From Steromphala cineraria (lineage: Eukaryota > Mollusca > Gastropoda > Trochida > Trochidae): a stretch of 64,000 nucleotides of DNA. The notes beneath the pieces were generated by a model, which was given only the letters and a program-made list of their open reading frames with translations, was not told the DNA's origin and made no database searches. This document shows, one piece after another, positions 1 through 64,000 of the stretch; position 1 is the first letter of the stretch, and each line of letters begins with the position of its first letter. Location: assembly GCA_916613615.1 (NCBI GenBank), contig OU744732.1:35562478-35626477 (forward strand), read 5' to 3'. Both the position numbers and the translations under genes were made by a program.

Positions 1-360
1 TATGAATATTAATTAGATCCCTTACCAATAAAGGTTAGAGTGGGCGGGGCTAGAGACTGGGTATGCATACCAATGAGTTGTTTAACTATTAAAGGTACAA
101 GTGGGCGGGGATAGAGACTGGGAATGAATACTAATGAGTTGTTTAACTATTAAAGGTACAAGTGGGCGGGGATAGAGACCAAGTGTGAATATTAATTAAA
201 TGCATAAACAATAAAGGTCATAGTGGGCGAGGTTTAAGACAGAGTATAAATATTAATAAGATACCTAAAAAAATGGAGGTTGGAGTGGGCGGGGCTAGAG
301 ACATGGTTTGAATATTAATTAGATGCATAAACAATAAAAGGTTATAGTGGGCGGGGATTT
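1..360. repeat. Minisatellite, about six units of ~60 bp
   Basis: Six degenerate copies of a unit of about 60 bp lie head to tail. Each carries the core agtgggcggggntagagac followed by an AT-rich stretch such as gaatattaattaga. Units two and three are nearly identical, and the others have diverged. The array starts at or before the window edge and does not occur at the other unit boundaries in the window. Confidence 0.85.
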
Positions 361-1013
361 AGATTTAGAACGCTGCTTTTGCATGAAAGATCATGTATCG
401 TACCTTGCCTAAGCACTTGACAATCATAGTCGCGAATGAACTCGTAAGAAAAGTATCTAGCTGTCGAATTCTGATAAAATCGCATGTTGATGCTGCTGTT
501 CCTTTATTTTGTCCTCTTAATATATGCTAGGCAACAGAAGTTTAGACCCACCATCAAATTATGCTATAAAATTGTAGTAGTAGCAGTCCTTGTAAAATCG
601 ATGTATGTCACTAAACATCAACACATGGCAATTTCATTCGAAGTTATAACGTCAGAATTTGCATGCAATAACAATATTTAATTGCGATTGTTGAGCTCTT
701 AAGGCTTGTAACCATTTGTACGACTCAAAGATGTGTCAATAAGACAAGTAAGACTTGTGTCCACACATTCCCATTAATGGAAAAACTTCGATGCAGACGA
801 AATGTGAAGTTGAACCTGCTGACAGAAAACGTGATCTAACGTTTGACCTTTTTTGTTACTCATGGCAGATTTGGAAGTTTTAACACTCGGCCTGCTCAAA
901 CCTGGTACTTTAGTAGCACATTTTAGAACTCTAACGAAATTATTGGGAAAACAGAATTTGAACGAACGTCTGAACAACCAAAATTTTTACTCCTGCACAC
1001 TTCAGATCAAATA
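361..1013. other. Gene-free flank; amplified unit begins near 607
   Basis: No supported gene is seen. Sequence up to about 606 has no second copy in the window. From about 607 (gtcactaaacatcaacac) it matches 24924 onward, so the left edge of the amplified segment lies here. Short open frames on both strands lack recognisable protein features. Confidence 0.5.
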
Positions 1014-2089
1014 AGTGCAAAACTGGGTTTTTCCACCTTTAATTTGGATTCGCTGGTTGTTTAAACAAATGATTGATTCATAAGAGGTATTTTGTTTACT
1101 TAAATTTCTATAGTTGTTCATTCTTCAATCTGAATCATTATAAAATTTGGCAAAGTTTCTTTTGGAAGTCAGTGTATGTTTTATTTTCAAGGGTAACATA
1201 TCATATACAGTCCAATCCCTGTATGTTTAAATCTTTTCTACTGTTTAAACTATCCCATCAATATACTGGACACTCATGATTAAAATAACTTTTTTATCAA
1301 TATTACAATAGTATCTTCTCAGTTGTTAAACCATGAAAGGAAGAATGAACATGCAGGCAAGTAGATATCTTGACCCGTTTCACTACCATAAGCTACCCAT
1401 GTTCTTAACCGGATGTATATCATGCTAGTAACCAGGTCCTATACGACTTTAGACGTTGATAAATATTTATTGCAAATTAAACATATGTTGTATTTTCAAG
1501 TGTTACATTTTATTAAAAAACACACTCTAAAACGCTAAAAACTGATGATCCAGTGCAAAACTGGGTTTTTCCACCTTTAATTTGGATTCGCTGGTTGTTT
1601 AAACAAATGATTGATTCATAAGAGGTACTTTGTTTACTTAAATTTCTATAGTTGTTCATTCTTCAATCTGAATCATTATAAAATTTGGCAAAGTTTCTTT
1701 TGGAAGTCAGTGTATGTTTTATTTTCAAGGGTAACATATCATATACAGTCCAATCCCTGTATGTTTAAATCTTTTCTACTGTTTAAACTATCCCATCAAT
1801 ATACTGGACACTCATGATTAAAATAACTTGTTTATCAATATTACAATAGTATCTTCTCAGTTGTTAAACCATGAAAGGAAGAATGAACATGCAGGCAAGT
1901 AGATATCTTGACCCGTTTCACTACCATAAGCTACCCATGTTCTTAACCGGATGTATATCATGCTAGTAACCAGGTCCTATACGACTTTAGACGTTGATAA
2001 ATATTTATTGCAAATTAAACATATGTTGTATTTTCAAGTGTTACATTTTATTAAAAAACACACTCTAAAACGCTAAAAACTGATGATCC
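1014..2089 (+). repeat. 538-bp direct tandem duplication
   Basis: The segment starting gtgcaaaactgggttttt at 1014 is repeated from 1552 with only a few differences. A 68-residue open frame at 1073 recurs identically at 1611, exactly 538 bp on. The equivalent region of the second unit (about 25331-25920) has one copy, so this duplication happened only in unit 1 or was lost from unit 2. It lies upstream of the propeller pseudogene and appears non-coding. Confidence 0.9.
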
Positions 2090-2554
2090 ACTTACTCACT
2101 GACATTTTAACATTTGACAAAATATTATTTTCTGAGAATGATGGCTATGAATTTTTCAAAATTGAATGATAAAATGTTCAAATACTTTTTGAAGATATGT
2201 AACCACGCTTTTTTATAAAAGGAGTTACCTTTTTAATACAGTCATAATGTTTTGAAATATCGTGAATTCAACTGATTGAGTGGCAGAAAATATGTCAACA
2301 ATCACATTGTGGAGACAATATCTTTTTACATTCTGTTCAGTTCGCATGTACATTATATGTAATCTGGCCTTGTTATTGAATGTAACCTATATCATATGGA
2401 CCTTGTCCCAACGTGGATATCTGACAACCACACAAAGTATCTTCATGTCTGCCCTTGAGAATGTCAAGGTTATCTTCAATATAAGGCGCATGAGATAGCC
2501 TAGCACTTCATTGTTGCACTGAACGAGACAGTGTTAACAGCTCTGTGTTTCAAT

Positions 2555-4163
2555 ATGGAGTTTGCCTGCTTTTTCTCTCTGTGCTTCACGTTGTCTTTGG
2601 TGTGCTGTGTCAGTTGTAGGGAGGACATTGGACTGATAAATGATAAACTAGGCATGCTTGAAACTGGAATGGATGTACTCTCGGCACGATTTGATTATTT
2701 TGAAAACAGAATGATCGCAGATAAAACTTATATCATACATAAGCAAAAAAGGAATATTCTGAAGATGAAGAGAAAATTGAAGACGGAAATACGACAATAT
2801 GTCACTGAGGCCCTGTCTGAAATAATCCGAGGTGAGTCTGTTGAGGATCTGATTAAGTCGGAAATGATATCCGAGATGAGGCATCTGAAAAGGGCGAACC
2901 ATCAGATGAGGACACAGCTCCATCTAATTAGGACATCCATTGAATAGGTCGAAATGGACACCATGCATACAGAAAACAGTAAGTTGGTCTCTAGGCTTCT
3001 TAAATCAGATTGTTTGACAGTAGAAACACATCGTCAAATCGGGGAACTTGATAATAAACTTAAAGAGTTGAATGATTCATGTACATCATTAAATAAAACA
3101 ATCAGCAAATGTTTTGATTCAATGCTTGAATGTCAAAATTGCCTGAAGTCCGAACAACTCACAAGTGAATTGGCAAAACATGATCGCCAGATCAGCAAAC
3201 TAAACAAGACAGTGAGTGATTTGTGTAAACCATTGAATACAAGTGTCAGTAAAGACACTTTTTCTGCATCAGAAACAGCGGTCTCCTCGTCTACAGCAGC
3301 ACCAACAACGACAACAACACTTACAACGCTAACAACGACAACGACAACAACACCAACAACAACATCTCCACACGAAGAGAGAAGTCGGATCCTTGTAGCC
3401 CCATATATTATAGGACTGCTAATCTTCAGATGCGTCAATATTCCACCAAAACCAACTCTTTTGACATTTATCCTTACCTTTCTCTTAAAGGCTATCAGTC
3501 TGGTGTCTATATTTCAAAATTAAACTCCCTGTTGATTGGTTTATACAAGCCTCACAGATCATCACATCAGAATTTGACACTTCAAGGACTTCAATAATAA
3601 GGAACAATGTAAGAACAAGAGGAATGGCAGCTGATGAGGAAAGAGGAATTGTCTTCCTTACAACAATTCATCCCATTAAGACAATACGTAGAATGGGTCT
3701 ACGTGGGAAAAGGTTAACTTCAATAGTGAGCTTATCAGGAAATAGTTATAATCCTCTTGCTATTGCCCTGAACCCGAAAGTGAAAACTATATATGCTTGT
3801 CAAATTGATAGGCTGTTAAAGGTATTTTATAATGGCACTGGTTTAAGGAACCTGGATACCGGGTCCAGAATTTATGCCATTACTCTTGACCCCAACAATG
3901 GTCAACTTTATTATAGTAGAGAGAAAAAGATGATGAACATGTCTCTGGCTACCGAGATAGGAAGTGAATTGAAACAGTTTAATTTTTATTTTTGGAATCT
4001 CATTTTCTACCAAAACAATGTGTATTACACGAGCTATAGTAATTCGCCTAGTGTACTAGGTGTAGTTGATTTTGGACAGAATAATGTGTCCAAAACACTT
4101 CAGACATTGTCATATATTCAGGTGTCCAGTGCTAACACACATGTTATTTGTTTGATCCCATAA
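2555..4163 (+). pseudogene. Broken copy of secreted coiled-coil/propeller gene
   Basis: This is a close copy of the intact gene at 26404-27993. It keeps the start context, the hydrophobic leader and the coiled-coil and Thr-rich regions. A Gln codon has become TAG at 2945-2947. Around 3400-3470 the sequence is rearranged relative to the intact copy (extra bases after gtagccccatat), which shifts frame, and a one-base loss follows near 3560. The propeller-like half resumes open only from about 3624, in a different frame. One full protein cannot be read from it. The other copy is intact, so this one probably decayed after duplication. A truncated secreted N-terminal product of about 130 residues is possible but unsupported. 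Confidence 0.8.
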
Positions 4164-5767
4164 CTTCTTCACACAATTTTTGATGTATCATGTTTTATAC
4201 TCTTTTCATGTATATATATATAATTGTTGATTAGCTTATTTTTTTATTCTCGCATTGCTTGCCTCGACATTGGACACAACAATGTGTCTTATATACATAG
4301 ACTTCGGAGGTTTCTGGGTATAGACATGACCATATTGTGATTTGGTTGATAGCTTAATCATACCAAATCAGCATTTGATACAGGGGAATAATTTTTCATG
4401 TACATTGTATATGTCATGTTTAAAAATGTTAAAACTGCCTTGCTAAGTGAGTTTGGATGTTACAAAAAAACACAGGGAAAAACGATTTTAAAAAAATATA
4501 ATAATATAACAAGTTTTCTACTGCTGTTAGGCAGTTGATTTCGATATTTCCATTAAATCCTATGTCAGCCACCAGAAATTCATGAAACAAATGACAATAA
4601 ATTCATTACTCTTGAGTAACTTTGATTGTACCATTTTGATTTGTTGTGATAATATTTTTAATACAGCTTTTGTGTGATGACGTTAGTGCAGTTTTAACTG
4701 AGAATGCAATTGTAAAATATCGTGAAGCAGTGGGTGTAAACACTTCCTCGGGGATTAGGCTAACGAGGTTAATACATTCTGCAAAAGAAATTCAAACAGT
4801 ATATTTGTGAATATACAATTTTTGGGTAATGAAAGTTGTGAAACATACGTAACTACCAGTTGTTTATTTTTGTGTGTTTGCACAATATAATCGTGACATT
4901 AAAGCTATGTGTTTTTTGTTTGTTTTATCATGTTTTTTAAAAAAAACCATCTCTTTCAAATGAGTAAATTCTGTGACAGACAATTGGTTACTTCTTCAGT
5001 AAATTGTATAAAAAGGCCCTTTTCTTCATATGAAACTTATTTCCACTACTTTCCTGGGAACCAAGGAATCTAGATATACCAGAGTAGATTGTCGTATTTA
5101 TCACTTCAGGCAAAGAAAGTGCTTAAATGATAAATATTATGATTTTATTTGATCATTCCTTGATGTTTTCATTAAAGGCTCTTCACATCTGATGCACCTT
5201 ATGATTCTGCAATTTTGAGAGATGATGTAATATTCTAATATTTATAATTAAGAGCGTTCATACACATTTGACGGACAAATTTTATAATCAATATAAGATG
5301 AATATATTTATATATATTGTTTATATATTTTTTTGATTATCTTGCAGGTAAATAAATGTTTGTGTACAAGTTTGATTTTTCAGAATAGGCCTATATATGT
5401 ATGACCATATCCTCTTTCATTCGATTGTGCATCAATAGAATATTGAAGCTTGTTAAGTATCTCACAACAATAGAGTCTTAACTAATTACGAAACCAAACA
5501 AATAGGAGACTATTTTATCATCTAAGTATCTACATGTAGATCTTAATTACACACATTTTTATGAATGTTTTAAGGTGTTGAATATGCATTCCTCTTAGAA
5601 ATAGAGTATTTATGTTTACTGATGTATGTGCAACATGCTCTCATTGCAAAATAAAAAATGTGATATCAGAATATTTGTTATTTATCTATGCGTAAGACGT
5701 CACACCCGAACCTCTGTAAAAAGGTCACCTGCATATAAATGCCACTTTTGGTCGTTCCTACTTTTTG

Positions 5768-6216
5768 GTTATCCACGACTTCGGGAATTCTCAACGGCCG
5801 TATAGTGACTTGCAAAAGCATCATGCCTTTAGGTTTATTTTTCATTTACAGTGTGAGAGGGAAAGTATTTGAAAATCATATACGGATAGGGTTTTTCATT
5901 GGAAAAATATTGTTTTATAATTGTGTAAATTGTTCTTTGTTTTATGATAAATTTTAGTTTATTAATTTTACCAAATAAAAACTAATGAGAAGGAAAAAAA
6001 GCGATACTTTGTAGAAGAAAGAGTTTTCTCCCCTGGATGCCGAACCACACGGGAATAGCCGAGCTTTTGCGAATGACCATTTTTGAATCGGCGTTGCTGA
6101 TTGCACAACTAACTTCGATTGCCTCCAATCAGTTTTCTACCTTTCTATCCCATTTATTAGCCGTAATAGAACAGAGGCTAACTCGGGTATGACTGAGCTG
6201 CCCTTGTGGGGAGAGA
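5768..6216. repeat. Dispersed ~450-bp repeat, copy A
   Basis: Aligns by eye along its length to 8612-9094: both start near atccacgactt/atccatgactt, share tttgaaaatcata and tgcctccaatcag, and end in the same signature (ggtatgactgagctgcc followed by tgtggggagaga). The divergence shows they were separate before the large segmental amplification. Probably a non-autonomous mobile element; family unknown. Copies recur in units 2 and 3. Confidence 0.65.
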
Positions 6217-6233
6217 ATGACATTGGTTATGGT

Positions 6234-6332
6234 TGAGATAATGACCTACAGCCGAGTGGGTATCAGATATAACTTTCAAGCGACAGTGAGAAGGTTATAT
6301 CTGATGACCACGAGGATGTGGTCATTATCTCA
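6234..6332. repeat. Nested hairpin
   Basis: Outer arms tgagataatgac and gtcattatctca are exact complements. Inner arms tatcagatataac and gttatatctgat also pair, around a short loop. The structure is kept in unit 2 (from 30144) and unit 3 (from 42620), the latter with one arm substitution. It may be a MITE remnant or a transcribed stem-loop; no gene is attached to it. Confidence 0.7.
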
Positions 6333-8611
6333 CATACACCACATGGCTTTACCAATTTGCATTTTAACAAAAGTAGAACATCAACCAAATATTTAGTTAT
6401 TTGATAGTTGTTGTTATGGGGTAGAACTTAAATACATTCAACTTCTTAACATTTCATTTGCACAATACGCGAATTTCACGTGCAGATTGAGCATGCCAAT
6501 CAGACATTCTGAGCAAGAAGCAAAATATGTTTTTTGTTGTTTCGACCAAAATTCTACATTGAACTGAAATTACATAATGTGAATACAATTTGTAAAAAAC
6601 GTCACCGGTATTGTGATTTATGGCAAATGATATTATTATGTATAATACACTATTCAGTACATCAAATATTTCCCTCTTTATGAAGCAAAAGGTGTTGCTA
6701 CACCAACGTTGTCAATTTCACCTTGTGATGCACGGATTTTAAGTAAATAGCACATCGCACGAGCTGTACACAATCGGAAGTACATGGTTTGAAGGTGGAG
6801 AGGAAATTTAAAATGAAGTGGTCTCATGTTTTGAACAAATATATGGCCGCGTTTCAAGGTATTTTCAGGGGGAAGTAAAGGTGAGTTGAATTTTTAAGTA
6901 TATTCATGTATTTGCTGTTGAATGTTATTTATGCGTGGACCTACGAAATTGCTGAAGTATGTTACAGAGGGTTTACGCGGTATAAAACAAGCTGTCAACA
7001 ACCAAGTTAATATTAATGCATTTTGCTGTTGAAAAATCATTCTTAATGAAATTATTATGTTCAATATCATTCAGTAATGTATAAAGCAATGTGTACATAA
7101 TATTGATAAATAATGTATCAAGGTGCTTATGAGCTTATTGCTTTGAAACTGTAATTAATTTAACATGTTTCTTTCTTACAATTAATCACATTATTAGATA
7201 TTCATCATTAAAATATGATTGGTCCATTAAAACGTATACGCTAACATTATTCAAAAGTGAAGATTCAAAATGTTTTGAAATACAATTAGCAAAAATATTC
7301 ATACCTAGAGATAGATCAACATTTATCAATAAAGTGAAACATGGATAAGCAATTTACAAAGATCACCAGTGTTTAATTTCAACAACAGACGTTACAATTT
7401 TGTTTCAGGGACTACCTAGTACCTATGGACACTTGATTGACTATCCAAACAACGTTAAAGTCGACCTTATTATGAATATTTCAGCAAAGACCATAGAGTC
7501 TAGCTTGTCAAAGGATTTAGAACATTGTTCACTTGGATTCTGTGTCATACTTGCTGAAACTTTTCAGCTAATCGGGAACGAGGTAAATTTTTGTGAGTGA
7601 AAATACTAGAAGACCTTGAGGTCTGCATTCATCATGGATAAGCACAAAGCACAAAACGATATCACCATGTGATGTATTTTATATGAAAATAAGTTATATA
7701 TCTGTAAATAAACTACGTTTCAACATGTTTTGATATTATGTATTCTTTCGTAAATATGTCTTTGATACAAAGTCAACCTTTCAAGGTGTTAAACACAGTG
7801 GTTTTAAGCTCTTTCGAAGTGGGATACCACATAGATGTGAGGCTAAGAGGTAAGGTTATACAATATAACCATCGCACGCCTGGTTATACGACATAGTTAA
7901 CCTCTGATATTCACCTGATAACCACACCACGTGGTGTATATAAATAGACTGTGCGTTTTACGAGTGGGTTATATATGAAGAAAAAAACATAATATCAATT
8001 TCAACGTCTTTATTTTAAAATGTTCAAAAACAGGATATTGAATCTCATGTAGAGATATCACAATACTTGTACGATACGATTATATATCCCCTGGTATATG
8101 TTCGCACTCTCACGACTGAAGTATGGTTTAGTACATTTACTTCGTCACAAAAACTGTATACAAAACATAGGATATGTATACACTGTAGATAGAGGAATGG
8201 TCTTATTGATTATAATTGTATATACGTGCAATGTAATAGGAATCATACAAATTGAGTAATAAGCTAGTAAAGATTAAACGTTAGTAATATCTTAAAATCT
8301 ATTGTATTAAATAAAGAAATTATGGTAATCAAAAACATCTTTGAAACTTATCATTAAGATATGAAGGACCAGAAAGAAACAATTTTATATCATTTTACCT
8401 ATTTTAATAAACCAAAATCTGAAGTTCTAAAAGATATTCATTGTGTGTCAGAGTACTACCCTTATTTCCCCACAGAGGCAGCTCAGTGCCAGCAAGCCTC
8501 TGTTTTATTACGCCTAGATCCTGGGGTTCCGTCAAATTGCCCTAGCGACAAAAAGTTAAGATATCTCCCTTATTTGAATGAAATGAAAGCAAATGAAAAC
8601 ACTTTTTAGAT

Positions 8612-8853
8612 ATCCATGACTTGGGGAATTCGAATAGTGATATGGAAAATATCATGCCTTTATGTTTATTTTCATTTACATTGTGAGAGAGAAAGTATTT
8701 GAAAATCAGATATGGATCGGGGTTTTCATTAGATAGAAACTGTTTTATAATTGTGTACATTATTATTTGTTTTATGATAGATTTTATTTTACTTATTAAC
8801 CAAACACAACTTATGAGAAGGTAAAGAGCGATGTTTTGATAAAGGACGAGTTA

Positions 8854-8888
<35 letters not shown>

Positions 8889-9187
8889 TGCATGTTAAAT
8901 TTCAATGATAGCTTTGCCGAAGCATACGGAAATGACCGAGGTTTTGCGAATGAACACTTTTGAAACGGCGTCGCTGATTGCGCAACTAAGAACGATTGCC
9001 TCCAATCAGATTTCTACCTTTCTATCCCATGTAATACCCGTAATAGCGCAGATGCTTACCCGGGTATGACTGAGCTGCCTCTGTGGGGAGAGAAGGGTCC
9101 CTCTTGAGTCCATGACTTTTCACACAGTACAAATAATAAACAAAATCTTCACCCGGGTATGACTGAGCTGCCTCTGTGGGGAGAGAG
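8612..9187. repeat. Dispersed ~450-bp repeat, copy B, with repeated end motif
   Basis: Diverged counterpart of 5768-6216, interrupted by a C homopolymer. The terminal motif (ggtatgactgagctgcc, then tctgtggggagaga) occurs twice, near 9063 and 9157. Its reverse complement lies upstream at about 8467 (ccccacagaggcagctcagt), giving an inverted pair about 600 bp apart. Counterparts lie at 32500-33070, 44660-45230 and 47960-48530. Confidence 0.6.
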
Positions 9188-9766
9188 TTAAGTACTTCTG
9201 ACATAAATAGAAACATTGAGTTCGTGAAAATGTTGAATGTGATATGTTTAAAGGTTCAATAAACACCACTGTATTCAACAAAGATCTCACCCTTTCAATG
9301 AATTTTCTAAGATAAACAGTAGCTTGTGGATATTGCTAGTTACTATTCTCTCTTTCAACCCCTGCCGTACAGTGCTGTTCTAAATTAAGTACATCACGCT
9401 CGCGAACGTTTTTCAACATTTCGCAACATTTTGCACAGTGGTGTATCATCCTACGATTAGTCGACTGCAAATATTGATCCGTTATCACAATCAGTGACCA
9501 GATATACAGATAACTGTCATTTTCCGATGAATTTGCATGAGACAATTTTCAAAACATAGGCTAGGACCAAAACTTACAATCCTTGGATGAATGGTAAGGT
9601 AAAACATTATATCAAACAGTATTGGGAGCTAGAAACGTTTGTTGTTATTAAAAAGTTTCATAAAATATATGTGACAACACAACGTACATATAGAGAAGCA
9701 TCACTCGATTATATGTTTAGCGTTTCCATCAAGTCCAAATATAATGCTATCACAAACAAAATGTTT

Positions 9767-10184
9767 TTAGCAATATTCAATCAGATACTCTGGATAAATC
9801 TGTTTCTCACTGAACACGACATAGACTCTAGGATTCCTATCATGGTCGCATGCAGTATCTGCAAGCTTCGTTCTGTCACTCGGGTCGTAAACTGGAGGAC
9901 GAGTTATCCCCATTTCGCCTTTCCTTGACCTTCCCACAAGAACCTTTGCTTGGAACATGAACCTATGCTTATCTTTGTCTGCTTTTGTATAGCTATCAGA
10001 GTACTTTGCATCAACGGCAAAGTAAGCCCCTTCGCCATAGAGGGCACCGACACGTTTTCCAGCCAACCGGAAGTCTATGTTTTGATGCGGGATCATTTGT
10101 GCAGCTTCCGGTGTTGTCCCGTGATAGAGATGCTTTTCATTGGCCTGGCCCTTGCCGTAGGTCGCTTCCATATCCGCCTTAGCT
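9767..10184 (-). CDS. Copy 1 exon: PARP catalytic core and stop
   Basis: Terminal exon. The acceptor cttatccag precedes a one-base start that completes a Val codon. Visible motifs: LYHGT with the NAD-binding His (codon near 10123), GEGAYFA with the catalytic Tyr (near 10024), then VYVVF and QIYPEYLI. Counting eight residues back from the conserved Gln puts Val in the third triad position, so H-Y-V. Known H-Y-hydrophobic PARPs (PARP7, 10, 12, 14 type) are mono-ADP-ribosyltransferases. Ends TGC TAA at 9767. Confidence 0.92.
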
Positions 10185-13100
10185 CTGGATAAGAAAAAAA
10201 GTCATATTTAACATGACTTTTTTCATATATGTACATGTAATTCATGATGCCGATGTTGACGATAACGATGAGGATGTAGTGATGTACAATGCGGATAATT
10301 GTACTTATTTTTCTGATAGTAATGCATCATTGATGATGATAATTGCTGATGCTGATCATGATGATGTTAATTGTGCTTATTTTCTCGTTAATAATGCACC
10401 ATTAATGATGATGATTATGATGATGCTGATCATCATGATGATTACAATGATTGTGATGATAACGATGGTGTAGATGATGCTGATGATAGCATTAACCTTA
10501 CAGAGCATAATAATAATGATGATGCACTTTTAATCATGATTTTAGCGACGATGATGATGATGGTTATTGTTAATGATGCACTAAAATGATGAATCAATAT
10601 GTTGATAATAATGATTAATATTGATACACTAATCATCTTGATGATGCCAATGCCGATGTCGAAGTCAGTGCTGATGCTGAAGCCGATTCCGATGATGATA
10701 ATGATAATGATGACAACAATAAATCTTACACGGCATAATGTCCCCATATCTTGAGGTTCTGCACACGCTGAATGGACACAACTGACCGATTGGGGAGTGA
10801 CTTCAGCAGGTGCCCGCTCACTGTCTTGTACTCGTCCATTGTGGCCGGGTCAGTGGGGGTCAGACTGACCAGTCTCAGATCCTCATCACCCATGCTTGAC
10901 CAATGGGCAGGGGGCTGCTTAGTTCGACTCAGGAACGATTTGGGCATTTGGGCGAGTCTGATGAATTAGGTGTATCCATTAGAAATACAACTTCTGATTT
11001 TCGTATCACATGTCTTTAAAGGGGCAGTAGCACGTCTTTTGATATTTGATATTTTTATATTTTCAATGATAATCGTATGTTACTGCTAAATGTATTATTT
11101 TGATAGTGTCATAAATCTCATTGCACAAGCCAATCAGCCATAGTCAGAGGACAAAGTTAGAAGATTCACACAAAATCCATTGGCGGCCATTCTTTTTAAC
11201 ACCTTTTATTCATTTTCAGTAAGAAAAAGGAATCGCATGGCTAAACTTTAAATTGTATATTTGAATTATTACTGCTCCATTGTGTTTGAATACATTGTCT
11301 TTCAATTGGAACCATTTATTTTCATTTTCCTGACATCACCTTATATTTCAACCAAAACGTGCTACTGCCCCTTTAATGAGAGAACTTACATATAAAATAT
11401 ATGTATATTATTCATATTAAAAACAAACTAATTTAGCATAAACTCAAACTCGCGCCCTTTTCTTCAGAATGTCCTTTTGCGTTTCGTTCATTTGAAGACA
11501 TTAACCATAGCTTCAAATGAGTTATGCTTTGGTTCGTAGATTGTGACTTAAAGTCAATCACTGTCATAACATCGCACTTATAAATTGTATATTGGGAACA
11601 TGAATTAAAAAAACTTAAAACACTAACTAAAACAATGCTAGATATATGACATATCTATATTACTCAAGCACTGAAATATTATGAAAATCAACATAAGATA
11701 AAAAAACCTTTCTATGACGCGTCTGACTGTCATGTTTTCAATCAAATCGAGGGGTGTCTTCCCAGCATTGTTAGCAAGTGTTAATTTGCCGCCATTCTCC
11801 ACAAGATGGCAACGTATAGCAATGGTCGCGTCTTCGTCACGTGACTTCAACAGTATATAAAACATAGTAAAGTTAAAATAAAAATGTTGAGGAAACGAGC
11901 AACACAGAGAGATCGATATTGAATCTTTCGACGATTTATGTATTTAAAAAGGGCTCTCCGCATGTCAAAAATGGAATTGAATATTAAATATTGATTTGAG
12001 GATAATATGAAATGAGTTAAATCAGTTTATACTTTTAAGTTTTATCCAAAATTATATGAATATGATAATATTAATACAGTGGCTTGCGTTTTACATCAAT
12101 AAACTATTAGACCTTCATTGTTTTTGTTGTATCCTCGTCAACGCCACTTTCCATGTTCGCAAGATGCAAAGGTGTATTCCCTTCTTTGTCGGCCAAATTC
12201 ACATCAGAACCTGTAAATAATCAGCTTGTTATGATTTTTCTAAATATTGCTTGCTTCCTGTTGTTCAATTATTTCAAACCACTATAACCTATAACCATTG
12301 ATTTCATCGCCAAAGTGACGTCAACAGCAAATTAGTTTTTGAGAGGGAATGTTAGCAAACCTTCAATGTAAATGTATATGACTTTATTAACAATAATTAA
12401 ATTATGATATGAATATTAATGAAGTCTTAACACTCAAAACTATGACCCTAAAAGAGCCACTCCGTGTTACAACTTTAGAAGCCTTATGAGATTATAAAAA
12501 ACATGGCGATTCATAGATTTCATTATAGATTATTGCTTGGTGCCCCAAAGGGCACCAAATATTATGATTTGATTCTCCTAAAACTTTTCTGAATTCTCTC
12601 TATATTACTCTTGATATTTTCAAAGGGAAGCCGCGCCAATCACATGTGTTGTATCCAAATCAAAAGACCAATGAACAGAGCTGCAGCAAAAAATGCATTA
12701 CGTCACCATGTGGGTAATACAAAATATTTGGCACATTAAACTGTGGAATATGATTTCGCTTTAAATGTCATGTTAAAAGAGAAACAATATTTTCTATTAA
12801 AGACGCTAATAAATGTTAACAGACTCAATCAAAAACATCTTCATTTGATGAAGAGTCTGCATTTGTTCCAGATAAGAGCATTATTTCGCATTCAATAATC
12901 GCAGAATCCACTTTTTTATAACCCACGCGATTTAATTTCACGCTGGGCTCGCCTAGCGATTTAAAAGTAATGTTTGTGTAAGAACGATGGTGATATCGAA
13001 AAAAGACTTATGTTTACTAATAGGTAGATCACTTACGACCACGTGACAAGTCATACTTAACGATGTCACTAAATGTTTACGTTGAAAACATGCATTTATT

Positions 13101-16100
13101 ATCAGAGCTACTGAAATTGACTCGTGCTATATTTAGAATATGACCTACATCGCTGGTTCCATACGGTTACTATAAGGCCGCGGCTTAGCTCAGCGGAGCT
13201 GGGTTGAAATCCCGTCAGATCATCGGAAAGTATTTTGTTTATTATCTGTAATACTACAGTTAATAATTAACCAGCATGACAAGGAGATATGGTTTTGGCA
13301 GTACGTTTTGCACAATTTCCTGTCATTGTCAACGCTACATGGCAACCAATGCAGTGCTTTTACTTCAAGTAACAACATCACAATGCCATAACATCATAAA
13401 CTGTCACTGTCACATCACTGTCTTGAAAATCTAGTGTTGTTGTGTTCAGAGATTTTTTTTTTTTCTCTGAGATCTCAAAAAGAGTGAATTTGAATGATAA
13501 ATAGAATATCACCCTCGTGTGTTTTGATTTGAAATATACCAACAATCGTTGATGAATGTAAAACATATTCATAACTTTCAGCAATTCGTGTTGATAGAAA
13601 TTAATTTTGTGAAATTAAATTTGAGTAATACTCGTGTTAATATTACTTCTGTTATCCAGTGTTGTATATATTATTGTTCGACAAATCACAATCTCCTTCA
13701 ATTGCCTATGTGGCACCAAGCATGCCTTTTTAAAGGCTTTTTTTGTTTATGAAATTGTGGATAATATATCATTATACTACAGTTCCTTGTTTATTATGTT
13801 GTATTGTAAACCTAATATAATACAACATTTTTTCAGGACGTACCAAAACTCAAAATGGCGGACCAATAGCCGGTATTACTAGATATGAACTTTCATCAAT
13901 GGTAAATCTGCTCAGACTATGAATACTTTTATAATCTGTTCCTATTATGATTATTGTTCATGAAATGAATACTCTATTCTGTAATTAATGATCAGCCTGC
14001 TACAACCGTATATATGTCTACGCATTATGCTCAAACCTATCTCCTGATGTCCATCGAGGGAAAACTCTCGTATCGCTGACGACTGTTGTTCAACGTTACT
14101 CATAGCCTGTCTGTTTTCAGCCAATCTATTTAGAACTCCGTACATTGTTATCTAGCGATGAGCCTATTAAAAATCCTATAGAACACCGAGTTTACAAGGA
14201 GCGTGCAGCGGGGAATGAAAAATATCATCAGATAGCCCTTCCAATTGTTAATTTGAAGCACACTAAGAGCACGCGGAACGAGGTCCGGGAACCAGTTTGC
14301 CGCTATTGCTGAAAGGGCATCTTTTGATTGGATTGCTATATATAGCGATACGAAAGTTTGTGATGGATGGATATCAGGAAAAAGATTGGAGCATAACAAG
14401 TAGGCATATAAGCTGACGTAGCAGGATGAACTTTGATCAACGTGTTACCTGATTCCATAAGAAGTCTAACCAAGTCCAGACTTCTTACATCTACTGCAAG
14501 ATGAAGCGGAGTTTTGCCTTCACTATCCCGCACATTCGTCTTGGCGCCGGCCTTGACATGAAGAAAAAAGAGTTATTATAAAAATAGAGAATACTAAACG
14601 AATGGTAATGTGATAACATTTTTAAGCAACGAGTGTATAGAATTGGTATCAGGCGAACGAAAGTGAGTCTGATAAAAAAATCTATTCACGAGTTGCTTAA
14701 AAATGTTATCACATTACCATGAGTTTAGTATTTTATTTATTACTCAACACTCATATCAATAATTATATAAACAAATCGTCAAAACAAGAATCAGCTGACT
14801 TGGAACAGTCGGGGAAACCAGTGTATGAATTTCCATGAGTCCAAATAACATAGTTCGCTATTTTTTTTTTGTTTACACATGTTTACACCTATAAACATGA
14901 TACAAAGTATATTGGTGAATATTGTCAATTTCATTATCAAAAGATGCATTGATAAAATAAACACTAAGAAGCAACGAAAACTGTCAACACATCATGGATT
15001 CGCAAAGTGACGTCATCAGATCGTCAAGTGACGTCATCGGAATGTGTCCTGTTTCTAGGTCACGTTATGTAGGCGAACAGTTTCAACGGCAGCGATTGAT
15101 TGATTGATTGCATTGACATGAGTTACTGAATGTGTTGATAGGAATCGGGAGATAGAACTTGTGTAAAGGTATTTACACGATAACATGTTCAGATTGTGTG
15201 CTTGTTGAAGGGAAAGGTTATGGTGGGATCGAAGCAAGTAAACAGTCGAAGCGCCATGTTAATGTTATGGTAGGCTGAGGTGGCAACACCGCTTGTGACG
15301 GCACAGAAGGTGGACAAGTGATCAAGGGAAGGATTGATTTGTGCTGGGTAACAAAAAGATAATGCATTTAAAAAAACGCTAAGATAATATTCTTTCACAT
15401 AAATTAACAGTTTGTTGAGAATGTAAAATTTGACAGTCGCCACTTATGAGTCACGTGATTGGACAATGTCATGTGACATTCAAAGGTAGTTCCGTTTCCA
15501 ACGAGTGATCTCACCACGGTTGATATATAATAAGCAATGACATATAGGGTTAAACCGTAAAAATATAATCCATATTTTAAGGAAAGCACTGGAGAGTCAT
15601 ATTTTCACTGCAGTGAAAATATAATTCATATTTTCACTGCGGTGAGAAAAGTAGGTCCGAAGCTATTACCTCCCTTTGAAACACGATTATCTCCCTTTGT
15701 GGCAACTGAACGCAGGCCTCACGCAACGGCGTTGGTTAGGACAGAAGAAAAACTATTCTTTCCGATGTTTACGTACTTTCACCGTATCTCACGAAGTGAG
15801 AAAGTCACATTTCCACTCGTGGCTGAGCAACACGTGAAAATATCACTTTCTCACTTCACTCCATGAGATAGAAATGATATTCGGTAAAAACAATGAGATA
15901 GTCTTTATTTATGAACACTGATTTAACACAGACATTTGAAATACTCTCTATACGTTGAAACATTAAAGAAATACATTATTAAAAATATTTGAAAGTACTC
16001 TCTGCCCGAATTTCAAAGCTGGAACCTTTTCACACTCGAAAGATCTGAGTCCAGGTTACACAAAACTTGTACGTAATGTTAATTCAGTTTGATTAAGATA

Positions 16101-19100
16101 TTAACCTGTTTGAAGTCATACAGTAACGATCTATAACTTGCATGTAATTACGTACATAAAAAGTACATCATATAAAAAAAGTTAAAAATACCTACACGCA
16201 TTTTGGTTAAACACTTTGGTTCAAACATACCTACATACTTTGGTTCAAACATACCTCCCAGCCGGGATACCCTCACAACCACGGTCTGAATGCATCCACC
16301 TTTGTCGCATGTCACTGTAAATAGTCTAGCGCAGACAAAACCCAGTCAATAGCTATCCAATCACATTGTCATTCCTAAATAGCGTTAAGCGGCAAAATGT
16401 ATAAGGAAGGGTTGATTAGAGTTACCTGCCCCTAGCATGATATCGAAAGCCTTTGTCGCTGTCCTTGCGATTGGTTAGATGAGCTCACGTCAAAAACGTC
16501 GGTGCATTCCATTCAGACCATGGCGGAGAGGATATCCCGACGGGTTCGAACCCCAATAGTGACAATATTACTATTCTGTTCCTCGGAGCACGGTCGATTA
16601 TAATCATATCAGACTGCTCGCATAGCATGTAACTTACCGTCAGAAGAAAGCCAGAAAGAGCCACAAAACCGTTAAGGGCTGCAATGTGGAGAGGCGTGAA
16701 GAGACGGGGTCGAATCACTGCGTTCAGAACTGTCTTGTTCCTTTGCAGTAGCTTTTCGGGGAATCTGAAATTGAACTTCCTGTGACTTCACGGGTTCAGG
16801 TGTGGGGAGACAACAGGACATGCGGACCGTTTCACCCACGCTTTAATCTGACAGTCTTTTGTTACAGGTCATGTGATGCGCGGTACGGAATACTATGTGA
16901 TGTACAACATGTTATTCTAAATATACTACAGATATTGTCGACAACGTCAAACGTTTCATCCCTTATCAGTCATTGACAAGTACGCTTTTAGCCTTATTTT
17001 GTGACCTGGTGGAGTGAAAGGGTTTAAAGGTTTAGATTCTGTAAGAAAGGGGGGATGGGTGGGAGATGGGACATAGGGACACTCTAAATGTTTTCAATAT
17101 TATAAAAATCACTTCACAGTTAACTACAGATAGCACCAATCTGAATGGAAAGGTTTGACGCCCTCGGAGTTGGTTAGCTGAATATTCAGGGGAGATCACT
17201 CTAATAGATAACATTTTGGACTCACTTCACATCTCCATCAAGATTGCAGCAAGCGGCATGAAAAGGATTGAAGCCTTCAGAGTTGACGAGTTGTAGGTCC
17301 AATGAAGAGCACTCTAATAATGCGTCCATCAGTTCGTTGTTTTCAGATCTAATAGCGTCATGGAGAGGTGTGTCGCCATCTTTGTCCTAAGAGATGATAT
17401 AAATTGAGTCAAAATCTTCCTACCAGTTTTATGTCCCGTAACAATGATGTGTTAATGCCTAGTGCTACGCAGTGTTATATGCATTAATTAAAGGGGTGTG
17501 TAAAGAGATTTCCAGAAGGTATTTATGCCTGAAAAGTAAACTGAACAAACATGAGATCAGAAAATCAGCACGTACAATTTAAGAAATGCTCACTTCCTAC
17601 AGGAAGTATTGACAGTGACTTTAAGGTTTAGATTTAAAAATGCAAAAGGATTCTAATAGTATTGAATACGTCCTTGGTCAATAAAGCAAGTTGAATGCTA
17701 TCATTTTAGAATATGTTAATCCTTTGCAAATTCTTACTTGTGTATTAGGATCCGCTTTGTTCTTGATAAGGATCTTTGCACAGGCAACACTTGGATCCTC
17801 CTTGCCTACAGCCATGTGCAGAGGTGTTATCCCTTTGGCGTTCTTAGCGTCCTTGGCGACCTTGACCTTCATCAAAATCTCAACCACTTCCGGGTGATCT
17901 CTAAAGTAAGTGAGTCGTACACATGATAGCTGTCGAGATGTATGGAAAATTATTGTTGTTATTGTCAACTTTGAATTATAAGCAACCAATCTTGATTAGT
18001 TATGACCTCTTGAAGTAACATAATCATTTTTATTACATAAGTAAACGTTGGAAACTAATTTTGTGTTAGTATTTACTTTTAATGGTCTCGTAGAATTTTA
18101 CTTAATTAGTTGCCACTGTTGTAATGATATCATAATTAAAGATCTATGAGTTATGGCAATCACTTGCGTTTGAAGAATGTCATCTTCATATCAGCCGAGT
18201 TCAATAAATGATCTAGTTTAACATTTACACTCTGAAATGAAACGGTCATTAAATCTAAAATTATCAAAGTTATCCAAGAAAATAAAAAATATAGATTTTT
18301 TTCTTCATTTTGTCTCTCAAGGTTTCCTATATACTTGATCAGTCTTTTATCTTTTTTAGGGTCTAGCTGACGGATTGACGGAAATGAACCTACATACCGC
18401 GATTTGTGAACAATTTATCAATCAATATACACGGATCAGTAGAACACGGATATAGCGAACACGGATATAGCGAACACTGGGATATAGCGAACAAATTTTC
18501 AAGTCCCGTCCCTATATAATATCATTAAAATGATATGCGTATAGCGAACTCCGGATATAGCGAACTAAATTCTATGGTCCCTTGGAGTTCGTTATATCCG
18601 AGTTCTAATGTATATCATTATTTATCAATTAATGATAATCTTGCAGCGTTAGAAACAAAAAAACTGTATTTTTATCATTGTGTCACCTCCTTTTTTACAT
18701 TTTTTTATGAATCGTTAATCGGTCGGGAAGATAAGATCATCAAAGAATCATTTGAGAGGGTGTGCGACAAGGTTGTCTCATCTTTCGTTTCATATTGCTC
18801 TAATACTCTGAGATCTTGGTATTCTATGAAATAAAAAAACCTTCAACTTATATAATACCACAGTCCTAATTAAACAACATGTCATATGTTTTCTTGAATC
18901 ATACAAAATGATATTGAGAACTTACATCCATAAACGGTTCTTCATGATAATACCATACATTTAACTAGAAAAGCTAAGAATACCTTCAATAACGTGTGAT
19001 GATTGAAATATGAATGAGATATTACCGATTCATAAGTGAAAAGGGTGAGTTACTTTAAACATTTTATCCATGAAAGAAGTATTTAAATGCATTAATTTCT

Positions 19101-22100
19101 AAAGTGTACATGTTCTTTTAACCCTGACACAGCGAAGGATTTATGTATTTAATTTTTCTCTTTTATTCCTCGGAGCAAGGCAGTCTGATTAAAATCGACC
19201 GTGTTTTGAGGGAAACAAAATAAAAAATATGAATCAAGACCTCCTCTCCACAACGGTCTGAAAACACCCAAGCTAGGTGTTTGTTCAACACCAGCTTGGC
19301 GCAGACAAAACCTAGTCACAAGCGGACCAATCACATTGTCCCTTTCAAAATCCTACATGGCGGCGACCATGTAGAAAATGGACTTTACAGGAGTTACATG
19401 CCCCTAGTTCTGATATCGAAAGTTTTTTACTTGTGATTGGCTAGATGAGCTTACGTCAGAACATGCGGGTAATGGGGGTGCCTTCAGACTGCGAAGGAGA
19501 GAAAAGCCGAGCTGTGTGAGGTTCGAGCCCCACTAATATTTTTACACTTTTTGTCCTCAAAGCAAAGTCGACTTTAATCAGACTGACTTTGGATTAAATC
19601 GGAGAAAACACGACTCCTCGATCTTCTACAAAAAGAAAAACCTCATCTTCCGGTTTAAATCCTTGAGGTTTTATCCCTCCGTTGAGGTGTTTTTCGAGCA
19701 GAAAACTTTGGAGGAGTGAGATATCCTTCACAAAAGGAAATAATAATCAAGTGTTATATCCTACCCTGATACAGCGAAGTGAAGAGGTGTGTCTCCCATC
19801 TCATTTGCCTTGTCCTTGTCACTTCCGGCAGTCAGTAGTGACGTCACTATTGCTGTTTTTCCTCGGTAGCAGGCGATGTGAAGAGCTGTAAACCCTTCTA
19901 TTTGTTCATCAACCTGAAGCAACGGGTAATGTCAGCTCGAAAAGTGAGAACCAGTTAAACATTTCGGAAGGTAAAAAAGTCCATGTACAAGAATACTGAT
20001 TTATTGTTAGTAAAGAGCCTTTAAAGTTTAAGAATTGTATTTGGTACTTATAAGTGGTTTATGAACTAGACAGATTTGATCATGATTTTATGACATTATT
20101 ACAAATAAAATCACAAATCAATAAACTTATTTTAAAGTTTGATATTCTTTCTGTAGTACAATTGTGAGTATCTTGAGAGAATGGAGTATCCAGATAACAT
20201 TTTAATTCACTTTCATCATGAATTTCTTTTAAAAAATCTTTTTTTTAATGTTAGATTTGATCATATTTGTGAACCATTGATAAATAAATTTATACTCGTA
20301 TTGGACGGTCCATAATTCAGTTACGGTTAATTCAAGCTCTCTTCTAGTTTATTTGAATATGACAGTTGTAACAATAGTGCCAAATGAAATGGAATTAACA
20401 CGCGTTAAACAGTCATAGAGACAGTCGTCAGTAGGAAGTATAATGATAACACGAAATGGAAATCTATCCATTTGCAACACTATGTCTTAAATCAATGTTC
20501 CATGATCGGTTAAGCGACGCAAATTAATTTCCATACCTAAAATGAATGCTGATCACATCAGGTGGCATTTGGTTGATAATTTATAAGTTATCATACTTCT
20601 TTGCATATTCGGGTTCAGTAATGATATGTTTGACTTACAAAAGAAAAATTGGCATAAACCCATGATTATAAAAAGATTTTTAAAATTACAACTTCCTCTT
20701 ACAGATTCATCATGCGAGTTGAATTTATATTAAGGACCTGATGAAATATTGCGTATTCAACTATATAGTTTGGTAGAAAAATCATCCATTACAAAATTAT
20801 CCAATTTTGATTTTAGACTTCACCACCAAAACTTTGCTGAAGCCAAAAATGAACCCACAATCAGTGACGTCAGCGTTATTTGTGTATATGGATCCATCTT
20901 CCATCTTGACACGAAGGTGTCTTATTAACGTGTTTGCTTTTGCAATTAATTGATTTCTTAGTCGAACTCTGATAAGGAATAGAAAAAGGAAGTCATGAGT
21001 GAAAAGGCAAAGGATAAATACCTTAAGATGACGAAATAGAGTGAGGGCAGCGCAGCATCAGGTGACTCTATTACATTTCGACAGCTTGATACTTTTCTTA
21101 AAGTGACACAGAGTATCTTTCTTAAAATTGTATTTGGTTAAGATAAGCTACAAAATATCTAATATGCTGATTGAAGTTCATATCTCATCACTGGACTTGC
21201 AAATATATCCATGTATGTGTAATATCTCTAAAATGCTTGATTTTATGGAAAAATCAAGAAAACATCTCAAATAAGTTTAATATTCGAAATTATCCATCCA
21301 ATTAAACTTACGATACCAAGTAAACACTATCGAATCGAATATATCTTCCTGTGAGCATATGACAAGGTTTCAAAATTACGATTGGCGAATTTGCGCGCGC
21401 CATTCGAGCCCCTTTGTCCGGTTTTCGATCAAAATACCGACTTTGAATGGCCGTATTTTTGCTCTAATGTACTAATTGACCTTTACTTATTATTTTCAGT
21501 AACAGTTAGTGGTTCCCGATGTAATAACATCGATTTCAAAATTTTACATATGTGATCCTATCAACATCCTCTGTGTCTCTTTAAGAGTCCATTTGTGGCT
21601 ATGATTGTCAATTTCTTGGGTAACATCAGTGTATAAAATAGATTGGAAACTTGATTTGTCAATTCCTGAAAATTGATTTGTCAATTCCTTAGGGGAAAGT
21701 AAAGAAAGTTTTTGAAAAGTTACTAGTCCTGACAAAAAAGTAGACATTTTAGGGACTGGTGGATTGGATATATTTATATAACACTGGTATTACACGTTAA
21801 TATGTCTTTCCTATCGAAAGAGTTTCGTGAGTTTCAGTATCTTTACGTAACTCTGCAAAATACGCCCTTTTCTGATCATACCAATTTACTGATAATTAAT
21901 TAATGAACCTACAAAGAAAAGGAACAAATGCTGTTTAACCTTTACACTCTGCATATGCACCTTTTAAATGACCCTGACCTTACTCTTGTCCGGTGACCTC
22001 AGCAACGACTTGACCTTCTCTACATCGTCCGCCTTGACCGCAGTCATCAGCGGGCTGACGTCAGACCGGTCACCCACACTAGCCATGTCCAATTCGGCCA

Positions 22101-23899
22101 ACAACGCAGGCAACTTCAGTGCAATATCTGGAGGTTAGCAGTCATAATCAAATATAAAACGATTTATCTTCAATACAACTATTGCAAGTGAGCTGAAACA
22201 ACTGTATTTCTTTGACACTTACTTTAGAATTTGATTCAATTGTGTCACATAAAAACATCTTCAGTTTTCCACGCCTGAATGTTCTGATTCTCTAAATGCT
22301 TTCGCCCCTTGGACTTTAGAGTTACAGAGTTATGTCCCTTGATTCTGAAAATGGACTTTAAGGGAATCATATGCTCAAATATCTCAGGTCGATTGCACCA
22401 TGATGAAAGGAATTTTGGTTTTGAATACAGTAAGTTGTTGTTTGACGCTGCTTAGGCAATATTGCAGCAATTAGCGGCGTGGGTTTTGAATACACCTGAT
22501 AATATTTTTTAACAGAATTTGAAAGCAATTTCCGAAGTGACATTATTGAGAGAGTTAATAACCTTGATTCTTGATTCTCTTATTTACCGGTCTGATAATA
22601 CAATGGGGACAAGGTTTCACAGAAAATATTACACAAGAGTGAATAAAATTTTGGTTTTGGATACACCTGGTGATAGTCCTGGTCGAATTTGAAGCCATTT
22701 CTGAAATATCATTTTTGGCCAGTTGTACATGACCCTTTATTCCTCTACAAAAGTTCTAATGTTCCAATGGAGAGACATATTCTCAAACAATATCAAAACC
22801 CTTGTGAATTACGTTTCGGTTTCAGAAGTAATGTCTTTCATTGACCTATGCTATATATCAGATCGTGGGGTTATGTGAGCCATGCTCACCTTTTTCAATG
22901 TATGCATTCAGTCTTCACGGTGTTACATGGTTATATTATATGCCCATACCGTCGGTGAGAAACCCCCATTGCCCTTTTTGTGAAGTTGTCATCGTCTGGC
23001 TCTTCTTGGTGTCCGTGTTTGACAGATTGACCAGTGAAACCTTCCTGTCTTGGAACACGCAGACAACAGGGCTTAGCACCCAGGATCTGACCTTGAACTT
23101 GACCTTCATATCACCATCAGCATCTATAGCTATGACCTCGCCTTCTTCACCAAGGCACTTGAAGGATACCTTTAGCGAAATGAAATACAACTCAAAAGAA
23201 TAGAAGGAACATTCAAGTGTGTTTAATTTGCAAAAATCAAATGATAGCTGCTCAAAAGGAAAGTATTCGTTTAGAGTTCTTTTTATACACACACCTGACT
23301 ATAGGCCTCAAATTTCTGAGCATTGGAGTTGGGGTTTTTGGGGGTTATTTTGTTGCCAAATTTGATTTTTTTTTTTAAATTACGACTTTTCTATCACATT
23401 CTTTATGTATTTCTCAAATAATTCACTGGGTACAACCCAAAAGTAATAAATTTGCCATAGAATTTGCAATCCCTTGCTATGTTTCTGACATCGACTCTCA
23501 ATACAAAATCATAGTATACAGTACAGTATAAATATCAGTACTGTACTTTAGTCTTTGATTTCATACATGCTTCACCACGCTCTTATATGAAATGCACTGA
23601 ATATTGTACTAACTCTTATTGAAATCTTTTGAGAAGTAATAGTATATCACAGCGTATATATACCATCATTTCTTCTATTTGTTAGAATGGAAACACTGTG
23701 TTTTGGTAAACTTTTTCAAATCTTCAAGGGGACTGACGGTTGTTTAAAGTCATGCAAGTCACTTCCTTAAGTAATAATTATAGTCATTACATACATCAGC
23801 CATCTTATCATTCCAGCCGCCATGTCCTTGTTGAAGTTCAAGAGCCGCGTTGTAGTTTGTTATAGTCTTCACAATGTCGCCAACAGAAAATGTATGCAG
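9767..23899 (-). CDS. MIB-ankyrin-PARP fusion gene, copy 1 (5'-truncated, 12 exons)
   Basis: Exons from 5' to 3': 23899-23795, 23157-22950, 22127-21979, 19913-19765, 17900-17738, 17386-17226, 16764-16638, 14551-14449, 12210-12113, 11844-11708, 10957-10730, 10184-9767. They total 2046 nt, 681 codons plus stop, and every junction matches in phase with AG/GT borders. Residues 1 to about 85 form a MIB-type SH3 repeat (GHGGWND, then DGDMKVKF). About 105-466 are nine or ten ankyrin repeats that follow the MIB1 array to its end. About 470-681 are a PARP catalytic domain (HG, GAYFA, YPEYLI). MIB proteins are Notch-ligand E3 ligases whose RINGs lie after the ankyrins; here the PARP domain takes that place, so the predicted activity is ADP-ribosyl transfer to proteins chosen by the MIB part. 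Compared with copy 4, the exon at 63546-63659 is missing because homology stops near 24165. No start codon can be assigned, so this copy may be silent or use a foreign 5' exon. Confidence 0.8.
10185..10729 (-). repeat. GAT/ATG-rich microsatellite intron inside PARP domain
   Basis: The intron between the two PARP exons is mostly degenerate gat/atg/aat trinucleotides. It carries open frames of Met/Ile/Asp repeats on both strands that are artefacts of the repeat. The same intron is at 35522-36065, 46241-46787 and 49542-50088, with small differences in repeat number. Confidence 0.85.
10730..10957 (-). CDS. Copy 1 exon: N-terminal part of PARP domain
   Basis: Contains PPAHW, a DEYKTVSGHL segment and IQRVQNLKIWGHY, the usual N-terminal signature of PARP catalytic domains (I-x-R-[IV]-Q-N-x-x-[LI]-W-x-x-Y). 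It starts after attcatcag with one base that completes an Arg codon from the ankyrin exon, and ends at GCCGT before gtaaga. It links the MIB ankyrin array directly to the transferase. Confidence 0.9.
11016..11376. mobile_element. MITE with TTAA ends (family A), unit 1
   Basis: The terminal inverted repeats are perfect: TTAAAGGGGCAGTAGCACGT at the left and its complement at the right, with TTAA at each edge, about 361 bp long and no coding capacity. TTAA targets are typical of piggyBac-type elements, but family is not proven. It lies in the intron between the PARP and last ankyrin exons. Counterparts: 36351-36712, 50375-50735, and a stump at 47074-47103. Confidence 0.8.
11708..11844 (-). CDS. 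Copy 1 exon: last MIB-type ankyrin units
   Basis: Begins SRDEDATIAIRCHLVENGG and reaches AGKTPLDLIENM. This matches the final MIB1 ankyrin unit (a cysteine-bearing helix, then a K-G/K-x-PLDL segment) just before the RING region. It ends in phase 2 (GAAAG before gttttt), matching the next exon. The gttttt donor is weak but the same in copies 2 and 4. Confidence 0.8.
12113..12210 (-). CDS. Copy 1 exon: ankyrin repeat
   Basis: Encodes a consensus ankyrin unit with DKEGNTPLHLAN. It starts with two bases that complete the Gly codon from the previous exon and ends in phase 0 after MK before gtctaa. The donor is unusual but conserved in all three copies. Confidence 0.8.
12211..14448. other. Intron with a 1.2-kb block absent from unit 2
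   Basis: No coding exon recognised. From about 12533 to 13745 lies a block missing from unit 2, where the sequence passes directly from gattattt to atgaaattg near 37866. Inside it, tgcttggtgcc (12535) and ggcaccaagca (13712) are inverted complements, hinting at a TIR element. It also holds a tRNA-like fragment near 13177. Unit 4 keeps the block (51888-53105). Confidence 0.6.
13177..13230 (+). other. tRNA-like fragment (pol III A-box motif)
   Basis: Contains tagctcagcgg, a perfect tRNA A-box consensus, followed closely by a B-box-like gttgaaatccc. The boxes are far too close for a functional tRNA, so this is a collapsed tRNA-derived relic or chance. The unit 4 counterpart is near 52530. Confidence 0.25.
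14449..14551 (-). CDS. Copy 1 exon: ankyrin repeat
   Basis: Encodes AGAKTNVRDSEGKTPLHLAV and DLVRLLMESG, a near-consensus ankyrin unit. It continues the LLT of the upstream exon to give the usual LL-x-x-GA turn. Phase 0 start after catgtcaag, one-base end before gtaaca. Confidence 0.88.
14591..14731. repeat. Fold-back element, 45-bp arms
   Basis: The left arm (14591-14635) and right arm (14687-14731) are reverse complements at 41 of 45 positions, around a loop of about 50 bp. It lies in the intron between ankyrin exons. The same structure is at 53937-54077 in unit 4. It falls inside the segment missing from unit 2 (joined near 38680). Confidence 0.85.
15599..15622. repeat. Perfect 24-bp palindrome
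   Basis: The sequence is exactly self-complementary with its centre at ctgcag. A shifted partial copy, tattttcactgcggtgag, follows. The palindrome is preserved unchanged at 38751-38774 and 54994-55017. It begins a repeat of about 270 bp rich in cactgcagtg/gtgagaaag motifs. Confidence 0.85.
16638..16764 (-). CDS. Copy 1 exon: ankyrin repeat
   Basis: Contains RPRLFTPLHIAALNGFVALS and GFLLT, one ankyrin unit. The 5' part (FPEKLLQRNKT) is the insert typical between MIB ankyrins. It begins with one base after ttcaatttcag and ends in phase 0 before gtaagt. Confidence 0.85.
17226..17386 (-). CDS. Copy 1 exon: two ankyrin units
   Basis: Encodes DKDGDTPLHDAIRSENNELM and SEGFNPFHAACC. The GDTPLHDAI segment is highly characteristic of the MIB1/MIB2 ankyrin domain. 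Phase 0 start, phase 2 end before gtgagt. Confidence 0.9.
17738..17900 (-). CDS. Copy 1 exon: ankyrin units
   Basis: Encodes DHPEVVEILM, then AKGITPLHMAVGKEDPSVAC and NKADPNTQ, ending in phase 0 before gtaaga. The copy 2 version of this exon has lost this donor. Confidence 0.88.
18437..18610. mobile_element. Pogo/Tigger-like MITE (family C), unit 1
   Basis: Left end cagtagaacacggatatag and right end ctatatccgag-type sequence (gttcgttatatccgagttct) form inverted repeats of about 27 bp, with ggatatagcgaac repeated internally. The ends resemble pogo/Tigger TIRs that read cagtagaac-c-cgatataacgaa. Too short to encode a transposase. Present in unit 4 at 57859-58017. Confidence 0.65.
19181..19585. 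mobile_element. MITE (family B) with ~19-bp TIRs
   Basis: The left end cagtctgattaaaatcgac pairs with the right end gtcgactttaatcagactg, one mismatch. The element is about 405 bp and non-coding. An older relative overlaps 16330-16615, sharing gcgcagacaaaacc, ccaatcacattgtc, gatatcgaaag and a ggttcgaacccc B-box-like motif, so a tRNA-derived part is possible. A degraded unit 4 counterpart spans about 58570-58998. Confidence 0.65.
19765..19913 (-). CDS. Copy 1 exon: ankyrin repeats
   Basis: Encodes EGFTALHIACYRGKTAIVTS and EMGDTPLHFAVS. Phase 0 start after gttgcttcag; ends with two bases before gtagga. Unit 2 lacks this and all further 5' exons. Confidence 0.88.
19914..21978 (-). other. Intron, nothing recognised
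   Basis: About 2.1 kb between ankyrin exons. A 100-residue open frame in the unit 4 counterpart (60036-60338) carries a stop in this copy (tcaggac changed to taaggac). It has no recognisable domain, so it is treated as intronic noise. Confidence 0.6.
21979..22127 (-). CDS. Copy 1 exon: first ankyrin unit
   Basis: Encodes IALKLPALLAELD, then DRSDVSPLMTAVKADDVEKV and KSLL, a divergent first ankyrin unit. It starts with two bases after aacctccag and ends in phase 0 before gtcagg. It links the MIB SH3 repeat to the ankyrin array. Confidence 0.75.
22950..23157 (-). CDS. Copy 1 exon: second half of MIB SH3 repeat
   Basis: Encodes CLGEEGEVIAIDADGDMKVK and RSWVLSPVVC, the C-terminal half of a Mind bomb SH3 repeat, then a Ser/Thr/Lys-rich linker. 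The acceptor is placed at ttcaag. The alternative AG 12 bp upstream in this copy is not conserved in copy 4, where ttccag is a clean acceptor at the homologous place. Confidence 0.82.
23795..23899 (-). CDS. Copy 1 exon: first half of MIB SH3 repeat
   Basis: Encodes FSVGDIVKTITNYNAALELQ, then QGHGGWNDKMAD. G-HGGWND is the hallmark of the Mind bomb SH3 repeat. Phase 0 at both ends (cgtag acceptor, gtatgt donor). This is the most 5' exon seen in copy 1. Confidence 0.85.
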
Positions 23900-24164
23900 C
23901 TACGGAAGAAATGCGCATAAAAATGTATGTAACGAAATATTTTAGATCTTGTAATTTTAAATTTCAATATTAAATTGATATTAAAAAATGCGAATGTTAT
24001 TATAAGTAAAATCATTTCAAGAGTAAGACCATCCTGTCTCAGGGTACGAACTGTACGCTAACTCCACGTTACGCTAACTCCCGACTTGGGATATAGCCAA
24101 CCAAATCATTTTCTCGCCACCTTCTCGATAAAATTTCAACGAGAAAATTATTTGACTGGTTATA

Positions 24165-24923
24165 TTTAAACTGATTTATTGTTTCAGAAAATAACATATC
24201 AATGTATAAGAATTTGGTGTTATGTAAACTGGCAACATATGGCTGATGTTTGTGTTATTGTTTTATTTGTATACATCAAACTCCTATGTTTTGTGTAAAT
24301 GATATAAATTGTTATAACCTGAATTCAAAAAGTAACTTTGCAATTTTAAAACTGAAATTTCGAAAACGATTTCATGTTTACATTTTCATCTAAGTTGACA
24401 ATGACATAGTTAAACCCACACTTTCAAGTTTAAAACTTTTAATTGAGCAATTTTCATGCATTTTTGCAGAAAGGAGGAAAATGTCATAGTCACGTGACGT
24501 TTCCGCTGGAACTTAGTCACGTGACAAAATAATAACTGTCCATAATGAATGTTTGTCAGTCCAATATTGAAAAAACACCTTAAACCAGTGAAACATTATA
24601 GCAAAAATATCGCCACTCTTCTCTGAAAATTGACAAAATTGATCAAACACAGCCCTTGGTACAAGAATTGGTAGTGTTCCTTCATTTCTAATTCTAACTC
24701 GATCCGGCTATACAGAGAGGTTGTGAGGATTGCTGACAACCCTGAAACACAAAAAAAACCAGTTGTTTTTTCACTGCATGAGAGCCGATATCTGTGACGT
24801 TGTCTCTCAGTGACGTCAGAGATAGCAAACATCAAAGGTCGGCATGTTTTTATGTTCTCGTGCACTTTATGAACTTGGACAGATCTAATTAGAGCTCATC
24901 GACTGCTAAGTTGATAGCTATTG
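24165..24923. other. Unit 1/unit 2 joint: sequence unique in the window
   Basis: Homology with unit 4 stops near 24165, just after caacgagaaaat, inside a region of inverted gttacgctaactcc repeats. About 760 bp without a counterpart follow. The repeat of the unit 1 start begins near 24924 (gtcactaaacatcaacac). No gene is supported; an 89-residue minus-strand frame at 24596-24865 shows no known domain. Confidence 0.55.
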
Positions 24924-26403
24924 GTCACTAAACATCAACACATGGCAATTTCATTCGAAGTAAACCGTCAGAATTTGCATGCAATAACAATATTTAATTG
25001 CGATTGTTGAGCTCTTAAGGCTTGTTACCATTTGTACGACTCAAAGATGTGTCAATATGACAAGTAAGACTTATGTCCACACATTCCCATTAATGGAAAA
25101 ACTTCGATGCAGACGAAATGTGAAGTTGAACCTGCTGACAGAAGACGTGATCTAACGTTTGACCTTTTTTGTTACTCATGGCAGATTTGGAAGTTATAAC
25201 ACTCGGCCTGCTCAAACCTGGTACTTAAGTAGCACATTTTAGTACTTTAACGAAATTATTGCGAAAACAGCATTTGAACGAACGTCTGAACAACCAAAAT
25301 TTTTACTCCTGCCCACTTCAGATCAAATAAGTGCAAAACTGGGTTTCCCACCTTTAATTTGGATTCGCTGGTTGTTTAAACAAATGATTGATTCATAAGA
25401 GGTACTTTGTTTACTTAAATTTCTATCGTTGTTCATTCGTCAATCTGAGTCATTATAAAATTGGGCAAAGTTTCTTTTGGAAGTCAGTGTATGTTTTATT
25501 TTCAAGGGTAACATATCATATACAGTCCAATCCCTGTATGATTAAATCTATTCTAATGTTTAAACTATCCCATCAATATACTGGAAACCCATGATTAAAA
25601 TAACTTTTTTTTATCAATATTACAATAGTATCTTATCATTACATTCATTGGCCTGTTTCCTTAATGATCACTCATACAATTCAAGTTATTAAACAATGAA
25701 AGGAAGAATGAACATGCAGGCAAGTAGATATCTTGACCCGTTTCACTACCATAAGCTACCCATGTTCTGAACCGGATGTATACCATGCTAGTAACCAGGT
25801 CCTATAAGGCTTTAGATGTTGATTAATATTAATTGCAATTTGAACATTTTTATGTTGTATTTTCAAGTGTTACATTTTATTAAAAAACACACCCTAAAAC
25901 GCTAAAAACTGATGAACCACTTACTCACAATGAATAACTGACATTTTTATATTTGACAAAATATTATTTTCTGAGAATGATGGCTATGAATTTTTCAAAA
26001 TTAAATGATAAATTTCAAAATGTTCATATACTTTTTAAGATATGTAACCACGCTTTTTTATAAAAGGAGTTACCTTTTTAATACATACATTCATAATGTT
26101 TTGAAATATCGTGAATTCAACTGATTGAGTGGCACAAAATATGTCAACAATCATATTGTGCAGACAATATCTTTTTACATTCTGTTCAGTTCGCATGTAC
26201 ATTATATGTAATCTGGCCTTGTTATTGAATGTAACCTATATCATATGGACCTTGTCCCAACGTGGATATCTGACAACCGCACGAAGTATCTTCATGTCTG
26301 CCCTTGAGAATGTCAAGGTTATCTTCAATATAAGGCGCATGAGATAGCCTAGCACTTCATTGCTGCACTGAACCAGACAGTGTTAACAGCTCTGTGTTTC
26401 AAT
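24924..26403. other. Unit 2 region upstream of propeller gene
   Basis: Copy of unit 1 positions 607-2554, with a single rather than doubled 538-bp segment. It presumably holds the promoter and 5' UTR of the plus-strand gene, but no clear TATA box or initiator can be singled out. A 72-codon frame at 26129-26347 begins with GTG and is probably untranslated leader. Confidence 0.5.
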
Positions 26404-27993
26404 ATGGAGTTTGCCGGCTTTTTCTCTCTGTGCTTCACGTTGTCTTTGGTGTGCTGTGTCAGTTGTAGGGAGGACATTGGACTGATAAATGATAAACTGG
26501 ACATGCTTGAAACTGGAATGGATGTACTCTCGGCACGATTTGATTATTTTGAAAACAGAATGATGGCCGATAAAACTGATATCATACATAAGCAAAAAAG
26601 GAATATTCTGAAGATGAAGAGAAAATTGAAGACAGAAATACGACAATATGTTACTCAGGCCCTGTCTGAAATAATCCCAGGTGAGTCTGTTGAGGATCTG
26701 ATCAAGTCGGAAATGATATCCGAGATGAGGCATCTGAAAAGGGCGAACCATCAGATGAGGACACAACTCCATCTAATGAGGACATCCCTTGAACAGGTCG
26801 AAATGGACACCATGCATACAGAAAACAGTAAGTTGGTCTCTAGGCTTCTTAAATCAGATCGTTTGACAGTAGAAACACATCTTCAAATCGGGGAACTTGA
26901 TGATAAACTTAAAGAGTTGAATGATTCATGTACATCATTAAATAAAACAATCAGCAAATGTTTTGATTCAATGCTTGAATGTCAACATTGCCTGAAGTCT
27001 GAACAAGTAACAAGTGAATTGGCAAAGCATGATCGCCAGATCAGCAAACTAAACCAGACAGTGAGTGATTTGTTTAATCCATTGAATACAAGTGTCAGTA
27101 AAGACACTTTTCCTGCATCAGAAACAGCAGTCTCCTCGTCCAGTGCAGCACCAACAACGACAACAACACTTACAACGCTAACAACGACAACAACACGACC
27201 ACCAACAACAACATCTCCACACGAAGAGAGAAGTCGGATCCTTGTAGCCCCATATTATTTTCCAGCTAATCTTCAGATGCGTCAAAATTCAATCATTTAT
27301 CCTTACCTTTCTCTTAAAGGCTATCAGTCTGTTGTCTATATTTCAAAATTAAACTCCCTGTTGATTGGTTTATACAAGCCTCACAGGATCATCACATCAG
27401 AACTTGACACTTCAAGGACTTCAATAATAAGGAACAATGTAAGAACAAGAGGAATTGCAGCTGATGAGGAAAGAGGAATTGTCTTCCTTACAACAATTCA
27501 TCCCACTAAGACAATAAGTAGAATGGGTCTACGTGGGGAAAGGTTAACTTCAATAGTGAGCTTATCAGGAAATATTTATAATCCTCTTGCTATTGCCCTG
27601 AACCCGAAAGTGAAAACTATATATGCTTGTCAAATTGATAGGCTGTTAAAGGTATTTTATAATGGCACTGGTTTAAGGAACCTGGATATCGGGTCCAGAA
27701 TTTATGCAGTTACTCTTGACCTCAACAATGGTCAACTTTATTATAGTAGAGCGAAAAAGATGATGAAAATGTCTCTGGCTACCGAGATAGGAAGTGAATT
27801 GATACAGTTTTATTTTTATTTTTGGAATCTCATTTTCTACCAAAACAGTGTGTATTACACGAGCTATAGTAATTCGCCTAGTGTACTAGGTGTAGTTGAT
27901 TTTGGACAGAATAATGTGTCCAAAACACTTCAGACATTGTCATATATTCAGGTTTCCAGTGCTAACACACATGTTATTTGTTTGATCCCATAA
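26404..27993 (+). CDS. Secreted coiled-coil protein with C-terminal propeller-like domain
   Basis: Single open frame of 529 codons plus stop. The first ATG has a good context (aatATGG). Residues 1-21 are a hydrophobic leader ending VCCVSC, a likely signal peptide, so the product is probably secreted. About 25-225 are charged and heptad-rich with few prolines, a long coiled coil that could drive oligomerisation, with a cysteine cluster (SKCFDSMLECQHC). About 240-275 are Ser/Thr/Pro-rich, a mucin-like linker. About 285-529 have repeated strands with YxSR/YWTD-like spacing (NPLAIALNP, IYAVTLDLNNGQLYYS), suggesting an LDLR-B/NHL-type beta-propeller. N-glycosylation sequons include NKT, NQT, NTS, NGT and NVS. 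No introns are evident. Function unknown; lectin-like or matrix roles are guesses. A broken copy lies at 2555-4163. Confidence 0.8.
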   Translation: MEFAGFFSLCFTLSLVCCVSCREDIGLINDKLDMLETGMDVLSARFDYFENRMMADKTDIIHKQKRNILKMKRKLKTEIRQYVTQALSEIIPGESVEDLIKSEMISEMRHLKRANHQMRTQLHLMRTSLEQVEMDTMHTENSKLVSRLLKSDRLTVETHLQIGELDDKLKELNDSCTSLNKTISKCFDSMLECQHCLKSEQVTSELAKHDRQISKLNQTVSDLFNPLNTSVSKDTFPASETAVSSSSAAPTTTTTLTTLTTTTTRPPTTTSPHEERSRILVAPYYFPANLQMRQNSIIYPYLSLKGYQSVVYISKLNSLLIGLYKPHRIITSELDTSRTSIIRNNVRTRGIAADEERGIVFLTTIHPTKTISRMGLRGERLTSIVSLSGNIYNPLAIALNPKVKTIYACQIDRLLKVFYNGTGLRNLDIGSRIYAVTLDLNNGQLYYSRAKKMMKMSLATEIGSELIQFYFYFWNLIFYQNSVYYTSYSNSPSVLGVVDFGQNNVSKTLQTLSYIQVSSANTHVICLIP

Positions 27994-30724
27994 TTTCTCC
28001 ACACTTTTTTTTATGTATCATATTTTATACTCTTTTCATGTATATATATTTGTGTTGATTAGCTTACTTTTTATTCTCGCATTGCTTGCCTCGACATTGA
28101 ACACAACAATGTGTCTTATATAAATAGACTTTGTAGGTTTCTAGGTATAGACATGACCATATTGTGATTTGGTTGATAGCTTAATCATACGAAATCAGCA
28201 TTTGATACAGGGGAATAATTTTTCATGTACATTGTATATGTCATGTTTAAAAATGTTAAAACTGCCTTGCTAAGTGAGTTTGGATGTTACAAAAAAACAC
28301 AGGGAAAAACGATTTTAAAAATATATAATAATATAACAAGTTTTCTACTGCTGTTAGGCAGTTGATTTCGATATTTCCTTTAAATCCTATGTCACCCACC
28401 AGAAATTCATGAAACAAATGACAATAAATTCATTACTCTTGAGTAACTTTGATTGTACCATTTTGATTTGTTGTGATAATATTTTTAATACAGCTTTTGT
28501 GTGATGACGTTAGTGCAGTTTTAACTGAGAATGCAATAGTAAAATATCGTGAAGCAGTGGGTGTAAACACTTCCTCGGGGATTAAGCTAACGAGGTTAAT
28601 ACATTCTGCAAAAGAAATTCAAACAGTATATTTGTGAATATACAATTTTTGGGTAATGAAAGTTGTGAAACATACGTAACTACCAGTTGTTTATTTTTGT
28701 GTGTTTGCACAATATAATCGTGACATTAAAGCTATGTGTTTTTTGTTTGTTTTATCATGTTTTTTAAAAAAAACCATCTCTTTCAAATGAGTAAATTCTG
28801 TGACAGACAATTGGTTACTTCTTCAGTAAATTGTATAAAAAGGCCCTTTTCTTCATATGAAACTTATTTCCACTACTTTCCTGGGAACCAAGGAATCTAG
28901 ATATACCAGAGTAGATTGTCGTATTTATCACTTCAGGCAAAGAAAGTGCTTAAATGATAAATATTATGATTTTATTTGATCATTCCTTGATGTTTTCATT
29001 AAAGGCTCTTCACATCTGATGCACCTTATGATTCTGCAATTTTGAGAGATGATGTAATATTCTAATATTTATAATTAAGAGAGTTCATACACATTTGACG
29101 GACAAATTTTATAATCAATATAAGATGAATATATTTATATTTATTGTTTATATATTTTTTTGATTATCTTGCAGGTAAATAAATGTTTGTGTACAAGTTT
29201 GATTTTTCAGAATAGGCCTATATATGTATGACCATATCCTCTTTCACTCGATTGTGCATCAATAGAATATTGAAGCTTGTTAAGTATCTCACAACAATAG
29301 AGTCTTAACTAATTACGAAACCAAACAAATAAGAGACTATTTTATCATCTAAGTATCTACATGTAGATCTTAATTACACACATTTTTATGAATGTTTTAA
29401 GGTGTTGAATATGCATTCCTCTTAGAAATAGAGTATTTATGTTTACTGATGTATGTGCAACATGCTCTCATTGCAAAATAAAAAATGTGATATCAGAATA
29501 TTTGTTATTTATCTATGCGTAAGACGTCACACCCGAACCTCTGTAAAAAGGTCACCTGCATATAAATGCCACTTTTGGTCGTTCCCCTGGCAGCAAAAGT
29601 GTTAAAAAGAGAGTTCTACAGTTATATAAATGTGGTAGAAGTTTTTGGGGAGATAATTCAGCCAATGAAAATACTTTTTGGTTATCCACGACTTCGGGAA
29701 TTCTCAACGGCCGTATAGTGACTTGCAAAAGCATCATGCCTTTAAGTTTATTTTTCATTTACAGTGTGAGAGGGAAAGTATTTGAAAATCATATATGGAT
29801 AGGGTTTTTCATTGGAAAAATACTGTTTTATAATTGTGTAAATTGTTCTTTGTTTTATGATAAATTTTAGTTTATTAATTTTACCAAATAAAAACTAATG
29901 AGAAGGAAAAAAGCGATACTTTGTAGAAGAAAGAGTTTTCTCCCCTGGATGCCGAACCACACGGGAATAGCCGAGCTTTTGCGAATGACCATTTTTGAAT
30001 CGGCGTTGCTGATTGCACAACTAACTTCGATTGCCTCCAATCAGTTTTCTACCTTTCTATCCCATTTATTAGCCGTAATAGAACAGAGGCTAACTCGGGT
30101 ATGACTGAGCTGCCCTTGTGGGGAGAGAATGACATTGGTTATGGTTGAGATAATGACCTACAGCCGAGTGGGTATCAGATATAACTTTCAAGCGACAGTG
30201 AGAAGGTTATATCTGATGGCCACGAGGATGTGGTCATTATCTCACATACACCACATGGCTTTACCAATTTGCATTTTAACAAAAGTAGAACATCAACCAA
30301 ATATTTAGTTATTTGATAGTTGTTGTTATGGGGTAGAACTTAAATACATTCAACTTCTTAACATTTCATTTGCACAATACGCGAATTTCACGTGCAGATT
30401 GAGCATGCCAATCAGACATTCTGAGCAAGAAGTAAAATATGTTTTTTGTTGTTTCGACCAAAATTCTACATTGAACTGAAATTACATAATGTGAATACAA
30501 TTTGTAAAAAACGTCACCGGTATTGTGATTTATGGCAAATGATATTATTATGTATAATACACTATTCAGTACATCAAATATTTCCCTCTTTATGAAGCAA
30601 AAGGTGTTGCTACACCAACGTTGTCAATTTCACCTTGTGATGCACGGATTTTAAGTAAATAGCACATCGCACGAGCTGTACACAATCGGAAGTACATGGT
30701 TTGAAGGTGGAGAGGAAATTTAAA

Positions 30725-31502
30725 ATGAAGTGGTCTCATGTTTTGAACAAATATATGGCCGCGTTTCAAGGTATTTTCAGGGGGAAGTAAAGGTGAGTTG
30801 AATTTTTAAGTATATTCATGTATTTGCTGTTGAATGTTATTTATGCGTTGACCTACGAAATTGCTGAAGTATGTTACAGAGGGTTTACGCGGTATAAAAC
30901 AAGCTGTCAACAACCAAGTTAATATTAATGCATTTTGCTGTTGAAAAATCATTCTTAATGAAATTATTATGTTCAATATCATTCAGTAATGTATAAAGCA
31001 ATGTGTACATAATATTGATAAATAATGTATCAAGGTGCTTATGAGCTTATTGCTTTGAAACTGTAATTAATTTAACATGTTTCTTTCTTACTAATCACAT
31101 TATTAGATATTCATCATTAAAATATGATTGGTCCATTAAAACGTATACGCTAACATTATTCAAAAGTGAAGATTCAAAATGTTTTGAAATACAATTAGCA
31201 AAAATATTCATACCTAGAGATAGATCAACATTTATCAATAAAGTGAAACATGGATAAGCAATTTACAAAGATCACCAGTGTTTAATTTCAACAACAGACG
31301 TTACAATTTTGTTTCAGGGACTACCTATGGACACTTGATTGACTATCCAAACAACGTTAAAGTCGACCTTATTATGAATATTTCAGCAAAGACCATAGAG
31401 TCTAGCTTGTCAAAGGATTTAGAACATTGTTCACTTGGATTCTGTGTCATACTTGCTGAAACTTTTCAGCTAATCGGGAACGAGGTTAATTTTTGTGAGT
31501 GA
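30725..31502 (+). CDS. Possible small two-exon gene (weak)
   Basis: A short exon 30725-30770 (MKWSHVLNKYMAAFQ) ends CAAG before gtattt. A good acceptor (ttttgtttcag) at 31317 opens a frame in matching phase, YGHLIDYPNNVKVD onward, to TGA at 31502: about 76 codons. No domain is recognised. The unit 3 copy keeps the frame; unit 1 has a small insertion that introduces a TAG. It could equally be non-coding spacer. Confidence 0.2.
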
Positions 31503-33353
31503 AAATACTAGAAGACCTTGAGGTCTGCATTCATCATGGATAAGCACAAAGCACAAAACGATATCACCATGTGATGTATTTTATATGAAAAAAAGTTATA
31601 TATCTGTAAATAAACTACGTTTCAACATGTTTTGATATTATGTATTCTTTCGTAAATATGTCTTTGATACAAAGTCAACCTTTCAAGGTGTTAAACACAG
31701 TGGTTTTAAGCTCTTTCGAAGTGGGATACCACATAGATGTGAGGCTAAGAGGTAAGGTTATACAATATAACCATCGCACGCCTGGTTATACGACATAGTT
31801 AACCTCTGATATTCACCTGATAACCACACCACGTGGTGTATATAAATAGACTGTGCGTTTTACGAGTGGGTTATATATGAAGAAAAAAACATAATATCAA
31901 TTTCAACGTCTTTATTTTAAAATGTTCAAAAACAGGATAATGAATCTCATGTAGAGATATCACAATACTTGTACGATACGATTATATATCCCCTGGTATA
32001 TGTTCCAATCTCACGACTGAAGTATGGTTAAGTACATTTACCTAGTCACAAAAACTGTATACAAAACATAGGATATGTATACACTGTAGATAGAGGAATG
32101 GTATTATTGATAATAATTGTATATACGTGCAATGTAATAGGAATCATACAAATTGAGTAATTAGCTAGTATAGATTAAACGTTAGTTATATCTTAAAATC
32201 TACTGTATTAAATAAAGAAAATATGGTAATCAAAAAACATCTTTGAAACTTATCATTAAGATATGAAGGACCAGCAAGAAACAATTTTATATCATTTTAC
32301 CTATTTTAATAAACCAAAATCTGAAGTTCTAAAAGATATTCATTGTGTGTCAGAGTACTACCCTTATTTCCCCACAGAGGCAGCTCAGTGTAAGCAAGCC
32401 TCTGTTCTATTAAGCCTAGATCCTGGGGTTCCGTCAAATTGCCCTAGCGACAAAAAGTTAAGATATCGCCCTTATTTGAATGAAATGAAAGCCAATCAAA
32501 ACACCTTTTAGGTATCCATGACTTGAGGAAATCGAATAGTGATATGGAAAATATCATGCCTTTATGTTTATTTTCATTTACATTGTGAGAGAGAAAGTAT
32601 TTGAAAATCAGATATGGATCGGGTTTTTCATTAGATAGAAACTGTTTTATAATTGTGTACATTATTATTTGTTTTATGATACTGTAGATTTTATTTTACT
32701 TATTAACCAAACACAACTTATGAGAAGGTAAAGAGCGATGTTTTGATAAAGGAAGAGTTATCCCCCCCTGCATGTTAAATTTCAATGATAGCTTTGCTGA
32801 CGCATACGGAAATGACCGAGGTTTTGCGAATGAACACTTTTGAAACGGCGTCGCTGATTGCGCAACAAACAACGATTGCCTCCAATCAGATTTCTACCTT
32901 TCTATCCCATATAATACCCGTAATAGCACAGATGCTTACCCGGGAATGACTGAGCTGCCTCTGTGGGGAGAGAAGGTCCCTCTTGAGTCCATGACTTTTT
33001 CACACAGAACAAATAATAAAGAAAATCTTCACCTGGGTATGACTGAGCTGCCTCTGTGGGGAGAGAGTTAAGTACTTCTGACATAAATAGAAACATTGAG
33101 TTCGTGAAAATGTTGAATGTGATATGTTTAAAGGTTCAATAAACATGTATTCAACAAAGATCTCACCCGTTCAATTAATTTTCTAAGATAAACAGTAGCT
33201 TGTGGATATTGCTAGTTACTATTCTCTCTTTCAACCCCTGCCGTACAGTGCTGTTCAAAATTAAGTACATCACGCTCGCGAACGTTTTTCAACATTTCGC
33301 GAAGATAGCGATGTTAATTTTGCACAGTGGTGTATCATCCTACGATTAGTCGA

Positions 33354-33367
33354 CTGCAAATATTGAT
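33354..33367. repeat. LINE target-site duplication, left
   Basis: ctgcaaatattgat here is repeated exactly at 34798-34811. Units 1, 3 and 4 have one copy at the empty site. Confidence 0.9.
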
Positions 33368-34797
33368 TTAAACATATTTTATTCACGATGAAAGGATTGG
33401 GTACAAGTTATCCAACTTAGTGAAACCCTCTCCTATGTACAGTGCTGACATGAAATGTTGAAAATCAATATATATCGAAAACAAATTAAATACAATACAA
33501 TGATTTATATATACAATGATATATACAAAGAAAACAGAGGAAGAAATATATAGAATACATATACATGTATAGAAAACTAAGGGGAAAAGTAAGCTTTTCT
33601 TTCAGTTATCAAATCTTTTTGACTTGGAGATATACATGTGAACTTCTTTAAAAATAGTAATGTTGTCATTGTAGGTTAGATCTGCGCTGCCATATAATAT
33701 TAAATCTAAATTAACTAGTACTCTGTTAAAACATATTCTGTCGATGTTTTGAAGCATTGCATGCCTTAAATCTGAATATAATATACATTCCATAAAATAA
33801 TGTTTGGAATTTTCATAAGATAACTTACATTTACACATTGGAGTATCTTCTAGGCCAATTTGGAATAAATCGCTCTTTAATTTGCTGTTGGAATATCTCA
33901 ATTGGGTATGAATTACGTTTAATCTTCGTTTACCAAATGAAAAATAAGGCGGTGCTTTGGGCTTCTTTTGACATATATGAGACTGGAAAGTAGTTAGGGT
34001 GCCACATTCTCTGATATGATAAGGGAGATTATTCCAAAGTTGGGATGTTGATGGAAGAAATGATTGACTGTAAAGCTTTGTGCGAGAAAAAGACAAGGAG
34101 AGATCACGGACATTTCTAAGATTATAATTTGTCCTTGATGAAACTGATTAAGGCATAAGGTCACATAAGTAGGATGGGGCATTACCATTATATATTTTAT
34201 AAAATAAGGATAATTTTCGATACTGCCGTCGTTCTTTTAAAGGTTGCCATGCTGTCTCAAATGTCAATGAATCACGAGCAGCATATTTAGGGAGGCCAGT
34301 AACTATCCTGGCAGCTTCGAACTGTACCTTTTCAATTTTATCTGCTAAATCTGATGAGCAACCGTCCCACAGTTCACAAGCATATTCTAGATGCGGTCTT
34401 ATAAAAACAACGTAGATTTTGTTCAAAGTATCTCTATTTAACATGAATTTCAATTTTCTCATCGACGAAACCATCAAGGAGGTTGTTTTCACAATGTTGT
34501 TAATATGAGTGTTCCATTTACAATCAGACGAGAATGTAATTCCAAGATGTTTGTGGTTTTTTTCAAAGGTAACATTCTCATTTTGAAATTTCAAGTTGAG
34601 AGTCATATTGTGATTTTTTATACTAAAGAGGACGGCCTCCGTTTTGCTTGGATTGTAGGTAACAAGCCATCGCTCTGCCCAACTAGTCAAAATTTGAAGA
34701 TTTCTATTCAAAGTATCTTGCATGAGTTTATGGTTGATTGATGAAAACCCCATTGATGTATCATCTGCAAACAAGCGTGCGACACAATCTAATTTGT
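33368..34797 (-). mobile_element. 5'-truncated jockey/CR1-type LINE fragment
   Basis: A 1430-bp insertion present only in unit 2, flanked by a 14-bp target-site duplication. The minus strand reads from the RT active-site segment (FADDTS) through the RT thumb (HKHLGITFSSDCKWNTHI, IRPHLEYACELWDG) to the C-terminal LW-NLP and HYFMEC segments common in jockey/CR1/L2 elements of invertebrates. The left end is the element's 3' end, with tail aataaaatatgtttaa. It is dead: 5'-truncated and with one in-frame TAA near 34148. It lies downstream of the PARP stop codon, outside the gene. Confidence 0.9.
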
Positions 34798-35103
34798 CTG
34801 CAAATATTGATGCGTTATCACAAACATTGACCAGATATACAGATAACTGTCATTTTCCGATGAAATTGCATGAGACAATTTTCAAAACATAGGCAAGGAC
34901 CAAAACTTACAATCCTTGGATGAATGGTAAGGTAAAACATATATCAAACAGTATTGCATTGGGAGCCAGAAACGTTTGTTGTTATTAAAAAGTTTCATAA
35001 AATATATGTGACAACACAACGTACATATAGAGAAGCATCACTCGATTATATGTTTAGTGTTTCCATCAAGTCCAAATATAATGCTATCACAAACAAAATG
35101 TTT

Positions 35104-35521
35104 TTAGCAATATTCAATCAGATACTCTGGATAAATCTGTTTCTCACTGAACACGACATAGACTCTAGGATTCCTATCATGGTCGCATGCAGTATCTGCA
35201 AGCTTCGTTCTGTCACTCGGGTCGTAAACTGGAGGACGAGTTATCCCCCTTTCGCCTTTCCTTGACCTTCCCACAAGAACCTTTGCTTGGAACATGAACC
35301 TATGCTTATCTTTGTCTGCTTTTGTATAGCTATCAGAGTACTTTGCATCTACAGCAAAGTAAGCCCCTTCGCCATAGAGGGCACCGACGCGTTTTCCAGC
35401 CAACCGGAAGTCTATGTTTTGATGCGGGATCATTTGTGCAGCTTCCGGTGTTGTCCCGTGATAGAGATGCCTTTCATTGGCCTGGCCCTTGCCGTAGGTC
35501 GCTTCCATATCCGCCTTAGCT
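35104..35521 (-). CDS. Copy 2 exon: PARP catalytic core
   Basis: Open and motif-complete. It differs from copy 1 by two residues seen (NEKHLYHG to NERHLYHG; GEMGITRP to GERGITRP). H-Y-V triad kept. Same acceptor position. Confidence 0.85.
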
Positions 35522-36065
35522 CTGGATAAGAAAAAAGTCAGATTTAACGTGACTTTTTTCATATATGTACATGTAATTCATGATGCCGATGTTGACGATA
35601 ACGATGAGGATGAAGTGATGTAGAATGCGGATAATTGTACTTATTTTTCTGATAGTAATGCATCGTTGATGATGATAATTGCTGATGCTAATCATGATGA
35701 TGTTAATTGTGCTTATTTTCTCGTTAATAATGCACCATTAATGATAATGATTATGATGATGCTGATCATCATGATGATTACAATGATTGTGATGATAACG
35801 ATGGTGTAGATGATGCTGATGATAGCATTAACCTTACAGAGCATAATAATAATGATGATGCACTTTTAATCATGATTTAAACGACGATGATGATGATGGT
35901 TATTGTTAATGATGCATTAATATGATTAATCAATATGTTGATAATAATGATTAATATTGATATACTAATCATCTTGATGATGCCAATGCCGATGTCGAAG
36001 TCAGTGCTGATGCTGAAGCCGATTCCGATGATGATAATGATAATGATGACAACAGTAAATCTTAC

Positions 36066-36293
36066 ACGGCATAATGTCCCCATATCTTGAGGTTCTGCAC
36101 ACGCTGAATGGACACAACTGACCGATTGGGGAGTGACTTCAGCAGGTGCCCGCTCACTGTCTTGTACTCGTCCATTGTGGCCGGGTCAGTGGGGGTCAGA
36201 CTGACCAGTCTCAGATCCTCATCACCCATGCTTGACCAATGGGCAGGGGGCTGCTTAGTTCGACTCAGGAACGATTTGGGCATTTGGGCGAGT
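36066..36293 (-). CDS. Copy 2 exon: N-terminal PARP segment
   Basis: Same protein as copy 1, with RVQNLKIWGHY. Acceptor cttattcaccag, donor gtaaga kept. Confidence 0.85.
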
Positions 36294-36350
36294 CTGGTGA
36301 ATAAGATGTATCCATTAGAAATAAAACTTCTGAATTCGCATCACATGTCT

Positions 36351-36712
36351 TTAAAGGGGCAGTAGCACGTTTTTAGATATTTTATATTTTTATATTTTCA
36401 ATGATAATCGTATGTTACTGCTAAATGTATTATTTTGATAGTGTCATAAATCTCATTGCACAAGCCAATCAGCCATAGTCAGAGGACAAAGTTAGAACAT
36501 TCACACAAAATTCATTGGCGGCCATTTTTTGTGAACACCTTTTATTCATTTTCAGTAAGAAAAAGGAATCGCATGGCTAAACTTTAAATTATATATTTGA
36601 ATTATTACTGTTCCATTGTGTTTGAATACATTGTCTTTCAATTGGAACCATTTATTTTCATTTTCCTGACATCACCTTATATTTCAACCAAAACGTGCTA
36701 CTGCCCCTTTAA
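36351..36712. mobile_element. MITE family A, unit 2
   Basis: Counterpart of 11016-11376, with both terminal repeats and TTAA edges kept. Confidence 0.8.
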
Positions 36713-38547
36713 TGAGAGAACTTACATATAAAATATATGTATATTATTCATATTAAAAACAAACTAATTTAGCATAAACTCAAACTCGCGCTCTTTTCTT
36801 CAGAATGTCCTTTTGCGTTTCGTTCATTTGAAGACATTTAACCATAGCTTCAAATTAGTTATGCTTTGGTTCGTAGATTGTGACTTAAAGTCAATCACTG
36901 TCATAACATCGCACCAATAAATTGTATATTGGGAACATGAATTACAAAAGACTTAAAACACTAACTAAAACAATGCTAGATATATGACATAACTATATTA
37001 CTCAAGCACTGAAATATTATGAAAATCAACATAAGATAAAAAACCTTTCTATGACGCGTCTGACTGTCATGTTTTCAATCAAATCGAGGGGTGTCTTCCC
37101 AGCGTTGTTAGCAAGTGTTAATTTGCCGCCATTTTCAACAAGATGGCAACGTATAGCAATGGTCGCGTCTTCGTCACGTGACTACAGCAGTATATAAAAC
37201 ATAGTAAAGTTAAAATAAAAATGTCGAGGATGCGACCAACACAGAGAGATCGATATCGAACGTGTCAATCTTTCGAGGATTTATGAATTTAAAAAGGGCT
37301 CTGTGCATGTAAAAAAATTAATTGAATATTAAATATTGATTTGAGGATGAAATGATTTAAATCCGTTTATACTTTTATCTTTTATCCAAAATTATATGAA
37401 TATGATACAGTGGCTTGGTTTTTTACATCAATAAACTATTAGACCTTCATTGTTTTTGTTGTATCCTCGTCAACGCCACTTTCCATGTTCGCAAGATGAA
37501 AAGGTGTATTCCCTTCTTTGTCGGCCAAATTCACATCAGAACCTGAAAATAATCAGCTTGTTATGATTTTCTAAATATAACTTGCTTCCTGTTGTTCGAT
37601 TATTTCAAACCACTATAACCTATAACCATTGATTTCATCGCCAAAGTGACGTCAAAACCAAATTAATGTTTGAGAGGGAATGTTAGCAAACCTTCAATGT
37701 ATATGTCTTTAGTAACAATAAATAAATTATGACATGAATATTGATAAAGTCCTAACACTCAAAACTATGACCCTTAAAGAGCCACTCCGTGGTACAACTT
37801 TAGAAAGCCTTATGAGATTATAAAAAACATGGCGATTCATAGATTTCATTATAGATTATTTATGAAATTGTGGATAAATACAGTTCCTTGTTTATGTTGC
37901 GTTGTAAACCTAATATAATACAAAAAAATTTCAGGAGGTACCAAACCTCAAAATGGCGGACCAATAGCCGGTATTACTAGATATGAACTTTCATCAATGG
38001 TAAATCTGCTCAGACTATGAATACTATTATAATCTGTTCCTATTATGATTATTGTTCATGAAATGAATACTCTATTCTGTAATTAATGATCAGCCTGCTA
38101 CAACCGTATATATGTCTACGCATTATGCTCAAACCTATCTCCTGATGTCCATCGAGGGAAAACTCTCGTATCGCTGACGGCTGGTTGTTTAACGTTATTC
38201 ATAGCCTGTCTGTTTTCAGCCAATCTATTTAGAACTCCGTACATTGTTTTATAGCGATGAGCCTATTAGAAATCCTATAGAACACCGAGTTTACAAGGAG
38301 CGTGCAGCGGGGAATGAAAAATATCATCAGATAGCCCTTCCAATTGTTAATTTGAAGCACACTAAGAGCACGCGGAACGAGGTCCGGGAACCAGTTTGCC
38401 GCTATCGCTGAAAGGGCATCTTTTGATTGGATTGTTATATATAGCGATACGAAAGTTTGTGATGGATGGATATTAGGAAAAAGAATGGAGCATAACAAGT
38501 AGGCATATACGCTGACGTAGCAGGATGAACTTTGATCAACGTGTTAC

Positions 38548-38650
38548 CTGATTCCATAAGAAGTCTAACCAAGTCCAGACTTCTTACATCTACTGCAAGA
38601 TGAAGCGGCGTTTTGCCTTCACTATCCCGCACATTCTTCTTGGCGCCGGC
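38548..38650 (-). CDS. Copy 2 exon: ankyrin repeat
   Basis: Same unit as 14449-14551, DSEGKTPLHLAV. Just 5' of it, near 38680, an intron segment of about 950 bp present in units 1 and 4 is missing, including the fold-back element. Confidence 0.8.
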
Positions 38651-40890
38651 CTTGACATGAAGAAAAAAGCATTATTATATAATAAGCAATGACATATAGG
38701 GTTAAACCGTAAAAATATAATCCATATTTTAAGGAAAGCAGTAGAGAGTCATATTTTCACTGCAGTGAAAATATAATTCATATTTTCACTGCGGTGAGAA
38801 AAGTAGGACGGAAGCTATTACCTCCCTTTGAAACACGATTATCTCCTTTTGTGGCAACTGAACGCAGGCCTCACGCAACGGCGTTGGTTAGGACAGAAGA
38901 AAAACTATTCTTTCCGATGTTTACGTACTTTCACCGTATCTCACGAAGTGAGAAAGTCACATTTCCACTCGTGGCTGAGCAAAACGTGAAAATATCACTT
39001 TCTCACTTCACTCCATGAGATAGAAATGATATTTGGTAAAAACAATGAGATAGTCTTTATTTATAAACACTGATTTAACACAGACATTTGAAATACTCTC
39101 TATACGTTGAAACATTAAACAAATACATAATTAAGAATATTTGAAAGTACTCTCTGCCCGAATTTCAAAGCTGGAACCTTTTCACACTCCAAAGATCTGA
39201 GTCCAGGTTACACAAAACTTGTATGTAATGTTAATTCAGTTTGATTAAGATATTAACCTGTTTGAAGTCATACAGTAACGATCTATAACTTGCATGTAAT
39301 TACGTACATAAAAAGTACATCATATAAAAAAAGTTAAAAATACCTACACGCATTTTGGTTCAAACATACCTACATACTTTGGTTCAAACATACCTCCCAG
39401 CCGGGATATCCTCACGACCACGGTCTGAATGCATCCACCTTTGTCGCATGTCACTGTAAATAGTCTAGCGCAGACAAAACCCAGTCAATATCTATCCAAT
39501 CACATTGTCATTCCTAAATAGCGTTAAGCAGCAAAATGTATAATGAAGGGTTGAGTTAACTGCCCCTAGAATGATATCGAAAGCCTTTGTCGCTGTCCTT
39601 GCGATTGGTTAGATGAGCTTACGTCAAAAACCACAACAAAGGTCGGTGCATTCCATTCAGACCATGGCGGAGAGGATATCCCGACGGGTTCGAACCCCAA
39701 TAGTGACAATATTACTATTCTGTTCCTCGGAGCACGGTCGATTATAATCATTTCAGACTGCTCGCATAGCACGTAACTTACCGTCAGAAGAAAGCCAGAA
39801 AGAGCCACAAAACCGTTAAGGGCTGCAATGTGGAGAGGCGTGAAGAGATTGGGTCGAATCACTGAGTTCAGAACTGTCTTGTTCCTTTGCAGTAGCTTTT
39901 CGGGGAATCTGAAATTGAACTTCCTGTGACTTCACGGGTTCAGGTGTGGGGAGAAAACAGGACATTCGGACCGTTTCACCCACGCTTTAATCTGACAGTC
40001 TTTTGTTACAGGTCATGTGATGGGCGGTACGGAATACTATGTGATGTACAACATGTTATTCTAAATATACTACAGATATTGTCGACAACGTCAAACGTTT
40101 CATCCCTTATCAGTCATTGACAAGTACGCTTTTAGCCTTATTTTGTGACCTGGTGGGGTGAAAGGGTTTAAAGGTTTAGATTATGTAAGAAAGGGGGGAT
40201 GGGTGGGAGATGGGACATAGGGACACTCTGAATGTTTTCAATATTATAAAAATCACTTCACAGTTAACTCCAGATAGCACCAATCTGAATGGAAAGGTTT
40301 GACGCCCTCGGAGTTGGTTAGCTGAATATTCAGGGGAGATCACTCTAATAGATTAATTTTAACATTTTGGACTCACTTCACATCTCCATCAAGATTGCAG
40401 CAAGCGGCATGAAAAGGATTGAAGCCTTCAGAGTTGACGAGTTGTAGGTCCAATGAAGAGCACTCTAATAATGCTTCCATCAGTTCGTTGTTTTCAGATC
40501 TAATAGCGTCATGGAGAGGTGTGTCGCCATCTTTGTCCTCAGAGAAATATAAATTGATAAAAAATCTTCCTAGCGGTTTTAAGTCCCGTATATTCGCTAT
40601 GATTTGTTTATGCCTAGTGTTACGCAGTTTTACATGCATTAATCAAGCAGTGTGCAAAAACGATTTCCAGAAGGCATTTATGCCTTAAAAGTAAACTGAA
40701 CATACAAGAGACAAAAAAATCAGCACGTGGCAAATAAATGCTCACTTACTATAGGAAGTATTGACAGTGACTTTAAGTTTTAAGGTTTAAAATGCATAAA
40801 GGATTCTAATAGTATTGAATACGTCCTTGGTCAATAAAGCAAGTTGAATGCTATCATTTTAGAATATGTTAATCCTTTGCAAATTCTTTC

Positions 40891-41053
40891 TTGTGTATTA
40901 GGATCCGCTTTGTTCTTGATAAGGATCTTTGCACAGGCAACACTTGGATCCTCCTTGCCTACAGCCATGTGCAGAGGTGTTATCCCTTTGGCGTTCTTAG
41001 CGTCCTTGGCGACCTTGGCCTTCATCAAAATCTCAACCACTTCCGGATGATCT
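40891..41053 (-). CDS. Copy 2 exon: ankyrin units, splice donor lost
   Basis: Coding sequence is kept (KGITPLHMAVGKEDPSVAC), but the 5' splice site has changed from gt to ga. The frame reads on into intron as NTQERICKGL. It is the most 5' exon left in this copy. Confidence 0.8.
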
Positions 41054-41431
41054 CTGAAGTAAATGAGTCGTACACATGAAAGCTGTCGAGATGTATGGAA
41101 CATTATTGTTGTTATTGCCAACTTTGAATTATAAGTAACCAATCTTGATTAGTAATGACCTCTTGAAGTAACATAATCATTTTTATTACACAACTAAACG
41201 TTGGAAACTAATTTGGTGTTAGTATTTACTTTTAATGGTCCCGTAGAATTTTACTTAATTAGTTGCCACTGTTGTAATGATATCATAATTAAAGATCTAT
41301 GAGGTATGGCAATCACTTGCGTTTGAAGAATGACATCTTCATATCAGCCGAGTTCAATAAATGATCTAGTTTAACATTTACACTCTGAAATGAAACGGTC
41401 ATTAAATCTAAAATTGTAAAAGTTGTTTAAA

Positions 41432-44400
41432 AAAATGATTATGATTTTATTTGATCATTCCTTGATGTTTTCATTAAAGGCTCTTCACATCTGATGCACC
41501 TTATGATTCTGCAATTTTGAGAGATGATGTAATATTCTAATATTTATAATTAAGAGTGTTCATACACATTTGACGGACAAATTTTATAATCAATATAAGA
41601 TGAATATATTTATATATATTGTTTATATATTTTTTTGATTATCTTGCAGGTAAATAAATGTTTGTGTACAAGTTTGATTTTTCAGAATAGGCCTATATAT
41701 GTATGACCATTCCCTCTTTCACTCGATTGTGCATCAATAGAATATTGAAGCTTGTTAGGTATCTCACAACAATAGAGTCTTAACTAATTACGAAACCAAA
41801 CAAATAGGAGACTATTTTATCATCTATGTATCTACATGTAGATCTTAATTACACACATTTTTATGAATGTTTTAAGGTGTTGAATATGCATTCCTCTTAG
41901 AAATAGAGTATTTATGTTTACTGATGTATGTGCAACATGCTCTCATTGCAAAATAAAAAATGTGATATCAGAATATTTGTTATTTATCTATGCGTAAGAC
42001 GTCACACCCGAACCTCTGTAAAAAGGTCACCTGCATATAAATGCCACTTTTGGTCGTTCCCCTGGCAGCAAAAGTGTTAAAAAGAGAGTTCTACAGTTAT
42101 ATAAATGTGGTAGAAGTTTTTGGGGAGATAATTCAGCCAATGAAAATACTTTTTGGTTATCCACGACTTCGGGAATTCTCAACGGCCGTATAGTGACTTG
42201 CAAAAGCATCATGCCTTTAGGTTTATTTTTCATTTACAGTGTGAGAGGGAAAGTTTTTGAAAATCATATATGGATAGGGTTTTTCATTGGAAAAATACTG
42301 TTTTATAATTGTGTAAATTGTTCTTTGTTTTATGATAAATTTTAGTTTAATAATTTTACCAAATAAAAACTAATGAGAAGGAAAAAAGCGATACTTTGTA
42401 GAAGAAAGAGTTTTCTCCCCTGGATGCCGAACCACACGGGAATAGTCGAGCTTTTGCGAATGACCATATTTGAATCGGCGTTGCTGATTGCACAACTAAC
42501 TTCGATTGCCTCCAATCAGTTTTCTACCTTTCTATCCCATTTATTAGCCGTAATAGAACAGAGGCTAACTCGGGTATGACTGAGCTGCCCTTGTGGGGAG
42601 AGAATGACATTGGTTATGGTTGAGATAATGACCTACAGCCGAGTGGGTATCAGATATAACTTTCAAGCGATAGTGAGAAGGTTATATCTGATGGCCACGA
42701 GGATGTGCTCATTATCTCACATACACCACATGGCTTTACCAATTTGCATTTTAACAAAAGTAGAACATCAACCAAATATTTAGTTATTTGATAGTTGTTG
42801 TTATGGGGTAGAACTTAAATACATTCAACTTCTTAACATTTCATTTGCACAATACGCGAATTTCACGTGCAGATTGAGCATGCCAATCAGACATTCTGAG
42901 CAAAAAGCAAAATATGTTTTTTGTTGTTTCGACCAAAATTCTACATTGAACTGAAATTACATAATGTGAATACAATTTGTAAAAAACGTCACCGGTATTG
43001 TGATTTATGGCAAATGATATTATTATGTATAATACACTATTCAGTACATCAAATATTTCCCTCTTTATGAAGCAAAAGGTGTTGCTACACCAACGTTGTC
43101 AATTTCACCTTGTGATGCACGGATTTTAAGTAAATAGCACATCGCACGAGCTGTACACAATCGGAAGTACATGGTTTGAAGGTGGAGAGGAAATTTAAAA
43201 TGAAGTGGTCTCATGTTTTGAACAAATATATGGCCGCGTTTCAAGGTATTTTCAGGGGGAAGTAAAGGTGAGTTGAATTTTTAAGTATATTCATGTATTT
43301 GCTGTTGAATGTTATTTATGCGTGGACCTACGAAATTGCTGAAGTATGTTACAGAGGGTTTACGCGGTATAAAACAAGATCAACATTTATCAATAAAGTG
43401 AAACATGGATAAGCAATTTACAAAGATCACCAGTGTTTAATTTCAACAACAGACGTTACAATTTTGTTTCAGGGACTACATATGGACACTTGATTGACTA
43501 TCCAAACAACGTTAAAGTCGACCTTATTATGAATATTTCAGCAAAGACCATAGAGTCTAGCTTGTCAAAGGATTTAGAACATTGTTCACTTGGATTCTGT
43601 GTCATACTTGCTGAAACTTTTCAGCTAATCGGGAACGAGGTAAATTTTTGTGAGTGTTATGATGAAAATACTAGAAGACCTTGAGGTCTGCATTCATCAT
43701 GGATAAGCACAAAGCACAAAACGATATCACCATGTGATGTATTTTATATGAAAATAAGTTATATATCTGTAAATAAACTACGTTTCAACATGTTTTGATA
43801 TTATGTATTCTTTCGTAAATATGTCTTTGATACAAAGTCAACCTTTCAAGGTGTTAAACACAGTGGTTTTAAGCTCTTTCGAGGTGGGATACCACATAGA
43901 TGTGAGGCTAAGAGGTAAGGTTATACAATATAACCATCGCACGCCTGGTTATACGACATAGTTAACCTCTGATATTCACCTGATAACCACACCACGTGGT
44001 GTATATAAATAGACTGTGCGTTTTACGAGTGGGTTATATATGAAGAAAAAAACATAATATCAATTTCAACGTCTTTATTTTAAAATGTTCAAAAACAGGA
44101 TAATGAATCTCATGTAGAGATATCACAATACTTGTACGATACGATTATATATCCACTGGTATATGTTCGCACTCTCACGACTGAAGTATGGTTAAGTACA
44201 TTTACTTAGTCACAAAAACAGTATACAAAACATAGGATATGTATACACTGTAGATAGAGGAATGGTATTATTGATAATAATTGTATATACGTGCAATGTA
44301 ATAGGAATCATACAAATTGAGTAATAAGCTAGTATAGATTAAACGTTAGTTATATCTTAAAATCTACTGTATTAAATAAAGAAAATATGGTAATCAAAAA

Positions 44401-45822
44401 CATCTTTGAAACTTATCATTAAGATATGAAGGACCAGCAAGAAACAATTTTATATCATTTTACCTATTTTAATAAACCAAAATCTGAAATTCTAAAAGAT
44501 ATTCATTGTGTGACAGAGTACTACCCTTATTTCCCCACAGAGGCAGCTCAGTGTAAGCAAGCCTCTGTTCTATTACGCCTAGATCCTGGGGTTCCGTCTA
44601 ATTGCCCTAGCGACAAAAAGTTAAGATATCGCCCTTATTTGAATGAAATGAAAGCCAATCAAAACACCTTTTAGGTATCCATGACTTGGGGAAATCGAAT
44701 AGTGATATGGAAAATATCATGCCTTTATGTTTATTTTCATTTACATTGTGAGAGAGAAAGTATTTGAAAATCAGATATGGATCGGGTTTTTCATTAGATA
44801 GAAACTGTTTTATAATTGTGTACATTATTATTTGTTTTATGATACTGTAGATTTTATTTTACTTATTAACCAAACACAACTTATGAGAAGGTAAAGAGCG
44901 ATGTTTTGATAAAGGAAGAGTTATCCCACCCTGCATGTTAAATTTCAATGATAGCTTTGCTGAAGCATACGGAAATGACCGAGGTTTTGCGAATGAACAC
45001 TTTTGAAACGGCGTCGCTGATTGCGCAACAAACATTGATTGCCTCCAATCAGATTTCTACCTTTCTATCCCATATAATGCCCGTAATAGCGCAGATGCTT
45101 ACCAGGGTATGACTGAGCTGCCTCTGTGGGGAGAGAAGGGTTCCTCTTGAGGCCATGACTTTTCACACAGAACAAATAATAAACAAAATCTTCACCCGGG
45201 TATGACCGAGCTGCCTCTGTGGGGAGAGAGTTAAGTACTTCTGACATAAATAGAAACATTGAGTTCGTGAAAATGTTGAATGTGATATGTTTAAAGGTTC
45301 AATAAACATGTATTCAACAAAGATCTCACCCGTTCAATTAATTTTCTAAGATAAACAGTAGCTTGTGGATATTGCTAGTTACTATTCTCTCTTTCAACCC
45401 CTGCCGTACAGTGCTGTTCAAAATTAAGTACATCACGCTCGCGAACGTTTTTCAACATTTCGCGAAGATAGCGATGTTAATTTTGCACAGTGGTGTATCA
45501 TCCTACGATTAGTCGACTGCAAATATTGATGCGTTATCACAAACAGTGACCAGATATACAGATAACTGTCATTTTCCGATGAAATTGCATGAGACAATTT
45601 TCAAAACATAGGCTAGGACCAAAACTTACAATCCTTGGATGAATGGTAAGGTAAAACATATATCAAACAGTATTGCATTGGGAGCCAGAAACGTTTGTTG
45701 TTATTAAAAAGTTGAATAAAATATATGTGACAACACAACGTACATATAGAGAAGCATCACTCGATTATATGTTTAGTGTTTCCATCAAGTCCAAATATAA
45801 TGCTATCACAAACAAAATGTTT
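41432..45822. other. Unit 3 spacer
   Basis: At about 41432 unit 2 intron sequence switches to spacer equivalent to unit 1 position 5140 (ttatgattttatttgatc). The spacer then runs colinear, with a deletion of about 320 bp near 43376 (acaag joined to atcaacattt). It holds the same dispersed repeats and hairpin. No gene supported. Confidence 0.7.
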
Positions 45823-46240
45823 TTAGCAATATTCAATCAGATACTCTGGATAAATCTGTTTCTCACTGAACACGACATAGACTCTAGGATTCCTATCATG
45901 GTCGCATGCAGTATCTGCAAGCTTCGTTCTGTCACTCGGGTCGTAAACTGGAGGACGAGTTATCCCCCTTTCGCCTTTCCTTGACCTTCCCACAAGAACC
46001 TTTGCTTGGAACATGAACCTATGCTTATCTTTGTCTGCTTTTGTATAGCTATCAGAGTACTTTGCATCTACAGCAAAGTAAGCCCCTTCGCCATAGAGGG
46101 CACCGACGCGTTTTCCAGCCAACCGGAAGTCTATGTTTTGATGCGGGATCATTTGTGCAGCTTCCGGTGTTGTCCCGTGATAGAGATGCTTTTCATTGGC
46201 CTGGCCCTTGCCGTAGGTCGCTTCCATATCCGCCTTAGCT
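45823..46240 (-). CDS. Copy 3 exon: PARP catalytic core
   Basis: Open, motif-complete terminal exon. H-Y-V triad. Acceptor cttatccag kept. Confidence 0.8.
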
Positions 46241-46787
46241 CTGGATAAGAAAAAAGTCAGATTTAACGTGACTTTTTTCATATATGTACATGTAATTCAT
46301 GATGCCGATGTTGACGATAACGATGAGGATGTAGTGATGTAGAATGCGGATAATTGTACTTATTTTTCTGATAGTAATGCATCATTGATGATGATAATTG
46401 CTGATGCTAATCATGATGATGTTCATTGTGCTTATTTTCTCGTTAATAATGCACCATTAATGATAATGATTATGATGATGCTGATCATCATGATGATTAC
46501 AATGATTGTGATGATAACGATGGTGTAGATGATGCTGATGATAGCATTAACCTTACAGAGCATAATAATAATGATGATGCACTTTTAATCATGATTTAAA
46601 CGACGATGATGATGATGATGGTTATTGTTAATGATGCATTAATATGATTAATCAATATGTTGATAATAATGATTAATATTGATACACTAATCATCTTGAT
46701 GATGCCAATGCCGATGTCGAAGTCAGTGCTGATGCTGAAGCCGATTCCGATGATGATAATGATAATGATGACAACAGTAAATCTTAC

Positions 46788-47015
46788 ACGGCATAATGTC
46801 CCCATATCTTGAGGTTCTGCACACGCTGAATGGACACAACTGACCGATTGGGGAGTGACTTCAGCAGGTGCCCGCTCACTGTCTTGTACTCGTCCATTGT
46901 GGCCGGGTCAGTGGGGGTCAGACTGACCAGTCTCAGATCCTCATCACCCATGCTTGACCAATGGGCAGGGGGCTGCTTAGTTCGACTCAGGAACGATTTG
47001 GGCATTTGGGCGAGT
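46788..47015 (-). CDS. Copy 3 exon: N-terminal PARP segment
   Basis: Intact with both splice signals (attcaccag acceptor, gtaaga donor), but no upstream exon remains in this unit to join to it. Confidence 0.8.
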
Positions 47016-47073
47016 CTGGTGAATTAGGTGTATCCATTAGAAAAACAACTTCTGATTTTCGTATCACATGTCT

Positions 47074-47103
47074 TTAAGCGGCATTAGCACGTTTTTTGAT
47101 ATT
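47074..47103. mobile_element. Truncated stump of MITE family A at unit 3/4 joint
   Basis: Keeps the left TTAA and terminal repeat (with two substitutions), then stops at the shared ttttgatatt, where spacer sequence begins. Confidence 0.75.
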
Positions 47104-49123
47104 ATGTATTCTTTCGTAAATATGTCTTTGATACAAAGTCAACCTTTCAAGGTGTTAAACACAGTGGTTTTAAGCTCTTTCGAGGTGGGATACCACATAG
47201 ATGTGAGGCTAAGAGGTAAGGTTATACAATATAACCATCGCACGCCTGGTTATACGACATAGTTAACCTCTGATATTCACCTGATAACCACACCACGTGG
47301 TGTATATAAATAGACTGTGCGTTTTACGAGTGGGTTATATATGAAGAAAAAAACATAATATCAATTTCAACGTCTTTATTTTAAAATGTTCAAAAACAGG
47401 ATAATGAATCTCATGTAGAGATATCACAATACTTGTACGATACGATTATATATCCACTGGTATATGTTCGCACTCTCACGACTGAAGTATGGTTAAGTAC
47501 ATTTACTTAGTCACAAAAACAGTATACAAAACATAGGATATGTATACACTGTAGATAGAGGAATGGTATTATTGATAATAATTGTATATACGTGCAATGT
47601 AATAGGAATCATACAAATTGAGTAATTAGCTAGTATAGATTAAACGTTAGTTATATCTTAAAATCTACTGTATTAAATAAAGAAAATATGGTAATCAAAA
47701 ACATCTTTGAAACTTATCATTAAGATATGAAGGACCAGCAAGAAACAATTTTATATCATTTTACCTATTTTAATAAACCAAAATCTGAAATTCTAAAAGA
47801 TATTCATTGTGTGACAGAGTACTACCCTTATTTCCCCACAGAGGCAGCTCAGTGTAAGCAAGCCTCTGTTCTATTACGCCTAGATCCTGGGGTTCCGTCT
47901 AATTGCCCTAGCGACAAAAAGTTAAGATATCGCCCTTATTTGAATGAAATGAAAGCCAATCAAAACACCTTTTAGGTATCCATGACTTGGGGAAATCGAA
48001 TAGTGATATGGAAAATATCATGCCTTTATGTTTATTTTCATTTACATTGTGAGAGAGAAAGTATTTGAAAATCAGATATGGATCGGGTTTTTCATTAGAT
48101 AGAAACTGTTTTATAATTGTGTACATTATTATTTGTTTTATGATACTGTAGATTTTATTTTACTTATTAACCAAACACAACTTATGAGAAGGTAAAGAGC
48201 GATGTTTTGATAAAGGAAGAGTTATCCCACCCTGCATGTTAAATTTCAATGATAGCTTTGCTGAAGCATACGGAAATGACCGAGGTTTTGCGAATGAACA
48301 CTTTTGAAACGGCGTCGCTGATTGCGCAACAAACATTGATTGCCTCCAATCAGATTTCTACCTTTCTATCCCATATAATGCCCGTAATAGCGCAGATGCT
48401 TACCAGGGTATGACTGAGCTGCCTCTGTGGGGAGAGAAGGGTTCCTCTTGAGGCCATGACTTTTCACACAGAACAAATAATAAACAAAATCTTCACCCGG
48501 GTATGACCGAGCTGCCTCTGTGGGGAGAGAGTTAAGTACTTCTGACATAAATAGAAACATTGAGTTCGTGAAAATGTTGAATGTGATATGTTTAAAGGTT
48601 CAATAAACATGTATTCAACAAAGATCTCACCCGTTCAATTAATTTTCTAAGATAAACAGTAGCTTGTGGATATTGCTAGTTACTATTCTCTCTTTCAACC
48701 CCTGCCGTACAGTGCTGTTCAAAATTAAGTACATCACGCTCGCGAACGTTTTTCAACATTTCGCGAAGATAGCGATGTTAATTTTGCACAGTGGTGTATC
48801 ATCCTACGATTAGTCGACTGCAAATATTGATGCGTTATCACAAACAGTGACCAGATATACAGATAACTGTCATTTTCCGATGAAATTGCATGAGACAATT
48901 TTCAAAACATAGGCTAGGACCAAAACTTACAATCCTTGGATGAATGGTAAGGTAAAACATATATCAAACAGTATTGCATTGGGAGCCAGAAACGTTTGTT
49001 GTTATTAAAAAGTTGAATAAAATATATGTGACAACACAACGTACATATAGAGAAGCATCACTCGATTATATGTTTAGTGTTTCCATCAAGTCCAAATATA
49101 ATGCTATCACAAACAAAATGTTT

Positions 49124-49541
49124 TTAGCAATATTCAATCAGATACTCTGGATAAATCTGTTTCTCACTGAACACGACATAGACTCTAGGATTCCTATCAT
49201 GGTCGCATGCAGTATCTGCAAGCTTCGTTCTGTCACTCGGGTCGTAAACTGGAGGACGAGTTATCCCCCTTTCGCCTTTCCTTGACCTTCCCACAAGAAC
49301 CTTTGCTTGGAACATGAACCTATGCTTATCTTTGTCTGCTTTTGTATAGCTATCAGAGTACTTTGCATCTACAGCAAAGTAAGCCCCTTCGCCATAGAGG
49401 GCACCGACGCGTTTTCCAGCCAACCGGAAGTCTATGTTTTGATGCGGGATCATTTGTGCAGCTTCCGGTGTTGTCCCGTGATAGAGATGCTTTTCATTGG
49501 CCTGGCCCTTGCCGTAGGTCGCTTCCATATCCGCCTTAGCT
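49124..49541 (-). CDS. Copy 4 exon: PARP catalytic core
   Basis: Terminal exon, same protein as copy 3. LYHGT, GAYFA and YPEYLI motifs, then TAA. Confidence 0.92.
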
Positions 49542-52500
49542 CTGGATAAGAAAAAAGTCAGATTTAACGTGACTTTTTTCATATATGTACATGTAATTCA
49601 TGATGCCGATGTTGACGATAACGATGAGGATGTAGTGATGTAGAATGCGGATAATTGTACTTATTTTTCTGATAGTAATGCATCATTGATGATGATAATT
49701 GCTGATGCTAATCATGATGATGTTCATTGTGCTTATTTTCTCGTTAATAATGCACCATTAATGATAATGATTATGATGATGCTGATCATCATGATGATTA
49801 CAATGATTGTGATGATAACGATGGTGTAGATGATGCTGATGATAGCATTAACCTTACAGAGCATAATAATAATGATGATGCACTTTTAATCATGATTTAA
49901 ACGACGATGATGATGATGATGGTTATTGTTAATGATGCATTAATATGATTAATCAATATGTTGATAATAATGATTAATATTGATACACTAATCATCTTGA
50001 TGATGCCAATGCCGATGTCGAAGTCAGTGCTGATGCTGAAGCCGATTCCGATGATGATAATGATAATGATGACAACAGTAAATCTTACACGGCATAATGT
50101 CCCCATATCTTGAGGTTCTGCACACGCTGAATGGACACAACTGACCGATTGGGGAGTGACTTCAGCAGGTGCCCGCTCACTGTCTTGTACTCGTCCATTG
50201 TGGCCGGGTCAGTGGGGGTCAGACTGACCAGTCTCAGATCCTCATCACCCATGCTTGACCAATGGGCAGGGGGCTGCTTAGTTCGACTCAGGAACGATTT
50301 GGGCATTTGGGCGAGTCTGGTGAATTAGGTGTATCCATTAGAAAAACAACTTCTGATTTTCGTATCACATGTCTTTAAGCGGCATTAGCACGTTTTTTTA
50401 TATTTTATATTTTTATATTTTCAATGATAATCGAAAGTTACTGCTAAATGTATTATTTTGATAGTGTCATAAATCTCATTGCACAAGCCAATCAGCCATA
50501 GTCAGAGGACAAAGTTAGAAGATTCACACAAAATCCATTGGCGGCCATTTTTTGTGAACACCTTTTATTCATTTTCAGTAAGAAAAAGGAATCGCATGGC
50601 TAAACTTTAAATTGTATATTTGAATTATTACTGCTCAAATGTGTTTGAATACATTGTCTTTCAATTGGAACCATTTATTTTCATTTTCCTGACATCACCT
50701 TATATTTAAACCAAAACGTGCTACTGCCCCTTTAATGAGAGAACTTACATATAAAATATATGTATATTATTCATATTAAAAACAAACTAATTTAGCATAA
50801 ACTCAAACTCGCGCCTTTTTCTTCAGAATGTCCTTTTGCGTTTCGTTCATTTGAAGACATTAACCATAGCTTCAAATGAGTTATGCTTTGGTTCGTAGAT
50901 TGTGACTTAAAGTCAATCACTGTCATAACATCGCACTTATAAATTGTATATTGGGAACATGAATTAAAAAAACTTAAAACACTAACTAAAACAATGCTAG
51001 ATATATGACATATCTATATTACTCAAGCACTGAAATATTATGAAAATCAACATAAGATAAAAAACCTTTCTATGACGCGTCTGACTGTCATGTTTTCAAT
51101 CAAATCGAGGGGTGTCTTCCCAGCATTGTTAGCAAGTGTTAATTTGCCGCCATTCTCCACAAGATGGCAACGTATAGCAATGGTCGCGTCTTCGTCACGT
51201 GACTTCAACAGTATATAAAACATAGTAAAGTTAAAATAAAAATGTCGAGGAAACGAGCAACACAGAGAGTTCGATATTGAATCTTTCGACGATTTATGTA
51301 TTTAAAAAGGGCTCTCCGCATGTCAAAAATGGAATTGAATATTAAATATTGATTTGAGGATAATATGAAATGAGTTAAATCAGTTTATACTTTAAGTTTT
51401 ATCCAAAATTATATGAATATGATAATATGAATACAGTGGCTTGCGTTTTACATCAATAAACTATTAGACCTTCATTGTTTTTGTTGTATCCTCGTCAACG
51501 CCACTTTCCATGTTCGCAAGATGCAAAGGTGTATTCCCTTCTTTGTCGGCCAAATTCACATCAGAACCTGTAAATAATCAGCTTGTTATGATTTTTCTAA
51601 ATATTGCTTGCTTCCTGTTGTTCAATTATTTCAAACCACTATAACCTATAACCATTGATTTCATCAACAAAGTGACGTCAAAAGCAAATTAATGTTTGAG
51701 AGGGAATGTTAGCAAACCTTCAATGTATATGTCTTTAGTAAGAATAATTAAATTATGACATGAATATTAATGAAGTCCTAACACTCAAAACTATGACCCT
51801 TAAAGAGCCACTCCGTGGTACAACTTTAGAAGCCTTATGAGATTATGAAAAACATGGCGATTCATAGATTTCATTATAGATTATTGCTTGGTGCCCCAAA
51901 GGGCACCAAATATTATGATTTGATTCTCCTAAAACTTTTCTGAATTCTCTCTATATTACTCTTGATATTTTCAAAGGGAAGCCGCGCCAATCACATGTGT
52001 TGTATCCAAATCAAAAGACCAATGAACAGAGCTGCAGCAAAAAATGCATTACGTCACCATGTGGGTAATACAAAATATTTGGCATATTTAAACTGTGGAA
52101 TATGATTTCGCTTTAAATGTCATGTTAAAAGAGAAACAATATTTTCTATTAAAGACGCTGATAAATGTTAACAGACTCAATCAAAAACATCTTCATTTGA
52201 TGAAGAGTCTGCATTTGTTCCAGATAAGAGCATTATTTCGCATTCAATAATCGCAGAATCCACTTTTTTATAACCCACGCGATTTAATTTCACGCTGGGC
52301 TCGCCTGGCGATTTAAAAGTAATGTTTGTGTAAGAACGATGGTGATATCGAAAAAAGACTTATGTTTACTAATAGGTAGATCACTTACGACCACGTGACA
52401 AGTCATACTTAACGATGTCACTAAATGTTTACGTTGAAAACATGCATTTATTATCAGAGCTACTGAAATTGACTCGTGCTATATTTAGAATATGACCTAC

Positions 52501-55500
52501 ATCGCTGGTTCCATACGGTTACTATAAGGCCGCGGCTTAGCTCAGCGGAGCTGGTATGAAATCCCGTCAGATCATCGGAAAGTATTTTGTTTATTATCTG
52601 TAATACTACAGTTAATAATTAACCAGCATGACAAGGAGATATGGTTTTGGCAGTACGTTTTGCACAATTTCCTGTCATTGTCAACGCTACATGGCAACCA
52701 ATGCAGTGCTTTTACTTCAAGTAACAACATCACAATGCCATAACATCATAAACTGTTACTGTCACATCACTGTCTTGAAAATCTAGTGTTGTTGTGTTCA
52801 GAGATTTTTTTTTTCTCTGAGATCTCAAAAAGAGTGAATTTGAATGATAAATAGAATATCACCCTCGTGTGTTTTGATTTGAAATATACCAACAATCGTT
52901 GATGAATGTAAAACGTATTCATAACTTTCAGCAATTCGTGTTGATAGAAATTAATTTTGTGAAATTAAATTTGAGTAATACTCGTGTTAATATTACTTCT
53001 GTTATCCAGTGTTGTATATATTATTGTTCGACAAATCACAATCTCCTTCAATTGCCTATGTGGCACCAAGCATGCCTTTTTAAAGGCTTTTTTTGTTTAT
53101 GAAATTGTGGATAATATATCATTATACTACAGTTCCTTGTTTATTATGTTGTATTGTAAACCTAATATAATAACTTTTCAGGACGTACCAAAACTCAAAA
53201 TGGCGGACCAATAGCCGGTATTACTAGATATGAACTTTCATCAATGGTAAATCTGCTCAGACTATGAATACTATTATAATCTGTTCCTATTATGATTATT
53301 GTTCATGAAATGAATACTCTATTCTGTAATTAATGATCATCCTGCTACAACCGTATATATGTCTACGCATTATGCTCAAACCTATCCCCTGATGTCCATC
53401 GAGGGAAAACTCTCGTATCGCTGACGGCTGGTTGTTTAATGTTATTAATAGCCTGTCTGTTTTCAGCCAATCTATTTAGAACTCCGTACATTGTTTTATA
53501 GCGATGAGCCTATTAAAAATCCTATAAAACACCGAGTTTACAAGGAGCGTGCAGCGGGGAATGAGAAATATCATCAGATAGCCCTTCCAATTGTTAATTT
53601 GAAGCACACTAAGAGCACGCGGAACGAGGTCCGGGAACCAGTTTGCCGCTATCGCTGAAAGGGCATCTTTTGATTGGATTGCTATATAAAGCGATACGAA
53701 AGTTTGTGATGGATGGATATCAGGAAAAAGATTGGAGCATAACAAGTAGGCATATACGCTGACGTAGCAGGATGAACTTTGATCAACGTGTTACCTGATT
53801 CCATAAGAAGTCTAACCAAGTCCAGACTTCTTACATCTACTGCAAGATGAAGCGGAGTTTTGCCTTCACTATCCCGCACATTCGTCGTGGCGCCGGCCTT
53901 GACATGAAGAAAAAAGCATTATTATATAAATAGAGAATACTAAACGAATGGTAATGTGATAACATTTTTAAGCAACGAGTGTATAGAATTGGCATCAGAC
54001 GAACGAAAGTGAGTCTGATAAAAAATTATATTCACGAGTTGCTTAAAAATGTTATCACATTACCATGAGTTTAGTATTTTATTTATTATTCAACACTCAT
54101 ATCAATATTTATATAAACAAATCGTCAAAACAAGAATCAGCTGACTTTGAACCAGTCGGGGAAACCAGCGTATGAATTTCCATGAGTCCAAATAACATAG
54201 TTCGCTATTTTTTTTATGTTTACACATGTTTACGCCTATAAACATGATACAAAGTATATTGGTGAATATTATCAATTTCATTATCAAAAGATGCATTGAT
54301 GAAATAAACACTAAGAAGCAACGAAAACTGTCAACACATCATGTATTCGCAAAGTGACGTCATCAGATCGTCAAGTGACGTCATCGGAATGTGTCCTGTT
54401 TCTAGGTCACGTTATGTAGGCGAACAGTTTCAACGGCAGCGATTGATTGATTGATTGCATTGACATGAGTTACTGAATGTGTTGATAGGAATCGGGAGAT
54501 AGAACTTGTGTAAAGGTATTTACACGATAACATGTTCAGATTGTGTGCTTGTTGAAGGGAAAGGTTATGGTGGGATCGAAGCAAGTAAATAGTCGAAGCG
54601 CCATGTTAATGTTACGGTAGGCTGAGGTGGCAACACCGCTTGTGACGGCACAGAAGGTGGACAAGTGATCAAGGGAAGGATTGATTTGTGCTGGGTAACA
54701 AAAAGATAATGCATTTAAAAAACCGCTAAGATAATATTCTTTCACATAAATTAACAGTTTGTTGAGAATGTAAAATTTGACAGTCGCCACTTATGAGTCA
54801 CGTGATTGGACAATGTCATGTGACATTCAAAGGTAGTTCCGTTTCTTTGCACGAGATGATAACACACATGTGTGTTACCAACTCATTGTTATCTAATGAG
54901 TGATCTCACCACGGTTGATTAATAATAAGCAATGACATATAGGGTTAAACCGTAAAAATATAATCCATATTTTAAGGAAAGCACTGGAGAGTCATATTTT
55001 CACTGCAGTGAAAATATAATTCATATTTTCACTGCGGTGAGAAAAGTAGGACCGAAGCTATTACCTCCCTTTGAAACACGATTATCTCACTTTGTGGTAA
55101 CTGAACGCAGGCCTCACGCAACGGCGTTGGTTAGGACAGAAGAAAAACTATTCTGTGCGATGTTTGCGTACTTTTACGTATCTCATGAAGTGAGAAAGTC
55201 ACATTTCCACTCGTGGCTGCGCAACACGTGAACATATCATTTTCCCACTTAACTCCATGAGATAGAAATGATATTCGGTAAAAACAATGAGATAGTCTTT
55301 ATTTATGAACACTGATTTAACACAGACATTTGAAATACTCTCTATACGTTGAAACATTAAAGAAATACATTATTAAGAATATTTGAAAGTACTCTCTGCC
55401 CGAATTTCAAAGCTGGAACCTTTTCACACTCGAAAAATCTGAGTCCAGGTTACACAAAACTTGTATGTAATGTTAATTCAGTTTGATTAAGATATTAACC

Positions 55501-58500
55501 TGTTTGAAGTCATACAGTAACGATCTATAACTTGCATGTAATTACGTACATAAAAAGTACATCATATAAAAAAAGTTAAAAATACCTACACGCATTTTGG
55601 TTAAACACTTTGGTTCAAACATACCTACATACTTTGGTTCAAACATACCTCCCAGCCGGGATATCCTCACGACCACGGTCTGAATGCATCCACCTTTGTC
55701 GCATGTCACTGTAAATAGTCTAGCGCAGACAAAACCCAGTCAATAGCTATCCAATCACATTGTCATTCCTAAATAGCGTTAAGCGGCAAAATGTATAATG
55801 AAGGGTTGATTAGAGTTACATGCCCCTAGCATGATATCGAAAGCCTTTGTCGCTGTCCTTGCGATTGGTTAGATGAGCTTACGTCAAAAACCGCAACAAA
55901 GGTCGGTGCATTCCATTCAGACCATGGCGGAGAGGATATCCCGACGGGTTCGAACCCCAATAGTGACAATATTACTATTCTGTTCCTCGGAGCACGGTCG
56001 ATTATAATCATATCAGACTGCTAGCATAGCATGTAACTTACCGTCAGAAGAAAGCCAGAAAGAGCCACAAAACCGTTAAGGGCTGCAATGTGGAGAGGCG
56101 TGAAGAGATGGGGTCGAATCACTGCGTTCAGAACTGTCTTGTTCCTTTGCATTAGCTTTTCGGGGAATCTGAAATTGAACTTCCTGTGACTTCACGGGTT
56201 CAGGTGTGGGGAGACAACAGGACATGCGGACCGTTTCACCCACGCTTTAATCTGACAGTCTTTTGTTACAGGTCATGTGATGCGCGGTACCGAAATATTA
56301 TGTGATGTACAACATGTTATTCTAAATATACTACAGATATTGTCGACAACGTCAAACGTTTCATCCCTTATCAGTCATTGACAAGTACGCTTTTAGCCTT
56401 ATTTTGTGACCTGGTGGGGTGAAAGGGTTTAAAGGTTTAGATTCTGTAAGAAAGGGGGGATGGGTGGGAGATGGGCCATATGGACACTCTAAATGTTTAC
56501 AATATTATAAAAATCACTTCACAGTTAACTCCAGATAGCACCAATCTGAATGGAAAGGTTTGACGCCCTCGGAGTTGGTTAGCTGAATATTCAGGGGAGA
56601 TCACTCTAATAGATTGATTTTAACATTTTGGACTCACTTCACATCTCCATCAAGATTGCAGCAAGCGGCATGAAAAGGATTGAAGCCTTCAGAGTTGACG
56701 AGTTGTAGGTCCAATGAAGAGCACTCTAATAATGCTTCCATCAGTTCGTTGTTTTCAGATCTAATAGCGTCATGGAGAGGTGTGTCGCCATCTTTGTCCT
56801 CAGAGAAAATATAAATTGAGTCAACATCTTCCTACCAGTTTTATGTCCCGTAACAATGATTTGTTAATGCCTAGTGCTACGCAGTGTTATATGCATTAAT
56901 TAAAGGGGTGTGTAAAGAGATTTCCAGAAGGTATTTATGCCTTAAAAGTAAACTTAACAAACATGAGATCAGAAAATCAGCACGTACAATTTAAGAAATG
57001 CTCACTTCTTACGGGAAATATTGACAGTAACTTAAAGGTTAACAACAAGAATTAACATAGGATTCTATTGAGTATTTAATATGTCCTTGCATGGTCAATA
57101 GGAAAAGTCAAGTTGAATTATATCATTTAAGAGACTTGTTATCTTTTGCAAATCCTTACTTGTGTATTAGGATCCGCTTTGTTCTTGATAAGGATCTTTG
57201 CACAGGCAACACTTGGATCCTCCTTGCCTACAGCCATGTGCAGAGGTGTTATCCCTTTGGCGTTCTTAGCGTTCTTGGCGACCTTGACCTTCATCAAAAT
57301 CTCAACCACTTCCGGGTGATCTCTAAAGTAAGTGAGTCGTACACATGATAGCTGTCGAGATGTATGGAAAATTATTGTTGTTATTGTCAACTTTGAATTA
57401 TAAGCAACCAATCTTGATTAGTTATGACCTCTTGAAGTAACATAATCATTTTTATTACATAAGTAAACGTTGGAAACTAATTTGGTGTTAGTATTTACTT
57501 TTAATGGTCCCGTAGAATTTTACTTAATTAGTTGCCACTGTTGTAATGATATCATAATTAAAGATCTATGAGTTATGGCAATCACTTGCGTTTGAAGAAT
57601 GTCATCTTCATATCAGCCGAGTTCAATAAATGATCTAGTTTAACATTTACACTCTGAAATGAAACGGTCATTAAATCTAAAATTATCAAAGTTATCCAAA
57701 AAAATGAAAAATATAGATTTTTTTCTTCATTTTGTCTCTCAAGGTTTCCTATATACTTGATCAATCTTTTATCTTTTTTAGGGTCTAGCTGACGGATTGA
57801 CGGAAATGAACCTACATACCGCGATTTGTGAACAATTTATCAATCAATATACACGGATCAGTAGAACACGGATATAGCGAACACTCGGATATAGCGAACA
57901 AATTTTCAAGTCCCGTCCCTATATATTATCATTAAAATGATATGCGTATAGCGAACACCGGATATAGCGAACTAAATTCTATGGTCCCTTGGAGTTCGTT
58001 ATATCCGAGTTCTAATGTATATCATTATTTATCAATTAATGATAATCTTGCAGCGTTAGAAACAAAAAAACTGTATTTTTATCATTGTGTCACCTCCTTT
58101 TTTCCATTTTTTTTATGAATCGTGAATCGGTCGGGAAGATAAGATCATCAAAGAATCATTTGAGAGGGTGTGCGACAAGGTTGTCTCATCTTTCATTTCA
58201 TTTTGCTCTAATGCTCTGAGATCTTGGTATTCTATGAAATAAAAAACCCTTCAACTTATATAATACCACAGTCTTAATTAAACAACATGCCATATGTTTT
58301 CTTGAATCATACAAAATGATATTGTGAACTTACATCCATAAACGGTTCTTCATGATAATACCCTACATTTAACTAGAAAAGCTAAGAATACCTTCAATTA
58401 CGTGTGATGATTGACATATCAGTGAGATATTACCGATTCATAAGTGAAAAAGGTGAGTTACTTTAAACATTTATCCATGAAGGAAGTATTTAAGTGCATT

Positions 58501-61500
58501 TATTTCTTAAGTGTACATGTTCTTTAAACCCTGACACAGCGAGGGTTTTTATGTATTTAATTTTACTATTAAATAAAAATTAAAATCGGCCGTGTTTTGA
58601 GGGAAACAAAGTAAAAAATATGAATCAAGACTTCCTCTCCACAACGGCCTGAAAGCACCCAAGCTAGGTGTTTGTTCAACACCAGTTTAGGGCAGACAAA
58701 ACCTAGTCACAAGCGGACCAATCACATTGTCCCTTTCAAAATCCGACATGGCGGCGACCATGTAGAAATTGGACTTTACAGGAGCTACATGCCACTAGCT
58801 CTGATATCGAAAGTTTCTTCTTTGTGATTGGCTAGATGAGCTTACGTCAGGACATGCGGGTAATGGGGGTGCCTTCAGACTGTGAATGAGAGGAAAGGTT
58901 CGAACCCCACTAGAGATACTATTTTACACAATTTTTCCTCGAAGCACAGTCGATTTTAATCAGATTGCGGAGCACGGTCGATTTTAATCAGACTGACTTC
59001 GGTTAATAAATCGGAGAAAAAAACGACTCTTCGATCTTCTGCAAAAACCTCATCTTCCGGTTCAAATCCTTGAGGTTTTATTTCTCCGTTGAGGTGTTTT
59101 TCGAGCAGAAAACTTCGGAGGAGTAAGATAGCCTTCATAAAAAATAGAAATAATCAGCAAGTGTCGTATCCTACCCTGATACAGCGAAGTGAAGAGGGGT
59201 GTCTCCCATCTCATTTGCCTTGTCCTTGTCACTTCCGGCAGTCAGTAGTGACGTCACTATTGCTGTTTTTCCTCGGTAGCAGGCGATGTGAAGAGCTGTA
59301 AACCCTTCTATTTGTTCATCAACCTGAAGCAACGGGTAATGTCAGCTCGAAAAGTGAGAACCAGTTAAACATTTCGGAAGGTAAAAAAGTCCATGTACAA
59401 GAATACTGATTTATTGTAATTAAAGAGCCTTTAAAGTTTAAGAATTGTATTTGGTACTTATAAGTGGTTTATGAACTAGACAGATTTGATCATGATTTTA
59501 TGACATTATTACAAATAAAATCACAAATCAATAAACTTATTTTAAAGTTTGATATTCTTTCTGTAGTACAATTGTAAGTATCTTGAGAGAATGGAGTATC
59601 CAGATAACATTTTAATTCACTTTCATCATGAATTTCTTTTAAAAAATCTTTTTTTTAATGTTAGATTTGATCTTATTTGTGAACCATTGATAAATAAATT
59701 TATACTCGTATTGGACGGTCCATAATTCAGTTACGGTTAATTCAAGCTCTCTTCTAGTTTATTTGAATATGACAGTTGTAACAATAGTGCCAAATGAAAT
59801 GGAATTAACACGCGTTAAACAGTCATAGAGACAGTCGACAGTAGGAAGTATAATGATAACACGAAATGGAAATCTATCCATTTGCAACACTATGTCTTAA
59901 ATCAATGTTCCATGATCGGTTAAGCGACGCAAATTAATTTCCATACCTAAAATGAATGCTGATCACATCAGGTGGCATTTGGTTGATAATTTATAAGTTA
60001 TCATACTTCTTTGCATATTCGGGTTCAGTAATGATATGTTTGACTTACAAAAGAAAAATTGGCATAAACTCATGATTATAAAAAGATTTTTAAAATTACA
60101 ACTTCCTCTTACAGATTCATCATGCGAGTTGAATTTATATTCAGGACCTGATGAAATATTGCGTATTCAACTATATAGTTTGGTAGAAAAATCATCCATT
60201 ACAAAAGTATCCAATTTTGATTTTAGACTTCACCACCAAAACTTTGCTGAAGCCAAAAATGAACCCACAATCAGTGACGTCAGCGTTATTTGTGTATATG
60301 GATCCATCTTCCATCTTGACACGAAGGTGTCTTATTAATGTTTGCTATTGCAATTAATTGATTTCTTAGTCGAACTCTGATAAGGAATAGAAAAAGGAAG
60401 TCATGAGTGAAAAGGCAAAGGATAAATACCTTAAGATGACGAAATAGAGGGAGGGCAGCGCAGCATCAGGTGACTCTATTACATTTCGACAGCTTGATAC
60501 TTTTCTTAAAGTGACACAGAGTATCTTTCTTAAAATTGTATTTGGTTTAGATAAGCTACAAAATATCTAATATGCTGATTGAAGTTCATATCTCATCACT
60601 GGACTTGCAAATATATCCATTTATGTGTAATATCTCTAAAATGCTTGATTTTATGGAAAAATCAAGAAAACATCACAAATAAGTTTAATATTCAGAATTA
60701 TCCATCCAATTAAACTTACGATACCTAGTAAACACTATCGAATCGAATATATCTTCCTGTGAGCTTATGACAAGGTTTCAAAATTACGATAGGCGAATTT
60801 GCGCGCGCCACTCGAGCCCCTTTGTCCGGTTTTCGATCAAAATCCCGACTTTGAATGGCCGTATTTTTGCTCTAATGTACTACTTGATCTTTACTTATTA
60901 TTTCATAACAGTTAGTGGTTCCCGATGTAATAACATCGATTTCAAAATTTTACATATGTGATCCTATCAACATCCTCTGTGTCTCTTTAAGAGTCCATTT
61001 GTGGATATGATTGTCAATTTCTAGGGTAATATCAGTGTATAAAATAGATTGGAAACTTCGCCTGTCCTGAAAATTAATGAAAGTTTTTGAAAAGTTACTA
61101 GTCCTGACAAAAAAGTAGACATTTTACGGACTGGTGGACTGGCTATATTTATATAACACTGGTAATACACGTTAATATGTCTTTCCTGTCGAAACAGTTT
61201 CGTGAGTTTCATTACTTTACGTAACCCTGCAAAACACGCCCCTTTCTGTTCATGCCAATTGACTGATAATTTATTAATGAAAATACAAAGAAAAGGAACA
61301 AATGCTGTTTAACCTTTACACTCTGCATATGCACCTTTTAAATGACCCTGACCTTACTCTTGTCCAGTGACGTCAGCAACGCCTTGACCTTCTCTACATC
61401 GTCCGCCTTGACCGCAGTCATCAGCGGGCTGACGTCAGACCGGTCACCCACACTAGCCATGTCCAATTCGGCCAACAACGCAGGCAATTTCAGTGCAATA

Positions 61501-63659
61501 TCTGGTGGTAAGCAGTCATAATCAATATAAAAAGATCTTCAAAACAACTATTGCAAGTGAGCTGAAACAACTGTATTTCTTTGACAATTACTTAAGAATT
61601 TGATTCAATTGTGTCACGTAAAAACATCCTCAGTTTTCCACGACTGAATATTCTGATTCTCTGAATGCTTTCTCCCCTTGGACTTTCTAGTTACAGAGTT
61701 ATGTCCCTTGATTCTGAAAATGGACTTTAAGCGAATCATATGCTCAAATATCTCAGGTCGATTGCACCAAGATGAAAGGAATTTTGGTTTTGAATACAGT
61801 AAGTTGTTGTTTGACGCGGCTTGGGCAAAATTGCAGCCATTAGCGGCGTGGGGTTTTAATACATCTGATGATAATCTTTAACAGAATTTGAAAGCAATTT
61901 CCGAAATGACATTCTTGACAGAGTTAATAACCTTGATTCTTGATGCTTGATTCTCTTATTTACCGGTCCATTGGGGACAAGTTTTCTCAGAAAATATTAC
62001 ACAAGAGTGAAGAAAATGTATGTTTTGGATACACCTGGTGATAGTCCTGGTCGATTTTGAAACCATTTCCGAAATATCATGTTTGGCCAGTTATACCTGA
62101 CCCTTTATTCCTCTACAAAAGTTCTAATGTTCCAATGGAGAGACATATTCTCAAACAGTATCAAAACCCTTGTGAATAACGTTTCGGTTTCAGAAGTAAT
62201 GTCTTTCATTGACCTATGCTATATATCAGATCGTGGGGTCATGTGAGCCATGCTCACTTTTTTCAATTTTACATTCAGTTTTCACGGTGTAACATGGTTA
62301 TATTATATGCCCATACCGTCGGTGAGAAACCCCCATTGCCCTTTTTGTGAAGTGGTCATCGTCTGGCTCTTCTTGGTGTCCGGGTTTGACCGATTGACCA
62401 GTGAAACCTTCCTGTCTTGGAACACGCAGACAACAGGGCTTAGCACCCATGATCTGACCTTGAACTTGACCTTCATGTCACCATCAGCATCTATAGCTAT
62501 GACCTCGCCTTCTTCTCCAAGACACTGGAAGGATACGTTGAGCGAAATGAAATACTACTCGAAAGAATGTAAGGAACATTCAAGTTTGTATAATTTGCAA
62601 AAAATCTAATAATTGCTGCTCAAAAGGAAAGTATTCGTTTGGAGTTCTATTTATACACACACCTGACCATAGGCCTCAAATTTCTGAGCATTGGAGTTTG
62701 TTTCTTTTTTTGACAAATTTGATGTTTTTGAAATTACGACTTTTCTATCATATTCTTTATGTATTTCTCAAATTATTCACTGGGGTACAATCCAAGAGCA
62801 ATACAAGCGCCCACGACCAGACTGAATCAATCACCATGTGATTTTAATTTGCAATCCCCTGACATCGAATCTCAATACAATATTAAAGTCACGCAAGTCA
62901 CTTCCTTAGGTAATAATTATAGTCATTACGTACATCAGCCATCTTATCATTCCAGCCGCCATGTCCTTGTTGAAGTTCAAGAGCCGCGTTGTAGTTTGTT
63001 ATAGTCTTCACAATGTCGCCCAGAGAAAATGTATGCAGCTACGAAAGAAATGCGCATATACATGTATGTAACGAAATATTTTAGATCTTGTAATCTTTAA
63101 TTTTAATATTAAATGCGAATGTTATTATCAGTCAAGTAACTCCACGTTACGCTAACTCCCGACCTCGCCACCTTCTCGATACAATTTCAACGAGAAAATG
63201 ATTTGATTGGATGTATCTCAAGTCGGGCCGCTCGAGCGAATCTAGCTTCTGAGCCCAGGGTACAGATTAGTGGAGTTAGCGTTACGTTCATACCCTGAAA
63301 CAGGATAGAGTAGTATGTGTTTCTTGTACTTCAACACATTTTTGCTTTAATAAATGGAATTTGAAAGTAATACTGATTTGCAAACAGGGTAATTCTTATT
63401 CATTTTTGCAACCATTGGAAATGATGATGAAGACGAAATGTAATAAAACATAATAAATGATTGGAGATAACCAAGTAATCCGAAACATTAAAGTTGAATA
63501 CAGTAACAAATGACTGACAGCCTCGTTATGAGAGTGAACTCTGACCTTTGTGAGAGTAGAGGACACGATTGGCCACATCTCTGCGTCCTCGTATTGTACC
63601 CGGATGTACCTCTTTCCCTCCTCTGTTCCACGTACAACTGTTCCAACATCCTTTAGACA
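49124..63659 (-). CDS. MIB-ankyrin-PARP fusion gene, copy 4 (longest; 5' end off window)
   Basis: Exons 5' to 3': 63659-63546, 63038-62934, 62524-62317, 61501-61353, 59323-59175, 57322-57160, 56798-56638, 56168-56042, 53897-53795, 51567-51470, 51202-51066, 50316-50089, 49541-49124. That is 2160 nt in one frame, 719 codons plus stop visible. The first exon begins in phase 0 after aatccgccag, so more exons lie beyond the window; MIB/HERC2 and ZZ domains, usual at MIB N-termini, would be expected there. Order: end of one SH3 repeat, a full SH3 repeat, nine or ten ankyrins, PARP catalytic domain with H-Y-V triad. All splice borders checked are AG/GT. No RING is seen between ankyrins and PARP. This is the copy most likely to be functional. 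It could act as a mono-ADP-ribosyltransferase targeted by a Mind bomb-type recognition region. Confidence 0.85.
50089..50316 (-). CDS. Copy 4 exon: N-terminal PARP segment
   Basis: Same as copy 1 (PPAHW, RVQNLKIWGHY), phase-matched to the ankyrin exon at 51066-51202. Confidence 0.9.
50375..50735. mobile_element. MITE family A, unit 4
   Basis: Full-length counterpart of 11016-11376. Its left repeat has the same two substitutions as the unit 3 stump, so units 3 and 4 are the closest relatives. Confidence 0.75.
51066..51202 (-). CDS. Copy 4 exon: last MIB ankyrin units
   Basis: Equivalent of 11708-11844, open, same phases. Confidence 0.8.
51470..51567 (-). CDS. Copy 4 exon: ankyrin repeat
   Basis: Equivalent of 12113-12210, GNTPLHLAN. 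Confidence 0.8.
53795..53897 (-). CDS. Copy 4 exon: ankyrin repeat
   Basis: Equivalent of 14449-14551, with Lys to Thr before TNVRD. Confidence 0.85.
53937..54077. repeat. Fold-back element, unit 4
   Basis: Counterpart of 14591-14731 with the same paired arms. Confidence 0.8.
56042..56168 (-). CDS. Copy 4 exon: ankyrin repeat
   Basis: Equivalent of 16638-16764, LFTPLHIAALNGF. Confidence 0.85.
56638..56798 (-). CDS. Copy 4 exon: two ankyrin units
   Basis: Equivalent of 17226-17386, GDTPLHDAI and EGFNPFHAACC. Confidence 0.88.
57160..57322 (-). CDS. Copy 4 exon: ankyrin units
   Basis: Equivalent of 17738-17900, donor gtaagg present (lost in copy 2). Confidence 0.86.
57859..58017. mobile_element. 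Pogo/Tigger-like MITE (family C), unit 4
   Basis: Same inverted ends as 18437-18610, with one fewer internal ggatatagcgaac unit. Confidence 0.65.
59175..59323 (-). CDS. Copy 4 exon: ankyrin repeats
   Basis: Equivalent of 19765-19913, GFTALHIACYRG and GDTPLHFAVS. Confidence 0.86.
61353..61501 (-). CDS. Copy 4 exon: first ankyrin unit
   Basis: Equivalent of 21979-22127; a few substitutions change SLLRSPDK to ALLTSLDK. Confidence 0.75.
62317..62524 (-). CDS. Copy 4 exon: second half of MIB SH3 repeat
   Basis: Begins CLGEEGEVIAIDADGDMKVK after ttccag. This copy fixes the acceptor position, because the upstream AG seen in copy 1 is absent here. Confidence 0.82.
62934..63038 (-). CDS. Copy 4 exon: first half of MIB SH3 repeat
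   Basis: Contains GHGGWNDKMAD. Donor gtacgt, acceptor tttcgtag. Confidence 0.85.
63130..63306. repeat. Inverted-repeat element with gttacgctaactcc ends (family D)
   Basis: The left part has ctccacgttacgctaactcc and the right part gtggagttagcgttacg, then cataccctgaaacagg. In unit 1 the left end is longer (from about 24034, cctgtctcagggtacgaac) and the right half is missing because homology breaks there. Probably a MITE. Confidence 0.55.
63546..63659 (-). CDS. Copy 4 exon: end of an upstream MIB SH3 repeat
   Basis: Encodes CLKDVGTVVRGTEEGKRYIR and EMWPIVSSTLTK. It begins with the same CL-x-x-x-G-x-V pattern and phase as the exon at 62317-62524, so it is probably the second half of the preceding SH3 repeat. 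Absent from all other copies in the window. Confidence 0.72.
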
Positions 63660-64000
63660 CTGGCGGATTAAAAAAAGTTTGTTTCTGTGTTGCTGGGACC
63701 TTGTTGTACATACCTAATTGTGACACTCTTGATTTTCAGTATTTTTTAGTATTTCATTTTTATAATTGTGAACTAACAATCCAAAACAGAACAACTATTT
63801 TTGCGGGATTCGAACCCATACCCTTAACTCCTGACAACACCAGGTCCGCAGCCCCATTTCGGGAGTGGGGGGGGGGGGGGGGGGGGGGGGGGGTGGGGGG
63901 GGGGGGGGGGGGCGAACGTTTATATATTTCTTATTTTATAGCTGTATGTGAGATGAGTGTTCGTGTCAAGAGGAGGGGGGAGAAGGTGAGAGGGTATGGG
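63660..64000. other. Upstream intron with tRNA-like B box and G homopolymer
   Basis: Near 63806, gcgggattcgaaccc is the complement of a tRNA B box (gggttcgaatcccgc on the minus strand), probably a tRNA-derived SINE end. A G run of about 45 bases with one T follows at about 63867-63912. No exon recognised. Confidence 0.5.

What the first reader, a model, noticed from the sequence alone, without database searches (positions are those of the whole stretch)
49124..63659. Mind bomb-type protein whose RING fingers are replaced by a PARP catalytic domain
Seen: 13 minus-strand exons join in one frame with matched phases, giving MIB SH3 repeat (GHGGWND), MIB-type ankyrins (GDTPLHDAI and others) and PARP (HG, GAYFA, YPEYLI). 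Known: MIB1/MIB2 end in RINGs that ubiquitinate Notch ligands; tankyrase pairs ankyrins with PARP but has a SAM domain and no MIB repeats. Inference: one family exchanged a ubiquitin-ligase output for ADP-ribosylation while keeping the target-recognition part. I know of no characterised protein with this order.
Basis: partly seen in the sequence, partly recalled or inferred. Interest (0 to 1): 0.88.

Follow-up and report, generated by a model that had tools for sequence, protein, structure and literature searches.

The report
Snail Mind bomb protein with ADP-ribosyltransferase
Some sea snails carry a Mind bomb-like protein in which the part that attaches ubiquitin is gone and a domain predicted to attach ADP-ribose sits in its place, so a known targeting scaffold seems to have been given a different chemical output.

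Summary
The 13 minus-strand exons (63659-49124) join in frame with AG/GT borders; five more exons just outside the window complete a 991-aa protein: MIB_HERC2, ZZ, MIB_HERC2, two SH3_15, ankyrins, PARP, no RING found. It is not two genes mis-joined: the Mind bomb-ankyrin-PARP order recurs in 12 database proteins, named ones from five gastropod genera; two are intron-free 969/973-aa frames on 3.5-4.0-kb contigs, i.e. transcript-like. In a tree of the Mind bomb part the 12 PARP rows form one clade (100/99). The PARP part resembles PARP15/12/14; the third catalytic residue is V or I in 13 of 13, so mono-ADP-ribosylation is predicted; YPEYLI is not the catalytic Glu. RING-bearing MIB genes remain in the genome, so this is an added paralogue, at three places on one chromosome. 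The window holds copy C, whose first exons lie outside it, two 5'-truncated copies and a 3.3-kb PARP-exon duplicate. Enzyme activity and clients are untested. Of 13 database records, nine are named E3 ubiquitin ligases.

The parts
63546..63659 (-). copy C exon E1 (later part of the first SH3_15); preceded outside the window by N5-N1 at window-scale 64318-64197, 66075-65875, 66425-66319, 66983-66812, 67817-67604
62934..63038 (-). copy C exon E2 (second SH3_15, GHGGWND)
62317..62524 (-). copy C exon E3 (end of second SH3_15, linker)
61353..61501 (-). copy C exon E4 (linker, start of ankyrin block)
59175..59323 (-). copy C exon E5 (ankyrins)
57160..57322 (-). copy C exon E6 (ankyrins)
56638..56798 (-). 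copy C exon E7 (ankyrins, GDTPLHDAI)
56042..56168 (-). copy C exon E8 (ankyrins)
53795..53897 (-). copy C exon E9 (ankyrins)
51470..51567 (-). copy C exon E10 (ankyrins)
51066..51202 (-). copy C exon E11 (last ankyrin; similarity to RING-type MIB2 ends here)
50089..50316 (-). copy C exon E12 (linker and first part of PARP domain)
49124..49541 (-). copy C exon E13 (PARP catalytic core with H, Y, V; stop)
9767..23899 (-). copy A: E2-E13 with intact AG/GT borders and open frame; no E1 match and no MIB_HERC2/ZZ match found
35104..41053 (-). copy B: E6-E13; E6 donor reads GA; no match for E1-E5
45823..47015 (-). PARP-only duplicate: exons E12 and E13, identical to copy C
43793..47097 (+). 3,301-bp tandem duplication, unit 1
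   Evidence: 1 mismatch between the units
47094..50398 (+). 3,301-bp tandem duplication, unit 2

Best explanation
The locus encodes a Mind bomb paralogue in which the C-terminal RING fingers are replaced by a PARP12/14/15-type catalytic domain; the tree fits one origin in an ancestor of several gastropod lineages. Shown by sequence: one continuous gene model; MZM, REP and ankyrin modules kept; no RING found; PARP domain kept with H, Y and V/I across the family. Inferred: the N-terminal modules and ankyrins still pick out client proteins, and the C-terminal domain transfers single ADP-ribose units from NAD+ onto the client or onto itself instead of ubiquitin. Inferred and least secure: the clients belong to a defence or stress pathway rather than to the conserved Notch-ligand step, because this paralogue is duplicated in tandem and diverges faster than canonical RING-type MIB2.
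Against: No RNA from this species was available; the two contigs taken as transcripts are unnamed and their kind is inferred from length. No enzyme assay. One human PARP has V at the third position (PMC1266365, passage); I recall it as PARP13, inactive. Copy B against C has 0 synonymous and 1 other change in the PARP exons, so the young copies say little about constraint. Donors of E10 (GTCTAA) and E11 (GTTTTT) are weak. An H. rubra record (P0054, 829 aa) is annotated without the PARP end. Copies A and B lack MIB_HERC2/ZZ matches, so part of the array may be decaying.
Confidence: 0.68

Rival explanations
1. Pseudo-enzyme or decoy: the PARP domain is inactive or merely binds NAD+/ADP-ribose, and the protein works as a RING-less competitor of MIB1/MIB2 for their clients.
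For: No RING found. An altered Drosophila Mib1, one lacking its MZM, appears dominant-negative, so altered MIBs can interfere, though that variant kept its RINGs (PMC11887331, passages). V at the third position in 4 of 13 is the residue of inactive PARP13 (recalled).
Against: H and Y kept in 13 of 13 and third residue I in 9 of 13; activity is reported for two human I-type PARPs (PMC1266365, passages) and PARP10 and PARP14 are mono-transferases (PMC2964712, passages); the PARP part is no less conserved than the rest, mean distance 41% against 49% over 66 pairs.
Confidence: 0.15
2. Same chemistry but Notch: the protein ADP-ribosylates Delta/Jagged tails through MZM-REP and so tunes ligand endocytosis.
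For: MZM and REP are kept (48-71% and 39-63% identity to the window protein in 12 relatives), and the model matches 4xi7, MIB1 with the Jagged1 N-box peptide.
Against: RING-type MIB genes are still present in the genome; the PARP form diverges faster than canonical MIB2; ligand-contact residues were not tested.
Confidence: 0.25
3. Two neighbouring genes, a MIB gene and a PARP gene, were joined by eye.
For: The E11-E12 intron is only 0.75 kb, E11 has a weak donor, and E12 contains an in-frame ATG.
Against: Same junction in database proteins of several genera and in two intron-free frames; no RING or other end found for the MIB part; MIB-type, ankyrin and PARP exons in the same order at two other loci of the genome.
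Confidence: 0.02
4. The array (copies A, B and the 3.3-kb duplicate) is an assembly artefact such as uncollapsed haplotypes.
For: The 3,301-bp units differ at 1 base.
Against: Aligned pieces of copies A, B and C are 92-98% identical and the copies have different extents; this does not touch copy C.
Confidence: 0.15

Closest known systems
MIB1/MIB2 (Mind bomb E3 ubiquitin ligases)
   Same: MIB_HERC2-ZZ-MIB_HERC2, two SH3_15 (REP), ankyrin block of MIB1 type
   Different: no RING found; PARP domain in that place
PARP12/14/15 (mono-ADP-ribosyltransferases, Clade 3 of PMC2964712)
   Same: catalytic domain, H-Y-aliphatic triad, C-terminal YPE motif
   Different: no WWE, macro or CCCH match; Mind bomb modules instead
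Tankyrase
   Same: ankyrins followed by a C-terminal PARP
   Different: no SAM match; no catalytic Glu; PARP part much closer to PARP15 (3.3e-34) than to tankyrase-2 (5.9e-9)
Dictyostelium U-box/macro/PARP protein (described in PMC2964712, passages)
   Same: a PARP in one chain with a ubiquitin-ligase type domain
   Different: there the U-box and PARP coexist; here no RING was found
Sea-urchin MIB-kinase proteins (P0077, P0128, P0138, P0142)
   Same: Mind bomb front with another enzyme where the RING is expected
   Different: protein kinase instead of PARP; they fall outside the PARP clade in the tree

Membership tests
Mind bomb (MIB) scaffold | two MIB_HERC2 around a ZZ finger | tested here: met
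   MIB_HERC2 108 bits (2 stretches), ZZ 46.1 bits
Mind bomb (MIB) scaffold | two SH3_15 (REP) | tested here: met
   89.9 bits, 2 stretches; one search aligns it to MIB1 MZM-REP
Mind bomb (MIB) scaffold | MIB-type ankyrin block | tested here: met
MIB E3 ubiquitin ligase | C-terminal RING fingers | tested here: not met
   none in the protein or in 133.9 kb around it; the profile found 5 of 5 RING-bearing control proteins that were not in it and none of 6 others; it was run on open stretches of 25 codons or more, so a RING split over very short exons could escape
PARP Clade 3 mono-ADP-ribosyltransferase | PARP catalytic domain closest to PARP12/14/15 | tested here: met
PARP Clade 3 mono-ADP-ribosyltransferase | H-Y kept, third residue aliphatic | tested here: met
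   13 of 13
PARP Clade 3 mono-ADP-ribosyltransferase | mono-ADP-ribosyltransferase activity | not testable with these tools
   needs a bench assay
Tankyrase | SAM domain between ankyrins and PARP | tested here: not met
   no match; only a short linker between last ankyrin and PARP
Tankyrase | catalytic Glu (H-Y-E) | tested here: not met
   V or I in 13 of 13
Notch-ligand binder | N-box contact residues of MZM | not tested
   no contact list in the passages read

The most novel reading that the evidence does not exclude
The Mind bomb front end is a re-toolable targeting platform: gastropods replaced its ubiquitin output with mono-ADP-ribosylation (PARP) and sea urchins separately replaced it with a protein kinase, and the gastropod version has become a tandemly duplicating effector family beside the retained RING-type MIB genes.
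Probability: 0.5. Interest if true: 0.82.

Novelty: new variant of a known kind. Interest (0 to 1): 0.7.

Why it matters
It would be a natural experiment in which one targeting scaffold changes its chemical output from ubiquitin to ADP-ribose. It gives a direct way to ask whether MIB client choice lies wholly in the front modules, and whether ADP-ribosylation can stand in for ubiquitylation in ligand endocytosis or immune signalling. It also points to a practical error: 9 of 13 such records are named E3 ubiquitin-protein ligases although none of the 13 lists a RING domain.

Tried and rejected
Tankyrase-like reading: rejected on triad, SAM and similarity. Two-gene reading: rejected. Hidden RING exon: tblastn with RING ends gave hits to ankyrin sequence or at E above 1, and the RING profile gave none. 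The first structure model, 5 rows, was poor (mean pLDDT 53) and was not used; the second, 60 of 174 proteins held, gave 87.3 but pTM 0.46, so domain placement is not interpreted. The tree uses the window protein and 45 of 174 proteins, chosen by me by architecture and taxon; its 'none' labels came from precomputed Pfam, and reading P0056, P0057 and P0086 showed RING-like C-termini, so that label is wrong for those three; the PARP result does not depend on it. The tree is rooted at the midpoint only, and treekit warned of long branches. The profile search A2 scored only 7,994 candidates, listed 120 of 197 hits and did not list two of its own members (P0009, P0012), so absence of the fusion in bivalves, cephalopods, patellogastropods and heterobranchs is not shown. 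PF00644 search of the genome: 48 exon matches, a lower bound. Of these I fetched 9 places with flanks; MIB-type or ankyrin exons in order beside PARP were found at 2 (C39:40.01 and 46.59 Mb), and a third (C3:52.28 Mb) gave only one weak ankyrin hit per query. A MIB1 whole-protein search of the genome was swamped: all 109 matches lie in its ankyrin part. NCBIfam returned only ankyrin-type or other matches far under cut-off. Papers: searches returned none; among the titles and abstract starts listed (20 of 99; 11 of 12; 20 of 28; 12 of 12) I saw none about a MIB-PARP fusion; only open-licence PMC papers are held. The dN/dS script stopped with a division error after printing the numbers quoted.

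Full report
What is there. The window is G000:C39:35562478-35626477 of a 1,270,125,005-base, 281-contig genome. The size equals that given for Steromphala cineraria, a trochid top shell, 1,270 Mb and 18 chromosomal pseudomolecules (PMC11074690, abstract start in the listing); this naming is my inference. The finding's 13 exons are all present on the minus strand and join in one frame with AG/GT borders. Reading about 50 kb beyond the upper window end gave five upstream coding exons at window-scale 67817-67604, 66983-66812, 66425-66319, 66075-65875 and 64318-64197, in frame and with AG/GT inner borders. The whole is 18 coding exons and 991 residues. Pfam gives MIB_HERC2 (2 stretches), ZZ, SH3_15 (2 stretches), ankyrins and PARP at 818-990, all above their cut-offs, and no RING.

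It is one gene and a family. A search with the PARP end returned 53 proteins. Thirteen are gastropod proteins: Haliotis (7 records), Batillaria (2), Gigantopelta, Littorina, Pomacea and Nucella; 10 of these 13 list SH3_15, ankyrins and PARP, 9 of 13 also MIB_HERC2, and none of 13 a RING. The other 40 list PARP with PF02825 (WWE, recalled) and no Mind bomb domain. A second search with the Littorina PARP end returned 16 proteins, 10 of the family, two of them new, P0167 and P0168. These are complete frames of 969 and 973 residues on contigs of 3,520 and 4,038 bases (source code lgn, which I take to be assembled sequencing reads; not verified, species unnamed). The three loci in the window's genome span about 15, 19 and 30 kb, so such contigs look like spliced transcripts. 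Nine of the 13 records are named E3 ubiquitin-protein ligase (MIB2-like, MIB1-like, mib1-like or mind-bomb-like). The 11-row alignment shows the same order and the same junction. Against RING-type MIB2 the similarity runs to the last ankyrin (KTPLDL) and then stops: linker and RINGs on one side, a short linker and the PARP domain on the other. E11 ends shortly behind this point. RING searches of 133.9 kb around the gene, and of the fetched 20 and 30 kb of the two other PARP-bearing loci, found none, while the profile found 5 of 5 RING-bearing controls kept out of it.

Origin. In a tree of the Mind bomb and ankyrin part (46 rows, 724 columns, LG+G4, midpoint root) the 12 PARP rows form one clade with 100/99 support; the nearest row outside is a bivalve protein, P0055 of Sinanodonta, which has neither RING nor PARP in its gene model. 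Either the RING was lost before the PARP came, or that model is cut short; I cannot tell. Littorina and Nucella (caenogastropods), Gigantopelta, and Haliotis with the window (vetigastropods; these class names are recalled) are all in the clade, so the fusion predates their split. The Mind bomb-ankyrin and PARP parts give matching pairwise distances, r 0.97 over 66 pairs of 12 proteins; shared ancestry gives high values anyway, so this is consistency, not proof.

Targeting. MZM and REP bind the N-box and C-box of JAG1 in human MIB1, and in vivo work in fly supports the same for Delta (PMC11887331, passages). Both modules are intact here. Whether ligand-contact residues are kept was not tested. 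MIB2 is also linked to BCL10 in NF-kappaB signalling (PMC6027159, passage). I lean to a defence or stress client because the paralogue is duplicated in tandem and diverges faster than canonical MIB2 (paths about 1.34 against about 0.29 in the tree, between different species pairs). This is the weakest step: other MIB2-like rows, such as the Haliotis RING protein P0073 (end branch 0.69) and the Littorina pair (branch 0.99), are as long without a PARP.

Genome context. RING-type MIB genes remain: C39:24.866-24.882 Mb carries MIB_HERC2, ZZ and two RING-part matches in order, and C3:12.705-12.783 Mb carries MIB-type matches with a RING-part match some 65 kb further on. PARP-bearing MIB genes stand at three places on C39: the window (35.57-35.63 Mb), 40.012-40.026 Mb (MIB_HERC2, ZZ, SH3_15, ankyrins, PARP in order) and 46.563-46.593 Mb (MIB-type and SH3_15 matches, ankyrins, PARP; closest to P0004 in the PARP exon, 72%). 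Other MIB-type matches, without a PARP match listed close by, lie at C39:40.001-40.003, 40.044-40.048, 40.063-40.070, 26.857-26.862, 9.958-9.961 and C5:67.199-67.204 Mb; I did not read these.

The array. Copy A (23899-9767) has E2-E13 with intact borders and an open frame but no match for E1 or the MIB_HERC2/ZZ exons; copy B (41053-35104) has E6-E13 and its E6 donor reads GA; a duplicate of E12 and E13 (47015-45823) lies in a 3,301-bp tandem duplication with 1 mismatch. A against C: PARP exons 3 synonymous and 1 other change (dN 0.002, dS 0.020); Mind bomb-ankyrin exons 8 and 11 (dN 0.010, dS 0.025). B against C: PARP exons 0 and 1; Mind bomb-ankyrin exons 5 and 8 (dN 0.013, dS 0.028). The duplicate is identical. 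These counts are too small to show selection. No copy beyond these was found in about 50 kb above and 20 kb below the window with P0002 and P0004 as queries.

Novelty. In the held open-licence papers nothing describing a MIB-PARP protein was seen (listings only); the 2010 PARP family survey has no occurrence of mind bomb or MIB in its main text. The proteins themselves are in public databases, mostly under E3-ligase names. I rate it a new variant of known kinds: each half belongs to a known family; the combination and the predicted change of output are undescribed as far as I could search.

Noticed in passing
P0077, P0128, P0138, P0142 (proteins; Diadema setosum x2, Lytechinus pictus, D. antillarum): Sea-urchin proteins with MIB_HERC2, ZZ and ankyrins (SH3_15 listed in 2 of 4) end in a protein kinase domain and list no RING; P0077 and P0128 were rescanned with the same result: a second exchange of the output domain.
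   Followed up: partly
window:43793-50398: 3,301-bp tandem duplication with one mismatch, carrying a second set of PARP exons; recent event or assembly redundancy.
   Followed up: partly
window:2504-4163 and window:26353-27993 (+): Two copies of a gene for what I read as a signal-peptide, coiled-coil, Thr-rich protein with a YWTD-like end; the second is open over 546 aa with no Pfam match at 0.001. They lie beside the MIB-PARP copies.
   Followed up: partly
window:33602-34849 (-): Fragments that read like a non-LTR retrotransposon reverse transcriptase (my reading); no Pfam match at 0.001.
   Followed up: partly
P0145, P0146 (Littorina saxatilis): MIB-like proteins with long repeats between MIB_HERC2 and SH3_15 that end after the ankyrins with neither RING nor PARP.
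   Followed up: no
P0055 (Sinanodonta woodiana): RING-less bivalve MIB that is the nearest outgroup of the PARP clade; its gene model may be cut short and should be checked for PARP exons.
   Followed up: no
window:49541-50089 (E12-E13 intron): The intron upstream of the catalytic His is phase 2, whereas most human PARPs have a phase 0 intron there (PMC1266365, passage).
   Followed up: no
G000:C39:40.001-40.070 Mb: A cluster of MIB-type matches at four places, of which only one has a listed PARP match nearby.
   Followed up: no
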